Source of the DNA: Vibrio sp. FE10
Lineage (GTDB): Bacteria; Pseudomonadota; Gammaproteobacteria; Enterobacterales; Vibrionaceae
NCBI RefSeq assembly: GCF_030297155.1
Contig: NZ_AP028068.1
Span: 496,001 to 560,000 of the forward strand
Direction: 5' to 3'
DNA length: 64,000 nucleotides
Shown here: piece after piece, positions 1 to 64,000 of the stretch
Layout: each line of letters opens with the position of its first letter
Position numbering within the stretch: the first letter of the stretch is position 1
Program-made: the position numbers and the translations under genes
Notes under the pieces: model-generated
Database searches by the model: none
What the model saw: the letters and a program-made list of their open reading frames with translations, nothing else
What the model was told of the DNA's origin: nothing

Positions 1-472
1 CACTCAACCATGTTTTTAGCAATTGGTTGGTGTTCTTCTTCTGGCTCGCAGACAGAGATTTAACCAGCTTTTTCTGCATTTCAACATGCTCAGTCATCAT
101 TTGGTCAATCAGAATCAAACCATCTTTGGTTAGCTGAACACTCACACTGCGTCTGTCTTCTTTACTGTGCTCACGACTGATCAACCCTTTGGCTTCCAGT
201 TTATCAAGGCGATTGGTCATCGCACCTGATGTCAGCATCATCGAACCTATCAGTTCTGAGGGAGTGAGTCGGTAAGGCTTTCCAGAACGTCGCAAGGTGG
301 CTAGCACATCAAACTCACCGAGTTTCATGTCGTATTTTTTATGAAGCTCGGCAACCTGAGTCTCCATATACTTGGCAATACGCATAATCCGGCCCATCAT
401 TGCCATAGGCTCAGTTTCTAGCTCAGGCTTTTCCTTTGCCCATTGCTCTACTACGCGGTCGATAGCATCCAT
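1..472 (-). CDS. MarR-family transcriptional regulator (3' end outside window)
   Basis: This gene runs off the left edge, so the C-terminus is missing; about 157 codons are visible. The start is taken as the ATG at 472, which reads MDAIDRVVEQWAKEKP. A winged-helix DNA-binding region follows: a recognition-helix segment (LTSGAMTNRLDKLEAKGLIS) and then the wing signature KEDRRSVSVQLT, whose DRR core is characteristic of MarR proteins. Such proteins are dimeric repressors that usually control a divergent transporter gene and lose DNA binding when they bind a small ligand. The EamA exporter at 597 is divergent, and two related motifs lie between the genes, so local autoregulation plus exporter control is inferred. 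The ligand is unknown. Confidence 0.9.
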   Translation of the reverse strand, partial: MDAIDRVVEQWAKEKPELETEPMAMMGRIMRIAKYMETQVAELHKKYDMKLGEFDVLATLRRSGKPYRLTPSELIGSMMLTSGAMTNRLDKLEAKGLISREHSKEDRRSVSVQLTKDGLILIDQMMTEHVEMQKKLVKSLSASQKKNTNQLLKTWLS

Positions 473-515
473 TTGCAATCTCGCTCCGTTATTAGTCTTG
501 ATTACTTCAAACTAG

Positions 516-535
516 TTTAACATAAAGATACTTTA
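516..535. promoter_or_regulatory. Candidate MarR operator, copy 1
   Basis: The motif TTTAACATAAAGATACTTTA lies 44 bases upstream of the marR-like start and repeats almost exactly at 577-596. One half of the palindrome is degenerate here. Its role as an operator is inferred from the duplication between a MarR gene and its divergent neighbour. Confidence 0.5.
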
Positions 536-572
536 CAACCACTAGCTCTCAGTATACAGTTCACACAATAGT

Positions 573-590
573 TATCTTAACGTAAAGATA
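573..590. promoter_or_regulatory. Candidate MarR operator, copy 2 (near-perfect palindrome)
   Basis: TATCTTAACGTAAAGATA is a palindrome apart from one mismatched pair (AACGTA in the core). It ends only 6 bases before the exporter start at 597. A bound repressor there would block translation-proximal transcription. The ATCTTAACGTTAAGAT-like shape is typical of MarR-family operators. Confidence 0.6.
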
Positions 591-596
591 TTTTAA

Positions 597-1490
597 ATGA
601 ACATATTATTAGCAATGATCCCCGCGTTCTTTTGGGGAACAACCTATGCAGTGACGCAATTTACGCTACAGGAGTGGCCACCATTATTACTGGGTGCTTT
701 GCGTGCGTTACCTGCTGGTTTGTTATTGCTAGCAGTAAAGCCGACACTGCCTAAAAAAGGTGAGTGGCAGATCATTTTCACATTAGGCCTTATCAATATT
801 GCGACCTTCTTTGGCTTGATCTTCGTGATGGCACTAACGCTGCCTTCAGCGATTTCTGGCGTGGGTATGATCTCTGTGCCTGTGTTCGCGATGATCTTCC
901 ATTGGGTAGTGAAAAAGCAACGCCCGCATTTGATTCAAGCCCTTTCTGGCATTGGCTTGATCACCTTAGCTTGGATTCTGTTCAACCCAAGCCAAATCGC
1001 ACTGAACCCTATCGGCTTGGGTGCCATGTTCGCCGCGATCATGTGTATTGTCATCGGCAGCAGCATTACCAAGTCACTGGGTAACCGCATGCATTGGTGG
1101 AAGGTATTAACATGGCAGCTGATTTTAGGCGGTACGATTTTATCTGTCGCGTCTGGCGTTCATGCCTTCATCGACCCACAACCTTATGTTAATGCTGTCA
1201 CTCATTTCGATACTCGCAACGCTATGGGTCTATTGTGGGTGATTGGACTGAACACAGCACTAGGTTACGGCATGTATGTGTGGTTGCTGCAACGTATGTC
1301 TGTGGTTGATTTCACCTTCGGTGGCATCGCTAACCCGGTTGCTGGCATCGTAACAGGCATGGTGTTGATGGGTGAATCCTTCACTGCGGTACAGTACTCG
1401 TTAATGACAGGCATGATCGTGATGTCACTACTGCCGCAGCTCATCCTTGCAGTAAGGCAAACCAAAACGGTCAAACCCGTCACGCAGTAA
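597..1490 (+). CDS. EamA/DMT-family transporter
   Basis: This is a 297-residue membrane protein with about ten hydrophobic segments arranged as two EamA repeats. The first begins MNILLAMIPAFFWGTTYAVTQ, and the FWGTTYAVT stretch is the usual first-helix signature of drug/metabolite transporters. The length is standard for the superfamily (about 300). Members export metabolites, amino acids or drugs across the inner membrane; the substrate cannot be told from sequence. The start ATG has only a weak ribosome-binding site (AAAGAT). The gene diverges from the MarR regulator and ends at a hairpin at 1514-1532, so it appears to be a single-gene unit repressed by that regulator. Confidence 0.9.
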   Translation: MNILLAMIPAFFWGTTYAVTQFTLQEWPPLLLGALRALPAGLLLLAVKPTLPKKGEWQIIFTLGLINIATFFGLIFVMALTLPSAISGVGMISVPVFAMIFHWVVKKQRPHLIQALSGIGLITLAWILFNPSQIALNPIGLGAMFAAIMCIVIGSSITKSLGNRMHWWKVLTWQLILGGTILSVASGVHAFIDPQPYVNAVTHFDTRNAMGLLWVIGLNTALGYGMYVWLLQRMSVVDFTFGGIANPVAGIVTGMVLMGESFTAVQYSLMTGMIVMSLLPQLILAVRQTKTVKPVTQ

Positions 1491-1513
1491 AAAGATTTAG
1501 AGTGTTACTAATA

Positions 1514-1536
1514 AACCCGCCAAGTGCGGGTTTTGT
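1514..1536 (+). terminator. Rho-independent terminator after EamA gene
   Basis: The stem AACCCGC/GCGGGTT with a CAAGT loop is followed by a T-rich tail. Confidence 0.8.
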
Positions 1537-1708
1537 TTTATCTACAATACTAACAATTACAGTACAGACACCGTATTTTGCGAGCGTCTTCTTACCCCCA
1601 CCTTTTAAACCGATCTTTGAGACTCATTTTTGAGCCTGCCGCGTATCAGATATGTTTTTTCGACTAGCATAAAGTAAGTACATCGAAACGAAACTGAAAG
1701 GTGACATC

Positions 1709-3229
1709 ATGATTACGTCGAAGCTAAAAGCAATTGTGTTAGCGAGCAGTATTTTTATCTCACACCAAGTACTGGCGACTGAAAACTACAATACTGATAT
1801 TCCGTCAAGCATCATGACGCCAGATACAGTGCAAACCAGCATCGGCGAATTGAATTTTAAAGATGGTGCGCCAACGGCTGAAACCGCGCAAAAGCTTTAT
1901 GACAATCTAGATACGCTTCGCTCAACAGAGGTGTTCCTCAATGCGATTCCAATGGCTTCACTTGAAGCTCTGCGTGTTGGTCATGAAGGGATCGGTTCAA
2001 CATCATCAAACCAAGTGGTGGTGTTCGATAATCTGATGGATTCAAACCCTCTATTTTTAACAGGTAACACCGACACCGTTTATGCTTCAGTTTTCCTAGA
2101 CCTTGAGAAAGATGGTCCAACCGTCATTGAGGTACCAGAGGGCATGGGACCAACCACGGTGAACGATGCGTTCTTTCGTTTTGTTACTGACTTAGGCATC
2201 GTAGGGCCTGATAAAGGCAAAGGCGGTAAGTACTTGATTCTACCACCAGGTTACGAAGGCGAAGTGCCTGAAGGCTATTTTGTTTCACAATCCACCAGCT
2301 ACACCAACTGGTTCATTGCGCGCGGATTCCTGAAAGATGGTAAGACCGACGCAGCAGTAAAAGCTTATAAAGAGAAGCTGAAGATCTACCCATTAGCGAA
2401 GAAAGATGATCAACCAAAAATGGAGTTCATCTCTGGTAGCGGCAAATCATTCAATACCATTCATGCAAACGATGAGCACTTCTACACCGAGATTAAAACG
2501 GTGCTAGATAAAGAGCCGATTTCCTTCATCGACCCAGAGCTTCGTGGATTAATGTCGAGCATTGGTATTCAGAAGAACAAACCTTTTGCACCCGATGAGC
2601 GCATGCAAAAACTGATGAAAGATGGCGTCGCGATTGGTAATGCAACAGCGAGATCTCTGTACTTCCAACCAAGAGACAAGAAGGCTTACATCTATGAAGA
2701 TCGCCTATGGAAAACGGCGTTTATCGGCAAAGATTACCAATGGTTAGTCGACCAAGGTGCAGGCGGACGCAACCTAGATGCTCGTTCTTACTTCTTCTAC
2801 ATCGCGACAGTGAATACACCAGCGATGGCTCTGAAGCTTATCGAAAAGGGCTCTCAATACGCATTGATTGACCAAGCAAAAGACGGTGAATACTTTGATG
2901 GTGGCAAGCACTATAGATTGAATATTCCAGCGAATGTGCCAGCTAAGAACTTCTGGTCTATCGTGGCTTACGACACGCAAACACGTTCAGAGCTACAAAC
3001 CAACCAACCGCTGCCAAGTAAGAATAATCAGCGTGATGACTTCATTGAAAACAAAGATGGTTCGGTTGATTTGTACTTTGGCCCTACCGCTCCAAAAGGC
3101 AAAGAATCGAACTGGATTGAGACGGTTCCGAGCAAAGGTTGGTTTACGGTGCTGAGACTCTATGGTCCACAAGAAGCTTGGTATGACAAAACGTGGAAAC
3201 CAAGCGATATTGAAGAGGTAAAGCTGTAA
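1709..3229 (+). CDS. Exported DUF1254/DUF1214 domain protein
   Basis: The protein has 506 residues with a clear signal peptide (about residues 1-23, ending VLA before TENYNTD). The N-terminal half carries the DUF1254 pattern, with a TDTVYASVFLDLEKDGP segment at about 115-135. The C-terminal part matches DUF1214, with FWSIVAYDTQTRSEL and SKGWFTVLRLYGPQEAWYD. The length and two-domain order are usual for this periplasmic family, whose biochemical role is not established. A ribosome-binding site AAAGGTG sits 5 bases before the ATG. It stands alone, converging on a LysR gene, with a hairpin at 3276 between them. No enzyme function is claimed. Confidence 0.88.
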   Translation: MITSKLKAIVLASSIFISHQVLATENYNTDIPSSIMTPDTVQTSIGELNFKDGAPTAETAQKLYDNLDTLRSTEVFLNAIPMASLEALRVGHEGIGSTSSNQVVVFDNLMDSNPLFLTGNTDTVYASVFLDLEKDGPTVIEVPEGMGPTTVNDAFFRFVTDLGIVGPDKGKGGKYLILPPGYEGEVPEGYFVSQSTSYTNWFIARGFLKDGKTDAAVKAYKEKLKIYPLAKKDDQPKMEFISGSGKSFNTIHANDEHFYTEIKTVLDKEPISFIDPELRGLMSSIGIQKNKPFAPDERMQKLMKDGVAIGNATARSLYFQPRDKKAYIYEDRLWKTAFIGKDYQWLVDQGAGGRNLDARSYFFYIATVNTPAMALKLIEKGSQYALIDQAKDGEYFDGGKHYRLNIPANVPAKNFWSIVAYDTQTRSELQTNQPLPSKNNQRDDFIENKDGSVDLYFGPTAPKGKESNWIETVPSKGWFTVLRLYGPQEAWYDKTWKPSDIEEVKL

Positions 3230-3275
3230 CACCAAGCCTGAGCTGAGCCTTTAATCAAGCTGTAAACCTTAAACA

Positions 3276-3301
3276 AAAACGCGCCTAAATCGGCGCGTTT
3301 T
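3276..3301. terminator. Bidirectional terminator between convergent genes
   Basis: The stem AAAACGCGCC/GGCGCGTTTT has a 6-base loop. T-runs occur on both strands, serving the DUF1254 gene (+) and the LysR gene (-). Confidence 0.85.
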
Positions 3302-3315
3302 CTGTTATTTCATCG

Positions 3316-4224
3316 TTAATGATTTTCCAAGCTTTCACTTAAAATCTGTTCGATGCGTTTCACTATGGGGTGTTGATAACAAGCACGGTGGTACTGAATA
3401 CCAACATCAAAAGTCACCGTTTCTCCATTGAACAATACAGGTCGCTGACTAAGCCCGCTTGGTATGGCGGCTGAATCCATATCAAATCCAACAAATACAT
3501 ATTGGCTCACCTGAACACATTCCAGAGCTGAGGAGACCGACGCGACCGTCAGCTTTTGCTGTAACACTAGCCCTGTGCGTTTTTTCAGACGTTCGTAATA
3601 AGAGTTGGCATCCAATGAGCCCATCGAAACACGCACCGTATCAAAGCTTTCTAACTGAGTAAGGTCGATGGTTTCATTTTTGGCTAAAGGATGTGCATCA
3701 GCCACATAAGCGAACAAGTCTAGCGAACCGACTTTACGTTCTACAATACGATCATTCAGTTCGTTGGGGTAACCTGACACACCAATCGCTAAGGTGCCTG
3801 CTTTCGGAAACTCAACCCCATCTAGCGACCAATCCATCATTGATATTTTGGGCTTTGATTCTTCACTTGTTAACCCTTTCAATAAGGGAACGGTAAACAA
3901 TGTGCTCAACGGGTTAGCAGCATGAAAAACATATTCAATATTCGAATCGGCTCCGACAAACGACTGCGATATTTGCTGTGCTTGCTCTAGCTTTTCTAGC
4001 GGATCTTTCACCACCAACATCAATTGAGTGGTGAACAAGGTCGGAGCGTAAACACCTTTGGTCGCGATGAATAATTCATTAGCAAACAGATCTCGGCAAT
4101 CGGCCAAATGACGATTAAACGTCGCTCGGCTGATATCCAAAATATGACACACCTTCGCCTGAGACTGTTGCTCATAAAGCAGATCCAAAAATCGATACAA
4201 ATTTAAGTCGATTGTGTTTTTCAA
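3316..4224 (-). CDS. LysR-family transcriptional regulator
   Basis: The protein has 302 residues. It has an N-terminal helix-turn-helix (about residues 8-60; ISRATFNRHLADCRDLFANELF resembles the LysR recognition region) and a C-terminal effector-binding region of the periplasmic-binding-protein fold. The N-terminus is divergent for LysR: the usual leading A..GS.T.AA segment is replaced by YRFLDLLYEQQSQAKVCHIL. The gene is on the same strand as the MFS gene 142 bases upstream, so its target may be that transporter or the convergent DUF1254 gene. The effector is unknown. It could be described as LysR-like if the domain score is weak. Confidence 0.8.
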   Translation of the reverse strand: MKNTIDLNLYRFLDLLYEQQSQAKVCHILDISRATFNRHLADCRDLFANELFIATKGVYAPTLFTTQLMLVVKDPLEKLEQAQQISQSFVGADSNIEYVFHAANPLSTLFTVPLLKGLTSEESKPKISMMDWSLDGVEFPKAGTLAIGVSGYPNELNDRIVERKVGSLDLFAYVADAHPLAKNETIDLTQLESFDTVRVSMGSLDANSYYERLKKRTGLVLQQKLTVASVSSALECVQVSQYVFVGFDMDSAAIPSGLSQRPVLFNGETVTFDVGIQYHRACYQHPIVKRIEQILSESLENH

Positions 4225-4365
4225 ATGCCTTACCTCATTTCAATGTAATGCCGTTCCTTTGTTCAGTATGAACGTGAACAAAATAAACCTTCAACACTCT
4301 ATGCTATAACTTTGCTGCCAGTAGCGTTTTTCATGCAAACTTGCTAAAAGAAAAACGTCAACGTA

Positions 4366-5631
4366 CTAGGGAATACGTCGGACATTGGTCATCATGAGCC
4401 CAAGAGCCGCGAAAACTTGAGCGACAAAACAGGCAGCAAAGAGTGTCGGTATACCAAATATCGCCACCAGATAACCTGAAGCAGCCAAACCAAATGGCAT
4501 CAACAGTTTAAATAACGATCCGGTAATACCTGCCACGCGGCCAAGGTGCTTTTCCTCGAAGGCTTCTTGGCGATAACTCCAGATACAGATGCTGCTGTAA
4601 ACACCAATAGCACTCACCCACAAGAACGACGCCATTAATAAGCCTTTTTCAATCACAACTATGTATTCTCCGGAGACACCTTGTAGTAAATAACTTTGGC
4701 TCAATAACGCTGGAAATAAGAATCCAAACGCCTCTAATGCAACGGACAAAATTAGAAGCACGCCGAGTCCGATACGTTTTCTAACTTTATCTGCGGTAAA
4801 AGAACCTAATAAGCCGCCCACGCCTGAAGCCGCGATCAAGTACCCCACTTCCATGTGATTGAGTGCCAACTCCGCTTTGGCAAAGTAGATGGCTTGAATC
4901 CAGAAAATAGATCCAGTGGTGTTAATCACCATCACTACCAAGGTGATGTGCCACATGTTCTTGTTCGCATACAAAATAGACCAGCCTTCTTTTAGTGCGC
5001 TAAACACCGACTGATGGACAACGGGCGTAGACGATTTGAGGTCCAACTTATTGAGCTGCCAAAAAGCAAGCACGTACATAACTGCAATAAGTAGAAACAC
5101 GTTATGTAACGCTGATAAGAGAAGCAATCCCCCAGACAACACCGGACCAACCGTTTCTAACAAACTGTACAAGGAACTCATTCTGGCAGTAGCTGTATTT
5201 TGTATTTGTTGAGGTAAGACATTTTTCATCATCCCGATACGTGCATTGTGATAGCCATAGTTAAACGCCATCATTAGGAATGCACACGGGAACAGCACAT
5301 ATAAAGGATTCGACAACCATCGCACAGCGATATACGAGATAACCAACACAACGACTTGCCCAAGCAACATGCATTGCGACCACTGCTTCTTATTAAACTT
5401 ATCAACCCATACACCGATGAACAGCGCTAGAAGCAGATTTGGCAAAAACTCAACGGCTCTCATCCAGCCCATCATCTCTGAGGACTGTGTTAACTCGTAC
5501 ACCAACAAGGGAAGAGCAAGGTCATAAATCTTAGTTCCAAAGGCGACAAAAAACGCCGTCGAAAACAAAACAATAAAGCTCGAGTTTTTCCAAATTGAGT
5601 TGGTCGCCTTTGAAGCTTTTACACCTTCCAT
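4366..5631 (-). CDS. MFS transporter
   Basis: This is a 421-residue polytopic inner-membrane protein of major-facilitator type with about 12 hydrophobic segments. Residues 70-85 contain LFIGVWVDKFNKKQW, the loop between helices 2 and 3 with a variant of the MFS G-x-x-x-D-R/K motif. Layout and length match enterobactin-exporter-like/EntS or MefA-type drug/proton antiporters. A ribosome-binding GGAATG precedes the ATG at 5631. It is divergent from an SgrR-like regulator that starts about 90 bases away, the same pairing logic as sgrR with setA in enterobacteria, so it may export a sugar or an analogue. The substrate is inference only. Confidence 0.85.
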   Translation of the reverse strand: MEGVKASKATNSIWKNSSFIVLFSTAFFVAFGTKIYDLALPLLVYELTQSSEMMGWMRAVEFLPNLLLALFIGVWVDKFNKKQWSQCMLLGQVVVLVISYIAVRWLSNPLYVLFPCAFLMMAFNYGYHNARIGMMKNVLPQQIQNTATARMSSLYSLLETVGPVLSGGLLLLSALHNVFLLIAVMYVLAFWQLNKLDLKSSTPVVHQSVFSALKEGWSILYANKNMWHITLVVMVINTTGSIFWIQAIYFAKAELALNHMEVGYLIAASGVGGLLGSFTADKVRKRIGLGVLLILSVALEAFGFLFPALLSQSYLLQGVSGEYIVVIEKGLLMASFLWVSAIGVYSSICIWSYRQEAFEEKHLGRVAGITGSLFKLLMPFGLAASGYLVAIFGIPTLFAACFVAQVFAALGLMMTNVRRIP

Positions 5632-5722
5632 TTTTCATTCCTTTTAAAAACAATCGAATAACTTTATTATCGAGATTAAAAGATGAAGAAAAATAGAAAG
5701 ATTGAACAAGGATTTCACCTTT

Positions 5723-7459
5723 ATGCATTACTGGAAGGCACTGGCATTTTTACGTTCTCGGGTACTCATTAACCAACCGACTCAACTTTCGTTGACAGAA
5801 ATTACTGAAGCTCTGGGGGGTACCAAACGTAACGCACAGCTAATTATAAAAAAGCTAGTAAACGAGGGCTTGATTGATTGGAAGTCAGGTATTGGCAGAG
5901 GCAACCTACCCACACTCACTCTACTCAAAAACGTGAACCATAAATTAGAACTGAGGATTGATGAATTACTATCGGAAAACAAAGTTGACCAAGCATTAGA
6001 GCTCATTGATGATTCACAACGCGATCAGTTTCTACTTGGTTATATCAGCCGTTATCAGAGCTTACCGACCACACTCGATATTCTGCAAATTCCCTTTTAT
6101 CGAGGCACACATAACCTAGACCCGATTGAAGTAACACGACGCACTGAAGCGCATATCACTCGTTACCTGTGCAGTAATTTACTGTGTTTCAACACACTAA
6201 CTCACTCGTTTGAGGGAGACCTTGCAATTGACTGGTACCAAGATGAAAGTCGTTGGTATTTCACTTTGCGAAAAGGTTTAGTGTTTCATGACGGCTCGCC
6301 GATTCTAGCGCAAGACATCAAAAACCATTTCCGACGCTTGCTCAATAGCTCTCACCACAATAGTCAGCAGTTTCACTGCATCTCAAATATCACGGTTGTA
6401 GACCCACTTCATCTCTATTTTGATACCAAGGCCAACGCAGGATATTTACCGTCACTGCTATCCAGTTCAGCCGCGGGTATTACGAAAAAGGTAGGAGATA
6501 CGCTCCTTGGTAGTGGCAGCTTTAAATTGGTCGAACAGTCTGAATGGCTTACCAGACTGGAAGCATTCAAACACTATCATGGTCACCGCCCTTGGGTAGA
6601 TGGCATAGAGATATGGAATGTCGGTGATAAAGCCAAAGACTATGAGATGCACTGCGATATTGTTCATTCGCACCCGCATTACCAACATTCCTCAATATCG
6701 TTGGAGCTTGAAGAGATGGAACAGTGGGAAAAAGGTTGCGAATACGCCTTGATTAACCCACATCGTCACCCTTGGTTTGAAAAACCAGAGCGCTGCCAAT
6801 CAATAAGTGAATTACTTCGCATACTTGGTGTAGCTAAAGATATCCCTAGACAGAGCATCGGTTATGCCAATGGAATGCTTGCCACTTTTAGCCAGTCATC
6901 AAGCCCTAAACTTATTAACGCCAATGATCAAGACGTATTGAAAGCCGTTCATCATTTAGCTGACTCATTAACCAAACCTACCCAACCACTAAAGATCCTG
7001 ACCTACCAGCTGTTTGACCACATCAAAATGGCTCGTCATTATTGTCATCGATTGAATGAGCTCGGTTTTGCTTGCGAATATCAAGTGCTCGAGTTTCCAG
7101 ATTTTTGCCAACCGGATAACCTAAAAGATGCTGACATATTAATTAGCGGTGAAGTGTTTTCAGATAACCTCGACAGCAGCTGGATGGGGTGGTTACAAAG
7201 TTCTATCGCATTAGAAGTGTGCCTCACTGATGAGCAAAAACAGTGGCGAGATGAAAACCTTGAGCAACTTTGGACACTCAATGATTACCAACAACGACAA
7301 TCAGCCTTTCTAGAACTCGAGGCACAGCTAATAAAGCTCGGTGTTTATAGGCCGATTTTCCGCGTTAAACAGCAACTCAATTATGCCAAAACAGTCAATC
7401 CCGTTGAACAGTTAGCTAATGGTTGGATTGATTTCAACCAAATCACTATACGTCGCTGA
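5723..7459 (+). CDS. SgrR-like transcriptional regulator (HTH plus solute-binding domain)
   Basis: The protein has two parts: an N-terminal winged helix-turn-helix of SgrR type (about residues 1-110) and a solute-binding-protein family 5 domain (about 155-450, containing RWYFTLRKGLVFHDGSP, a hallmark of oligopeptide-binding-like domains). SgrR in Escherichia coli senses sugar-phosphate stress and activates sgrS and setA. The TTG at 5702 in the same frame is a possible start, but AAGGA at 5708-5712 lies 10 bases before the ATG at 5723, which leaves 578 residues starting MHYWKALAFLRSRV. It diverges from an MFS transporter, its likely target. No SgrS-like small RNA fits into the short gap. Confidence 0.85.
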   Translation: MHYWKALAFLRSRVLINQPTQLSLTEITEALGGTKRNAQLIIKKLVNEGLIDWKSGIGRGNLPTLTLLKNVNHKLELRIDELLSENKVDQALELIDDSQRDQFLLGYISRYQSLPTTLDILQIPFYRGTHNLDPIEVTRRTEAHITRYLCSNLLCFNTLTHSFEGDLAIDWYQDESRWYFTLRKGLVFHDGSPILAQDIKNHFRRLLNSSHHNSQQFHCISNITVVDPLHLYFDTKANAGYLPSLLSSSAAGITKKVGDTLLGSGSFKLVEQSEWLTRLEAFKHYHGHRPWVDGIEIWNVGDKAKDYEMHCDIVHSHPHYQHSSISLELEEMEQWEKGCEYALINPHRHPWFEKPERCQSISELLRILGVAKDIPRQSIGYANGMLATFSQSSSPKLINANDQDVLKAVHHLADSLTKPTQPLKILTYQLFDHIKMARHYCHRLNELGFACEYQVLEFPDFCQPDNLKDADILISGEVFSDNLDSSWMGWLQSSIALEVCLTDEQKQWRDENLEQLWTLNDYQQRQSAFLELEAQLIKLGVYRPIFRVKQQLNYAKTVNPVEQLANGWIDFNQITIRR

Positions 7460-7482
7460 GCAGGAGTTTCTCGATTAGAAAT

Positions 7483-7517
7483 AGCCCCTTTATCAACGAT
7501 TAGATAAAGGGGCTTTT
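7483..7517. terminator. Bidirectional terminator between sgrR-like and ridA-like genes
   Basis: The 12-base stem AGCCCCTTTATC/GATAAAGGGGCT has an 8-base loop and a T-run. It lies between convergent genes. Confidence 0.88.
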
Positions 7518-7564
7518 GGCTTCACATAATGATCTTTTTGCCCATTAAAAATCCAATAATCGAC

Positions 7565-7960
7565 TTAAATCAGTTTCGCCGCTTCGGCCTCAATTTCAAC
7601 TTTCCATCGCTCATCAAAGAGCCCTTGAACAAACAATAATGTCGTTGGAAGCCCACCAACATCAAAGGGCAATCGTTGCTTTGCGGCTTGGTAATCAGAC
7701 ATATCATTCCGATCAACTAAGTACAGTCTTACACTGATTAAATCTTCCATATCCATTTGATTTGCCTGAAGCACTCCTCTCAGATTTGTCCAAGCCAGTA
7801 CAATCTGTTCTTCCGCACTTTCAGCAACCACACCTTCGCTATCAATCCCAAGTTGCCCAGCAATATGTAACCGCGTTGAACCGGCGGGGATTAACGCACA
7901 TTGATGATAGTTAGCGGCCGGAGCTGGTACTGAAGAGGGACTCCATATCTTATTCATCAT
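7565..7960 (-). CDS. RidA/YjgF-family protein
   Basis: The protein has 131 residues, the standard size for the RidA/YjgF/UK114 family. Recognisable elements are the N-terminal A-N-Y-H-Q-C region, the RLHIAGQLGID strand and the C-terminal PTTLLFVQGLF-x-E-R-W-K-V-E-IEAEA. Family members hydrolyse reactive enamine/imine intermediates or act in catabolic pathways. The canonical catalytic Arg sits in the V-R-x-x-V-x-V-x-L segment; here the equivalent regions read ISVRLYLVD and PTTLLFVQG, so the deaminase activity of archetypal RidA is uncertain. Its start overlaps the stop of the upstream ABM gene as TAATG, so the two are translationally coupled. Confidence 0.88.
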   Translation of the reverse strand: MMNKIWSPSSVPAPAANYHQCALIPAGSTRLHIAGQLGIDSEGVVAESAEEQIVLAWTNLRGVLQANQMDMEDLISVRLYLVDRNDMSDYQAAKQRLPFDVGGLPTTLLFVQGLFDERWKVEIEAEAAKLI

Positions 7961-8268
7961 TACACCTCAGATGATGTGACGATTTTAGACAGGACTGTAA
8001 TGGTAGGCATATCCGTAAGCATCGCACCTAAACGGTCAAAATCGCCAATATCTTTGCGCCAAGCAATGTATTCATTGAAGTGATCCGTACTTTCCCATTC
8101 TTCACATAAAACCAAGGCATTTTCAGACAAATCTTTTTGATAAAGCTCCGCAGAAAGGTTGCCGTTAAAAGTACGAGTATCTGGCAAGATTTCGTTAAAA
8201 AACTCAACGACCTCTGCCGTTTTATCTTCAGTATGGCTCAAGGTAAATTGCACTAAAATAGTCATCAT
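7960..8268 (-). CDS. Antibiotic biosynthesis monooxygenase (ABM) domain protein
   Basis: This is a 102-residue single-domain protein of the ferredoxin-like ABM fold (YgiN/quinol-monooxygenase-like). Visible elements are the opening strand MTILVQFTLSHTEDKTAEVVEFF and the LVLCEEWESTDHFNEYIAWRKDI segment, where E-x-W and the following H are typical. Such proteins are usually dimers that oxidise quinols or detoxify small aromatics without a cofactor. A good ribosome-binding site (GGAGAG) precedes ATGATG at 8268. It forms a two-gene operon with the RidA-like gene and diverges from a LysR regulator, a layout that suggests a small inducible catabolic or detoxification unit. Confidence 0.82.
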   Translation of the reverse strand: MMTILVQFTLSHTEDKTAEVVEFFNEILPDTRTFNGNLSAELYQKDLSENALVLCEEWESTDHFNEYIAWRKDIGDFDRLGAMLTDMPTITVLSKIVTSSEV

Positions 8269-8382
8269 TCTCTCCGTTTTCTTATCTTGTTAAGGTACGA
8301 GGAGAATCTTACTTGTTTGTAAAAATAGATAAATACAGTAAAATTTCAAACATAGTTCGATTTAATGAGACAATAAATCACC

Positions 8383-9285
8383 ATGAAAAACGAATTGCAT
8401 CGCATGCAAGTGTTCGCTCAAATTGTAGAATCGGGCTCCATAACGAAAGCGGCTGATAAGCTAGATCTATCAAAATCTGTCGTTAGCCATCACTTACAAG
8501 GGCTTGAGCAACACCTTGGTGCGAAATTACTCACTAGAACAACACGTCGCCAATCCTTAACCGACGCTGGACAACGTTTTTATCAAAGATGCTTAGAAAT
8601 GCGAAAACTAATGTCGCTTGCGGAAGAAGAAGTGCGCGAGTCCTGTTCTGATTTTGCAGGCACAATCACCATCACATCTCCACACACATTGATGACACAT
8701 CTTATTGGACCTGCAATGTGTGAGTTTATGAAAAGCCACCCTCGTATAGAGCCTCAACTATTGGCCAACGATATGCGCGTAGATCTTATTGATAAATACA
8801 TAGACCTGTCGGTCACCGTTGGAGAACTTCCTGATTCCACATCTCGAGCTATAAGGCTAGGAGACCTTCAACAAGTACTGTGCTGTCATCCTGATTATCT
8901 TACAAAGGTACAAATTCAGCTTCCAATCACATCAAATGACCTCTCAAAATATGACTACATTGCCAATCAATGGGAAGGTATCAACAGTCAAAGAAGCTTT
9001 GCTATCAATAAAGGGAAAATAAGTACCTATCAATTCAGAGCAAACAGAGTTGGAGATAGTGTGCCAACCATACGAATGATGGCTTTATCTGGGTTAGGAA
9101 TTGCGTGTCTTCCTAAACAAGCAATTGAAGTAGACCTCCAAAATGGTACATTAATTAATATACTGCCAGATGAAATAGAGCTTAAGGCTCCTTTCTATAT
9201 CGTACACAATTTTGGATTGCAAATGCCGGCCAGAATTCGGGCCTTCATTGACGATCTAAAACGATATGCCGAGTCTTACTCATAA
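8383..9285 (+). CDS. LysR-family transcriptional regulator
   Basis: This is a 300-residue classical LysR regulator. Its N-terminal winged helix reads MQVFAQIVESGSITKAADKLDLSKSVVSHHLQGLEQHLGAKLLTRTTR across about residues 8-56, followed by a linker helix and an inducer-binding domain to the C-terminus. It belongs to the subgroup (CrgA/AaeR-like) with the L-T-D-A-G-Q-R-F-Y motif. It faces the ABM-RidA operon across a 114-base gap and is the natural candidate regulator of that operon and of itself. The inducer is unknown. Confidence 0.92.
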   Translation: MKNELHRMQVFAQIVESGSITKAADKLDLSKSVVSHHLQGLEQHLGAKLLTRTTRRQSLTDAGQRFYQRCLEMRKLMSLAEEEVRESCSDFAGTITITSPHTLMTHLIGPAMCEFMKSHPRIEPQLLANDMRVDLIDKYIDLSVTVGELPDSTSRAIRLGDLQQVLCCHPDYLTKVQIQLPITSNDLSKYDYIANQWEGINSQRSFAINKGKISTYQFRANRVGDSVPTIRMMALSGLGIACLPKQAIEVDLQNGTLINILPDEIELKAPFYIVHNFGLQMPARIRAFIDDLKRYAESYS

Positions 9286-9537
9286 AAGTTACATCATCAG
9301 AAAACATCCATAAACAAACTCACAAATTAGACCTTACAAAGAATAATGCCTTTAACTTAATCTACTTTTATAGAAATAATTTATACAAATCAATTATATT
9401 AGAGATTTATTTTCCACAAATCATTTCAATTAGAGACAAAAAGACAAAATTTTTCTCCGACTACCTACTTATACTGTGCCACGTCATTAAGGCGCTACAA
9501 GCCTATGATTTAAAATAATTATTAATGAGTAGTCACC

Positions 9538-10455
9538 ATGAATTCGAAGTCGCTAACTATCTTGCTTTTTGTCTCTGTTTGCTTAATTTGGGGAACCACT
9601 TGGTTCGCTATGGAAGTGGCATTGCATTCTATCCCACCTATTTTTGCCACTGCATTGCGCTTTTTATTGGCTGCACCGTTGCTCGCGGTATTGGCGAAAG
9701 TGTTCAACCAACCTTTGCTTTTCCCAAAGGGTAAACGTCAATGGCTGCTTATTGTGGCACTGATGTATTTTGCTATTCCGTTCACTTTGATGATCTATGG
9801 AGAGCAATACATCTCTTCTGGTTTGGCGTCGATCATCTTCGCCAACATGCCGGTCGCTGTGATGCTGATGTCGGGTTTATTCTTAGGTCTGCGCTTAGCG
9901 AAGCATCAAATCTTCGGCTTGATCACTGCTGTTGTGAGCCTATGTTTAATCCTTGGCAACGAAATGCAAATGGGTGGCGATGACTACCTGATTGGCACGA
10001 TTTGTTTAGGCCTTGCTGTGGCGATTCATGCGGTTATGTATGTGTTGGTTCAAAAGCACTGCAAAGGAATCGAAGTACTGACTTACAACGCCGTACCGAG
10101 CTTAATTGCTTCTATATTCTTGTTCGCAGTTTCAGCGATGGGTGAAAGCGTTAACGTTGAATCCTTCACTTGGGATTCAATCTCAGCCGTGGTTTACCTT
10201 GGCTTTGTCGCGAGTGTTGGCGGCATTGTGGCTTACTTCAAATTAGGACAAGTTTCGACCCCTTTCCAAGCGTCTATCTGCTTCTTAATTTTCCCGGTAG
10301 TAGCACTGCTGATCTCTTGCTACATCAATGGTGAAGTGCTTTCTGAACAGTCATTGCTTATGATGATTCCTCTGCTTTGTGGCATCTTGCTGACCAAGGC
10401 ACCAAAAGGGATCTTTAAGCTGCGTTCTTCGTTAAAAACAGCGAGCAGCAACTAA
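9538..10455 (+). CDS. EamA/DMT-family transporter
   Basis: This is a 305-residue inner-membrane protein with ten predicted hydrophobic segments forming two EamA repeats. The first helix contains SVCLIWGTTWFAMEVAL, the typical DMT entry motif. It is distinct from the exporter at 597. Base composition of the 250 bases upstream (9286-9537) is very A+T rich, with no clear ribosome-binding site beyond GAG. A hairpin follows the stop. The gene is transcribed alone; the following AraC gene has its own leader. The substrate cannot be assigned. Confidence 0.88.
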   Translation: MNSKSLTILLFVSVCLIWGTTWFAMEVALHSIPPIFATALRFLLAAPLLAVLAKVFNQPLLFPKGKRQWLLIVALMYFAIPFTLMIYGEQYISSGLASIIFANMPVAVMLMSGLFLGLRLAKHQIFGLITAVVSLCLILGNEMQMGGDDYLIGTICLGLAVAIHAVMYVLVQKHCKGIEVLTYNAVPSLIASIFLFAVSAMGESVNVESFTWDSISAVVYLGFVASVGGIVAYFKLGQVSTPFQASICFLIFPVVALLISCYINGEVLSEQSLLMMIPLLCGILLTKAPKGIFKLRSSLKTASSN

Positions 10456-10467
10456 ACTCTATGAATC

Positions 10468-10502
10468 ACCCTAGAAGCTCGGAATGTGCTTCTAGGGTTC
10501 TA
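10468..10502 (+). terminator. Terminator after second EamA gene
   Basis: The 11-base stem ACCCTAGAAGC/GCTTCTAGGGT has a 9-base loop and is followed by a modest T-rich tail. Confidence 0.7.
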
Positions 10503-10693
10503 TTTAGCTATTCAAATCAACCTTCCACCTAACTCCTCTTTGCATACTCCTGTCTGTTTCACCGCATCCATTCTTTCACTCATTGATAATGGCAAGCGAA
10601 TGACTTAAAAGTCGCAATCGGCTACATTACAAATACCAATCATTGTCGGCTTTGGTCATAGCCTTCAGCGCCCTTCTCCAACAAAGGAATGCC

Positions 10694-11536
10694 ATGAGTA
10701 CTCCCATCAAACACATGCGCCTAATCAAAGGTCAGCCCTGCCGTGTGACGGAGTTGTCTAACAGCGACGATGCGTTCTTAGAACCACACAGACATGAGTA
10801 TTGGGAGTTGGTGTGGTGTGTGGATGATCTCGGTAGTCAGAGTATTGATTTCGTCGACTACGACAACAAAGTCGGGCGTATTTTTACCATTGCTCCCGGT
10901 CAAGTACATCGCTCAGAATTGGTGGGAGAAAATGCTCGTTTACTGGTATTTACTCCAGGGTTTGTCAAAACCAATCATCGCAACACACAACTGGTCGACA
11001 CCGTTTTTGCCATGCATCAAAGTCGCCCTCCCTATTTGGATTGCAGTGAGGAAGGCAACCGTTACCTGCTACCTATTTTCACCATGATCAAAGAAGAGTG
11101 TGAGCGAGTGGATAGCGACTGGGATTTGGTAGAATCACTAATGAATAGTTTTCTGCGCTACATATTACGTTTCGCCACCCAATCCTCATTGAAAGGTGAA
11201 GTGCGCGACAGCCGAGTCAACAAGGTTGTTGATTTGATTGAGCAACATTACGCCACGCACAAACAATGCGAATTTTATGCGCAAGCGCTGTCGATCACGA
11301 ACAAGCGCATCAACGAGATTGTCAAAGCGGAACGGGGTAAAACCGTTACTCAGTTAATCCATGATCGAACCATCTTAGAAGCGAACCGTGAATTGATCTT
11401 TTCTACCAAGACAATTAAAACCATCGCTTTTGAACTCGGCTTCGAAGACCCTGCCTATTTCAGTCGTTTTTATCGTGGCCAAATGAAAGAGTCACCCGCA
11501 GAGTTTCGAACTCGATGTGCAGATCGTGCAACATAA
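10694..11536 (+). CDS. AraC-family transcriptional regulator
   Basis: The N-terminal half is a cupin-like ligand domain (PHRHEYWELVW at about residues 34-44 fits the metal/ligand-binding H-x-H strand) and the C-terminal about 100 residues are the double helix-turn-helix. The second helix-turn-helix reads IAFELGFEDPAYFSRFYRGQMKESPAEFR, the AraC signature. An in-frame TTG at 10643 could extend the protein, but AAAGGA just before the ATG at 10694 makes that the better start (280 residues). It lies 86 bases upstream of a MATE exporter on the same strand with no terminator between, so regulator and target may share a transcript. Confidence 0.9.
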   Translation: MSTPIKHMRLIKGQPCRVTELSNSDDAFLEPHRHEYWELVWCVDDLGSQSIDFVDYDNKVGRIFTIAPGQVHRSELVGENARLLVFTPGFVKTNHRNTQLVDTVFAMHQSRPPYLDCSEEGNRYLLPIFTMIKEECERVDSDWDLVESLMNSFLRYILRFATQSSLKGEVRDSRVNKVVDLIEQHYATHKQCEFYAQALSITNKRINEIVKAERGKTVTQLIHDRTILEANRELIFSTKTIKTIAFELGFEDPAYFSRFYRGQMKESPAEFRTRCADRAT

Positions 11537-11622
11537 TGCGCAGATAATCCCTTTTTAGAATCCACTTAAGTTCGGATAATGCTCCCTCTTTATTTCATCC
11601 AATTTGTTGGGAGCTTTCTGGA

Positions 11623-12969
11623 ATGGGCATTAATCTCAAAACTGATCCGATCTCAAAATCCTTTTATCAATACCTTTGGCCCGCACTAACCGGCATGGTG
11701 ATCAAGTCTCTTTTTATCATGGGAGATGCTTGGTTCGTCGGACGCGGTGTTGGCCCTGATGGGCTTGGTGCTATCGCTTTAACCATCCCTGCTTTTTCAA
11801 TATTCACCGCCATTGCCATGATGGTGGGCATTGGTGGCGCAGCACTTATGTCCATCGAAGTCGGTAAAGGAAATACAACGTCGGGTCAAACTCTCTTTAG
11901 CCAATCAATGCTCAGTACCGCTGTGCTTAGCACCATTTCAGTCAGCATTGCCCTGTATTTTTTAGACGACATGATTGCGTTAATGGGCGCTTCTGGTTAC
12001 ATGGCTGAACTGACTCACGATTACCTGTCTGTGATGCTGCCATTCTTTGTGTTGTACTCGTTAGCTTGGGTCATGTCATGCTTTGTTCGTAACGATACCA
12101 ACCCAAAACTGGCGACTTACGCGATGTCGATAGGTGCTGTGGTTAACCTAGTTTTGGACTACTTCTTCGTCTTAGAATTTGGCTGGGGTATGAAAGGCGC
12201 GGCCTACGGTACAGCAATTGCTCAAGGTGTTATCGCTTGTATTCTATTAAGCCACTTTGTACGTAGACAAGGCACCTTGGAAATGAGCTTAAAAGGGATT
12301 GGTTTGGGAAAACTGCCAAGCATCCTAAAAATAGGTACGCCGACATTCTTCATTGAAGTAACTGCAGCGATGACCATCTTATTGTTCAACTACGTGTTGC
12401 TGCATCAGTTTGGTGAGAATCATATTATCGCCTATGGCTTAACGGCAAACATCGGGGTATTCGCCCTGTTTGTGATGGTCGGAATCGCTCAAGCCTGCCA
12501 ACCAATCATCAGCTTTAATCATGGAGCCAACCAACCAAACCGAATCGAAGCGATTTTCCGCTTAGGTTTAAAAAGTGCAATTGGTAGCGGCTTGGTGTTT
12601 ATGGTTCTGGTGTACCTGTTTGCTCCACAAATCGCAGCCCTCTATTTGGGTGATTCAAGCGATTTAATTGGACTGTCATCAACCGCATTGACGTTCTTCT
12701 TCTTTGCTGTGCCGCTGATGGGCATAAACTTAGTGATCGCCAACCTGTTTCAGGCAACGGCCAAACCTAAACAAGCAACACTGATATCTCTTGGACGCGG
12801 CTTTGTGTTCGTCGCCTTGGGCATCATGATTTTGCCAAAGCTATTCCCAGAACAAGGCATTTGGGCGAGCATCCTGTTCGCGGAAACCGTAACAGCCATA
12901 TTCAGCCTGAGTATGTTACGCAGCTACAAGAAGCGCTTTTCTGACTCATTAGAAAAACAGGCTGCATAG
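11623..12969 (+). CDS. MATE-family efflux transporter
   Basis: This is a 448-residue, twelve-helix multidrug and toxic compound extrusion protein of the inner membrane. The N-terminal helix region PALTGMVIKSLFIMGDAWFVGRGVG and the internal repeat near residue 235 (KLPSILKIGTPTFFIEVTAAMT) mark the two six-helix halves of MATE proteins. Length is in the family's usual range (440-460). Transport is driven by sodium or protons; substrates are typically cationic drugs. It follows the AraC gene closely and ends at a strong bidirectional hairpin that separates it from rtxA. Confidence 0.92.
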   Translation: MGINLKTDPISKSFYQYLWPALTGMVIKSLFIMGDAWFVGRGVGPDGLGAIALTIPAFSIFTAIAMMVGIGGAALMSIEVGKGNTTSGQTLFSQSMLSTAVLSTISVSIALYFLDDMIALMGASGYMAELTHDYLSVMLPFFVLYSLAWVMSCFVRNDTNPKLATYAMSIGAVVNLVLDYFFVLEFGWGMKGAAYGTAIAQGVIACILLSHFVRRQGTLEMSLKGIGLGKLPSILKIGTPTFFIEVTAAMTILLFNYVLLHQFGENHIIAYGLTANIGVFALFVMVGIAQACQPIISFNHGANQPNRIEAIFRLGLKSAIGSGLVFMVLVYLFAPQIAALYLGDSSDLIGLSSTALTFFFFAVPLMGINLVIANLFQATAKPKQATLISLGRGFVFVALGIMILPKLFPEQGIWASILFAETVTAIFSLSMLRSYKKRFSDSLEKQAA

Positions 12970-13020
12970 GAAGTCATCCGTTTAGAACGCCACGCCTTTG
13001 ACTACCAAATAGCACATACA

Positions 13021-13052
13021 AAAAAGCTCCAATATCACTATTGGAGCTTTTT
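13021..13052. terminator. Bidirectional terminator between MATE gene and rtxA
   Basis: The 14-base perfect stem AAAAAGCTCCAATA/TATTGGAGCTTTTT has a TCAC loop and T-runs on both strands. It lies 69 bases past the rtxA stop on the minus strand. Confidence 0.9.
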
Positions 13053-13120
13053 GTTTACCTCATCTTCCGCAGTTAACAAGAAGACGGCCTACATCATTAT
13101 CAAATAATATAGTTTATTAG

Positions 13121-28435
<15,315 letters not shown>

Positions 28436-28456
28436 AAAAAAAACTCTAAATTTGGG

Positions 28457-28918
28457 TTAAATAGAAAACCACTGTACTTTTCTGATACAGCGATCATTTT
28501 GAACATCGACCTTGCCGCGGACAGTGCAAACTTTCTGCCCCTTCCACGGAAGGAATACACGGCGTCGAAGGTCATTTACGACCTCTCGACCATGCCCGAA
28601 TGGCGCTATCATCTCTGGAATATAAATATGCTGACCGGACCGCCAGTCAGATAAAGAGATTTCTCGATCCCCTGATAGCAGTGCATCTCGACTCTGCTCA
28701 GACAAAAACGCCCAATTACAAAATGCAATTGGGCGACCTTGTTCATCTTCGTAATAGCAAAACTGGTTTAGCTCAAACGCCGGCATAATGCGCTGCTGCC
28801 ATTCAGCAACAACGTATCTGCTGTGGAGAGGAGAATGCTGACTTAACAACATCACCCCACCAATTAAATTTTTAATTTGAGCTAAGGTAAGATTTGCTGA
28901 TTGATGTGTAATAGACAT
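28457..28918 (-). CDS. rtxC: RTX toxin-activating lysine acyltransferase RtxC
   Basis: The protein has 153 residues, the size of HlyC-type toxin acyltransferases. The catalytic His32 lies in the HSPLHSRY segment, matching S-P-L-H in HlyC. The later IPEMIAPFGHG matches the HlyC D-W-I-A-P-F-G segment, with Glu at the Asp position. It transfers a fatty acyl chain from acyl carrier protein to lysines of RTX toxins in the cytoplasm. RtxC is dispensable for some MARTX activities in V. cholerae, so its need here is unknown. It lies 21 bases upstream of rtxA and 26 downstream of rtxH, clearly one operon. Confidence 0.93.
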   Translation of the reverse strand: MSITHQSANLTLAQIKNLIGGVMLLSQHSPLHSRYVVAEWQQRIMPAFELNQFCYYEDEQGRPIAFCNWAFLSEQSRDALLSGDREISLSDWRSGQHIYIPEMIAPFGHGREVVNDLRRRVFLPWKGQKVCTVRGKVDVQNDRCIRKVQWFSI

Positions 28919-28944
28919 AGGCTCTATATCACCGAATACAGCTA

Positions 28945-29289
28945 TTATTTAGCTTTAGAAGCTCTCTTCTTTGGCGCAGGTTTTTCTTCTGTCTGCACTT
29001 CTTCAGTCTGCTCAACATTAGGCTCGTCTGAAGGTAAAAAACCTGCTGCAACTAGCTTGTCAAATTCTGCCGACATACGAGGATCTTCGAGCATATTTTT
29101 AACCATTGAGACCATATACATAAAACCAGAAGCTGGCATATGAACGACTTGTTTAAGTTCGAGGTCACCATCATTTTCAGCCATTACGCCGCTAGCCATA
29201 TTGTTTTGATCTTGACCTACGAAATAAAGAGAGAAAACACCTTTATTGTAATTAACACTAGATACTGTTTGAACAAACTTTTCTGTCAT
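28945..29289 (-). CDS. rtxH: RtxH, conserved protein of the rtxHCA operon
   Basis: This 114-residue soluble protein is first in the rtxHCA operon, the position and size of the conserved hypothetical gene found there in V. cholerae and V. vulnificus. No catalytic motif is visible. The C-terminal third is an acidic then basic tail ending EEKPAPKKRASKAK. Its function is unknown, and its constant place beside rtxC and rtxA suggests a role in toxin production. Start ATG at 29289 has a short leader with a weak AGG site and a perfect -10 hexamer 17 bases upstream. Confidence 0.88.
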   Translation of the reverse strand: MTEKFVQTVSSVNYNKGVFSLYFVGQDQNNMASGVMAENDGDLELKQVVHMPASGFMYMVSMVKNMLEDPRMSAEFDKLVAAGFLPSDEPNVEQTEEVQTEEKPAPKKRASKAK

Positions 29290-29643
29290 AAATTAAACCT
29301 GATTAATTATACACAACGGCTCGATTAGCCTTAAAACAACTATTATTAAAATAGACAAAAACACCAAGTAATTATTAATGATATTTTATAAATTAATTTT
29401 ACACTCCAAAAAAACTTGAATCAACTTACTTTTATTTTTGTTTTAGAGTATATATTCTATTAATTTAACAACTAAAACCGCCCGTTATCACAATGAAAAA
29501 AAATAAACAATGCACTTTCTTTGAGGAATATTGCATGTTTTTTGTTGTGGTTATTAGAAATATAAATTTGAAGAGTTACGTACGTGCTGATACTATGCCG
29601 CCCTTTTTTAAACACCATAAAAATCAGCAACGAAGCTTGAATA
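29290..29643. promoter_or_regulatory. Divergent rtxHCA / rtxBDE control region
   Basis: These 354 bases without a gene are strongly A+T rich, much more so than the flanking genes. On the minus strand a perfect TATAAT (29306-29311) sits just upstream of rtxH, with a poor -35. On the plus strand TTGAAG (29568-29573), a 17-base spacer and TACTAT (29591-29596) form a plausible promoter for rtxB. In V. vulnificus this region is silenced by H-NS and relieved by HlyU. That regulation is assumed here from composition and locus, not seen as a defined site. Confidence 0.5.
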
Positions 29644-31749
29644 ATGACACAAAATGAAGTTCTAACCCTGAAGTGTATAAACCTCTACTTAAGTATTTTA
29701 GGCGTAAAAGAAGACATAACGAATATAAAAAACACAACTAAAGAATCAAACAACTTCAACGATGAATTAAAGAAAATACAAACAAACAACAAAGTTAATG
29801 TTGTAATTAAACGTTCAAAAACAAAAAATATTAACAATATAACAACACCTGTTATTCTATTTGATGCTCAAGGCTTACCATTTATTTTAGCTAAAGCTAA
29901 TAAAGAATCTTGTTTAATACAAAACCCTAATAAAGAATCTCCTGAAGTTATTCCCTATGATAAAATAAACTCGATATGGAACAAAAGTTGGCTTGAAATA
30001 AAACAACCTCAATCACGTTTTGATATCACCTGGTTCATTCCTGAGTTTTTGCAACACAAAAGAATACTCGGGGAAATTTTTTTGTTTTCTTTTGTATTGC
30101 AAATACTCGCCTTAATCTCACCGCTATTTTTTCAGGTTGTGATGGATAAAGTGCTTGTACATCAAGCTTGGTCAACCCTTGACGTGCTTGTGATAGGGCT
30201 TGTGATCACTGGTATTGTAGAGGTTATACTTCGTGGCTTGCGCGAATATCAATATGCACACACAGCCAATAGGATTGACATTCAATTAGGGCTTAAGTTG
30301 GTAAAACACTTGTTTGGCCTTCCTCTAATGTTCTTCAAAACACGCCAAGTAGGAGCTATCGTAACTCGCGTGCGTGAGCTTGATACAGTACGAGAATTCT
30401 TAACAGGCTCGATGTTTACTTTAACGGTCGAGTTCTTGTTCATGTTTGTCTTTCTCTACGTAATGAGTTTACTTTCACCTCCCCTCACATGGCTATTTAT
30501 TGCAACCATCCCTCTTTATGTATTTCTCGCTTGGTGGCTAACACCTCGAATGCAAGCTGCGGTAGAAGAGCAATTTACGCACGCCGCTACAAATACCTCT
30601 TTTCTCACAGAGACAGTGGCTGGCAGCGAAACTCTAAAAAGCTTAGCCGTAGAGCCTCGTTTTGTTCGCCGTTGGGACGATCAAACGGAAAAAATGGTCT
30701 CTACTGGGTACGTGGTTCAGCAACTCAACAACCGATCCAACCATGTCGTTCAACTCATCCAAAAAGTAACAAGTGTAGGAGTTCTGTGGTTAGGGGCAAC
30801 AGAAGTACTGTCATTGGAAATGACTATCGGCCAACTGATCGCTTTTAATATGATGACAAACCATATAGCCCAACCTTTATCACGCATGGTTGAGTTATGG
30901 GGGCAATTTATTCAAACGCGCGTGGCACTAGAAAAATTGGGAGACATGCTCAATTTACCTGTGGAGCAACACACAGGGAACGATACGATTGCATTACAAG
31001 GCGCGATTTCATTCAAAAACATCCTATTTCGTTACCAACCAGATATCCCACCGACCCTTAAAAACTTGTCCCTAGATATCCAAGCAGGTGAAACATTAGG
31101 CGTTGTGGGAACATCAGGTTCAGGGAAAAGTACTCTAGCTCGATTACTGCTACGACTCTACAGCCCTGAAAAAGGGTTAATAACGGTTGATAACACACCA
31201 CTGAATCAAATTAGCATCCAGCAACTGCGCCAACAAATCGGCATAGTTCTGCAAGAAAACTACCTATTTAACAACAGTGTTTGTGAAAATATTGCCCAAT
31301 CGAAACCTGAAGCTAGCTTAGAAGAGGTTATCGAAGCGGCGAAACTTTCTGGAGCTCACGAATTTATCATGAAGCTCCCAATCGGCTATGACACGATCTT
31401 AGCCGAAGGTGGGCAGTCCCTTTCTGGCGGGCAGAGACAACGCCTGGCGATTGCGCGAACTCTACTTTCAGACCCCAAAATTATGATCCTGGATGAAGCC
31501 ACGAGCGCACTAGATGACGAATCACAAGCGTTGATTCAATCCAATATGGCAAATATCGCGAAGGGTCGTACGGTCATCACTATCGCTCACCGGTTATCCA
31601 CCGTACGAGATTGCGACCGAATTATCGTTCTACACCAAGGTAATATCGTCGAGCAAGGTAGCCACCAGCAGTTAATCACATTGGGCAAACAGTACAAACA
31701 ATTGTGGCAACTTCAGCAAGAGCTCAAACAAGAGGATTCAAACGCATGA
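29644..31749 (+). CDS. rtxB: Type I secretion ABC transporter RtxB
   Basis: This 701-residue inner-membrane ABC exporter has three parts: an N-terminal C39-peptidase-like domain (1-130), a membrane domain of six helices (about 150-440) and the ATPase (about 465-700). Walker A is GTSGSGKSTLARL (about 489), the signature is LSGGQRQRLAIAR (about 592) and Walker B is IMILDEATSALD. The peptidase-like domain has no catalytic Cys or His, as expected for the substrate-binding form used for RTX toxins. With RtxE it forms the heterodimeric ATPase that drives MARTX export. The first 350 bases are far richer in A+T than the rest of the gene. Confidence 0.95.
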   Translation: MTQNEVLTLKCINLYLSILGVKEDITNIKNTTKESNNFNDELKKIQTNNKVNVVIKRSKTKNINNITTPVILFDAQGLPFILAKANKESCLIQNPNKESPEVIPYDKINSIWNKSWLEIKQPQSRFDITWFIPEFLQHKRILGEIFLFSFVLQILALISPLFFQVVMDKVLVHQAWSTLDVLVIGLVITGIVEVILRGLREYQYAHTANRIDIQLGLKLVKHLFGLPLMFFKTRQVGAIVTRVRELDTVREFLTGSMFTLTVEFLFMFVFLYVMSLLSPPLTWLFIATIPLYVFLAWWLTPRMQAAVEEQFTHAATNTSFLTETVAGSETLKSLAVEPRFVRRWDDQTEKMVSTGYVVQQLNNRSNHVVQLIQKVTSVGVLWLGATEVLSLEMTIGQLIAFNMMTNHIAQPLSRMVELWGQFIQTRVALEKLGDMLNLPVEQHTGNDTIALQGAISFKNILFRYQPDIPPTLKNLSLDIQAGETLGVVGTSGSGKSTLARLLLRLYSPEKGLITVDNTPLNQISIQQLRQQIGIVLQENYLFNNSVCENIAQSKPEASLEEVIEAAKLSGAHEFIMKLPIGYDTILAEGGQSLSGGQRQRLAIARTLLSDPKIMILDEATSALDDESQALIQSNMANIAKGRTVITIAHRLSTVRDCDRIIVLHQGNIVEQGSHQQLITLGKQYKQLWQLQQELKQEDSNA

Positions 31750-33107
31750 AAAGTGTCATCAAGCGATTCTTGGCCAAATTTCAAATAAACCAAGCGACTG
31801 AGAAGCATTACGAGTTTTTGCCTGCGCACCTCGCCCTATCACAACGCCCTCCTTCACCATTTGCTCGAATAACGGCCATCACTCTCAGCTTGGGAGTCAT
31901 TGCTGTATTAATTTGGGCGTATTGGGGGAAATTAGATATACAAGCGACAGCTACCGGGCGTTTCGTTGTATCTGGCCGATCACAAGTGATTCAATCTTAT
32001 GAACAAAGCCGAGTTCTCTCTATTCACGTCAAAGATGGGCAGCGAGTGACAGAAGGTGCGCCGCTTCTTACTCTTGATACCTTAGGCATCAATCAAGACA
32101 TTACCCGTTTAATCACTCAGTCTGAATTTCAGACTAACGACCTAATTCGATACCAATCTTTAAATAGTGGCCTACCACTATCTAAGAACCTATTATTTTC
32201 AGCCTTACCACTCGAACAACAAGCGTTGATCAATGAAAACTTCTTGAGTGAGAAACGTGAATATGAGTCGACCCTTGCAAGTATCAAAGCAGAAATGCAG
32301 GTCAACAAAACATCACAAGCGGCTCGTCAAAGTGACATCAACGCATTAATCCAGTTAACCGAAAATATTAGTCAGAGACTTGCGGCACGAAAAACGTTGA
32401 ATCAAATAAAAGTCATTGGACACGTAGAGTATCTAGAGCAAGAAAAAGAGCTGCTGGAAGTTAAGCGCCAAGTGTCGCAACAACGAGCTGAATTAGAGGT
32501 TCTAAAGTCGCAATATCATAGTCTTGAAGAAAGGCTGACGGGGTTCAAAGCACAAAAACACAGAGAATGGCTCGAAAAAAGAAAACAAGCGAAATTGCAA
32601 CTAGGGGGTTTAGCTCAGGAGTTGTCTAAAGTTCGTGAGCGTGAACAGTTAGAAATCATCCGTTCCCCTGTCGATGGTACGGTTCAGCAACTCAGTATTT
32701 ACACGCTAGGAGCAGTACTTCAACCAGCACAAAATTTGATGATTATTGTCCCTGAAAATGCAGTACAGCAGGCGGAAATACAAATTCTCAACAAAGACGT
32801 AGGTTTTGTTTACCCTGGACAGTCAGTGACAGTAAAAGTAGATGCATTTCCATACACTCGTTACGGTACTATCGAAGCAGAGCTATTGAGCATTTCTCGT
32901 GATTCTACTACAGACGAACGCTTGGGACTCGTTTTCCCAGCCCAAGTTAAGTTAATGAATAACAACATCTTAATCAACGGTAAAAGCATTGAATTGACAC
33001 CGGGCATGTCTGTAGTTGCGGAAATAAAAACAGATAAACGTCGTGTTATCGACTATCTACTGAGCCCAATACGCGAATACCAAGCAGAATCGCTAAGAGA
33101 GAGATAA
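31746..33107 (+). CDS. rtxD: Type I secretion membrane fusion protein RtxD
   Basis: This HlyD-family periplasmic adaptor has 453 residues from the ATG at 31746, which overlaps the rtxB stop as ATGA. One transmembrane helix lies near residues 40-60 (ITLSLGVIAVLIWAYWG). A lipoyl/beta-barrel region precedes and follows a long coiled coil (about 150-310, rich in E, Q, K and R). The C-terminal part holds RSPVDGTVQQLSIYTLGAVLQPAQ, the adaptor-domain signature. RtxD links the RtxB/RtxE ATPases to a TolC outer-membrane channel, which is not encoded in this window and is usually elsewhere. Confidence 0.94.
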   Translation: MKSVIKRFLAKFQINQATEKHYEFLPAHLALSQRPPSPFARITAITLSLGVIAVLIWAYWGKLDIQATATGRFVVSGRSQVIQSYEQSRVLSIHVKDGQRVTEGAPLLTLDTLGINQDITRLITQSEFQTNDLIRYQSLNSGLPLSKNLLFSALPLEQQALINENFLSEKREYESTLASIKAEMQVNKTSQAARQSDINALIQLTENISQRLAARKTLNQIKVIGHVEYLEQEKELLEVKRQVSQQRAELEVLKSQYHSLEERLTGFKAQKHREWLEKRKQAKLQLGGLAQELSKVREREQLEIIRSPVDGTVQQLSIYTLGAVLQPAQNLMIIVPENAVQQAEIQILNKDVGFVYPGQSVTVKVDAFPYTRYGTIEAELLSISRDSTTDERLGLVFPAQVKLMNNNILINGKSIELTPGMSVVAEIKTDKRRVIDYLLSPIREYQAESLRER

Positions 33108-33109
33108 GT

Positions 33110-35254
33110 ATGGATATGACCTTATCAACAACGGGAAATAGCGTTTCTATCACACAAGATAATTGCGGAATCGACGCCGTCGTTTATGCGGGTAACTATT
33201 TCCACAAAAAGTCGACCAAGACACAGCTCAAGCATGCTTTAGGCGTCAGTCATTCCAATTTAAATGACTTGGAAATAAGGGAAGCTGCAGATTATATTGG
33301 CCTAAAAAGTCAAGTGACGAGAGTAAAATCGAACGAGCTAAATACCCTCCCGCTGCCCGTTTTAATTGAAATCGACAATAGTTGGAAAGTGCTAACTAAA
33401 TCAGCTGATGGCCCCTTTGTTTTATATGACCCAGCCACTCAATTGGAGCAGCAGAGTGAGCTTAGTCCGAATAGTCACTCATCAACGTACAAGGTAATGT
33501 TGGTCGCGGATGAAAGACTAAGTAGCAAAGAAGTGAAATTTGGTCTTAGCTGGTTTGCCCCCTCTATTTGGCGTCAAAAGAGCCAAATGCGAGATGTGTT
33601 TTTTTATGCCATTGCCCTTCAAATATTCGCACTTGTCAGCCCGATGTTGTTTGAAAATGTCATCGATAAAGTGCTAGTCGGCCGCAGCTTATCCAGTTTA
33701 CATGTGCTCGCCATAGCGATGCTTGCTCTTGCCATTGCAGAGCCAGCATACAGTTACTTGCGTAATACCGTATTTGGCCACCTCGCAAGTCAAGTAAATG
33801 CAGAGCTATCAGGACGCCTTTATCGCCATTTAGTTGGCCTCCCCCTCAATTACTTCAAGCAGCGTCAGACGGGACAAATCATTGCTCGAGTTCGTGAAAT
33901 GGCTCAAATTCGCCAGTTTTTGACCGGTTCGACGTTGATGTTATTGCTCGACCTCATTTTTGTTACCGTCTTTCTTGCTGTTATGTTCCATTATGCCAAG
34001 ACTCTAACTTGGCTAGTAATCGGTTCACTTTTTATCTATTTCTTACTTTGGCTTATTGCTGGCCCAATAATAAGAAAAAAAGTGGAATCAGAATACGAAT
34101 CGGATGCCGATGCCACGACCTTTCTAACGGAAGCGGTAACAGGCATTGAAACCATTAAAACCACAGCTACTGAACATAGATTTTTACATCAATGGCAACA
34201 TATTCTCAGCCAACAACTAAACCGTAGCTTTGATGCTCAAAAATCAGGACTTATTGCAGGGCAAGGCATAGGGCTAATACAAAAACTGACTGCGGCACTG
34301 CTCCTGTGGTGGGGAGTCAGCGAAGTACTTAACGGTGAGCTCACTCCCGGACAATTGGTGGCCTTCAATATGTTAGCCGGCCACGTGACTCAGCCGGTAC
34401 TTCGACTTGCGCAAATCTGGCAAGACTTCCAACATACTCTTATTGCACTAAAGCGAGTGGGCGATATTCTTGATGAACCAAAAGAAAATGGAAAACAAGG
34501 GTTAGCTTCTGTTCCTGAACTCAATGGAGGTATCGAATTTAGTAACATTCGCTTTCGTTATCACGAAGACTCTCCCGAAGTGTTGGCCAACTTATCGTTA
34601 GAAATAAAACCGGGCCAGTTTATCGGCATCACCGGGCCGTCAGGCTCAGGAAAAAGTACCATCACTCGGCTATTGCAACGTTTGTATGTCCCTCAACATG
34701 GTCAAGTATTGGTAGACGGTATGGATCTCGCGATAGCCGACCCAATTTCGCTACGTCGCAACATGAGTGTGGTATTGCAAGAAAGTATTCTCTTTTCTGG
34801 GAGCGTTGCTGAGAATATCCGCCTAAGTCAGCCTCAAGCTACTGATGAGGAAATGCGCAATGCTGCGCAGCTTGCTGGTGCTTTGGAATTCATTGAAGGA
34901 CTTCCCCACGGGTTTAATCAGCCCGTTGGGGAAAAAGGGGGGTCTTTATCTGGCGGCCAGCGTCAACGCATTGCGTTAGCAAGAGCCCTACTCGTGAACC
35001 CTAGGATTTTACTTCTTGATGAAGCAACATCAGCACTCGACTATAACTCGGAAGCGGCCATCATGAGTAATATGGAGGAGATCTGCCAAGGACGAACCGT
35101 AATTAGCATCGCACACCGCCTTAACACCATTCGTCATGCGGATAACATTCTTGTTCTCGACAAGGGCCAGGTCTGTGAAAGTGGAACTCACAATGAATTG
35201 GTGGAGAAAGAAGGGTTGTATGCAAAACTATGGAAGCAACAAGTAGGCACATAG
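33110..35254 (+). CDS. rtxE: Type I secretion ABC transporter RtxE
   Basis: This is the second ABC exporter subunit of the MARTX secretion system, 714 residues. The N-terminal C39-like domain keeps a Cys in ITQDNCGIDAVVYAGNYF, but the partner His position reads LIEIDNSWKVL with no His, so peptidase activity is not expected. The membrane domain spans about 160-440 and the ATPase about 475-710, with Walker A GPSGSGKSTITRL, signature LSGGQRQRIALAR and Walker B ILLLDEATSALD. It starts 2 bases after the rtxD stop, so rtxB, rtxD and rtxE are one operon. No good terminator follows; the next 229 bases hold a 13-base inverted repeat. Confidence 0.94.
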   Translation: MDMTLSTTGNSVSITQDNCGIDAVVYAGNYFHKKSTKTQLKHALGVSHSNLNDLEIREAADYIGLKSQVTRVKSNELNTLPLPVLIEIDNSWKVLTKSADGPFVLYDPATQLEQQSELSPNSHSSTYKVMLVADERLSSKEVKFGLSWFAPSIWRQKSQMRDVFFYAIALQIFALVSPMLFENVIDKVLVGRSLSSLHVLAIAMLALAIAEPAYSYLRNTVFGHLASQVNAELSGRLYRHLVGLPLNYFKQRQTGQIIARVREMAQIRQFLTGSTLMLLLDLIFVTVFLAVMFHYAKTLTWLVIGSLFIYFLLWLIAGPIIRKKVESEYESDADATTFLTEAVTGIETIKTTATEHRFLHQWQHILSQQLNRSFDAQKSGLIAGQGIGLIQKLTAALLLWWGVSEVLNGELTPGQLVAFNMLAGHVTQPVLRLAQIWQDFQHTLIALKRVGDILDEPKENGKQGLASVPELNGGIEFSNIRFRYHEDSPEVLANLSLEIKPGQFIGITGPSGSGKSTITRLLQRLYVPQHGQVLVDGMDLAIADPISLRRNMSVVLQESILFSGSVAENIRLSQPQATDEEMRNAAQLAGALEFIEGLPHGFNQPVGEKGGSLSGGQRQRIALARALLVNPRILLLDEATSALDYNSEAAIMSNMEEICQGRTVISIAHRLNTIRHADNILVLDKGQVCESGTHNELVEKEGLYAKLWKQQVGT

Positions 35255-35374
35255 TCTAATACTTAGATTCTTTCCTTAAAAACAAAAAGTTACATGTGAA
35301 AGGCGAGAATTTACCAAATAAATACCATTAATGAGCTGTAGCCACTCATTGAATCATGAAATTATCAGGTAACG

Positions 35375-35412
35375 CTTTGCATTAAATTATCAGATAACCA
35401 TTTAATGCAAAG
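35375..35412. repeat. Perfect 13-base inverted repeat downstream of rtxE
   Basis: CTTTGCATTAAAT and its exact reverse complement are separated by 12 bases. The arm is A+T rich and no T-run follows, so it is not a good terminator. A near-direct repeat ATTATCAGRTAAC overlaps it (at about 35361 and 35386). Its function is unknown: it could be an operator or an mRNA end stabiliser. Confidence 0.6.
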
Positions 35413-35483
35413 GTTTGACTGGAATAACTTAAGCCCCTGAAAACGAGCTTCGCGGCCATTTGGTTATATCAACCATAAAAACT

Positions 35484-36665
35484 TTAGCGCCAGCTAAACA
35501 TTCGAACTTCATTGCCCTCTTCAGGCTTCTTGGGGATGTTTAAAGACAGCGCCAAAGAAACCGCCGCCATCACTGCACCAATGTAGAAAACCGTTGCGGG
35601 AGACGATAACCAAATCACACCAAACGCGACTGGAATAACAACCGCGGCAATATGGTTAATGGTGAAAGAGACACCAGCGGTTGATGCCATGTCAGCAGGA
35701 TCTGCAATTTTCTGGAAGTAGGTTTTGATCGCCAATGCCAACGCAAAGAACAGATGATCGACAACATACAGCGCGGCTGCCCACTCCGCCGTTTGTACTA
35801 AAGCATACCCAACGAACACACCAATCAAACCCACATATTCGAAGATAAGCGCCTTACGCTCACCCACGATACCAATAAATTTACCAATGCGTTTTGCGAA
35901 CAAGAAGTTAAACAGGTAGTTGATCAAGAACAGCAGCGTGATGTCAGCAGCCGAGTAACCGAACTTCTCTACCATCAAGAAGCCAGCAAACACCGTGAAG
36001 ATTTGTCTTCTTGCACCACTCATAAACGTTAGCGCGTAGTAGAGCCAGTAACGCTTTCTCAACACCAGTTTTTTATTTTGCTGAGTCTTGGTTTGAAATT
36101 CAGGGAAACCAAAAGTCATCACTAATACTAAAATAAAACCGATGCCTCCGGTAATGCCATACACCCATGCAAAATCAAGCTTGAGCTGTTCTAACATCAC
36201 CCAAATTGATCCATAAGTGATTAATGAGGCTAACGCGCCAACGGAGATCATTTTACCTAGCATCTCGGGCGCTTCTTCTTTACTCAACCATTGCAGTGAC
36301 AAAGACTGCTTCAGCGTTTCAAAATAGTGAAAACCCGTCGACATCAAAACCGTAGTCAGCAACAAGCCTGTGAGTGTAGGAAATAAACCGGTAATTGCCG
36401 TGCCCACGGTTAACATCGCCAGCGATATCAACATAAAGCGTTGCTCTCGAATGAAGGCTAAAACAAACACCACGGTAAACGCTAAGAAGCCTGGGATCTC
36501 ACGAACACTTTGTAGCAAGCCTATATCGGCACCGTCAAAGTTCGCTTTCTCAATCACGAAGTTGTTAAGCAGAGCCATCCAGCTCGAAAACGCGATAGGG
36601 ACAACAATTGAAATCAGTAATAAGAAGTTTTGCGGCGTTTTCCAGCTCGCTGTTGATGCACTCAT
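35484..36665 (-). CDS. MFS transporter
   Basis: This major-facilitator inner-membrane protein has twelve hydrophobic segments, with no signature that fixes a substrate. The loop regions VREIPGFLAFTVV and FAKRIGKFIGIVGERKAL stand in the usual cytoplasmic positions. An in-frame TTG at 36674 exists, but AGGAT lies 9 bases before the ATG at 36665 (393 residues), so that start is chosen. It is a single gene on the minus strand, convergent with rtxBDE and unrelated to toxin export. Confidence 0.85.
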   Translation of the reverse strand: MSASTASWKTPQNFLLLISIVVPIAFSSWMALLNNFVIEKANFDGADIGLLQSVREIPGFLAFTVVFVLAFIREQRFMLISLAMLTVGTAITGLFPTLTGLLLTTVLMSTGFHYFETLKQSLSLQWLSKEEAPEMLGKMISVGALASLITYGSIWVMLEQLKLDFAWVYGITGGIGFILVLVMTFGFPEFQTKTQQNKKLVLRKRYWLYYALTFMSGARRQIFTVFAGFLMVEKFGYSAADITLLFLINYLFNFLFAKRIGKFIGIVGERKALIFEYVGLIGVFVGYALVQTAEWAAALYVVDHLFFALALAIKTYFQKIADPADMASTAGVSFTINHIAAVVIPVAFGVIWLSSPATVFYIGAVMAAVSLALSLNIPKKPEEGNEVRMFSWR

Positions 36666-36839
36666 GACAGCCAAATCCTAAATAGTAATCCAGTATCATA
36701 CTCCGGTTTTATGGCGATTAACAAATGATTAACTTTTGTTTCCTAGTGTTCATACAGAGCATAAATACATGCATCAAAAAGAGATAAACAAGAGAAATAG
36801 GTCGTTGTGAAAAAGAGAGGGGAAATAAGAAAACAGGAA

Positions 36840-36866
36840 TAAGAAGGGAGCAAACCTCCCTTCTTT
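36840..36866. terminator. Hairpin after His/Asp-rich lipoprotein gene
   Basis: The 10-base stem AAGAAGGGAG/CTCCCTTCTT has a 5-base loop just past the stop of the minus-strand lipoprotein gene. The T-run is short, so its strength is uncertain. Confidence 0.55.
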
Positions 36867-36880
36867 AGCGCAAAAAACCG

Positions 36881-38935
36881 TTAAAGACCTTTATAGAAAG
36901 TTAGCCATTCACCTCGTTCTAAGCCGCTAACGTGCACCCCAGATATGCCACTTGATGTTGTCGCATTGGTCGGAGAAAACGAGAGGTTTACGTTTTTAAA
37001 TTTATCGGAGATTTCACTTTCTGTCCCTGTTTGAGAAAGAACGTAACCCAAGTTGGTTGAATTCCAACTTGAATTGCCGCTGTCTTCCCACTTTTTGAAG
37101 AGTTCTTTGGTCACCAGTTGGCTGCCAACTTTGAGAGCCGGACCGCTGATATTTCGGAACTGATAATAGTCCGCACCCGAAGAAGTTAACGCAATCACCT
37201 TATCTTCTAACACATACAAAGACTTGATGGCATTGTTACTCAAAGACTCTGTTACAAGTAGGCTTCTCGTCATGTTATCAACGATATAAAGAGAACTTGT
37301 TGTGGTAATAGCACTGGTTTTTCCGTCTCGCGATGTCGCTATTTTGCTAATAGCAGAATCAACGGGCAGATCCCCAAGTACGGTTTGTTGTATCGAGTTA
37401 GACACCCACTCAACCTTATTGCTATCCAACCCCAACAATATCTGCTGATTCACGACAATATTGGCTGTTTTAAGGTTTAACTTATCAATCGTCATCTTAG
37501 TGGATAGGTTAGCCGTATCGATAACTTCTGTCGCTAAATTACTGTTTGAAAAGTAATTCTTATAAACAATTAATGCTTCACTTTCGTCATAAGATGACAT
37601 GACTTGCGGTGAGGAAGCTTTCAATGCGTGACTCCAGCTTTTCATATCAAGCTTATTAGCACTTAGCAATTTGAGTTCTTGCTGTGAGTATATCGAGCTT
37701 CCGGTATTTTTAATCGCCAGTAACGAGCCACTTTGTAACAGAGGAACCACTGCTGCAAAATTATCATTGATGCACGACTCACTCGATTTAGGCGGAACGG
37801 CTGGATTAGGTTTGGGAATGGGTGGAAGCGTACCTCCACTACGACTGCTGTATGTATCAATCGCAAAAGCCTTCACACCAACATTGTTGTTATTCGAACC
37901 ATTGAGGCTCGTGAGGAAAACACCATTAGCGCCTTGGCTATTACAAATATCACTCGACGTGGGTGAAACGTAAGCAGTCGGTTTGTAAACCTTATAGGCC
38001 TGAACACCATTTAACGCAGGAACTAACTGAATGATTTCACTCGAGTCGACCGGTATTTCTCCGCCTCCAGTACCACCTCCGTGATCGTAATCATCGTCGT
38101 CATCGTCATCATGGTCGTCGTGATCGTCATCGTCGTCGTGTGAACGGATACTAACCAGACCAGAAACCGCTTGAGATGCTGGATCACTATCGATTGTCAC
38201 CGGCTTATTGCGTGAAGAGCTATCAATTTGCATAACCACATCATTCGCCGTTAAAAACACAATCTGGCTGCTCGCTGGATTCAGAGCTATCGACTTCGCA
38301 CCAGACAATTGCGGTACCGATTGTGAACCGCGAACAACCAAAGAGTCTTCAATTTGGAGATGCCGAGAAACCGTACCAGCAACGTCAATATTAGATAAGT
38401 CTAAAGTCTTATGCTCTATCATCAAATCAAGAGCATGAGCAATATTGGTATAAGAAGACTGCTTACCGTCACTTTGCGCCTTTTTCAGCGATTTTAACAA
38501 CAGATTTGATAGATCTTTAGACCCATGAGTTGAGTCTAGAACACCAAAATTAATGCCAACATGATCGCCTAACTTACTTTGAAGCGATGCTTTTGCTTGT
38601 TCTACATCGTTACTTACCGTTGGGTTAAACATCATCTCGCTATGAATCAAAGTAGTGAAAGGCGTCACCACTTTCATACCAGGAGAAGCAGTCAAAATTG
38701 CACCATCATATTGTCTCTGCTGTGCGTACCCTGAAACATCGGCGATCTGTTTCTCTTGATCACTGCATACGCCATTCAGATCTGCATCAGCACAGACTAA
38801 TGAATCTAGAAACGCATAGCCTGAAGCCGTAGACCCAACTGGGTTTTCGCTATCAGAACTGCCTCCACATCCTGAGACTATCAAGGCACTAGAGATTGCT
38901 AGTGACAATTTGCATATTAATAATTTATTGTGCAT
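36881..38935 (-). CDS. Large lipoprotein with His/Asp-rich tract (unknown function)
   Basis: This 684-residue predicted lipoprotein has a lipobox LIVSGC with Cys at about residue 23. Next comes a Cys-containing acidic loop, CADADLNGVCSDQE, of calcium-loop appearance, then VVTPFTTLIHSEM. A run of alternating His and Asp with one Tyr occupies about residues 265-285 and is followed by a Gly-rich hinge (GGGTGGGE). The C-terminal half is rich in beta-strand-like segments. I do not recognise the family. The N-terminal plan is shared with the divergent 1622-residue lipoprotein, and a Fur-box-like palindrome lies between the two genes. Metal binding by the His/Asp tract is plausible but inferred. Confidence 0.8.
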   Translation of the reverse strand: MHNKLLICKLSLAISSALIVSGCGGSSDSENPVGSTASGYAFLDSLVCADADLNGVCSDQEKQIADVSGYAQQRQYDGAILTASPGMKVVTPFTTLIHSEMMFNPTVSNDVEQAKASLQSKLGDHVGINFGVLDSTHGSKDLSNLLLKSLKKAQSDGKQSSYTNIAHALDLMIEHKTLDLSNIDVAGTVSRHLQIEDSLVVRGSQSVPQLSGAKSIALNPASSQIVFLTANDVVMQIDSSSRNKPVTIDSDPASQAVSGLVSIRSHDDDDDHDDHDDDDDDDYDHGGGTGGGEIPVDSSEIIQLVPALNGVQAYKVYKPTAYVSPTSSDICNSQGANGVFLTSLNGSNNNNVGVKAFAIDTYSSRSGGTLPPIPKPNPAVPPKSSESCINDNFAAVVPLLQSGSLLAIKNTGSSIYSQQELKLLSANKLDMKSWSHALKASSPQVMSSYDESEALIVYKNYFSNSNLATEVIDTANLSTKMTIDKLNLKTANIVVNQQILLGLDSNKVEWVSNSIQQTVLGDLPVDSAISKIATSRDGKTSAITTTSSLYIVDNMTRSLLVTESLSNNAIKSLYVLEDKVIALTSSGADYYQFRNISGPALKVGSQLVTKELFKKWEDSGNSSWNSTNLGYVLSQTGTESEISDKFKNVNLSFSPTNATTSSGISGVHVSGLERGEWLTFYKGL
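38080..38143 (-). repeat. Trinucleotide-rich low-complexity tract encoding His/Asp run
   Basis: A GTC/ATC-type trinucleotide tract (plus strand) encodes the Asp/His run of the lipoprotein. Copy changes keep the frame, so length polymorphism is likely. Confidence 0.85.
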
Positions 38936-39021
38936 TTTTTCGACCGATTCACCTAGTTTATTATTGGGTTAATAGTATTTAATCTGGCTATTAAATCACT
39001 TAACGAAATAAAAGATCAAAT

Positions 39022-39040
39022 GATATTGATAATTACTATC
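39022..39040. promoter_or_regulatory. Candidate Fur box between divergent lipoprotein genes
   Basis: GATATTGATAATTACTATC matches the 19-base Fur consensus GATAATGATAATCATTATC at 16 positions and extends to 8-base perfect outer arms (AAATGATA/TATCATTT, 39018-39044). It lies about 60 bases before the 39100 start and about 87 before the 38935 start. Iron-dependent repression of both genes is inferred. Confidence 0.65.
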
Positions 39041-39099
39041 ATTTAAATTAATATCCTCCGCCTTTCTTATGGGTAATTTATAAATTATTTGGAGTTCAG

Positions 39100-42000
39100 G
39101 TGGTAAGAAATCCATACAAACTAATGAGTGTTTCACTCGTTTCCACAATGCTCATGGCTTGTGGTGGAGCAGAGTCAGATCCGAAGCTCAAGCAGTCACA
39201 GACTCAACCAAATTCTCAGAATATTTCGGGCATAGCTTTGGATGGTTATTTACACAATGCGAAGGTTTGTTTAGACAAAAATAGCAATGCCATGTGTGAC
39301 TCTGCTGATGGGGAAATTGCCACTACGGACGCCGAAGGACGATTCCAACTAAACATCGACAATGATGTCGCCCAATACCCAATATTGGTTGAAGCGGTTG
39401 CAGGTGTAACCATCGATATGGATTCACCAAATCAACCTATTGAATCCGGATTTACGCTAGAAGTACCGAGTAGCAATTCGGACGTGATCAGCCCCATGAC
39501 ATCTCTTATTGCCAGTGTGTCGAGAACAAGTGGAATCAGTTTTGATGAAGCAACTCAGCTTGTGGCCAGCGACTTAGGCATAGATCAACAACTGGCTGTT
39601 GGTGATTATTCCGCATCAAACTCAACGATAAGCCGTGAAGTACACATGTTTGCGCGCGGTGTTACTCGTGCACTTCAGGAAGCACAAATGGCCTCTGTTG
39701 ATGCAGGTGTCGACCAAGTCAATGCTCGAAAAGGCTCTATGTACAAGCTGGCAGAGCTTGATTTAGCAGAATTTAAAGCCAAGACCGATTTGCTGTCTCA
39801 TGGCGCATCAGGAACCGATAGCGCATTGAAGCAACTTGGTAAGGAATACCGAGATCAACTCAAAGTTTCCCAAGAAGACATCGATGGCAATGAAATCATC
39901 ACTAGGCCACCTGCGCCTAAGCATGGTCAAGTCAATGATGCCTCAGACACTTTCGATTGGCAGTTTGTGCGTGGCTTCAACCAGAATACAGATTACGAAT
40001 ACTCATTGGATTCAGGGAAAGCTTGGACAACGGTCATTCGTAAGCCGATTGTTGTAGGGAAACTGGCGTTCGACAAAGGAGTCGTTCAAGTTCGAGTTTC
40101 CGCGTCTAACGTTCGTAACACCCCTGCCGGAAAGCCCATGCTTTCAGACAAAGCGTTTACGCTAACAACAGTGCCTGCAGCTCCAGCTTGGATTACTGTG
40201 AATAACGCGATCAATCAATTTGATTGGGCATTTGTCGACTCGTTTAATGAACTGGGTTTGTATGAATATTCATTAGATAACGGCTCAAGCTGGACGCAAG
40301 CGACTGAAAAGCCTCAAGACATTCCAGATCTAGATATTCCAGTTGGACATCTAAAAGTTCGTGTAGCCAAAGATGACTCGCTAGGTCAGCCAACGGGATT
40401 AAGTTCAGCGTCAGAACAATCGATGACGGTAACCCCAATCCAGCCCGCGCAACCAGTACTAGATTTTGCTAACGACAGCACCAATCAAATAAATTGGCTT
40501 TGGGTTAACGAATACAACGATCCGTCTTACTACGAGATTAATCTAGGTAATGGCTGGCAGGACGTAACCGAACTGCCGTATCTTGTGGGCAATGTTTCAC
40601 TTCCTGCAAACACGATTTCGGTTCGCGTTAAGTCAAATGCACTGGATGCTCGCCCCGCGGGAGTTCCGTTGGTTATCAGCTCTGCGTTCACTCGCTCAGA
40701 AAATCAACCTGTAGCACCAACCTCACCGATTGTTGACGATGCAGAAAACACATTCGCATGGAAGAACGTTGAAGGGTTCACGGGGAGTGACTCCTACGAA
40801 TACTCTCTCGATAGAGGCATTACTTTTACCCCTGTAACTAGCAACCCACAAGCTATCCCTGATGAGATATTTTCCAAGGGGCAAGTCTGTGTGCGCGTAA
40901 AAGCAGAATCGGATCCTCTACATGATCCTGGCGAAGCGCTGTGCTCAGACAAGGGCTACTCTGTTACTCCCAATATGCCTACCGCACCGACATCACCAAT
41001 CTCTCAGGATGGGTTAGACACATTTGATTGGACATTCGTTACCGGGTTTTCAGAGGTAACGGATTACGAGATCAATACGCTTAACACCGGTTGGACAGTC
41101 GTTACCACAAAGCCTTATCAGCTAAACGACCAAGCTTACGCTATCGATTCAATCCAAGTACGCGTTAAACGAGATCCAATTACGGGTCGTCCTAGCGGTT
41201 CAGAGTTAACCAACGATGTCGCGTTTACTGTTCGTCCGTCAGCACCAATTGCCCCGACAGGTCTGGTGGTTAACGACACCGACAACACGCTCGATTGGGC
41301 ATACTTCGGCGATTTCACTCAGCCCGAGCACTTCGAAGTCACGCTCGACTCCGGTTTAACTTGGACAAAAGTAACCGCGAAGCCTGTTGTTATTGGTAAT
41401 GTCGACAAGAACATCGCTGAAGTGCAATTACGAATAGGTGCGAACCCTACCAATGGCATGCCTCATGGCGTTGCAACTCCAACTGCACAAGCCTTTACCA
41501 AAGTGTTTGAAATCCCGGCGCCAACCTCGCCTGAAATCGTAAATACATTCACTGGTAGTAACCCAATCAATACCAATGGATTTCAATGGGATTACTTAAC
41601 CGCCAACGTTGAGGGTCAATCGGTTCGTTTTGACCAAGCCGAATACTATGAGTTCACCAATGACCAAGGTGTCACTTGGCATCCTGTTGTTTCAAAACCT
41701 CAATTTATTGGCCCAGAAGCGTACGACAAGGCTAGTGTCGGAGTTCGACTAAAGAAACAAGCAAAAGAAGGCGTTTCCAATTCAGTCAGTGACACCCTTT
41801 GGGCTACAGATGCTAGTAGTCGCTTCACTGCATTAAAATTCGTACCGATGAAAACCCGCTCGCAGGCCGCTGATTTTAGTTACGGTGGCTCATGGAATTC
41901 CTACTCCCTAAATTGTATTGCTGAATACGATGACAAAGGACAAGGGGAACCGACGTTTTGGGCGGAACGATTCTCTTCAGAAATCGATACTGTATTCGAT

Positions 42001-43968
42001 AAAGTCGCACAAGTAGATGATTGTGGTATCGCAGGTTGGAATCTTCCAGAGAGCGGTGAAGTGATCACGCTATCAACGCGAGACCCTGCAACACTGCCAT
42101 CAAACTTAAGAAGTTACTTAGTATCGAACAATTCTTCAAATACGTTAGCGGATAAAAATGGCGTCGCTGTCACTATAAACAAAGGGCAAGAATATGTTGA
42201 GCAGTATTACAGTAAATACGCATACGCTAAATGGCAATTACCGTCTGGGCCGCAGCTAGTCAGTCACATTGATGCTTCAACAACTGCTGTTGAAACCCTA
42301 CTCAATACACAAAGTTCAATAGTAAAGGCGGCTGAGGCTTACCTAACAACATGGCTAGCGAACAATCAGAAAAAAGCGCAAAGCTACGCGACTTTAGAAG
42401 CCCAAGCACAAGCTAAAGTTGTTGAACTGGCGGCCTTTACGAAACCATGGCTTGACGAATTGAGTGCAGTGACCACGAAGATCACTATTTACGACTTTCA
42501 GGTGTCGGTTGCTCAAAGCCGTACTGATGCGGAGAGCCTTGAGTTCATTACCAAAGTACAAGCTTACAAAGAAAAAGCAGCGAAACTACAGCAAAACTCG
42601 AACGGGTTAAATGCACTAGTTGAAGGTGCTAAGTTTGCTCAAAAAATGGCATTCATCCAGAAAAACTCAGTGATGCTAACCGATGCCACAAGTGCAATAG
42701 GCTCAGCTTCATTGGCTTCAGAGCTGCATCAAGCAAGTTTGGATCTCTACAATGCCATTTCAGTATTAGAGAGCCAATATGCGCAAGTCGCTGACTTCAT
42801 TACTCAACTGAATAGCGCAACCAACGGAATTGGCTCTGAGTTTGATTCGCTCATCGCTCTATATCAAACACTCATCAAAGAGATGAGCACAACAGCCACA
42901 CTCCACGATCTCGCTCAATCCAAAGTGTTAGCAAAAGATGGACTAAAACAAGCGGCAGACAATGGGTTTAGTGTTTCTCAAGCCAACGCAATGGTAAGTA
43001 ATCGCTTCGCCAAGTTGGATGAGCTAGGAAACTACCTACCAAGTGACACAACCTATCAACAAGGTTGGCGCTGTGTTGAAGACACGAAAATTTCAGGAAA
43101 ACGTCGAGTGTGGGCACTGCTCAAAGATGGACTACCGCATGGTGCTGACGATCTTGCCTATGATGCTTCAGCGACCGGATACGCCAGCATACTAGGCAGC
43201 AACGAACTACTCGCTAGCACGAATAACAACAAGCTGTGTGGTTTTAGTGACTGGGAAGTTCCACACTTAGCGCAGTTGCTGTCGATTAACACCAAAGCTG
43301 TCGAAGGTTCAAATTCGAAAATGACCTTGGATACAGACGTATTTCCAAATTACTTGGGACTAAAGCCAAAATACGACAAATCTTATTTCGATAATGGAAC
43401 CACGTTTTATTACTGGTCTAGTTCAGCTAGCGGTGATCAACAATACATCACAAGTTACGACACTAAAGAAAGTAGCCAAACCTTAGATAAAGCTCGTACC
43501 GATGGTTCTGAAGACAAAGTCGTCTTAGCTCGATTATTCAGAGAAAAGTCTGCTAATTATCAGTATCTAAATGCGCAAGGAACGGTAGTAACCAATCGAC
43601 AAAATGCAGTGTGTGCTCAAGACACAGACAGCAACTTGGTTTGGCAACTCTTCTCTCGAGGTGATAGTAGCCGTTTCAAGAAATACGTAGATATTGCCCC
43701 TCTTATCACAGCACAAAATACCAAGAGTATTTGTGGCAAAGCGAATTGGCGTTACCCGACAAAAGCTGAACTGTATAGCCTATTGCCACTTAACAACGAA
43801 GTGTTTGAGTTCAACGAAGCAACTGGTGGTAGCTATGACTATTACATCACCAGCGACCCAGCACCTTATGGCCGCTTCAAAGGGTTAAATATGACGACGA
43901 TAGCGGAGACTGATGTGTCTACCGCGAGCTATTCATCAGCTTATCTATATCGATTAGTTGCAGACTAA
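39100..43968 (+). CDS. Giant surface lipoprotein with Ig/FnIII-like repeats and DUF1566-like C-terminus
   Basis: This protein has 1622 residues. GTG is chosen as start because GGAG lies 5 bases before it. The lipobox LMAC has Cys21. A Cys-bounded acidic loop (CLDKNSNAMCDSADGE, about 57-72) is followed by a SPMTSLIASVSR segment also seen in the divergent lipoprotein. Residues about 270-900 hold at least six units of about 95 residues with the pattern (F/L)(D/A)W-x-x-V...YE(Y/F/I)S/T-LD-G-x-x-W-T...(V/I)-x-V-R(V/L), resembling Ig or fibronectin domains. About 1080-1300 is helical. Three Cys-containing DUF1566-like segments (about 937-990, 1323-1480, 1503-1620; GFSDWEVPHLAQLLSI) end the protein. 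It sits 64 bases upstream of flp, so an adhesin or accessory role for the Tad pilus is plausible but unproved. Confidence 0.82.
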   Translation: MVRNPYKLMSVSLVSTMLMACGGAESDPKLKQSQTQPNSQNISGIALDGYLHNAKVCLDKNSNAMCDSADGEIATTDAEGRFQLNIDNDVAQYPILVEAVAGVTIDMDSPNQPIESGFTLEVPSSNSDVISPMTSLIASVSRTSGISFDEATQLVASDLGIDQQLAVGDYSASNSTISREVHMFARGVTRALQEAQMASVDAGVDQVNARKGSMYKLAELDLAEFKAKTDLLSHGASGTDSALKQLGKEYRDQLKVSQEDIDGNEIITRPPAPKHGQVNDASDTFDWQFVRGFNQNTDYEYSLDSGKAWTTVIRKPIVVGKLAFDKGVVQVRVSASNVRNTPAGKPMLSDKAFTLTTVPAAPAWITVNNAINQFDWAFVDSFNELGLYEYSLDNGSSWTQATEKPQDIPDLDIPVGHLKVRVAKDDSLGQPTGLSSASEQSMTVTPIQPAQPVLDFANDSTNQINWLWVNEYNDPSYYEINLGNGWQDVTELPYLVGNVSLPANTISVRVKSNALDARPAGVPLVISSAFTRSENQPVAPTSPIVDDAENTFAWKNVEGFTGSDSYEYSLDRGITFTPVTSNPQAIPDEIFSKGQVCVRVKAESDPLHDPGEALCSDKGYSVTPNMPTAPTSPISQDGLDTFDWTFVTGFSEVTDYEINTLNTGWTVVTTKPYQLNDQAYAIDSIQVRVKRDPITGRPSGSELTNDVAFTVRPSAPIAPTGLVVNDTDNTLDWAYFGDFTQPEHFEVTLDSGLTWTKVTAKPVVIGNVDKNIAEVQLRIGANPTNGMPHGVATPTAQAFTKVFEIPAPTSPEIVNTFTGSNPINTNGFQWDYLTANVEGQSVRFDQAEYYEFTNDQGVTWHPVVSKPQFIGPEAYDKASVGVRLKKQAKEGVSNSVSDTLWATDASSRFTALKFVPMKTRSQAADFSYGGSWNSYSLNCIAEYDDKGQGEPTFWAERFSSEIDTVFDKVAQVDDCGIAGWNLPESGEVITLSTRDPATLPSNLRSYLVSNNSSNTLADKNGVAVTINKGQEYVEQYYSKYAYAKWQLPSGPQLVSHIDASTTAVETLLNTQSSIVKAAEAYLTTWLANNQKKAQSYATLEAQAQAKVVELAAFTKPWLDELSAVTTKITIYDFQVSVAQSRTDAESLEFITKVQAYKEKAAKLQQNSNGLNALVEGAKFAQKMAFIQKNSVMLTDATSAIGSASLASELHQASLDLYNAISVLESQYAQVADFITQLNSATNGIGSEFDSLIALYQTLIKEMSTTATLHDLAQSKVLAKDGLKQAADNGFSVSQANAMVSNRFAKLDELGNYLPSDTTYQQGWRCVEDTKISGKRRVWALLKDGLPHGADDLAYDASATGYASILGSNELLASTNNNKLCGFSDWEVPHLAQLLSINTKAVEGSNSKMTLDTDVFPNYLGLKPKYDKSYFDNGTTFYYWSSSASGDQQYITSYDTKESSQTLDKARTDGSEDKVVLARLFREKSANYQYLNAQGTVVTNRQNAVCAQDTDSNLVWQLFSRGDSSRFKKYVDIAPLITAQNTKSICGKANWRYPTKAELYSLLPLNNEVFEFNEATGGSYDYYITSDPAPYGRFKGLNMTTIAETDVSTASYSSAYLYRLVAD

Positions 43969-43990
43969 CGACACCTTTACTAATTACCAC

Positions 43991-44014
43991 AGCAGCCTCA
44001 ACTGAGGCTGCTTC
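43991..44014 (+). terminator. Hairpin between giant lipoprotein gene and flp
   Basis: The stem AGCAGCCTCA/TGAGGCTGCT has a tiny AC loop and is followed by TCTATCT. It may terminate or attenuate transcription from the lipoprotein gene into the tad operon, or protect the flp mRNA end. Confidence 0.6.
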
Positions 44015-44032
44015 TATCTAGGAAATAACAAC

Positions 44033-44212
44033 ATGTTTAACAAGAAAAAGCAGCGCGGTGCGGCCGCTATCGAATACGCAATCCTCGCAGCAGCAATGTC
44101 TGTGGTCTTGCTTAATTTTGTAGGCGGCGAGAATGGTGATCTAACCGAAGCCATTACTGACGCTTACGAAACTGTCGTCAAGCAGCTCAAAGACGCTCAA
44201 AAATCAGAATAA
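44033..44212 (+). CDS. flp: Flp-family type IVb pilin
   Basis: This small pilin has 59 residues: a short basic leader (MFNKKKQRG), then AAAIEYAILAAAMSVVLLNF. The Gly/Ala processing site with Glu and Tyr at +5 and +6 is the Flp signature. Prepilin peptidase cleaves after Gly9, and the mature subunit polymerises into the Tad pilus, which mediates tight surface attachment. The C-terminal part is hydrophilic and acidic-basic. It is first in the tad cluster, 30 bases before cpaB. A prepilin peptidase gene (tadV) normally found next to flp is missing here. Confidence 0.95.
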   Translation: MFNKKKQRGAAAIEYAILAAAMSVVLLNFVGGENGDLTEAITDAYETVVKQLKDAQKSE

Positions 44213-44242
44213 GCCCGTTTACCGTAAATTAAAGGAATAGTT

Positions 44243-45124
44243 ATGACTGCCAAGCGACTCATGTTGCTGTCGTTATTTTGCTCGGTGCTCGGATTGTCCG
44301 TTTTACTGTTGAGCCAAACCAATAGCGAGTCTGTGACCACCTCTTCTAAACAAGCCGCTAAGCAAACGGTCAAAGTGCTGGTTCCAACTCGTACGATTGA
44401 GATAGGCCAAACCTACACGCCAAACTCGTTTCGATGGAAAGAAGTTCCACAGCAAGAGTTAGAGAACTACATCGACCACGTGGCACCGGAAGATATTTCT
44501 GCCGACCACACGATGTCAGGGCTAGCACGCACCAAACTCGTCAAAGACTCAATATTGTCGAAAGCGGACATTACCGAGCCGAAAGGTGGCTACTCGCTCT
44601 CATTGAAGTTGCAACCAGGCTATCGCGCGATTTCAGTCCCTGTCGATCAAGTCACGTCTAATTCAGGCTTCATTGAGCCGGGCGACCGAGTAGATATTCT
44701 CCTACTCGGTTCACAAGATGGTGAGCTACTTCGTTATGGCAATTCATCTCAAGGACTGTACGTTACAACGATAGTTCATGATGCAAGAGTCTTGGCATTT
44801 AATAATAAGCAAACGGCAGAATCTTATCAAAAGGCTCGGGAATCGAATGGTTTCGAAAATGGTATCCCTGACGACAGCAGTGTCTCTTTAGAAGTGACAC
44901 CCGAGCAAGCAAACCAAGTGGTCCTTGCGAAACAATTAGGAAAGTTAACGCTTGTATTGCGTGGGCAAAACGAGGCTCAAGATCAACCTCAACACGCAAA
45001 TGCAGTGACGCTGAAAGTCATTTCTCCAGACACAACTCAGGTATTACCTGACGTAGGATTGGTGGAATTTAGAGCCGACAATAAAACGGTTAAAACTAAT
45101 ACTGGAGCTGATAACAATGGCTAA
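44243..45124 (+). CDS. cpaB: Flp pilus assembly protein CpaB/RcpC
   Basis: The protein has 293 residues with an N-terminal membrane anchor or signal segment (LMLLSLFCSVLGLSVLLLSQ), a SAF-like domain (about 45-115, VLVPTRTIEIGQTYTPNSF) and the CpaB core with YRAISVPVDQVTSNSGFIEPGDRVDILL, the family hallmark. It is a periplasmic component that stabilises or caps the secretin and may bind peptidoglycan. AAAGGA precedes the ATG. The stop overlaps the secretin start by 8 bases. Confidence 0.92.
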   Translation: MTAKRLMLLSLFCSVLGLSVLLLSQTNSESVTTSSKQAAKQTVKVLVPTRTIEIGQTYTPNSFRWKEVPQQELENYIDHVAPEDISADHTMSGLARTKLVKDSILSKADITEPKGGYSLSLKLQPGYRAISVPVDQVTSNSGFIEPGDRVDILLLGSQDGELLRYGNSSQGLYVTTIVHDARVLAFNNKQTAESYQKARESNGFENGIPDDSSVSLEVTPEQANQVVLAKQLGKLTLVLRGQNEAQDQPQHANAVTLKVISPDTTQVLPDVGLVEFRADNKTVKTNTGADNNG

Positions 45125-46502
45125 TATCTGTCGTTGGTGGGGTGTTCTCCTGCTCTCAAGCCTATGTGTCTCTTTTGCATCTGCAGCATCAACATTTGAT
45201 GTGACGATCAATGAGGCAAGAATGATTCACTTACCAGAAAAAGCTAAATCCATTTTCATCTCGAGCACCCATATCGCTGATTACCAAACCTTGACCAATA
45301 CCAAGGTGATGATATTCGGTAAGCGAGCGGGCAGCGCTACGATCACCGTTTTGAATGAACAAGAACGCGTGATTTATACCAATAAAATTCGCGTGACACA
45401 CAACAGCCGCGAGTTCAATGAACTGGTTAAAAACAAGTTCCCAGAAGCGTCAGTCAACGCGGAATCTCTGGGCGGAAAACTCTGGCTTAAAGGACGCGTT
45501 CCCTCTCCGATGATGGCACACAATATCGTGTCGCTCGCGAAAGGCTACTTATCCCCGATTGTCGGTTCTACCGAACAACAAGAGAGCTCGAATTCAAAAG
45601 GAAACAGTAATTCAACCAATCAAAATCAGCAAACTCAATCCAATGATGATGAGCTAATCAATCAATTGGTTGTCACCATGCCAAATCAGGTCAACATTCG
45701 TGTAAAAATCGCTGAAGTCTCAAGAAATGTATCCAATAAGTTGGGCATCAAATGGGGTTCAATCGCTGGCGGTGTAGGGCAATTTTCGTTTTCAAAGCTG
45801 CCTAATGTCAGTAGTTGGGGCAAGCCGAGCATTACCGCTCTGATTGATGCTCTAGCAACCAACGGCATGATGTCTGTGCTTGCTGAACCTAACTTGACCG
45901 CGATGTCAGGCGAAGATGCGGAGTTTTTGGTTGGTGGACAAGTACCGCTACCACTGATTACGGCTGACACCACTCAAATCGAGTACAAGGATTTCGGTGT
46001 GAAACTGAACTTCACCCCAACCGTGCTCAGCCAAAACCGTATCAGCTTAAAAGTGAATCCCGAGGTCAGTAACGTCTCAATCGAGAGCCAACAAGTGATA
46101 CACGGAACTAACTTCCCTTCTTTTACCACTCGTAGCGCCTCCACCACCATTGAATTGGCGAGTGGGCAGAGCTTCGCTTTAGGCGGGTTATTGAAATCGG
46201 AAGACATTGAACAGCTACAAAAAGTACCGCTTATCGGTGAAATACCGGTTCTCGGTAGCCTGTTCCGATCGACTGAATTCACTCGTAGAGAAACAGAGCT
46301 GGTCATCATTGTAACGGCTTACCTAGTTCAGCCAACTCGTTCGGACTCAATGCCACTCCCAACCGATGGCTTAATCCCGTTGAGCGATGTTGAACGTTTA
46401 CTGGCATGGCCAAGAATTCAACAAAAAACATCAAATAATAAAGCGACTTACACCGACAACCAGAAGCCTCGCTTACTGGGTGACAACGGGTTCTACTACT
46501 GA
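45117..46502 (+). CDS. cpaC: Tad outer-membrane secretin CpaC/RcpA
   Basis: The protein has 461 residues with a signal peptide (ending about residue 23, FASAASTF), an N-terminal pilus-assembly domain with the family segment VTINEARMIHLPEKAKSIFIS, a BON-like middle and the secretin domain (about 180-430). The secretin core is clear: ALIDALATNGMMSVLAEPNLTAMSGEDAEFLVGGQVPLP, followed by VPLIGEIPVLGSLFRS. It forms the outer-membrane pore for the pilus. A Gln/Asn/Ser-rich insert sits near residues 160-178. Confidence 0.94.
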   Translation: MANICRWWGVLLLSSLCVSFASAASTFDVTINEARMIHLPEKAKSIFISSTHIADYQTLTNTKVMIFGKRAGSATITVLNEQERVIYTNKIRVTHNSREFNELVKNKFPEASVNAESLGGKLWLKGRVPSPMMAHNIVSLAKGYLSPIVGSTEQQESSNSKGNSNSTNQNQQTQSNDDELINQLVVTMPNQVNIRVKIAEVSRNVSNKLGIKWGSIAGGVGQFSFSKLPNVSSWGKPSITALIDALATNGMMSVLAEPNLTAMSGEDAEFLVGGQVPLPLITADTTQIEYKDFGVKLNFTPTVLSQNRISLKVNPEVSNVSIESQQVIHGTNFPSFTTRSASTTIELASGQSFALGGLLKSEDIEQLQKVPLIGEIPVLGSLFRSTEFTRRETELVIIVTAYLVQPTRSDSMPLPTDGLIPLSDVERLLAWPRIQQKTSNNKATYTDNQKPRLLGDNGFYY

Positions 46503-46509
46503 GGACATC

Positions 46510-47133
46510 ATGAACAAATTATCCTTATTACTGCCCGCTCTCTTTGCGCTTGCGGGTTGCGCGCCAACGCCTACAACCCAACAACCTTCTGTGGATGTGG
46601 TGTCCGTGACAAACAAGCTGACTTTAACACTGTCGGGTAAAACGTTATCGGCTCAAGAGAAAGATGACATCTCTGATTTTATTGCTCGCCGAGGCACGCT
46701 ATCCAACTTAATGGTCAAGATTGAAAATACGACTCAGAAAGGAGAAAGCCAAAGTGAAAAAATTAGGCTTCGTCTGATCGAGTCAGGCCTCTACCCTTCG
46801 CAAATTTCAGTGTCAGACACTGCGGCGCAAGGTAAAGGCGACATCACGATTTTTCTTGAATCTTATCGAGCCAAAGTAACGGCATGTGACGCAGGGAAAA
46901 CGCCAAGAACCACACTCAACGCTTATCGTACTCAGCGCAATTTTGGCTGTGCGAATGCCAATGCACTGGCGCAAATGGTCGCAAACCCAAAAGACCTGAT
47001 TGTTGGTCAGCCCATCGACAGTGCACAAGGACAAAAAGCTGTGTCCAGCATCGATAACTACTTTGCGCCACCAGCACAAACCCAACAGATAAACTCTGGT
47101 TCTTCGAATACCACGCTAGGAGGTTCGCAATGA
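46510..47133 (+). CDS. cpaD: Tad pilus lipoprotein CpaD/RcpB-like
   Basis: Start is taken at 46510, since TGAGGAC lies just before that ATG; upstream in-frame codons overlap the secretin gene and lack a signal. The 207-residue product has a lipobox (LFALAGC, Cys at about residue 17). The C-terminal half contains NFGCANANALAQMVANPKDLIVGQP, the CpaD signature. The protein is an outer-membrane-associated partner needed for secretin stability. The stop overlaps the start of cpaE as ATGA. Confidence 0.9.
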   Translation: MNKLSLLLPALFALAGCAPTPTTQQPSVDVVSVTNKLTLTLSGKTLSAQEKDDISDFIARRGTLSNLMVKIENTTQKGESQSEKIRLRLIESGLYPSQISVSDTAAQGKGDITIFLESYRAKVTACDAGKTPRTTLNAYRTQRNFGCANANALAQMVANPKDLIVGQPIDSAQGQKAVSSIDNYFAPPAQTQQINSGSSNTTLGGSQ

Positions 47134-48290
47134 ATCAAGTACATAATTTAACGGTACTCATCGCGGCATCGGAGCAACTCGATACATTAGCGCTCACATA
47201 CACACTGAATGATTTCGGTATCAACAACATCAAGACCTCTTCGAATCAAGAAGATGACGTGGTGAGACAGGTACTGAAGAACGACGTTAAAACCATCTTC
47301 CTCGATGTACTGAATAGCGAATTGCCAGAGTCGAAACAAGTTGTGCAGCGCTTAATACAACGTACTGGCTGCCAAGTTATCGCGATTGGTCATTCAGCCG
47401 AAATTTTTGCTTACCGTGGAATGCTCGCATCCGGTGCCAGTGACTATTTAGTCAACCCTGTGACACCACAAGATCTTGAACACGTCTCCTTTGCTGCTTT
47501 GCAACTCAACAACGAAAAACGAAATGAAAAAATCGTTTCCATTGTCAGTTCAAAAGGTGGCTCAGGAAGCAGCACCATTATAGCGACGTTATCGCAGCAG
47601 CTTGCCGAACTCGGGAAACGAGTAACTTGTATGGACCTCGATTTTTCGATGGGTGATTTGGATTTGCTACTCAATGTAGAAGGCAACACGGCGTTGGTAG
47701 AGCTTTTACAATACCCAGAAAGATTAGAACCTCTCGTATTTGAGCGCAGTGGGATCAGTGTGTCACCCGAGCACACGCTCTTTACCGGTTATCTACCTTT
47801 AGACACCACACCATTTTGGCCACAAAAGATTGCATTCGATCAGTTTACAAAGTTCTGCCTGCAAAGTTCAGACTACTTATTGATCGACATCCCGACCTAT
47901 TCATTGCGTGACCAGGTTGGCTTTGAAGCGCTTAAAAGTGCCGATATTCGAATCATTGTGGTTGAACCTACACTCAGCTCCATTCGCAATGCTGGTCAGA
48001 TAATCAAACGACTTCAAAACCAAGCGACTTCACAAACCATTGTGGTGTTGAACCATTGTAAGTCCGATTCCGCATCCCTTATTTCGGTCAATGATGTGAA
48101 GAAATCACTCGGAACATCCGTAGACGTCGTGATTCCGTTTTTGCCTAACCATTTCCTGAGCAAGTCATCGCTTGGTCAGCCTGCCCATAAAGGCAATAGG
48201 AAAGTGAAGCTCGCGTTTAACTCTCTACTTGAACTAGTCACTGGTGAGCCGCAACAAGGCAGCCGCCGTTTTTGGAAGCGAGGCGCATAA
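47130..48290 (+). CDS. tadZ: Tad pilus localisation ATPase CpaE/TadZ
   Basis: The protein has 386 residues: an N-terminal receiver-like domain (1-125) lacking an obvious phospho-acceptor Asp pattern, then a ParA/MinD-type ATPase (about 135-375). The deviant Walker A is SSKGGSGSSTIIATL, and the switch region is MDLDFSMGDLDLLLN. TadZ acts at the inner-membrane face to place the pilus machine at the cell pole. A perfect AGGAGG precedes the start. The stop overlaps tadA as TAATG. Confidence 0.92.
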   Translation: MNQVHNLTVLIAASEQLDTLALTYTLNDFGINNIKTSSNQEDDVVRQVLKNDVKTIFLDVLNSELPESKQVVQRLIQRTGCQVIAIGHSAEIFAYRGMLASGASDYLVNPVTPQDLEHVSFAALQLNNEKRNEKIVSIVSSKGGSGSSTIIATLSQQLAELGKRVTCMDLDFSMGDLDLLLNVEGNTALVELLQYPERLEPLVFERSGISVSPEHTLFTGYLPLDTTPFWPQKIAFDQFTKFCLQSSDYLLIDIPTYSLRDQVGFEALKSADIRIIVVEPTLSSIRNAGQIIKRLQNQATSQTIVVLNHCKSDSASLISVNDVKKSLGTSVDVVIPFLPNHFLSKSSLGQPAHKGNRKVKLAFNSLLELVTGEPQQGSRRFWKRGA

Positions 48291-49633
48291 TGTTTGGTCA
48301 GAACACACAAGCCTTAGATTCGATTGAAGCGAATAGAGCTCGAACACATGAATCCCTAACATCAACACCTTCGGTTCGTGAGCATTATCACGTGATTCAT
48401 GAAGAGGTCATCAAGGCGATCGACCCATCGGTTGTAGTGAGCTTAAGTGCACCCGATCTTGAAGCTAGAATTGCCGAAATGGTGTCAGATATCGTGGTCT
48501 CTAAGCAGTTACCGCTTGGTCACAAAGATGTCGCTCATTCGGTGGAACAATTGCTCAATGAGTTTCTAGGATTAGGTCCACTGCAGCCCTTAATCGAAGA
48601 CCAAGGCATTACCGACATCATGGTCAATGGATACCGTGAAGTCTACGTAGAACGCTCAGGGAAATTGCAAAAAACGGCCGTTCAATTTCGCAATGAAGAA
48701 CAACTTCTCAACCTAGCGCGACGCATCGTCAGCAAGGTTGGACGAAGAATCGATGAATCGAATCCATTAGTCGATGCTCGGTTGGATGATGGTAGCCGTG
48801 TCAATGTGATGATCCCACCGCTAGCGCTTGATGGAACCTACATTTCCATCCGGAAATTCAATGAGAATAAGCTAACACTCAGCCAATTGGCTCAGTTTGG
48901 CGCAATGTCGAAATCGATGGTTAAGCTTATCGATATTATTGTTCGCTCACGCCTTAATGTGCTTGTTGCGGGAGGCACTGGTGCAGGTAAAACCACCCTG
49001 CTCAATGCGATGTCTTTTAGCATTTCACCTCAAGAACGCATCATTACCATTGAAGACACCGCAGAACTGCGTCTACAACAGCCTCATGTTGTGCGCGCTG
49101 AAACTCGCCCAGCCAATGCCGAAGGCTTAACGCCAATTACCCAGCGAGAGTTGGTGCGAAATGCTCTACGTATGCGACCAGATCGCATCATTTTAGGCGA
49201 AGTTCGTGGCGATGAAGCCTTTGAAATGATGCAGGCAATGAACACCGGCCATGATGGTTCACTGTGTACATTGCATGCAAACTCGGCGACTGACGCACTC
49301 GTTCGCATGGAAAACATGTTGATGATGAGCCAAGCGACTCTGCCTCTGTTCTCATTGCGCCGCCAAATCGCAGACACCATCGATGTCGTTATACAAGTCG
49401 AAAGAATGCGTGATGGCAAACGACGCATTGTTTCGATAACCGAGGTGCAAGGGTTAGAAGGAGAACAATACATCACTCAAGACTTGTTCAAATTCAAGCC
49501 TTTATCGGAGGATCAACAAGGCAACCTAATTGGCGAATACAAGAGTGCTAAGTGCGTACCAAGCTTCAATGAAAAAGCCAAATACCACCAACTCGATGCT
49601 CAACTCAGAGTAGCGATGGAGCTTGAAGCCTGA
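48290..49633 (+). CDS. tadA: Tad secretion ATPase TadA/CpaF
   Basis: This 447-residue type II/IV secretion hexameric ATPase starts at the ATG at 48290, coupled to the tadZ stop; a TTG 18 bases upstream is less likely. The N-terminal domain is about 1-200 and the ATPase follows: Walker A GGTGAGKTTLLNA near residue 226, the Asp-box EDTAELRLQQPHV, Walker B region PDRIILGEVRGDEAFEM and the His box GHDGSLCTLHANSATDAL. It powers pilus extension and, in the Tad system, probably retraction. Confidence 0.96.
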   Translation: MFGQNTQALDSIEANRARTHESLTSTPSVREHYHVIHEEVIKAIDPSVVVSLSAPDLEARIAEMVSDIVVSKQLPLGHKDVAHSVEQLLNEFLGLGPLQPLIEDQGITDIMVNGYREVYVERSGKLQKTAVQFRNEEQLLNLARRIVSKVGRRIDESNPLVDARLDDGSRVNVMIPPLALDGTYISIRKFNENKLTLSQLAQFGAMSKSMVKLIDIIVRSRLNVLVAGGTGAGKTTLLNAMSFSISPQERIITIEDTAELRLQQPHVVRAETRPANAEGLTPITQRELVRNALRMRPDRIILGEVRGDEAFEMMQAMNTGHDGSLCTLHANSATDALVRMENMLMMSQATLPLFSLRRQIADTIDVVIQVERMRDGKRRIVSITEVQGLEGEQYITQDLFKFKPLSEDQQGNLIGEYKSAKCVPSFNEKAKYHQLDAQLRVAMELEA

Positions 49634-50547
49634 TGATCCTAGTTCTCACTGTTTTTGTTTTGTTTGTCGCGATTGGGTTAATCAGATTGAGCTCTAAGCA
49701 AGCCATCGTCAATAAACGGCTGTTATTAGTATGCGGCAGTCAACGCTCGCTTTCAGCTGACGTTTCAATCAAAAAAACCAACCACCAGCGTAGCAACAAA
49801 CTGCATGCTTTCTTTTTACGAATGAATGCATTGCTACCAGTTTGGGATAAGTACTTTATTGCCTTGTCAGCTATCGGCTTCCCTGCATCTGGCCACATGT
49901 TATTTCCCCAACTGGCAATGCATCATCAACTTTTCGCCGCTGTTGGACTTTGGTTTGTATGCACATGTGCCTTGGTGATGTACCGCCGAAAAATGCAGGT
50001 AGAAGAGTTCGAACAAGGCATCATCAATGTACTTGGCTTAATTTCTAGAGCGGTGGCTGCAGGGCTCTCAGTCCCACAAGCAATTGAACAAGTGTCAGAA
50101 ACCCAACCTGGACTGCTAGGACGTGAGTTCTCGTATATTCGCGATAATTTAACACTCGGTTTAAGCCTTCGCCAAAGCCTCGATGATGCATGCGTTCGCC
50201 TTCCTTACAGCAGTTTCCGCTACTTCTCGGTCGCGTTGATCCTCAATCAATCGAATGGTGGCCAACTGCGCGACATTCTTCAAAGCTTGAGCAGAACCAT
50301 GCATGATAATCGAGCGATGAGAAAAAAGGTCAAAAGCTTAACCTCGGAGCCTCGTATGACAGCCCTCTTTCTCTCTATCTTACCCTTGGGGTTATTGGGT
50401 GGTATCTATTTGATGGAACCCACCATGATCGTCCAATTGTTCAACACAGAATCGGGACAGCGGGTACTAACCTACGCCGTCATTAGCATCAGCTCAGGTA
50501 CACTCATTTTGAACGCTCTGACTCGTAACAAAAGGTTCTCATCATGA
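49633..50547 (+). CDS. tadB: Tad inner-membrane platform protein TadB
   Basis: This 304-residue polytopic protein has membrane segments at the N-terminus, near 85-115 and at the C-terminus. The cytoplasmic T2SSF domain (about 135-260) contains ISRAVAAGLSVPQAIEQVSE and LRQSLDDACVRLPYSSFRYF. It forms the platform on which TadA acts, together with TadC. Start and stop overlap both neighbours (TGATG and ATGATG). Confidence 0.93.
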   Translation: MILVLTVFVLFVAIGLIRLSSKQAIVNKRLLLVCGSQRSLSADVSIKKTNHQRSNKLHAFFLRMNALLPVWDKYFIALSAIGFPASGHMLFPQLAMHHQLFAAVGLWFVCTCALVMYRRKMQVEEFEQGIINVLGLISRAVAAGLSVPQAIEQVSETQPGLLGREFSYIRDNLTLGLSLRQSLDDACVRLPYSSFRYFSVALILNQSNGGQLRDILQSLSRTMHDNRAMRKKVKSLTSEPRMTALFLSILPLGLLGGIYLMEPTMIVQLFNTESGQRVLTYAVISISSGTLILNALTRNKRFSS

Positions 50548-51395
50548 TGTATGTTGCCTTGCTTCTGTTGGGATGTGCATTACTACTGACAGTTGTCGCA
50601 CACTTGTCTTCTTTCAAACGAGATGTTGTCGCTGAGCGACTGACTCGCGTATCGAGCTACTCCTCTAAGTACACCACCGCTTCAAGTAAATGGCGCTTCC
50701 AAGGTGCAAAACCGCGACGCCAGAAGTTAACCCTCATTGGCTGGTTGAGTCCTAATGCAGAGACCTATTTTCTTGGCTTAAGACTACTGACGATGGCGAC
50801 TGGATCTATTGCTTGGTATGTCACTCGAATCCAAGTGCTTAACATGAACTCTGTGGCCGAATGTATCGCAATCGCCATTGTGGTCGGCATCCTGTTCGAC
50901 CGCATTCTAGATTGGCGCGTGAACCAAATCCGAATGCAAATTAGCCGCGTTATTCCTGATGCAGTCGATCTGATGGTGGTATGTGTCGCATCAGGTCTAA
51001 CACTCGAAGCGGTATTTCGCTGTGTCGGTGAAGAGATGCGTGCGATCTCTCCAGCATTGTCACGCGAATGGCTCCTCACTGCGACTGAGATATCGGTTCT
51101 TGATTCACCACAAACGGCACTTTCAAACCTAGACAAACGAGTCCAGCTTCCTGACATCAACAATATTGTGACCACCATGAATCAAGCACTTCAATACGGC
51201 ACGCCTCTCGCTGAAGCATTAAAGCTGATTGCCTCTGATAGCCGCCAATATCACTTCTTAGAGCTTGAAGAGTGGGTAGGAAAAATACCCGCTAAGATGT
51301 CGTTCCCTTTAGTGGTCTTCATCATGCTACCTGTCGTGGGCATTATTGTCGTGCCAATCATGTTATCCCTTAAACAAACTCTGGGGGGCTTATGA
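50544..51395 (+). CDS. tadC: Tad inner-membrane platform protein TadC
   Basis: The protein has 283 residues with the same overall plan as TadB: two N-terminal membrane helices, a T2SSF domain (about 125-250, IPDAVDLMVVCVASGLTLEAVF) and terminal hydrophobic helix FPLVVFIMLPVVGIIVVPIML. With TadB it forms the paired platform typical of Tad systems. The first two codons are both ATG, overlapping the tadB stop. Confidence 0.93.
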   Translation: MMYVALLLLGCALLLTVVAHLSSFKRDVVAERLTRVSSYSSKYTTASSKWRFQGAKPRRQKLTLIGWLSPNAETYFLGLRLLTMATGSIAWYVTRIQVLNMNSVAECIAIAIVVGILFDRILDWRVNQIRMQISRVIPDAVDLMVVCVASGLTLEAVFRCVGEEMRAISPALSREWLLTATEISVLDSPQTALSNLDKRVQLPDINNIVTTMNQALQYGTPLAEALKLIASDSRQYHFLELEEWVGKIPAKMSFPLVVFIMLPVVGIIVVPIMLSLKQTLGGL

Positions 51396-52132
51396 ACAAG
51401 ATCATTCTCTTGGGTTTAGCGCTGATTTTAGTCGGCTGCCAATCAACGAATAACATTGAAAAAGAGACCTCTGAAGACATGAAAGTTGCAGAGGTTGCAC
51501 TGATGAATGGCAAACCAGAAAGTGCCATGGAACTGTATCGAAAGATGCTGATATCGAAGCCTGATGACCCGCAGCTACTCTTGCTAATGGGGTCCGCTGC
51601 GAATCAAGCGAGTCGTTATGATGAGGCGTTGCATTACCTAAAACGTGGTATCGAGCTTAATCAATCGAGCGCGATTTACAGAGAACTTGGCCGTGCGTGG
51701 TTGGCGCTCGGTGAGCTTGAACAAGCAACAATAGCTCTCGAGGAATCTGTCAGGTTAGTAACAACTGATGACGTTGCCCAAAACAGTTTAGGCGTGAGTT
51801 ACTCGCTCAATAAGCAGTATTCAAAAGCGCGTGAATCTTACTCTCATGCCCTCAGCTTGATGCCATCCAGTAATGAGTATCGCAACAACTTAGCCATGGC
51901 TTGGATACTCGATGGAAAACCAGAGCAAGGGATCCGAATTCTGCACCCGATCTTTGTCCGAGGAGAAGCGAGCGTAAAGCTGCAACTTAATCTAGCACTG
52001 GCTTATGCGCTTTCTGGAGACAGTGCGTCCGCGAAAAGTATCGCTCGTGCACATCTATCTCAACCTGAGTTCGCCAACAATAGTCTTTATTACCAAGAGC
52101 TTGCTGCTAAAAATGAGCAGGGAGAACTGTGA
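51392..52132 (+). CDS. tadD: TPR lipoprotein TadD
   Basis: This 246-residue lipoprotein has a lipobox LILVGC (Cys16) and about four tetratricopeptide repeats between residues 35 and 240, including AMELYRKMLISKPDDPQLLLLMGSA and EALHYLKRGIELNQSSAIYRELG. It resembles PilF/PilQ pilotins and probably helps assemble the secretin. It is coupled to the neighbours by overlapping stop/start codons. Confidence 0.92.
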   Translation: MNKIILLGLALILVGCQSTNNIEKETSEDMKVAEVALMNGKPESAMELYRKMLISKPDDPQLLLLMGSAANQASRYDEALHYLKRGIELNQSSAIYRELGRAWLALGELEQATIALEESVRLVTTDDVAQNSLGVSYSLNKQYSKARESYSHALSLMPSSNEYRNNLAMAWILDGKPEQGIRILHPIFVRGEASVKLQLNLALAYALSGDSASAKSIARAHLSQPEFANNSLYYQELAAKNEQGEL

Positions 52133-52581
52133 TGCTCTCTCGTCAAAAAGGGGCGCAGACCGTCGAGTTTGCAATGTTGGTGGTACCGTTCCTGATACTG
52201 ATCATCGGTTTCTTTGAGATCTGCCGCCTGCTGTTGGTCAACATCATCCTTGATGTAGCCGTTAATGCGGGTGTTCGTGAGGCCAAGACACGGCCGATTA
52301 GTCCTATTTCAGACCAAGCTTTTGCCGAGACTATCGCAAAGTTCCCACTGATAGATAAGAGCAAGCTCGTCTTGGATCCATCGCCGCTATACGCCGAAAA
52401 CTTCTCAGATTTAGTTAATGAGAAACCGGTATCCAAAAGCAGAGCAGTGTTAGGCGAGTACAAGGTGTCTTACTCATTTTCATTTGCCTTATTGCCTAAT
52501 CTATCAACTCAGTTTTCTGAGTCTATCGGCGACATGACAACCTTGAAAAGAAAGGTACTGGTTAGTTATGACAACAAATAA
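52132..52581 (+). CDS. tadE: TadE-like minor pseudopilin
   Basis: The protein has 149 residues from the ATG at 52132 (GGAGAA 5 bases upstream). An N-terminal short leader precedes KGAQTVEFAMLVVPFLILIIGFFEICRLLLV, the TadE motif with Gly before the cleavage site and Glu at +5. Such pseudopilins are cut by prepilin peptidase and join the Tad pilus base or tip. The rest is periplasmic. It overlaps tadF by 14 bases. Confidence 0.9.
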   Translation: MLSRQKGAQTVEFAMLVVPFLILIIGFFEICRLLLVNIILDVAVNAGVREAKTRPISPISDQAFAETIAKFPLIDKSKLVLDPSPLYAENFSDLVNEKPVSKSRAVLGEYKVSYSFSFALLPNLSTQFSESIGDMTTLKRKVLVSYDNK

Positions 52582-53131
52582 AACACCTCGAAAAAAACAA
52601 GCGGGTTCAGCAGCGATTGAATTCCCCTTCGTTGTACTCGCACTCATGATCATTTTGTGGGGGCTTGTTGCTACCTACCGCTTATTCAACCTACAGACTC
52701 AGCTCGACAACGTGACATATAACCTAGTCAACGCCGTTTCACTAACGCACCTGAAACCAGAGCAAGGCCCAAACGGATGGCCTAATACGTTAAAGGATCA
52801 GCTTCTCGATCTCGCCGAACGTTATCTTCCGCAAAACATTAAGCGCAGCAATATTGGGCTGGTACTTGAAAGCCGTGTATTTGATACCACCGCTTCGAAC
52901 TGGGAATACAAGCCCATCATCCATGCCGGAATCACCTGTCAAAAGTACACACCCATCGATCAACTAGAGACACTTATCGTTGAGGGAAGCGGCGACCCTG
53001 CGTTAGTTGGAAGACAATCCACCTTGGTTCAACTCACTTTATGTGTGAATACACCGTTTGACTACAAGCGGCTCGATCTTCCTAAAACACTCTCAAGTTC
53101 ATCAGTTGTGATAGGAAAGCATTATGGTTAA
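52568..53131 (+). CDS. tadF: TadF-like minor pseudopilin
   Basis: The protein has 187 residues. The leader KKQAGSAAIEFPFVVLALMIILWGLVATYRLF shows the same G-x-x-x-I-E-F processing site and hydrophobic stem as TadE. The middle and C-terminus are periplasmic with two Cys residues. It was assigned as TadF by position between tadE and tadG. It overlaps both neighbours (14 and 8 bases). Confidence 0.86.
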   Translation: MTTNKTPRKKQAGSAAIEFPFVVLALMIILWGLVATYRLFNLQTQLDNVTYNLVNAVSLTHLKPEQGPNGWPNTLKDQLLDLAERYLPQNIKRSNIGLVLESRVFDTTASNWEYKPIIHAGITCQKYTPIDQLETLIVEGSGDPALVGRQSTLVQLTLCVNTPFDYKRLDLPKTLSSSSVVIGKHYG

Positions 53132-54338
53132 ACCAATATTCGGCAGCATTGCGCTTAAAAAACAGCAAGGCTCCATGACCATTTCATTCTTGGCGTTACT
53201 GTTTCCAGCGCTTTTCATCGCTGTTGGCACCCTGATGATCTCCGCACAAGTGATGGTTTCAAACCGAGCAGCGCAAGCCGCCGATTCGGCCGCATTAGCG
53301 TGTGCTTTTGCTGATACAGCCACACACCCAATGATGTTGGCTTACCAAGATTACTATAAGCCAACCCTAAAAGGCGTGAGTGGCTTAAAACCAGAAATCA
53401 TAGGCTCTGAATGCCGTATTAGCCTAGGCTATTCATTATCACCCTTACTGCCCAACTTCAAATATGAGAGCTATGCAAACAAGGTAACGGCGACAGGTGG
53501 TGGTTATAAAGGTGTGGTTGAAAGCAAGCACTCTTCGATTCCAACGGAGCTAGTACTGGTACTTGATGTGTCTGGATCGATGGGTTCAAACATCCAGTCA
53601 TTGAAATCCATTTTATCCAATGCTTTGAATACGATTCAATCTCAGAGTAAGAACGCTAACGATTTAGATTCAATTAGAATTTCAATCGTTCCTTTCGACT
53701 CTGGCGTTGCAGCGCAGCGCCCACCTTGGTTATCCAAAGAAGCAGCCGGAATCTACTGTATCGATGGGCTTAGCTATCGTAGTGGCAATTTCTCTGCGGC
53801 ACTGACCGTCGATAACCTAGCGACGCTTCACTCAGAGCGACCGGTGAAATTTACACCGCCAAGTCAATGGTTAAGCGACTGTAATCAAGATTCACCAATG
53901 CTGCCATTGACCAACGTATTTTCCCGCGTCCAAAACTCGATAAACAGCCTAACAGCAAATGGCGGTACTCGCTCTTATCACGGTTTGGTATGGGGAGTGA
54001 GGCAGCTTATCCCACGCTGGCAACAAGCATGGGGATTGAACGCCAGCACAGTACCCGAAACCAGAAGAAAATTGGTGCTTTTTACCGACGGAGATGACAG
54101 TGGAGACGCGTTCACCCAACTGGTTAACGCCGGGTTCTGTACTACCGCAATCAATCAATATGGCATCGAAATGAATTTCATCGGCTATGGCGTCAACCCT
54201 TCTCGAATCGCTCAATTCGAGAACTGTGCAGGGGATACACAACGCGTGTTTAGCGCCACGAATACCACCCAACTCAACGAGTATTTTTCCGACATTTTAG
54301 CCGTTGAATACTCGGCAACCATCAAACTCACTCGCTAA
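53124..54338 (+). CDS. tadG: TadG, VWA-domain Tad component
   Basis: The 404-residue protein begins with a pseudopilin-like stem (KQQGSMTISFLALLFPALFIAVGTLM). A von Willebrand A domain follows (about 140-395) with an intact MIDAS first motif DVSGSMGSN and a later FTDGDDSGD. TadG is needed for pilus anchoring or stability and binds a divalent metal through the MIDAS. AGGAAAG lies just before the ATG. This is the last recognisable tad gene, 84 bases before the thioredoxin gene. Confidence 0.9.
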   Translation: MVKPIFGSIALKKQQGSMTISFLALLFPALFIAVGTLMISAQVMVSNRAAQAADSAALACAFADTATHPMMLAYQDYYKPTLKGVSGLKPEIIGSECRISLGYSLSPLLPNFKYESYANKVTATGGGYKGVVESKHSSIPTELVLVLDVSGSMGSNIQSLKSILSNALNTIQSQSKNANDLDSIRISIVPFDSGVAAQRPPWLSKEAAGIYCIDGLSYRSGNFSAALTVDNLATLHSERPVKFTPPSQWLSDCNQDSPMLPLTNVFSRVQNSINSLTANGGTRSYHGLVWGVRQLIPRWQQAWGLNASTVPETRRKLVLFTDGDDSGDAFTQLVNAGFCTTAINQYGIEMNFIGYGVNPSRIAQFENCAGDTQRVFSATNTTQLNEYFSDILAVEYSATIKLTR

Positions 54339-54422
54339 TCAAAACAAAGCGTTTGATTCGAAACACCTGAATTTAAGCATTGAATTAAAAACAAACAAGT
54401 TAAAAACAATATGGAGAAAAAC

Positions 54423-54887
54423 ATGTTTACACGAGCCTTAGCGCTATTGGCGCTGTGCCTTTCTTTGCCAACATTGGCTTATCAAGAAGGGGATTCGCTG
54501 TCGCCAGACGTCATCGAAAAACTTCAACTCAACAAGGATGAACTGACCATTGTCGACTTCTTTGCAGAGTGGTGCGTCTCTTGCCGCGAAGAGCTACCAG
54601 AAGTTAATCAACTCTACACCGAACTCAAAGGCACAGGCGTCACGTTTAAAGGCGTTGATGTGGATGAAGATGTCGAGGTTGGCTTGGCGTTTCAAAAGCA
54701 GCTCGGATTGGAGTTCCCTGTTGTTAACGACCCTGAACAAGCGTTGATCGCAGAGTTTAAACCTATCGGTATGCCTGCGCTTTACTACATCTATCAGGGC
54801 AAGGTTATCAAGATTCGTTTTGGTGCCATTAACCACATTAGTGACGTGATAACTGACGACCTCACCCAAATGGGAGTGCAACTGTAA
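54423..54887 (+). CDS. Exported thioredoxin-like protein (TlpA/ResA type)
   Basis: The start at 54423 is preferred because GGAG at 54413-54416 lies 6 bases before it; an ATG at 54411 in the same frame would overlap that site. The product has 154 residues, with a signal peptide of about 18 residues (FTRALALLALCLSLPTLA) and a thioredoxin fold. The redox pair Cys51/Cys54 is in FFAEWCVSCREE, and the cis-proline region is IGMPALYYI. It probably acts as a periplasmic thiol reductant fed by DsbD, which is encoded four genes later. It is coupled to the DUF4266 gene as TAATG. Confidence 0.9.
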   Translation: MFTRALALLALCLSLPTLAYQEGDSLSPDVIEKLQLNKDELTIVDFFAEWCVSCREELPEVNQLYTELKGTGVTFKGVDVDEDVEVGLAFQKQLGLEFPVVNDPEQALIAEFKPIGMPALYYIYQGKVIKIRFGAINHISDVITDDLTQMGVQL

Positions 54888-55387
54888 TGCTAATCAAAGC
54901 CACCCTTGTTGGGCTATTAGCTATTCCAATGACTGTTAATGCGGCTCTTGAACTCGATCTTAGTGGTTTAGGAAAGAAGCCCGCAGAACAGCAAACAAGT
55001 AATAGCAGCACAAATAGCGATGGTCCTATCGTTGAAGAAGAGATCATCTCCAGCACCGTTTATTCAAGTGGCGGTGATTATTCAAACCCAGAAGCGAAAC
55101 GTGCAACCAGACGAAACATTGAGATGGTTAAACCCAAGGCAAAGCAACTGGTTATCGAACAGAAAGCACCTGAAGTGAGCAACAAACCTTCTGCTCTGGC
55201 TTTTGTTGATGAGTTTCTTGGTATTGAACCCGTAAAGCCTTGGGAAAAAGGCACATTGGCTCAAAAAGAGATGAAGCCCGGCGGCACAGTACCTGAATTC
55301 GACGTCTTTTCTGAAAAGGTATTCGCTTACAAACAAGGTTCCGTCGGCGGCAGTGGCGTTGGTGGCGGAGGCTGTGGTTGTAACTAA
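54887..55387 (+). CDS. DUF4266-like exported protein with GGGGCGCN C-terminus
   Basis: The protein has 166 residues with a signal peptide (MLIKATLVGLLAIPMTVNA), a low-complexity Ser/Glu-rich middle and a C-terminal DUF4266 module beginning VKPWEKGTLAQKEMKPGG. It ends KVFAYKQGSVGGSGVGGGGCGCN. The terminal Gly run with two Cys is the family's striking mark. DUF4266 proteins I know of are short and often lipoproteins; this one is longer and has no lipobox. The role is unknown. Its neighbours (thioredoxin, DUF3570, ApbE, DsbD) suggest that the Cys pair or Gly-rich tail is a redox or cofactor site. Confidence 0.82.
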   Translation: MLIKATLVGLLAIPMTVNAALELDLSGLGKKPAEQQTSNSSTNSDGPIVEEEIISSTVYSSGGDYSNPEAKRATRRNIEMVKPKAKQLVIEQKAPEVSNKPSALAFVDEFLGIEPVKPWEKGTLAQKEMKPGGTVPEFDVFSEKVFAYKQGSVGGSGVGGGGCGCN

Positions 55388-55436
55388 CCGCTCCTTCAAC
55401 GAATAAATCAGTACTTCAAAACAAAATAAGAAAAAA

Positions 55437-56663
55437 ATGAAAAAACTACCAATTACGCTGCTTAGTGCAGCGGCAGTGGCTAACGTTGCATTAGCTGAAG
55501 ATCATATCTCTGTTCATTACCTTAGCTATGAGGAATACGATGACAGAGTATCAGCCAATGACACTATGGTTTCGATTGAGAAAAGTATCGGCTTAGATTG
55601 GACATTAAACGCAGAGATAAGCTACGACAGTATTTCTGGCGCCTCACCAGCGTGGGGACCAACGACACCTCTTGCTTCGAATGCCGATCAGATAAGTCGC
55701 GCCCTAAAAACTCAACAAGCACAGAATAAAACCGACGAGGTTATTCGTGCAGGCTACGACCCTCATCGCAGTGGCTATGAAATCCAAAAAGTAGGCCTTG
55801 AAGACACCAGAAAATCCATCAGTTTAAGCGCGACCTATCGCGACACCTTACGTAATGAATGGACCTTAGGTGGCAACGCATCTCAAGAAGAAGATTATGA
55901 AAGCCTTGGCATTAACGCCAAAGGTTTGGTCTATGCCGATAGCACTAAAAACCGCTCTTACAGTCTAGGGGGCTCTGCCCTTTTCGATCAGACTCAAGCA
56001 TTCGGCAAATACTCGCTGGCTTCATCAAACAGCCAGAGCTGGGAAGACATTTTCACGGGCAGTTTAGAAGCCGGATTATCACAAACCTTCACGCCGAATC
56101 TATACAGCATTTTTACCGCTTACACGGGTTACCGCAGTGGCTATTTGAGCAATCACTATTTAACGGTTCTGCGTGAAGTTGATATCAATGACGACGGTAA
56201 AATCGATGACGATGAAGTGTTCTTGGGGCAAGATTCTCGACCGGATACGCGACTCTCTGGCGGTATTAATATCCAAGCCTTTTACTCATTGTCCGACAGT
56301 TTAAAAATCCGACCAAGATACAAATGGTTTATGGATGATTGGGGTGTAATGTCTCACCAGTTAGGCGGTAAATTATCTTGGCGAGTGAGTGAATGGTTAA
56401 CGTTAGCACCGGGTTATTTCTGGTACACGCAAGATGCGGCCGATTTCTATCGCGACCCAAGTAGTGCCGATCCTTCATTTGCTTCATCAGGCTACGCAAC
56501 TTCAGATCTGCGCTTGGGTAACTTCACCGCCAATGCCTATGAGCTAGGTGCGAGTATCAAGGTGCATAAGAAATTACGCTTAAATGCGCTTGCTGCATAT
56601 TACGAACAGAGCAACGGTTTTGAAGCGCAATGGTGGGCGGTTGGAGCAACCTATGAGTTCTAA
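55437..56663 (+). CDS. DUF3570 outer-membrane-like protein
   Basis: The 408-residue protein has a signal peptide (MKKLPITLLSAAAVANVALA) followed by many alternating amphipathic strands and a C-terminal aromatic residue (Phe), as in outer-membrane beta-barrels. The N-terminal strands read ISVHYLSYEEYDDRVSAND and SIGLDWTLNAEISYDSISGAS, matching DUF3570. An EF-hand-like acidic insert (DINDDGKIDDDEVFLGQDSR) occurs near residues 245-265 and may bind calcium. It lies between DUF4266 and ApbE genes; the apbE start overlaps its end. The function is unknown. Confidence 0.85.
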   Translation: MKKLPITLLSAAAVANVALAEDHISVHYLSYEEYDDRVSANDTMVSIEKSIGLDWTLNAEISYDSISGASPAWGPTTPLASNADQISRALKTQQAQNKTDEVIRAGYDPHRSGYEIQKVGLEDTRKSISLSATYRDTLRNEWTLGGNASQEEDYESLGINAKGLVYADSTKNRSYSLGGSALFDQTQAFGKYSLASSNSQSWEDIFTGSLEAGLSQTFTPNLYSIFTAYTGYRSGYLSNHYLTVLREVDINDDGKIDDDEVFLGQDSRPDTRLSGGINIQAFYSLSDSLKIRPRYKWFMDDWGVMSHQLGGKLSWRVSEWLTLAPGYFWYTQDAADFYRDPSSADPSFASSGYATSDLRLGNFTANAYELGASIKVHKKLRLNALAAYYEQSNGFEAQWWAVGATYEF

Positions 56664-57630
56664 TCTACCCTTTGTGCACCGCTTTCATGCGATGACAGTG
56701 CCGTGTGAAGTGCAAATTTTGTCGATTGATTTGGCTACCTTTCCAGAGACAAGTGCAACAGCAATCGCGACTGAGATAGAGCAAAACACACGCCGATTAG
56801 AAGACAAATATAACTTCTACTGCGACGACTCGTGGCTAACACAATGCATTAATCAACGATCATCATGTGATGTCGAACTCGATTCTGAATCTGCCGAGGT
56901 TTTCCAACACCTCGACCGATTAAGTCAACTGACCTTCGATACCTTTGATACTACGGTCGGCAGCATCAAACATCTTTTAAAACAGAAACCGAAGATGCTC
57001 CACAGTCATGCTTTCCAAGCCTTGTCTTCTGCTTTGGGTAAGCAAGCTTGGGAATTGAAAGGGACAATGGATCAAAAAGGGGCTGTCGATCTACAAGGGG
57101 CTGTCGATCTACAAAGGGCTGTCGATCTGCAAAGGACAAGGCTACACGTCCCTGACTCACGCACTCGTTTCGATTTTGGTGGCGTCATCAAAGAGTACGC
57201 CGTTGACCAAGCCGTAGAGATCGGCAAACAACTCGGCGCGACGTCAATGTTAGTGAACTTTGGCGGTGACATCTATGCGTTAGGCACCAAACCGGATGGC
57301 TCGACATTTAACATTGCTGTCTTAGACCCAAGAGACAATAAGACTCCATTTTTCGCAGTGCCCCTAACCAATGCAGCTCTGACGACTTCGGCTCACAGTG
57401 AACGCCAAATACAATTTGGTGACAAGACCACTTCTCATATCTTGTCGAAGCAGGATGTTGAGCAGAAGATCCTTTCTGTTACCGCTATCTCGTCATCCAC
57501 ATTGGAAGCCGGCGTGCTCAGCACTTCTCTGACACTAAACCCCAATATTTCGGTGCCGGAAGACAGCGCTGTTATCTACATCGACGATCAATTACACATT
57601 CACCAAAACACGGAGTTCCTTCATCCATGA
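56653..57630 (+). CDS. apbE: ApbE-type FAD:protein FMN transferase
   Basis: The start is the ATG at 56653, inside the end of the DUF3570 gene, with TTGGAG upstream; the 325-residue product has no signal peptide or lipobox. The ApbE core is present: RFDFGGVIKEYAVDQA (about 173-188), VNFGGDIYALG and ALTTSAHSERQ, where the usual SG motif is altered. ApbE proteins move FMN from FAD onto Thr or Ser of target proteins using magnesium. Three copies of GAVDLQ/RAVDLQ sit at residues 143-160. The absence of an export signal is unusual, because characterised ApbE proteins of this type are periplasmic. Its target is unknown; its operon partners are candidates. Confidence 0.88.
   Translation: MSSNLPFVHRFHAMTVPCEVQILSIDLATFPETSATAIATEIEQNTRRLEDKYNFYCDDSWLTQCINQRSSCDVELDSESAEVFQHLDRLSQLTFDTFDTTVGSIKHLLKQKPKMLHSHAFQALSSALGKQAWELKGTMDQKGAVDLQGAVDLQRAVDLQRTRLHVPDSRTRFDFGGVIKEYAVDQAVEIGKQLGATSMLVNFGGDIYALGTKPDGSTFNIAVLDPRDNKTPFFAVPLTNAALTTSAHSERQIQFGDKTTSHILSKQDVEQKILSVTAISSSTLEAGVLSTSLTLNPNISVPEDSAVIYIDDQLHIHQNTEFLHP
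57079..57132 (+). repeat. 18-base tandem repeat (three copies) inside apbE
   Basis: Three 18-base units (GGGGCTGTCGATCTACAA twice exactly, then one with two changes) encode GAVDLQ, GAVDLQ, RAVDLQ just before the active-site motif. The unit is in frame and copy number could vary between strains. Confidence 0.95.
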
Positions 57631-59423
57631 AGTGCTACCTACTTACGTTAATTCTATTGTTTAGCAGCTTTTTGCATGCTCAAGAAAACGAGTTTCTTCC
57701 GGTTGAAGAGGCCTTCCCCGTTTCATGGGAAGCCACAGACCAAGGCGCGGTCATCAGCTTTGATACACACAAAGGCTACTACCTGTATCAATCTCGATTT
57801 TCGTTCAAAGGGGAGTCTTCATTATCAACGTTAGAACCGATCTATTCGCTACCAGGTGAAGAGAAAGAGGACCCTAACTTTGGCAACGTCGTCGTGTTTC
57901 ACGAGCCCGTTACCGTTACTGTTCCTTATTCGGGAAGTGGCAAACTCACCGTGCGTTATCAAGGCTGCGCAGACAAAGGACTTTGCTACCTGCCGCAAAA
58001 GCTAGTGCTCGATTTGCCGATGCTCGAAACCGTATCTAAAGCGCTGGTTGAGGAGCCATCAAACTCTCTGGTTCAAACCTTAGGTGAGATCCGTGAGGAC
58101 ACGAATGGCTTGTCTTCGTTCCTATCCCAAGCCGGTAAGTTACAAGCACTGCTTGTGTTCTTCTTGCTTGGCCTAGGCTTGTCCCTAACGCCATGTGTAC
58201 TGCCGATGATTCCGATTTTGGCTAGCATCATCGGTGGCGAAAAAGCGATGACAGGCAAGAAAGGCGCGGCACTCTCTAGTTCCTATGTTCTGGGTATGGC
58301 GACCAGCTATGCAATGACGGGGATCTTAGTCACTACATTAGCAAAAGGGGTCAACCTGCAAGCCGCGATGCAACAGCCTTGGTTGTTAACTAGCTTTGCG
58401 GCGGTTTTTGTTCTGCTTGCATTGGCGATGTTCGGATTCTATGAACTCCAATTGCCTGTTGCCCTACAGCAAAAACTCAACAGCGGTTCAGACAAGCTTG
58501 GCGGCGGTAAGATCGCCAGTGTCTTTGCCATGGGCGCAATATCAGCCTTGGTCGTGTCACCTTGTGTCAGTGCTCCATTGGCTGGCGCGTTGCTTTACGT
58601 CTCAACCACTCAAGATTGGATGTTTGGCGGAGCGACTCTGTTCGTTATGGCTCTCGGTATGGGCGTACCGCTTATCGCTATCGGAGCTAGTGGTGGACGT
58701 CTATTATTAAGAAGTGGCGCATGGATGGTATACGTTAAGCAGGTATTTGGCGTGCTGCTATTGGCAGTTGCTATCGTGCTATTAAGCCGCTTTGTCGCTC
58801 CATCGATCATTATGATCTTATGGGCGCTGCTTGCTATCGGTACTGGTGTACATTTTGGGGCTTTAGAAGCTGCACAACCGGGTTGGGCGCGTACTCGTAA
58901 GCTCTCTGCTTTGCTACCACTGAGCTACGGTTTAATCTTGTTTGTCGGATTTTTCTTAGGTAATACCGATCCTCTAAACCCACTTGCAAACAGGGAGTCA
59001 GTCCAATCCGTTGCGAGCACTCCCTTTGAAAAAACAGACTCAATTGATCAGCTAGAACAACAGTTACAAGCCGCTGCCAATGCCGATAAAAAGGTGCTGG
59101 TCGATCTTTATGCGGATTGGTGTGTCTCTTGTAAAGTGATTGAGACCAACGTGTTCAATGACCAACAAGTGAGCCAACAGCTTAAAGAGTGGAAGACGAT
59201 AAAACTTGATGTGACAGAAAGCTCTCCCGAGCAAATGGCGTGGCTCAATGATAAGAATGTATTTGGCCCACCAGCGATTTTCTTTTACTCACCCGCCAGC
59301 GGTGAAATAGAGCCTGCGCGAGTGATGGGAGATATTGATAAAGAGGGGTTCAATAAAAAACTCAAACTTGCCAATAAGCTCGCTTACACACGAACAACAG
59401 AAGCTGATAGCCAAACGAACTAA
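57627..59423 (+). CDS. dsbD: Thiol:disulfide interchange protein DsbD
   Basis: The protein has 598 residues with a signal peptide (YLLTLILLFSSFLHA). The three DsbD domains are complete: N-terminal alpha domain with Cys114 and Cys120 in YQGCADKGLCYLP, the eight-helix beta domain with Cys190 (LTPCVLPM) and Cys313 (VSPCVSAPL), and the thioredoxin-like gamma domain with Cys499/Cys502 (DWCVSCK). DsbD carries electrons from cytoplasmic thioredoxin to periplasmic thiols. It overlaps apbE by ATGA and closes the operon. Vibrios usually have a dsbD elsewhere, so this may be a second, operon-dedicated copy (inference). Confidence 0.94.
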   Translation: MKCYLLTLILLFSSFLHAQENEFLPVEEAFPVSWEATDQGAVISFDTHKGYYLYQSRFSFKGESSLSTLEPIYSLPGEEKEDPNFGNVVVFHEPVTVTVPYSGSGKLTVRYQGCADKGLCYLPQKLVLDLPMLETVSKALVEEPSNSLVQTLGEIREDTNGLSSFLSQAGKLQALLVFFLLGLGLSLTPCVLPMIPILASIIGGEKAMTGKKGAALSSSYVLGMATSYAMTGILVTTLAKGVNLQAAMQQPWLLTSFAAVFVLLALAMFGFYELQLPVALQQKLNSGSDKLGGGKIASVFAMGAISALVVSPCVSAPLAGALLYVSTTQDWMFGGATLFVMALGMGVPLIAIGASGGRLLLRSGAWMVYVKQVFGVLLLAVAIVLLSRFVAPSIIMILWALLAIGTGVHFGALEAAQPGWARTRKLSALLPLSYGLILFVGFFLGNTDPLNPLANRESVQSVASTPFEKTDSIDQLEQQLQAAANADKKVLVDLYADWCVSCKVIETNVFNDQQVSQQLKEWKTIKLDVTESSPEQMAWLNDKNVFGPPAIFFYSPASGEIEPARVMGDIDKEGFNKKLKLANKLAYTRTTEADSQTN

Positions 59424-59443
59424 GGCCTACGCTAGATAAAATC

Positions 59444-59478
59444 AAAATCGCCCAATCATAAATTGGGCGATTTTTTCT
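59444..59478. terminator. Bidirectional terminator after dsbD
   Basis: The 13-base stem AAAATCGCCCAAT/ATTGGGCGATTTT has a 5-base loop and a T-run. It lies between convergent dsbD and the phosphotransferase gene. Confidence 0.9.
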
Positions 59479-59504
59479 TATTTGGTTAGCAGATTCGAGG
59501 TAAC

Positions 59505-60680
59505 TTATTCTGGGCTTTCTAGCTGCTCAATAACCCTTTGAGTCAGTTGCTCAGTATACGGGTTGATCTTCCAGTGCTCTGGGCTCCAACCTTTTACGAA
59601 ACGTTGGAAATCAGCCCACGCCACGTAAAACATGGGGCGCCATGCTTGTTCAACATCACCAAACGAAAGCTGTGGTTGATAATATGCTAATGCCTCTTTC
59701 AAGTGTTGGAAATAAGCCTCCAATACCTGTGACTCAAGCTCTGCACAATCTTGCGGCCTAACCGCGCTACTCATAAACAAAGCGACGTCTTTCATCGCAC
59801 AACCATGACCCACATATTGGAAATCGACCGCAGCAGCGTTTTGGCTTTCTGAATCAAAACAGAAATTAGCGAGCTTGGCGTCGCCATGCACCAAGGTTTG
59901 ATACGGACACTCTTTGAGCAAACGATCGATGTGTTGCGCTTGATTCTTCAATGGTAAATCAGCCAACGCATTTAACTCGTCAGGGCGTGTGTCTAAATGC
60001 CAGTAAGTACCTATTTTCCACAATGATGCAGACTGTTCTTGGTCGATATGAATGTACTTCGCATGAAAATTAGCGAGCCACTTTAGGCAGGAATCACGTT
60101 GTTTTTGTTCTTCTACAGTGTAACCAAACGCCAGTTCAGACTGAGTGTCTTTGGTTGCCAGATCTTCAGAAACAGCAAGCACATCAAATTGAGAGATTAA
60201 CGGAAAACCGATATCCACTAAGTCTTGCATCACAATCAGCCATTCGTTCTCTTGCAACTCACATTGCAGCCCAACAGGCACAGGACAACGATCATCCCAT
60301 CGCTGAGTGAACGACTGATACCATGCGGTCTCAACTTGGTAAGAGTGCACCTTTCGCTGATGAGATAATTTGGTGTTCCAGCCTTTGGGGTGTTCGGCTT
60401 TATCTGGCAATGCGACATGTTTGACGATGACGCTATCCATCGAGGTATCATTCATCGAAATATTGTTCATCAAAGCACTATTTTCGCGAGCAAAAACCAA
60501 GCGTACTAACTCGCCGTATCCGCCCCATAAGCGTTGAATTACTTGAACACCGAACCCTTCATGGCAACCCAACGAGGTCGCTATTTTTTGATAAAGCTCA
60601 TTTTGATAAAGCTCAGGTTGGTTTTGACTCTTACTCACTTGTGATTGAGCAAAATTATTTGACGATATTGATTGAGACAT
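59505..60680 (-). CDS. Aminoglycoside-phosphotransferase/ecdysteroid-kinase-like protein
   Basis: This 391-residue cytosolic protein has a kinase-like fold. The catalytic loop reads LVHGDAKLANFCFD (HGD-x-x-x-x-N pattern) and the metal-binding segment AAVDFQYVGHGCAMKD. This matches the APH/choline kinase and EcKinase-like group rather than drug resistance enzymes. The substrate is unknown. Its start follows the GNAT-like gene by 8 bases, so the two form an operon. Confidence 0.85.
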   Translation of the reverse strand: MSQSISSNNFAQSQVSKSQNQPELYQNELYQKIATSLGCHEGFGVQVIQRLWGGYGELVRLVFARENSALMNNISMNDTSMDSVIVKHVALPDKAEHPKGWNTKLSHQRKVHSYQVETAWYQSFTQRWDDRCPVPVGLQCELQENEWLIVMQDLVDIGFPLISQFDVLAVSEDLATKDTQSELAFGYTVEEQKQRDSCLKWLANFHAKYIHIDQEQSASLWKIGTYWHLDTRPDELNALADLPLKNQAQHIDRLLKECPYQTLVHGDAKLANFCFDSESQNAAAVDFQYVGHGCAMKDVALFMSSAVRPQDCAELESQVLEAYFQHLKEALAYYQPQLSFGDVEQAWRPMFYVAWADFQRFVKGWSPEHWKINPYTEQLTQRVIEQLESPE

Positions 60681-60688
60681 ATAACTCG

Positions 60689-60976
60689 TTACTGTGCTTT
60701 ATCGGATAGAAGATGCGACCATTGCTTTTGTCTATTCATGTAATGCACTACGTAACTGCATACCGGAACAATTTTAAACCCCGCCTGTTCAATTTCAGGT
60801 AATACTGATTCCATCATCACCTTGCCAAAGCCTTTGCCTTGCAGTTCATCAGGGATACGAGTCGAAGTAATATGTAGCACGTCTCCATCCTTTTGATACT
60901 TAACAACAGCGAACTGATTTGGCTCTAGCTCAACCGTGATCTGGTTATCTTTTTGATCCCATTTTATGGCCTTCAT
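60689..60976 (-). CDS. GNAT-like N-acetyltransferase (YidJ/YjdJ type)
   Basis: This small protein has 95 residues. The ATG at 60976 is chosen because AGGAG lies 6 bases upstream; an in-frame TTG at 60991 is part of that region. The short GNAT core shows ITSTRIPDELQGKGFGKVMMESVL, where the Q-G-K-G-F-G stretch is the acetyl-CoA pyrophosphate loop, and VPVCSYVVHYMNRQKQW at the end. Members of this compact family are often of unknown substrate. It precedes the kinase-like gene in the same operon. Confidence 0.87.
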   Translation of the reverse strand: MKAIKWDQKDNQITVELEPNQFAVVKYQKDGDVLHITSTRIPDELQGKGFGKVMMESVLPEIEQAGFKIVPVCSYVVHYMNRQKQWSHLLSDKAQ

Positions 60977-61249
60977 TCTCAACTCCTGCAAATAATTGGT
61001 ACGCCAAACAATAAAAGTTTGAAGTATCAGTTCCTTGTAATAGACTAACGCAAGTGCATATAAATAAAACTAAGTACTTACAAACACAGAAAATAATTTA
61101 GAGTTAACTGCTTCATATAAAAACAGCAAATAAAAACACCACTCTATAAATTAATATAAAGTACTCCTGTTAAACCTAGCACGTAATAACACCTTGTTAG
61201 CAAGTTACCAAATAACTAACAGACGCATGTTGGCGCATGGAGAAACATA

Positions 61250-61996
61250 ATGAACGCACCACTGAAGAAGCCTTTGGAGCATAATCAGGCTCTTCAAGAT
61301 CCTCGAAATCGCACTATTTCCACGATTAATAGTACCGATGCCCTGGCCATGATTGAGCACGGCAGTGAACTGACGTTAAACGTCTCGACTCCGGTTGGCA
61401 CTAAATTTTTGGCAACCACGAAGTTTATCGGCACACACAGTGAGAACTGTATCTTGGTTGAAGTCCCTGAGGTTTCAAGCGATGACCTACGCTTTTTCTT
61501 CCAAGAAGGATTTTGGATGACAGCGAGAGCTTACTCCTTAAGAGGAGAAGGCGCGCTGATCCACTTCAGATGTCAGATTCATCATAACATTGGCGAACCG
61601 TTCCCAATCTTGGTGTTATCGACGCCAAGTACGATGCAGGTGACTCAACTTCGTAAAGAAACGCGTTATGAAGTGAATTTAGACTCCAGAATCATCTTTA
61701 ATGATCAGCGAATGAATTGTGAGATACGAGATCTTTCGAAAAGTGGTTGTCGCTTTGTCACATCACCTACATCACGACCGATTCAAATCGCCGATAGAGT
61801 GTCTATCGAGATCACGCCTGGAAACTACAACGGTCCGTTTATTCCTCCGCTACGAGGCATAGTGTGTAATTTGCAAAAATCGACACACTACGCACGCTAC
61901 GGCGTCGAATTTGATGATATTGGCCGTGCCAATGCGAAGAATTTACTGGGTAAACTCAAATTCGATGGTACCAAGCTTCGTTTACGGAATGCTTAA
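61250..61996 (+). CDS. PilZ-domain c-di-GMP-binding protein (PlzD/YcgR-like)
   Basis: The 248-residue protein has an N-terminal YcgR-like domain (about 25-125) and a PilZ domain (about 130-245). The c-di-GMP-binding motifs are intact: RKETR (Arg135 to Arg139) and DLSKSG followed by C-R-F at about 162-168. Members act as flagellar brakes or general c-di-GMP effectors, slowing motility when the messenger is high. A terminator follows. It is not in the same operon as other genes here. Confidence 0.93.
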   Translation: MNAPLKKPLEHNQALQDPRNRTISTINSTDALAMIEHGSELTLNVSTPVGTKFLATTKFIGTHSENCILVEVPEVSSDDLRFFFQEGFWMTARAYSLRGEGALIHFRCQIHHNIGEPFPILVLSTPSTMQVTQLRKETRYEVNLDSRIIFNDQRMNCEIRDLSKSGCRFVTSPTSRPIQIADRVSIEITPGNYNGPFIPPLRGIVCNLQKSTHYARYGVEFDDIGRANAKNLLGKLKFDGTKLRLRNA

Positions 61997-62023
61997 ACAC
62001 TAGAAATTGTAAGAATCAAAAAA

Positions 62024-62056
62024 AAACAGCCATCGATAATATCGATGGCTGTTTCG
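62024..62056. terminator. Bidirectional terminator after PilZ gene
   Basis: The 14-base stem AAACAGCCATCGAT/ATCGATGGCTGTTT has an AAT loop, flanked by an A-run and a T-rich tail. It lies between the convergent PilZ and Lon-like genes. Confidence 0.88.
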
Positions 62057-62101
62057 TTTTACGGTTAACTGTTATTTAGCTAATTGACGTAAAGCGTTAA
62101 G

Positions 62102-64000
62102 CTATTTACGCAGAGCATTGAGCTTAGCTTGAGCGATACCAAAGATAGTATCGATAGGATAGCTCCCTTCATCGCTCGCTTCACCTGCTGCTTTGCCCGT
62201 GAACAGCTCAATCGCTTCTGTCACATGGTCAATCGCCCAGATGTTGAACTCGCCCTTTTCAACCGCTTTAACGATGTCACTGCGCAGCATCAGATTGTGA
62301 ACGTTAGAGCGCGGAATAATCACCCCTTGCTCATTTGAACGTCCTTTGATTTCACACACATCAAAGAAACCTTCAATTTTCTCGTTCACACCACCAATTG
62401 GTTGAGATTCACCAAATTGGTTCATCGAGCCAGTAATTGCGATGTCTTGACGGTTCGGCTGCTTAGAAAAAGCAGACACTACCGCACAGAACTCGGCCAT
62501 ACTCGCACTGTCCCCGTCCACGCCACCATACGATTGCTCGAAGGTGATATTAGTCGTAAGTGGTACTTTCGCTGTCTTACCAAATACCGAAGAAAGATAA
62601 GCCGATAAGATCATCACCCCTTTAGAGTGAATGCTGCCACCTAGGTCTACGTTTCTTTCGATATCAATCACTTCACCATCACCGTAAGCTGTAGTGGCAG
62701 TAATTCGGTTCGGTGCACCAAACATATGATCGGTTGTGCTGAGTACCGACAGAGCATTCACTTGCCCAACCGCCTGACCATCAACATGGATTAGCGTTGT
62801 TCCGTTAGTGAAGGTTTCCATTACGCTGTCTTGCAGTCGTCCGACACGCATCTGTTGATTAGACAATGCTTGGTCAACGTGAGTAGAACGAATCAGATTC
62901 GATTTCGCCCCTCTCGCGACGTAGTTAGACTCACGAAGCAGGTTCGCAATGTGTGCCGAATGCAACGATAGCTTGCCTTGGTCACCGGCCTGACGTGAGC
63001 TGTGCTCAATGATGCGAGCAATCGCTTTGCGATCACAATGCAGCATATTGTTGTCGTGCACGATACTCGAAATGAAGCGTGCGTAATGCATTTCAGAATC
63101 CGCAGTACGCTTCATCTCATCTTCAAAATCGGCCGTCACACGGAACAGTTCACCAAACTCCGCATCGTAATGCTGCAGCAATTGGTAAGTGCGGTAATCA
63201 CCAAACAGAATGATTTTCACATCCAATGGAATCGGTTCTGGATCAAGCGATACTGCGCCCGTTAGGGTCACCTCTTTTTCCAATGAAGCAAAGCTCAATT
63301 GACGTGAACGTAGCGCACGTTTAAGCCCTTCCCATACATACGGTTGTTCTAACACTTTCACCGCATCCATCAGCAATACGCCGCCATTAGCTCTGTGTAA
63401 GCTGCCTGCACGAATCAAAGAAAAATCGGTAAATACCGTGCCTTTGAATGTCGCCGTTTCGACATAACCAAACAGCGAGTGATAGTTCGGATTCTCTTCG
63501 ACAACAATCGGCAGAGACTGCTCTTTTTGGCTAACAATCACGTTCACTTTGTAACGACGTGGCATTTTCTTATCCAGAGAAGCCGTCGCGATTTCAGCTT
63601 GCTCAGTGCTCTCTTCTAAGAAGATATCAGCGTTTTCGACAATATCCTTACGCAATGCCGTGAGGTATTTTTTGATCTCTGGATATTGGCTGTAATCTTG
63701 CTTCAACTGCTTAACAAAGTGGGTAATCACATCCCTTGCCGTATCATCATTCAGCTTTTGAATTTTCTCTGTGTACGTCTCTTCAAGCTCGGTCAGTTCA
63801 CGAGAAATGGTTCGTAACCCCACTTCCAATCCATCGATGGTTTTGTCGAATTGATCTTGTTCTTCCGGCGAAAGCAAATCAAAGCTCTCTTCGGTATGAA
63901 GCTCCTCGCCGTTCATTGCAACAAACTGGTAATCGCCCTGAGTGGTAATCGTTAAGTTAATACCCTTTTCTTTCGCTTCTTGGCTAATGCTTTCTAGCGC
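62102..64000 (-). CDS. Lon-like ATP-dependent protease (5' end outside window)
   Basis: The reading frame is open to the right edge (ALESISQEAKEKGINLTITT and onward before the ATG at 63916), so the N-terminus lies outside the window. The visible 632 codons hold a coiled region, an AAA-like part (RAGSLHRANGGVLLMDAVKVLE) and a C-terminal peptidase S16 domain. The catalytic Ser is in YGGVDGDSASMAEFCAVV and the Lys in PIGGVNEKIEGFFDVC. The arrangement matches the Lon-related YcbZ/LonH type rather than housekeeping Lon. It degrades proteins in an ATP-dependent manner; targets are unknown. After the TAG stop the same frame repeats part of the C-terminal tail. Confidence 0.9.
   Translation of the reverse strand, partial: ALESISQEAKEKGINLTITTQGDYQFVAMNGEELHTEESFDLLSPEEQDQFDKTIDGLEVGLRTISRELTELEETYTEKIQKLNDDTARDVITHFVKQLKQDYSQYPEIKKYLTALRKDIVENADIFLEESTEQAEIATASLDKKMPRRYKVNVIVSQKEQSLPIVVEENPNYHSLFGYVETATFKGTVFTDFSLIRAGSLHRANGGVLLMDAVKVLEQPYVWEGLKRALRSRQLSFASLEKEVTLTGAVSLDPEPIPLDVKIILFGDYRTYQLLQHYDAEFGELFRVTADFEDEMKRTADSEMHYARFISSIVHDNNMLHCDRKAIARIIEHSSRQAGDQGKLSLHSAHIANLLRESNYVARGAKSNLIRSTHVDQALSNQQMRVGRLQDSVMETFTNGTTLIHVDGQAVGQVNALSVLSTTDHMFGAPNRITATTAYGDGEVIDIERNVDLGGSIHSKGVMILSAYLSSVFGKTAKVPLTTNITFEQSYGGVDGDSASMAEFCAVVSAFSKQPNRQDIAITGSMNQFGESQPIGGVNEKIEGFFDVCEIKGRSNEQGVIIPRSNVHNLMLRSDIVKAVEKGEFNIWAIDHVTEAIELFTGKAAGEASDEGSYPIDTIFGIAQAKLNALRK

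Follow-up and report, generated by a model that had tools for sequence, protein, structure and literature searches.

Introduction

Clusters that join DsbD with ApbE, DUF3570, a thioredoxin and DUF4266 have been described (Méheust et al. 2021, eLife 10:e66878, PMC8238504), and the main text of that paper reports that the DUF3570 protein of Chlorobium luteolum is flavinylated by its ApbE, with two motifs modified, and that the thioredoxin-like protein of the DsbD flavinylation system belongs to PF13899. In the open-licence literature, this was the only paper found to fit flavinylation with DsbD or a flavinylated outer membrane; its main text makes no mention of Tad, pilus or pili, and its supplementary cluster table may list such neighbours. 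As for ApbE, the canonical catalytic residues are given as Asp285-Ser241-His257 (V. cholerae numbering) in the text of PMC12052999, which also describes a leaderless cytosolic ApbE of Klebsiella pneumoniae with a soluble fumarate reductase as its target.

Here, we describe a locus of Vibrio sp. FE10 within a window (the whole stretch of DNA analysed) of 64,000 nucleotides. An earlier note on this DNA had regarded the system as possibly uncharacterised, whereas the cluster had already been described and partly tested (PMC8238504). In common with the system in the main text of that paper, DsbD, a DUF4266 protein with a CxC end, a DUF3570 protein with [ST]GA[ST] and ApbE are clustered, here together with a thioredoxin whose Pfam matches are given below; the window differs in that these genes lie behind a Tad cluster, that DUF4266 is non-lipidated with a linker, and that the thioredoxin has a CVSC motif. 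Also, the DUF3570 protein of the window has one flavinylation motif, unlike that of C. luteolum with two.

Results and Discussion

Redox genes and the Tad cluster in the window

The earlier note had proposed five linked genes for thioredoxin, DUF4266, DUF3570, ApbE and DsbD with three overlaps, and open reading frames and Pfam matches agree (Table 1); the spacings from thioredoxin to DsbD are -1, +49, -11 (from ATG 56653) and -4 bases. The thioredoxin frame is open from 54411, and GGAG precedes the ATG at 54423. DsbD furthermore matches PRK00293 with 561.8 bits (cut-off, 330). A terminator-like hairpin lies 3' of dsbD, but the scan that found it gave 10 sites in total versus 9.9 in shuffles, i.e., equal to chance; a promoter scan gave fewer sites than chance (4 versus 11.4 in shuffles) and was not used.

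The extent of 54423..59423 given in the earlier note proved too short, because the same-strand run into the redox genes already starts at the Flp pilin gene at 44033. The Tad cluster (44033-54338) directly precedes the redox genes on the same strand with no intervening gene, and the hallmarks of Tad, namely Flp pilin, CpaB, secretin, TadA, TadB/C and TadE/F, are all present by profile. The product of 47130..48290 is taken to be TadZ from its position, while the protein in the place of TadG matches the Tad domain at 0.001 with 19.8 bits, under its cut-off of 22.3. As in known Tad (tight adherence, Flp) clusters, Flp, CpaB, CpaC and the CpaD-like, TadZ-like, TadA-F and TadG-like proteins are encoded in one run. 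The upstream pilus genes were absent from the earlier note, as was the leaderless, altered ApbE described below.

Table 1. Features of the Tad cluster and the redox genes, in positions of the window
Feature	Position	Strand	Evidence
Flp pilin	44033..44212	+	PF04964, E 1.7e-8, over cut-off, match at G000:C2:540042-540167
RcpC/CpaB	44243..45124	+	PF16976 4.8e-27
CpaC/RcpA secretin	45117..46502	+	PF00263 3.9e-44
CpaD-like lipoprotein	46510..47133	+	PF09476 4.2e-27; start picked by eye within ORF
TadZ-like ATPase	47130..48290	+	AAA_31 5e-10
TadA secretion ATPase	48290..49633	+	T2SSE 1.8e-63
TadB	49633..50547	+	T2SSF 8.5e-21
TadC	50544..51395	+	T2SSF 4.8e-15
TadD (TPR protein)	51392..52132	+	TPR families
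TadE minor pilin	52129..52581	+	PF07811 1.5e-8
TadF minor pilin	52568..53131	+	PF16964 6.5e-20
TadG-like VWA-domain protein, last before redox genes	53124..54338	+	VWA_2 9.7e-8
Thioredoxin, exported, motif CVSC	54423..54887	+	Thioredoxin 1.8e-10, AhpC-TSA 3.9e-12
DUF4266 protein (166 aa) with a long linker and without a lipobox Cys	54887..55387	+	PF14086 6.8e-18, residues 116-166
DUF4266 tail GGGGCGCN with CxC thiol pair	55361..55384	+	C-terminal end of protein
DUF3570 outer-membrane barrel, likely FMN carrier	55437..56663	+	PF12094 2e-84; predicted barrel, pLDDT 86.7
Putative FMN-attachment motif DSISGAS, acceptor Ser70	55626..55646	+	conservation in aligned DUF3570
ApbE, FMN transferase, no visible export signal	56653..57630	+	PF02424 2e-38
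DsbD, transmembrane thiol electron carrier	57627..59423	+	PF02683 9.9e-83, PF11412 6e-24
Terminator-like hairpin 3' of dsbD	59444..59474	+	13-pair stem + T run

Linkage of the redox genes to Tad in other genomes

The five redox genes co-occur more often than by chance. In a survey of 161 DUF3570 loci (the window and 160 fetched), which were picked by DUF3570, include near-duplicates and are in part truncated by contig ends, DUF3570 was accompanied by DUF4266 (157 loci), thioredoxin (145), ApbE (126) and DsbD (66). The earlier note had suggested a neighbourhood survey of DUF4266, and the co-occurrence is indeed strong; a redox or flavinylation system was the right kind of proposal.

The Tad cluster stands directly before the five redox genes in 36 surveyed loci, near-duplicates included. 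Among the 37 loci of the Tad type, the order TadG-Trx-DUF4266-DUF3570-ApbE-DsbD is whole and on one strand in 35, with DsbD within the same gene run; the two exceptions, L116 (with no upstream sequence) and L267, end at contig ends. The gap between TadG and thioredoxin ranges from -65 to 199 bases in these loci. After removal of loci with less than 3 kb upstream and of repeats, as judged from the last 70 residues, 28 loci combined a non-lipidated DUF4266 with at least three Tad genes and 99 combined a lipidated DUF4266 with at most two Tad genes, and no other combination occurred; two of the lipidated loci carry one or two isolated Tad matches. One locus, L096, falls outside this count with 1511 bases upstream; its visible LSGC escaped the lipobox rule, and it has no Tad match. 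Within the genus, furthermore, 10 of 61 genomes carry close relatives of the window's TadG, and these are also the genomes with the Tad-type DUF3570. The five redox genes are absent, unlike in the window, from each of twenty further Tad loci retrieved from the genus.

It is possible, though on the unlikely side, that the relay is unrelated to the pilus and functions just as it does elsewhere in bacteria, the tad and five redox genes having been joined once by chance and then co-inherited. The Tad-linked form makes a single group on the DUF3570 tree (99%) and also on the TadA tree (99%), where the contrast group consists of cassette-less loci of the genus only and a long-branch warning applies. 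In addition, the other, non-Tad type accounts for 124 of the 161 DUF3570 loci, and at least two genomes (G576 and G571) have both linked and unlinked cassettes. The linkage fits one origin, so that the loci, though many, do not count as independent, and it could be one chance joining that was then kept. Against this, the gene order is whole in all but the contig-cut loci despite an identity to the window's TadG that drops to 26%, and the two forms differ in the DUF4266 anchor, the thioredoxin motif (C[VI]SC in 36/36 Tad-linked, CxPC in 96/109 unlinked) and the length of a loop in DUF3570 (see below).

Alternatively, DsbD, thioredoxin and DUF4266 might maintain the disulfides of the minor pilins TadF and TadG, with the flavin barrel as an accessory. 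Tad-linked TadF indeed has two Cys residues in 29/29, and TadG has four, each present in 30-31 of 31; nonetheless, TadG has at least four Cys residues in 20/20 cassette-less Tad loci, where most TadF proteins also have a pair. As ApbE, DUF3570 and the non-Tad loci are left unexplained as well, we consider this role very unlikely.

Putative FMN site in the DUF3570 barrel

The earlier note had supposed that ApbE could add FMN to DUF4266 or DUF3570. The DUF4266 protein of the window has no [ST]GA[ST] motif, and FMN on DUF4266 is hence unsupported; the DUF3570 protein has a single such site, SGAS at residues 67-70, as do 37/37 DUF3570 proteins of the Tad-linked type. Asp64, Gly68 and the acceptor Ser/Thr70 are conserved in 68/68 aligned DUF3570 proteins, and the acceptor Ser/Thr also in 124/124 rows of a broader alignment. 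The full D..[ST]GA[ST] is absent from 27 of 165 DUF3570 matches (18 deviating in the third residue only, three without Asp and six with none). From these sequences, DUF3570 is the likely FMN carrier.

A search of PDB sequences with DUF3570 gave nothing (best E, 0.36). The predicted model is a closed barrel with an even number of strands and a terminal aromatic residue, as in outer-membrane beta-barrels, and its matches are barrels as well; Ser70 is placed on strand 3, facing the lumen, in the half that is upper by convention. Of the 44 most conserved residues, a cut-off of our own choice, 37 are on the loop side (P 0.0007). When restricted to the strands, however, a flip test gave no significant conservation at the outer end (P 0.089), nor did the outer loops overall exceed the strands in conservation (mean 1.46 versus 1.97 and 1.70). 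Loop 2, which follows the FMN site, has 51-56 residues in the Tad-linked form and a median of 40 (range, 15-102) in the unlinked form, showing a tendency to be longer in the former.

ApbE without a visible export signal

The window ApbE exceeds the curated PF02424 cut-off (132.9 bits versus 25.6) and shows no hydrophobic N-terminal leader, either in a simple scan or on inspection by eye; the NQR-linked ApbE of the same genome does carry one. By the same hydrophobicity scan and eye, 102 of 104 DUF3570-linked ApbEs, one separately fetched batch of loci lying outside this number, show no export signal: seven passed the leader threshold of 1.8, but only L102 and L105 seem to have genuine leaders, the peak of the other five falling in the first core strand. 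Another linked ApbE (L307) reached 2.06 in its stop-to-stop stretch, maybe before its start. Relatives of the window ApbE occur in Photobacterium, Shewanella and Moritella.

With the catalytic residues placed by counting from His257 (V. cholerae numbering), Ser and His are kept in the window ApbE, the catalytic Asp is Gly, and Glu stands at the Gly of the canonical KGY. This Glu/Gly in place of Gly/Asp is common to 119/123 linked ApbEs, on which ground a dead copy was rejected, and the same reading was made by eye in a Chlorobiaceae ApbE adjoining DUF3570 and DUF4266 (L309). The missing leader and the loss of Asp with Glu elsewhere suggest that FMN is probably joined to DUF3570 in the cytosol, before export. 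The protein is like the K. pneumoniae ApbE in being an FMN transferase without an export signal, but its likely target is an exported barrel instead of a soluble fumarate reductase. Neither the leaderless ApbE nor the Glu/Gly change was found in the text of PMC8238504.

A predicted thiol-to-flavin relay

All of the 162 DUF4266 matches end with CGC and one last residue (N in 156, Y in 4, S in 1 and K in 1). The Tad-linked proteins are non-lipidated with a long linker, which is probably disordered; the structure prediction is poor (pLDDT 55) and is taken only as a hint of disorder. The window thioredoxin matches PF00578, PF00085, PF13905 and PF08534, with no match to PF13899 at E 0.01. No Cys residue is present in the window DUF3570, and none after residue 45 in 137/160 DUF3570 proteins; a thiol relay hence needs DUF4266. 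Thioredoxin reductase and mercuric reductase have a C-terminal redox arm with a Cys pair, and the DUF4266 tail, likewise flexible and with a Cys pair, could carry electrons between a flavin and a thiol partner. This is a functional likeness only, with no kinship claimed, and DUF4266 is a separate protein unlike those arms.

We see about an even chance that the redox genes behind the Tad cluster, likely in one operon with it, encode a relay from the cytosol to FMN on the barrel that is probably made with the pilus. DsbD would bring electrons over the inner membrane from thioredoxin in the cytosol, and the exported thioredoxin (CVSC) would hand them on to DUF4266, namely to the CGC pair of its flexible glycine tail; in the Tad-linked form, DUF4266 has a long, probably disordered linker in place of a lipid anchor. 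The tail may then reduce FMN on Ser70 of the DUF3570 barrel, although the route that leads through the barrel to FMN from the periplasmic side is a guess. The FMN near the outer mouth, which leaderless ApbE would load in the cytosol with the barrel exported unfolded afterwards, might reduce an outside acceptor, such as a metal oxide, a ferric complex or a quinone. Production of the relay along with the pilus, which is probable, would let cells that the pilus holds on a surface also reduce this surface. It is unlikely, furthermore, that the Tad pilus itself is a redox organelle, in which the non-lipidated, long-linker DUF4266 travels with or through the Tad machine, meets the barrel FMN at the cell surface and enables cells held by the pilus to reduce solids through thiol and flavin chemistry with no cytochrome, FMN being loaded in the cytosol, prior to barrel export, by the leaderless ApbE with its rebuilt active site.

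The CGC tail might instead bind a metal ion, with the barrel moving or reducing metal for uptake or detoxification and not for electron export. A flexible tail with a CxC pair is well suited to metals, 25 clusters have a VIT1 iron transporter according to the text of PMC8238504, and within 8.5 kb of cassettes we noticed a sensor kinase family (32/119) and an OmpR-type regulator family (28/119) in loci outside the Vibrio set, the domains of each family being taken from a single member. DsbD and thioredoxin, however, are thiol reductants, and no match to a metal transporter family was found among the Tad-linked genes of the window; a metal role, which we hold to be quite improbable, would also be compatible with the relay.

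Conclusions

While the five-gene flavinylation set itself is already known, its steady tie to a Tad pilus appears to be new: in open-licence papers without supplements, Tad pili were not found joined with ApbE, DsbD, thioredoxin or FMN transferase, and searches of open-licence papers for Tad pili with electron transfer or flavin, or Flp pili with thioredoxin, gave off-topic matches only. A loosely described flavinylation cluster is hereby resolved into parts that can be tested, namely the pilus as a partner, an FMN site that is likely close to the outer mouth of the barrel, a CxC tail that likely takes the step from thiol to flavin, and an ApbE subtype with no leader, in which FMN loading before export would contrast with the usual view of ApbE as a periplasmic lipoprotein. 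The tie to the pilus would point to a cooperation between attachment and redox chemistry at the surface and, if this is true, some marine bacteria have a cytochrome-free surface electron route that is made with an attachment pilus.

Conservation of the redox cassette

The earlier note had described a tightly linked group of genes for thioredoxin, DUF4266, DUF3570, ApbE and DsbD as a possible redox or flavinylation system. Its gene content was borne out by the open reading frames and Pfam profile matches, and the spacings in the order from trx to dsbD are -1, +49, -11 and -4 bases. The central hypothesis is, however, already in print, because the cluster is described and partly tested in Méheust et al. 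2021 (PMC8238504), where the FMN carrier is DUF3570. According to that paper, there are 285 flavinylation clusters with DsbD, whose usual partners are ApbE, DUF3570 (227), a thioredoxin-like protein (183) and DUF4266 (221); its authors propose that DsbD feeds a route combining thioredoxin and flavin, and C. luteolum ApbE flavinylates C. luteolum DUF3570 at two [ST]GA[ST] sites. Among open-licence papers, a search for DUF3570 or DUF4266 found nothing beyond this one.

Features discussed in the text (positions within the window unless a further locus is named)
Feature	Position	Remark
Lipoprotein-like ORF	39100-43968	1622 residues; same strand, immediately before the Flp pilin gene
Tad pilus genes	44033-54338	upstream of trx
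Five-gene cassette	54423-59423	trx, DUF4266, DUF3570, apbE, dsbD
Tandem repeat in apbE	~57079-57135	short, in frame, AVDLQ units; copy number varies among Vibrio relatives
Further Tad locus of the window's genome (G000)	C1 1712000-1728000	without redox genes
Further Tad locus of the window's genome (G000)	C2 1388500-1404500	without redox genes

DUF3570 was present in 11/61 genomes of the genus and 95/369 of the class, and the window DUF3570 was matched in 36/394 genomes of the order. In a neighborhood survey of the kind that the earlier note had proposed for DUF4266, 161 loci chosen by DUF3570 were compared, namely the window, 60 regions, 20 regions and the best 80 of 517 named loci; the fetched regions cover part of the DUF3570-positive genomes, and some genomes were counted twice (by handle and by name), so that the counts are not independent. 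DUF4266 co-occurred in 157 of these loci, thioredoxin in 145, ApbE in 126 and DsbD in 66. Two further proteins recur near the cassette at loci L085, L087, L092, L093, L096-L098 and L164, namely a DUF1501 protein and one of 513 residues with no Pfam match.

Flavinylation motif and barrel of DUF3570

The window DUF3570 is 98% identical to a V. splendidus record, the genome being that of a Vibrio near V. splendidus. No Cys residue was found in its sequence, and Ser70 sits within a DSISGAS motif. This is its only [ST]GA[ST] site, whereas C. luteolum DUF3570 has two flavinylated ones (PMC8238504). Three or four such sites occur in some Epsilonproteobacterial relatives (loci L122-L125), which are perhaps multi-flavin barrels.

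In a 68-row alignment selected from the window and the best 80 of 517 named loci, Asp64, Gly68 and the acceptor Ser/Thr were conserved in all rows; [ST]GA[ST] was exact in 59, and the remaining nine deviate at the third place only. In a 124-row alignment, every row has Ser or Thr at the acceptor position, while the Asp is retained in 121 rows and the Gly in 119. Among 165 DUF3570 hits (loci including the best 80 of 517 named), 138 have D..[ST]GA[ST], 18 deviate at the third residue, three are without the motif Asp, and six are without any such motif (L086, L102-L105 and one L164 copy). The group of L102-L106 and L164, mostly without the FMN motif, retains thioredoxin and DUF4266; it is accompanied by two OMP_b-brl proteins and by one that carries a hydrazine-synthase-alpha-like domain (domains as read from representatives), and the ApbE found at L102 and L105 is of the canonical exported type. 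DUF3570 ORFs at L057, L067 and L078 are ~900 residues long with a long additional part.

The predicted structure of DUF3570 (pLDDT 86.7, pTM 0.82) has 16 strands by manual count, and structure comparison matched it to ordinary barrels, among them OmpG, CymA and BamA. With the conventional orientation assumed (ends inside, long loops outside), Ser70 would lie on strand 3, ahead of the long loop 2, facing the lumen by hydrophobic alternation. The loop side of the model, with 239/385 residues, carries 37/44 of the most conserved residues (P 0.0007, where neighboring residues are non-independent and the cut at 44 was our choice). Two results count against this: a strand-flip test of conservation on the model was not significant (P 0.089), and taken together the outer loops are no more conserved than the strands.

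Leaderless ApbE with an altered active site

No leader was seen in 102/104 linked ApbEs with a length of 250 residues or more (loci including the best 80 of 517 named), the two exceptions being L102 and L105; the second ApbE of the genome, adjoining nqrF, carries a lipoprotein leader. The conserved catalytic residues of ApbE are Ser241, His257 and Asp285, as given in a review (PMC12052999). While His and Ser are conserved in 123/123 linked ApbEs (again including the best 80 of 517 named loci), in 119 of them Gly replaces this Asp and Glu replaces Gly of KGY; the other four are L102 and L105 (canonical Gly/Asp), one Lys/Gly and one gapped. We infer that the Glu may compensate for the missing Asp. 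In 21 genomes of relatives, 31 ApbE pieces were compared: 23 are Gly/Asp, and each of these has a hydrophobic segment close to its start; six are Glu/Gly and two are fragments.

A Chlorobiaceae ApbE adjoining DUF3570 and DUF4266 (L309) is Glu/Gly by eye, and its likely start leaves no leader. FMN may be loaded onto unfolded DUF3570 in the cytosol. The work on C. luteolum fits this: its DUF3570 and ApbE were produced together in E. coli with an approach similar to the one used for signal-truncated proteins, and DUF3570 was mostly pelleted and extracted with guanidine (PMC8238504).

Linkage of the cassette to Tad genes

In the window, trx is preceded by genes for Flp, CpaB, CpaC, CpaD-like, TadZ-like and TadA, B, C, D, E and F proteins, the place of TadG being taken by a VWA protein. 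A terminator scan placed one terminator-like site after dsbD and none in the gap from TadG to trx, but overall it was no better than shuffles. At E values up to 1e-10, genes closely related to this TadG were found in 10/61 genomes of the genus, the same ten that carry a Tad-type DUF3570; the Fisher value of 1e-11 for this association ignores kinship and is not to be leaned on. In G022, the one other genome of the genus with DUF3570, the cassette is of the lipoprotein type, and no Tad matches were found beside it. TadC-like genes occur in 55/61 genomes of the genus. In 20 other Tad loci from 19 genomes of the genus, including two loci of the genome that contains the window, a more distant TadG was always present and the five cassette genes were always absent.

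The arrangement recurs in three families of the order (f184, nine genomes; f192 and f197, one each) and in a record of Marinobacterium, a genus of another order. In all, Tad genes were found at 36 loci, and L116 is of the same type without upstream sequence; the six-gene order of TadG and the cassette is complete in 35/37 Tad-type loci, L116 and L267 being cut by contig ends.

The Tad-linked form is distinct also in its proteins, in comparisons that include the best 80 of 517 named loci. After repeats and loci with <3 kb upstream were dropped, all 28 DUF4266 without the lipid Cys had at least three Tad genes, and all 99 with it had at most two. The thioredoxin motif is C[VI]SC in 36/36 Tad-linked loci against CxPC in 96/109 unlinked ones, and DsbD occurs in 36/37 Tad-type loci against 30/124 others. 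In the 11 Tad-linked rows, loop 2 of DUF3570 is 51-56 residues long; in the 113 others its length varies widely, with a median of 40. A single origin of the linkage would fit, because in quick, unrooted trees a single branch with 99% support separates the Tad-linked rows from all others, both for DUF3570 (11/124 rows, all <90% identical) and for TadA (34/52).

Possible electron route and its regulation

Among the exported and membrane proteins of the window cassette, DUF4266, which ends in GGGGCGCN, thioredoxin and DsbD carry Cys pairs; for this reason, electrons would pass from DsbD to thioredoxin, then to the CGC tail of DUF4266 and finally to FMN. Involvement of the pilus is the weakest step of this proposal. 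Outside the Vibrio set, furthermore, a family of sensor kinases, whose representative contains 2CSK_N, lies within 8.5 kb of the cassette in 32/119 loci (e.g., L072 and L130), and an OmpR-type regulator family within the same distance in 28/119. These regulators near the cassettes offer a lead towards the inducing signal.
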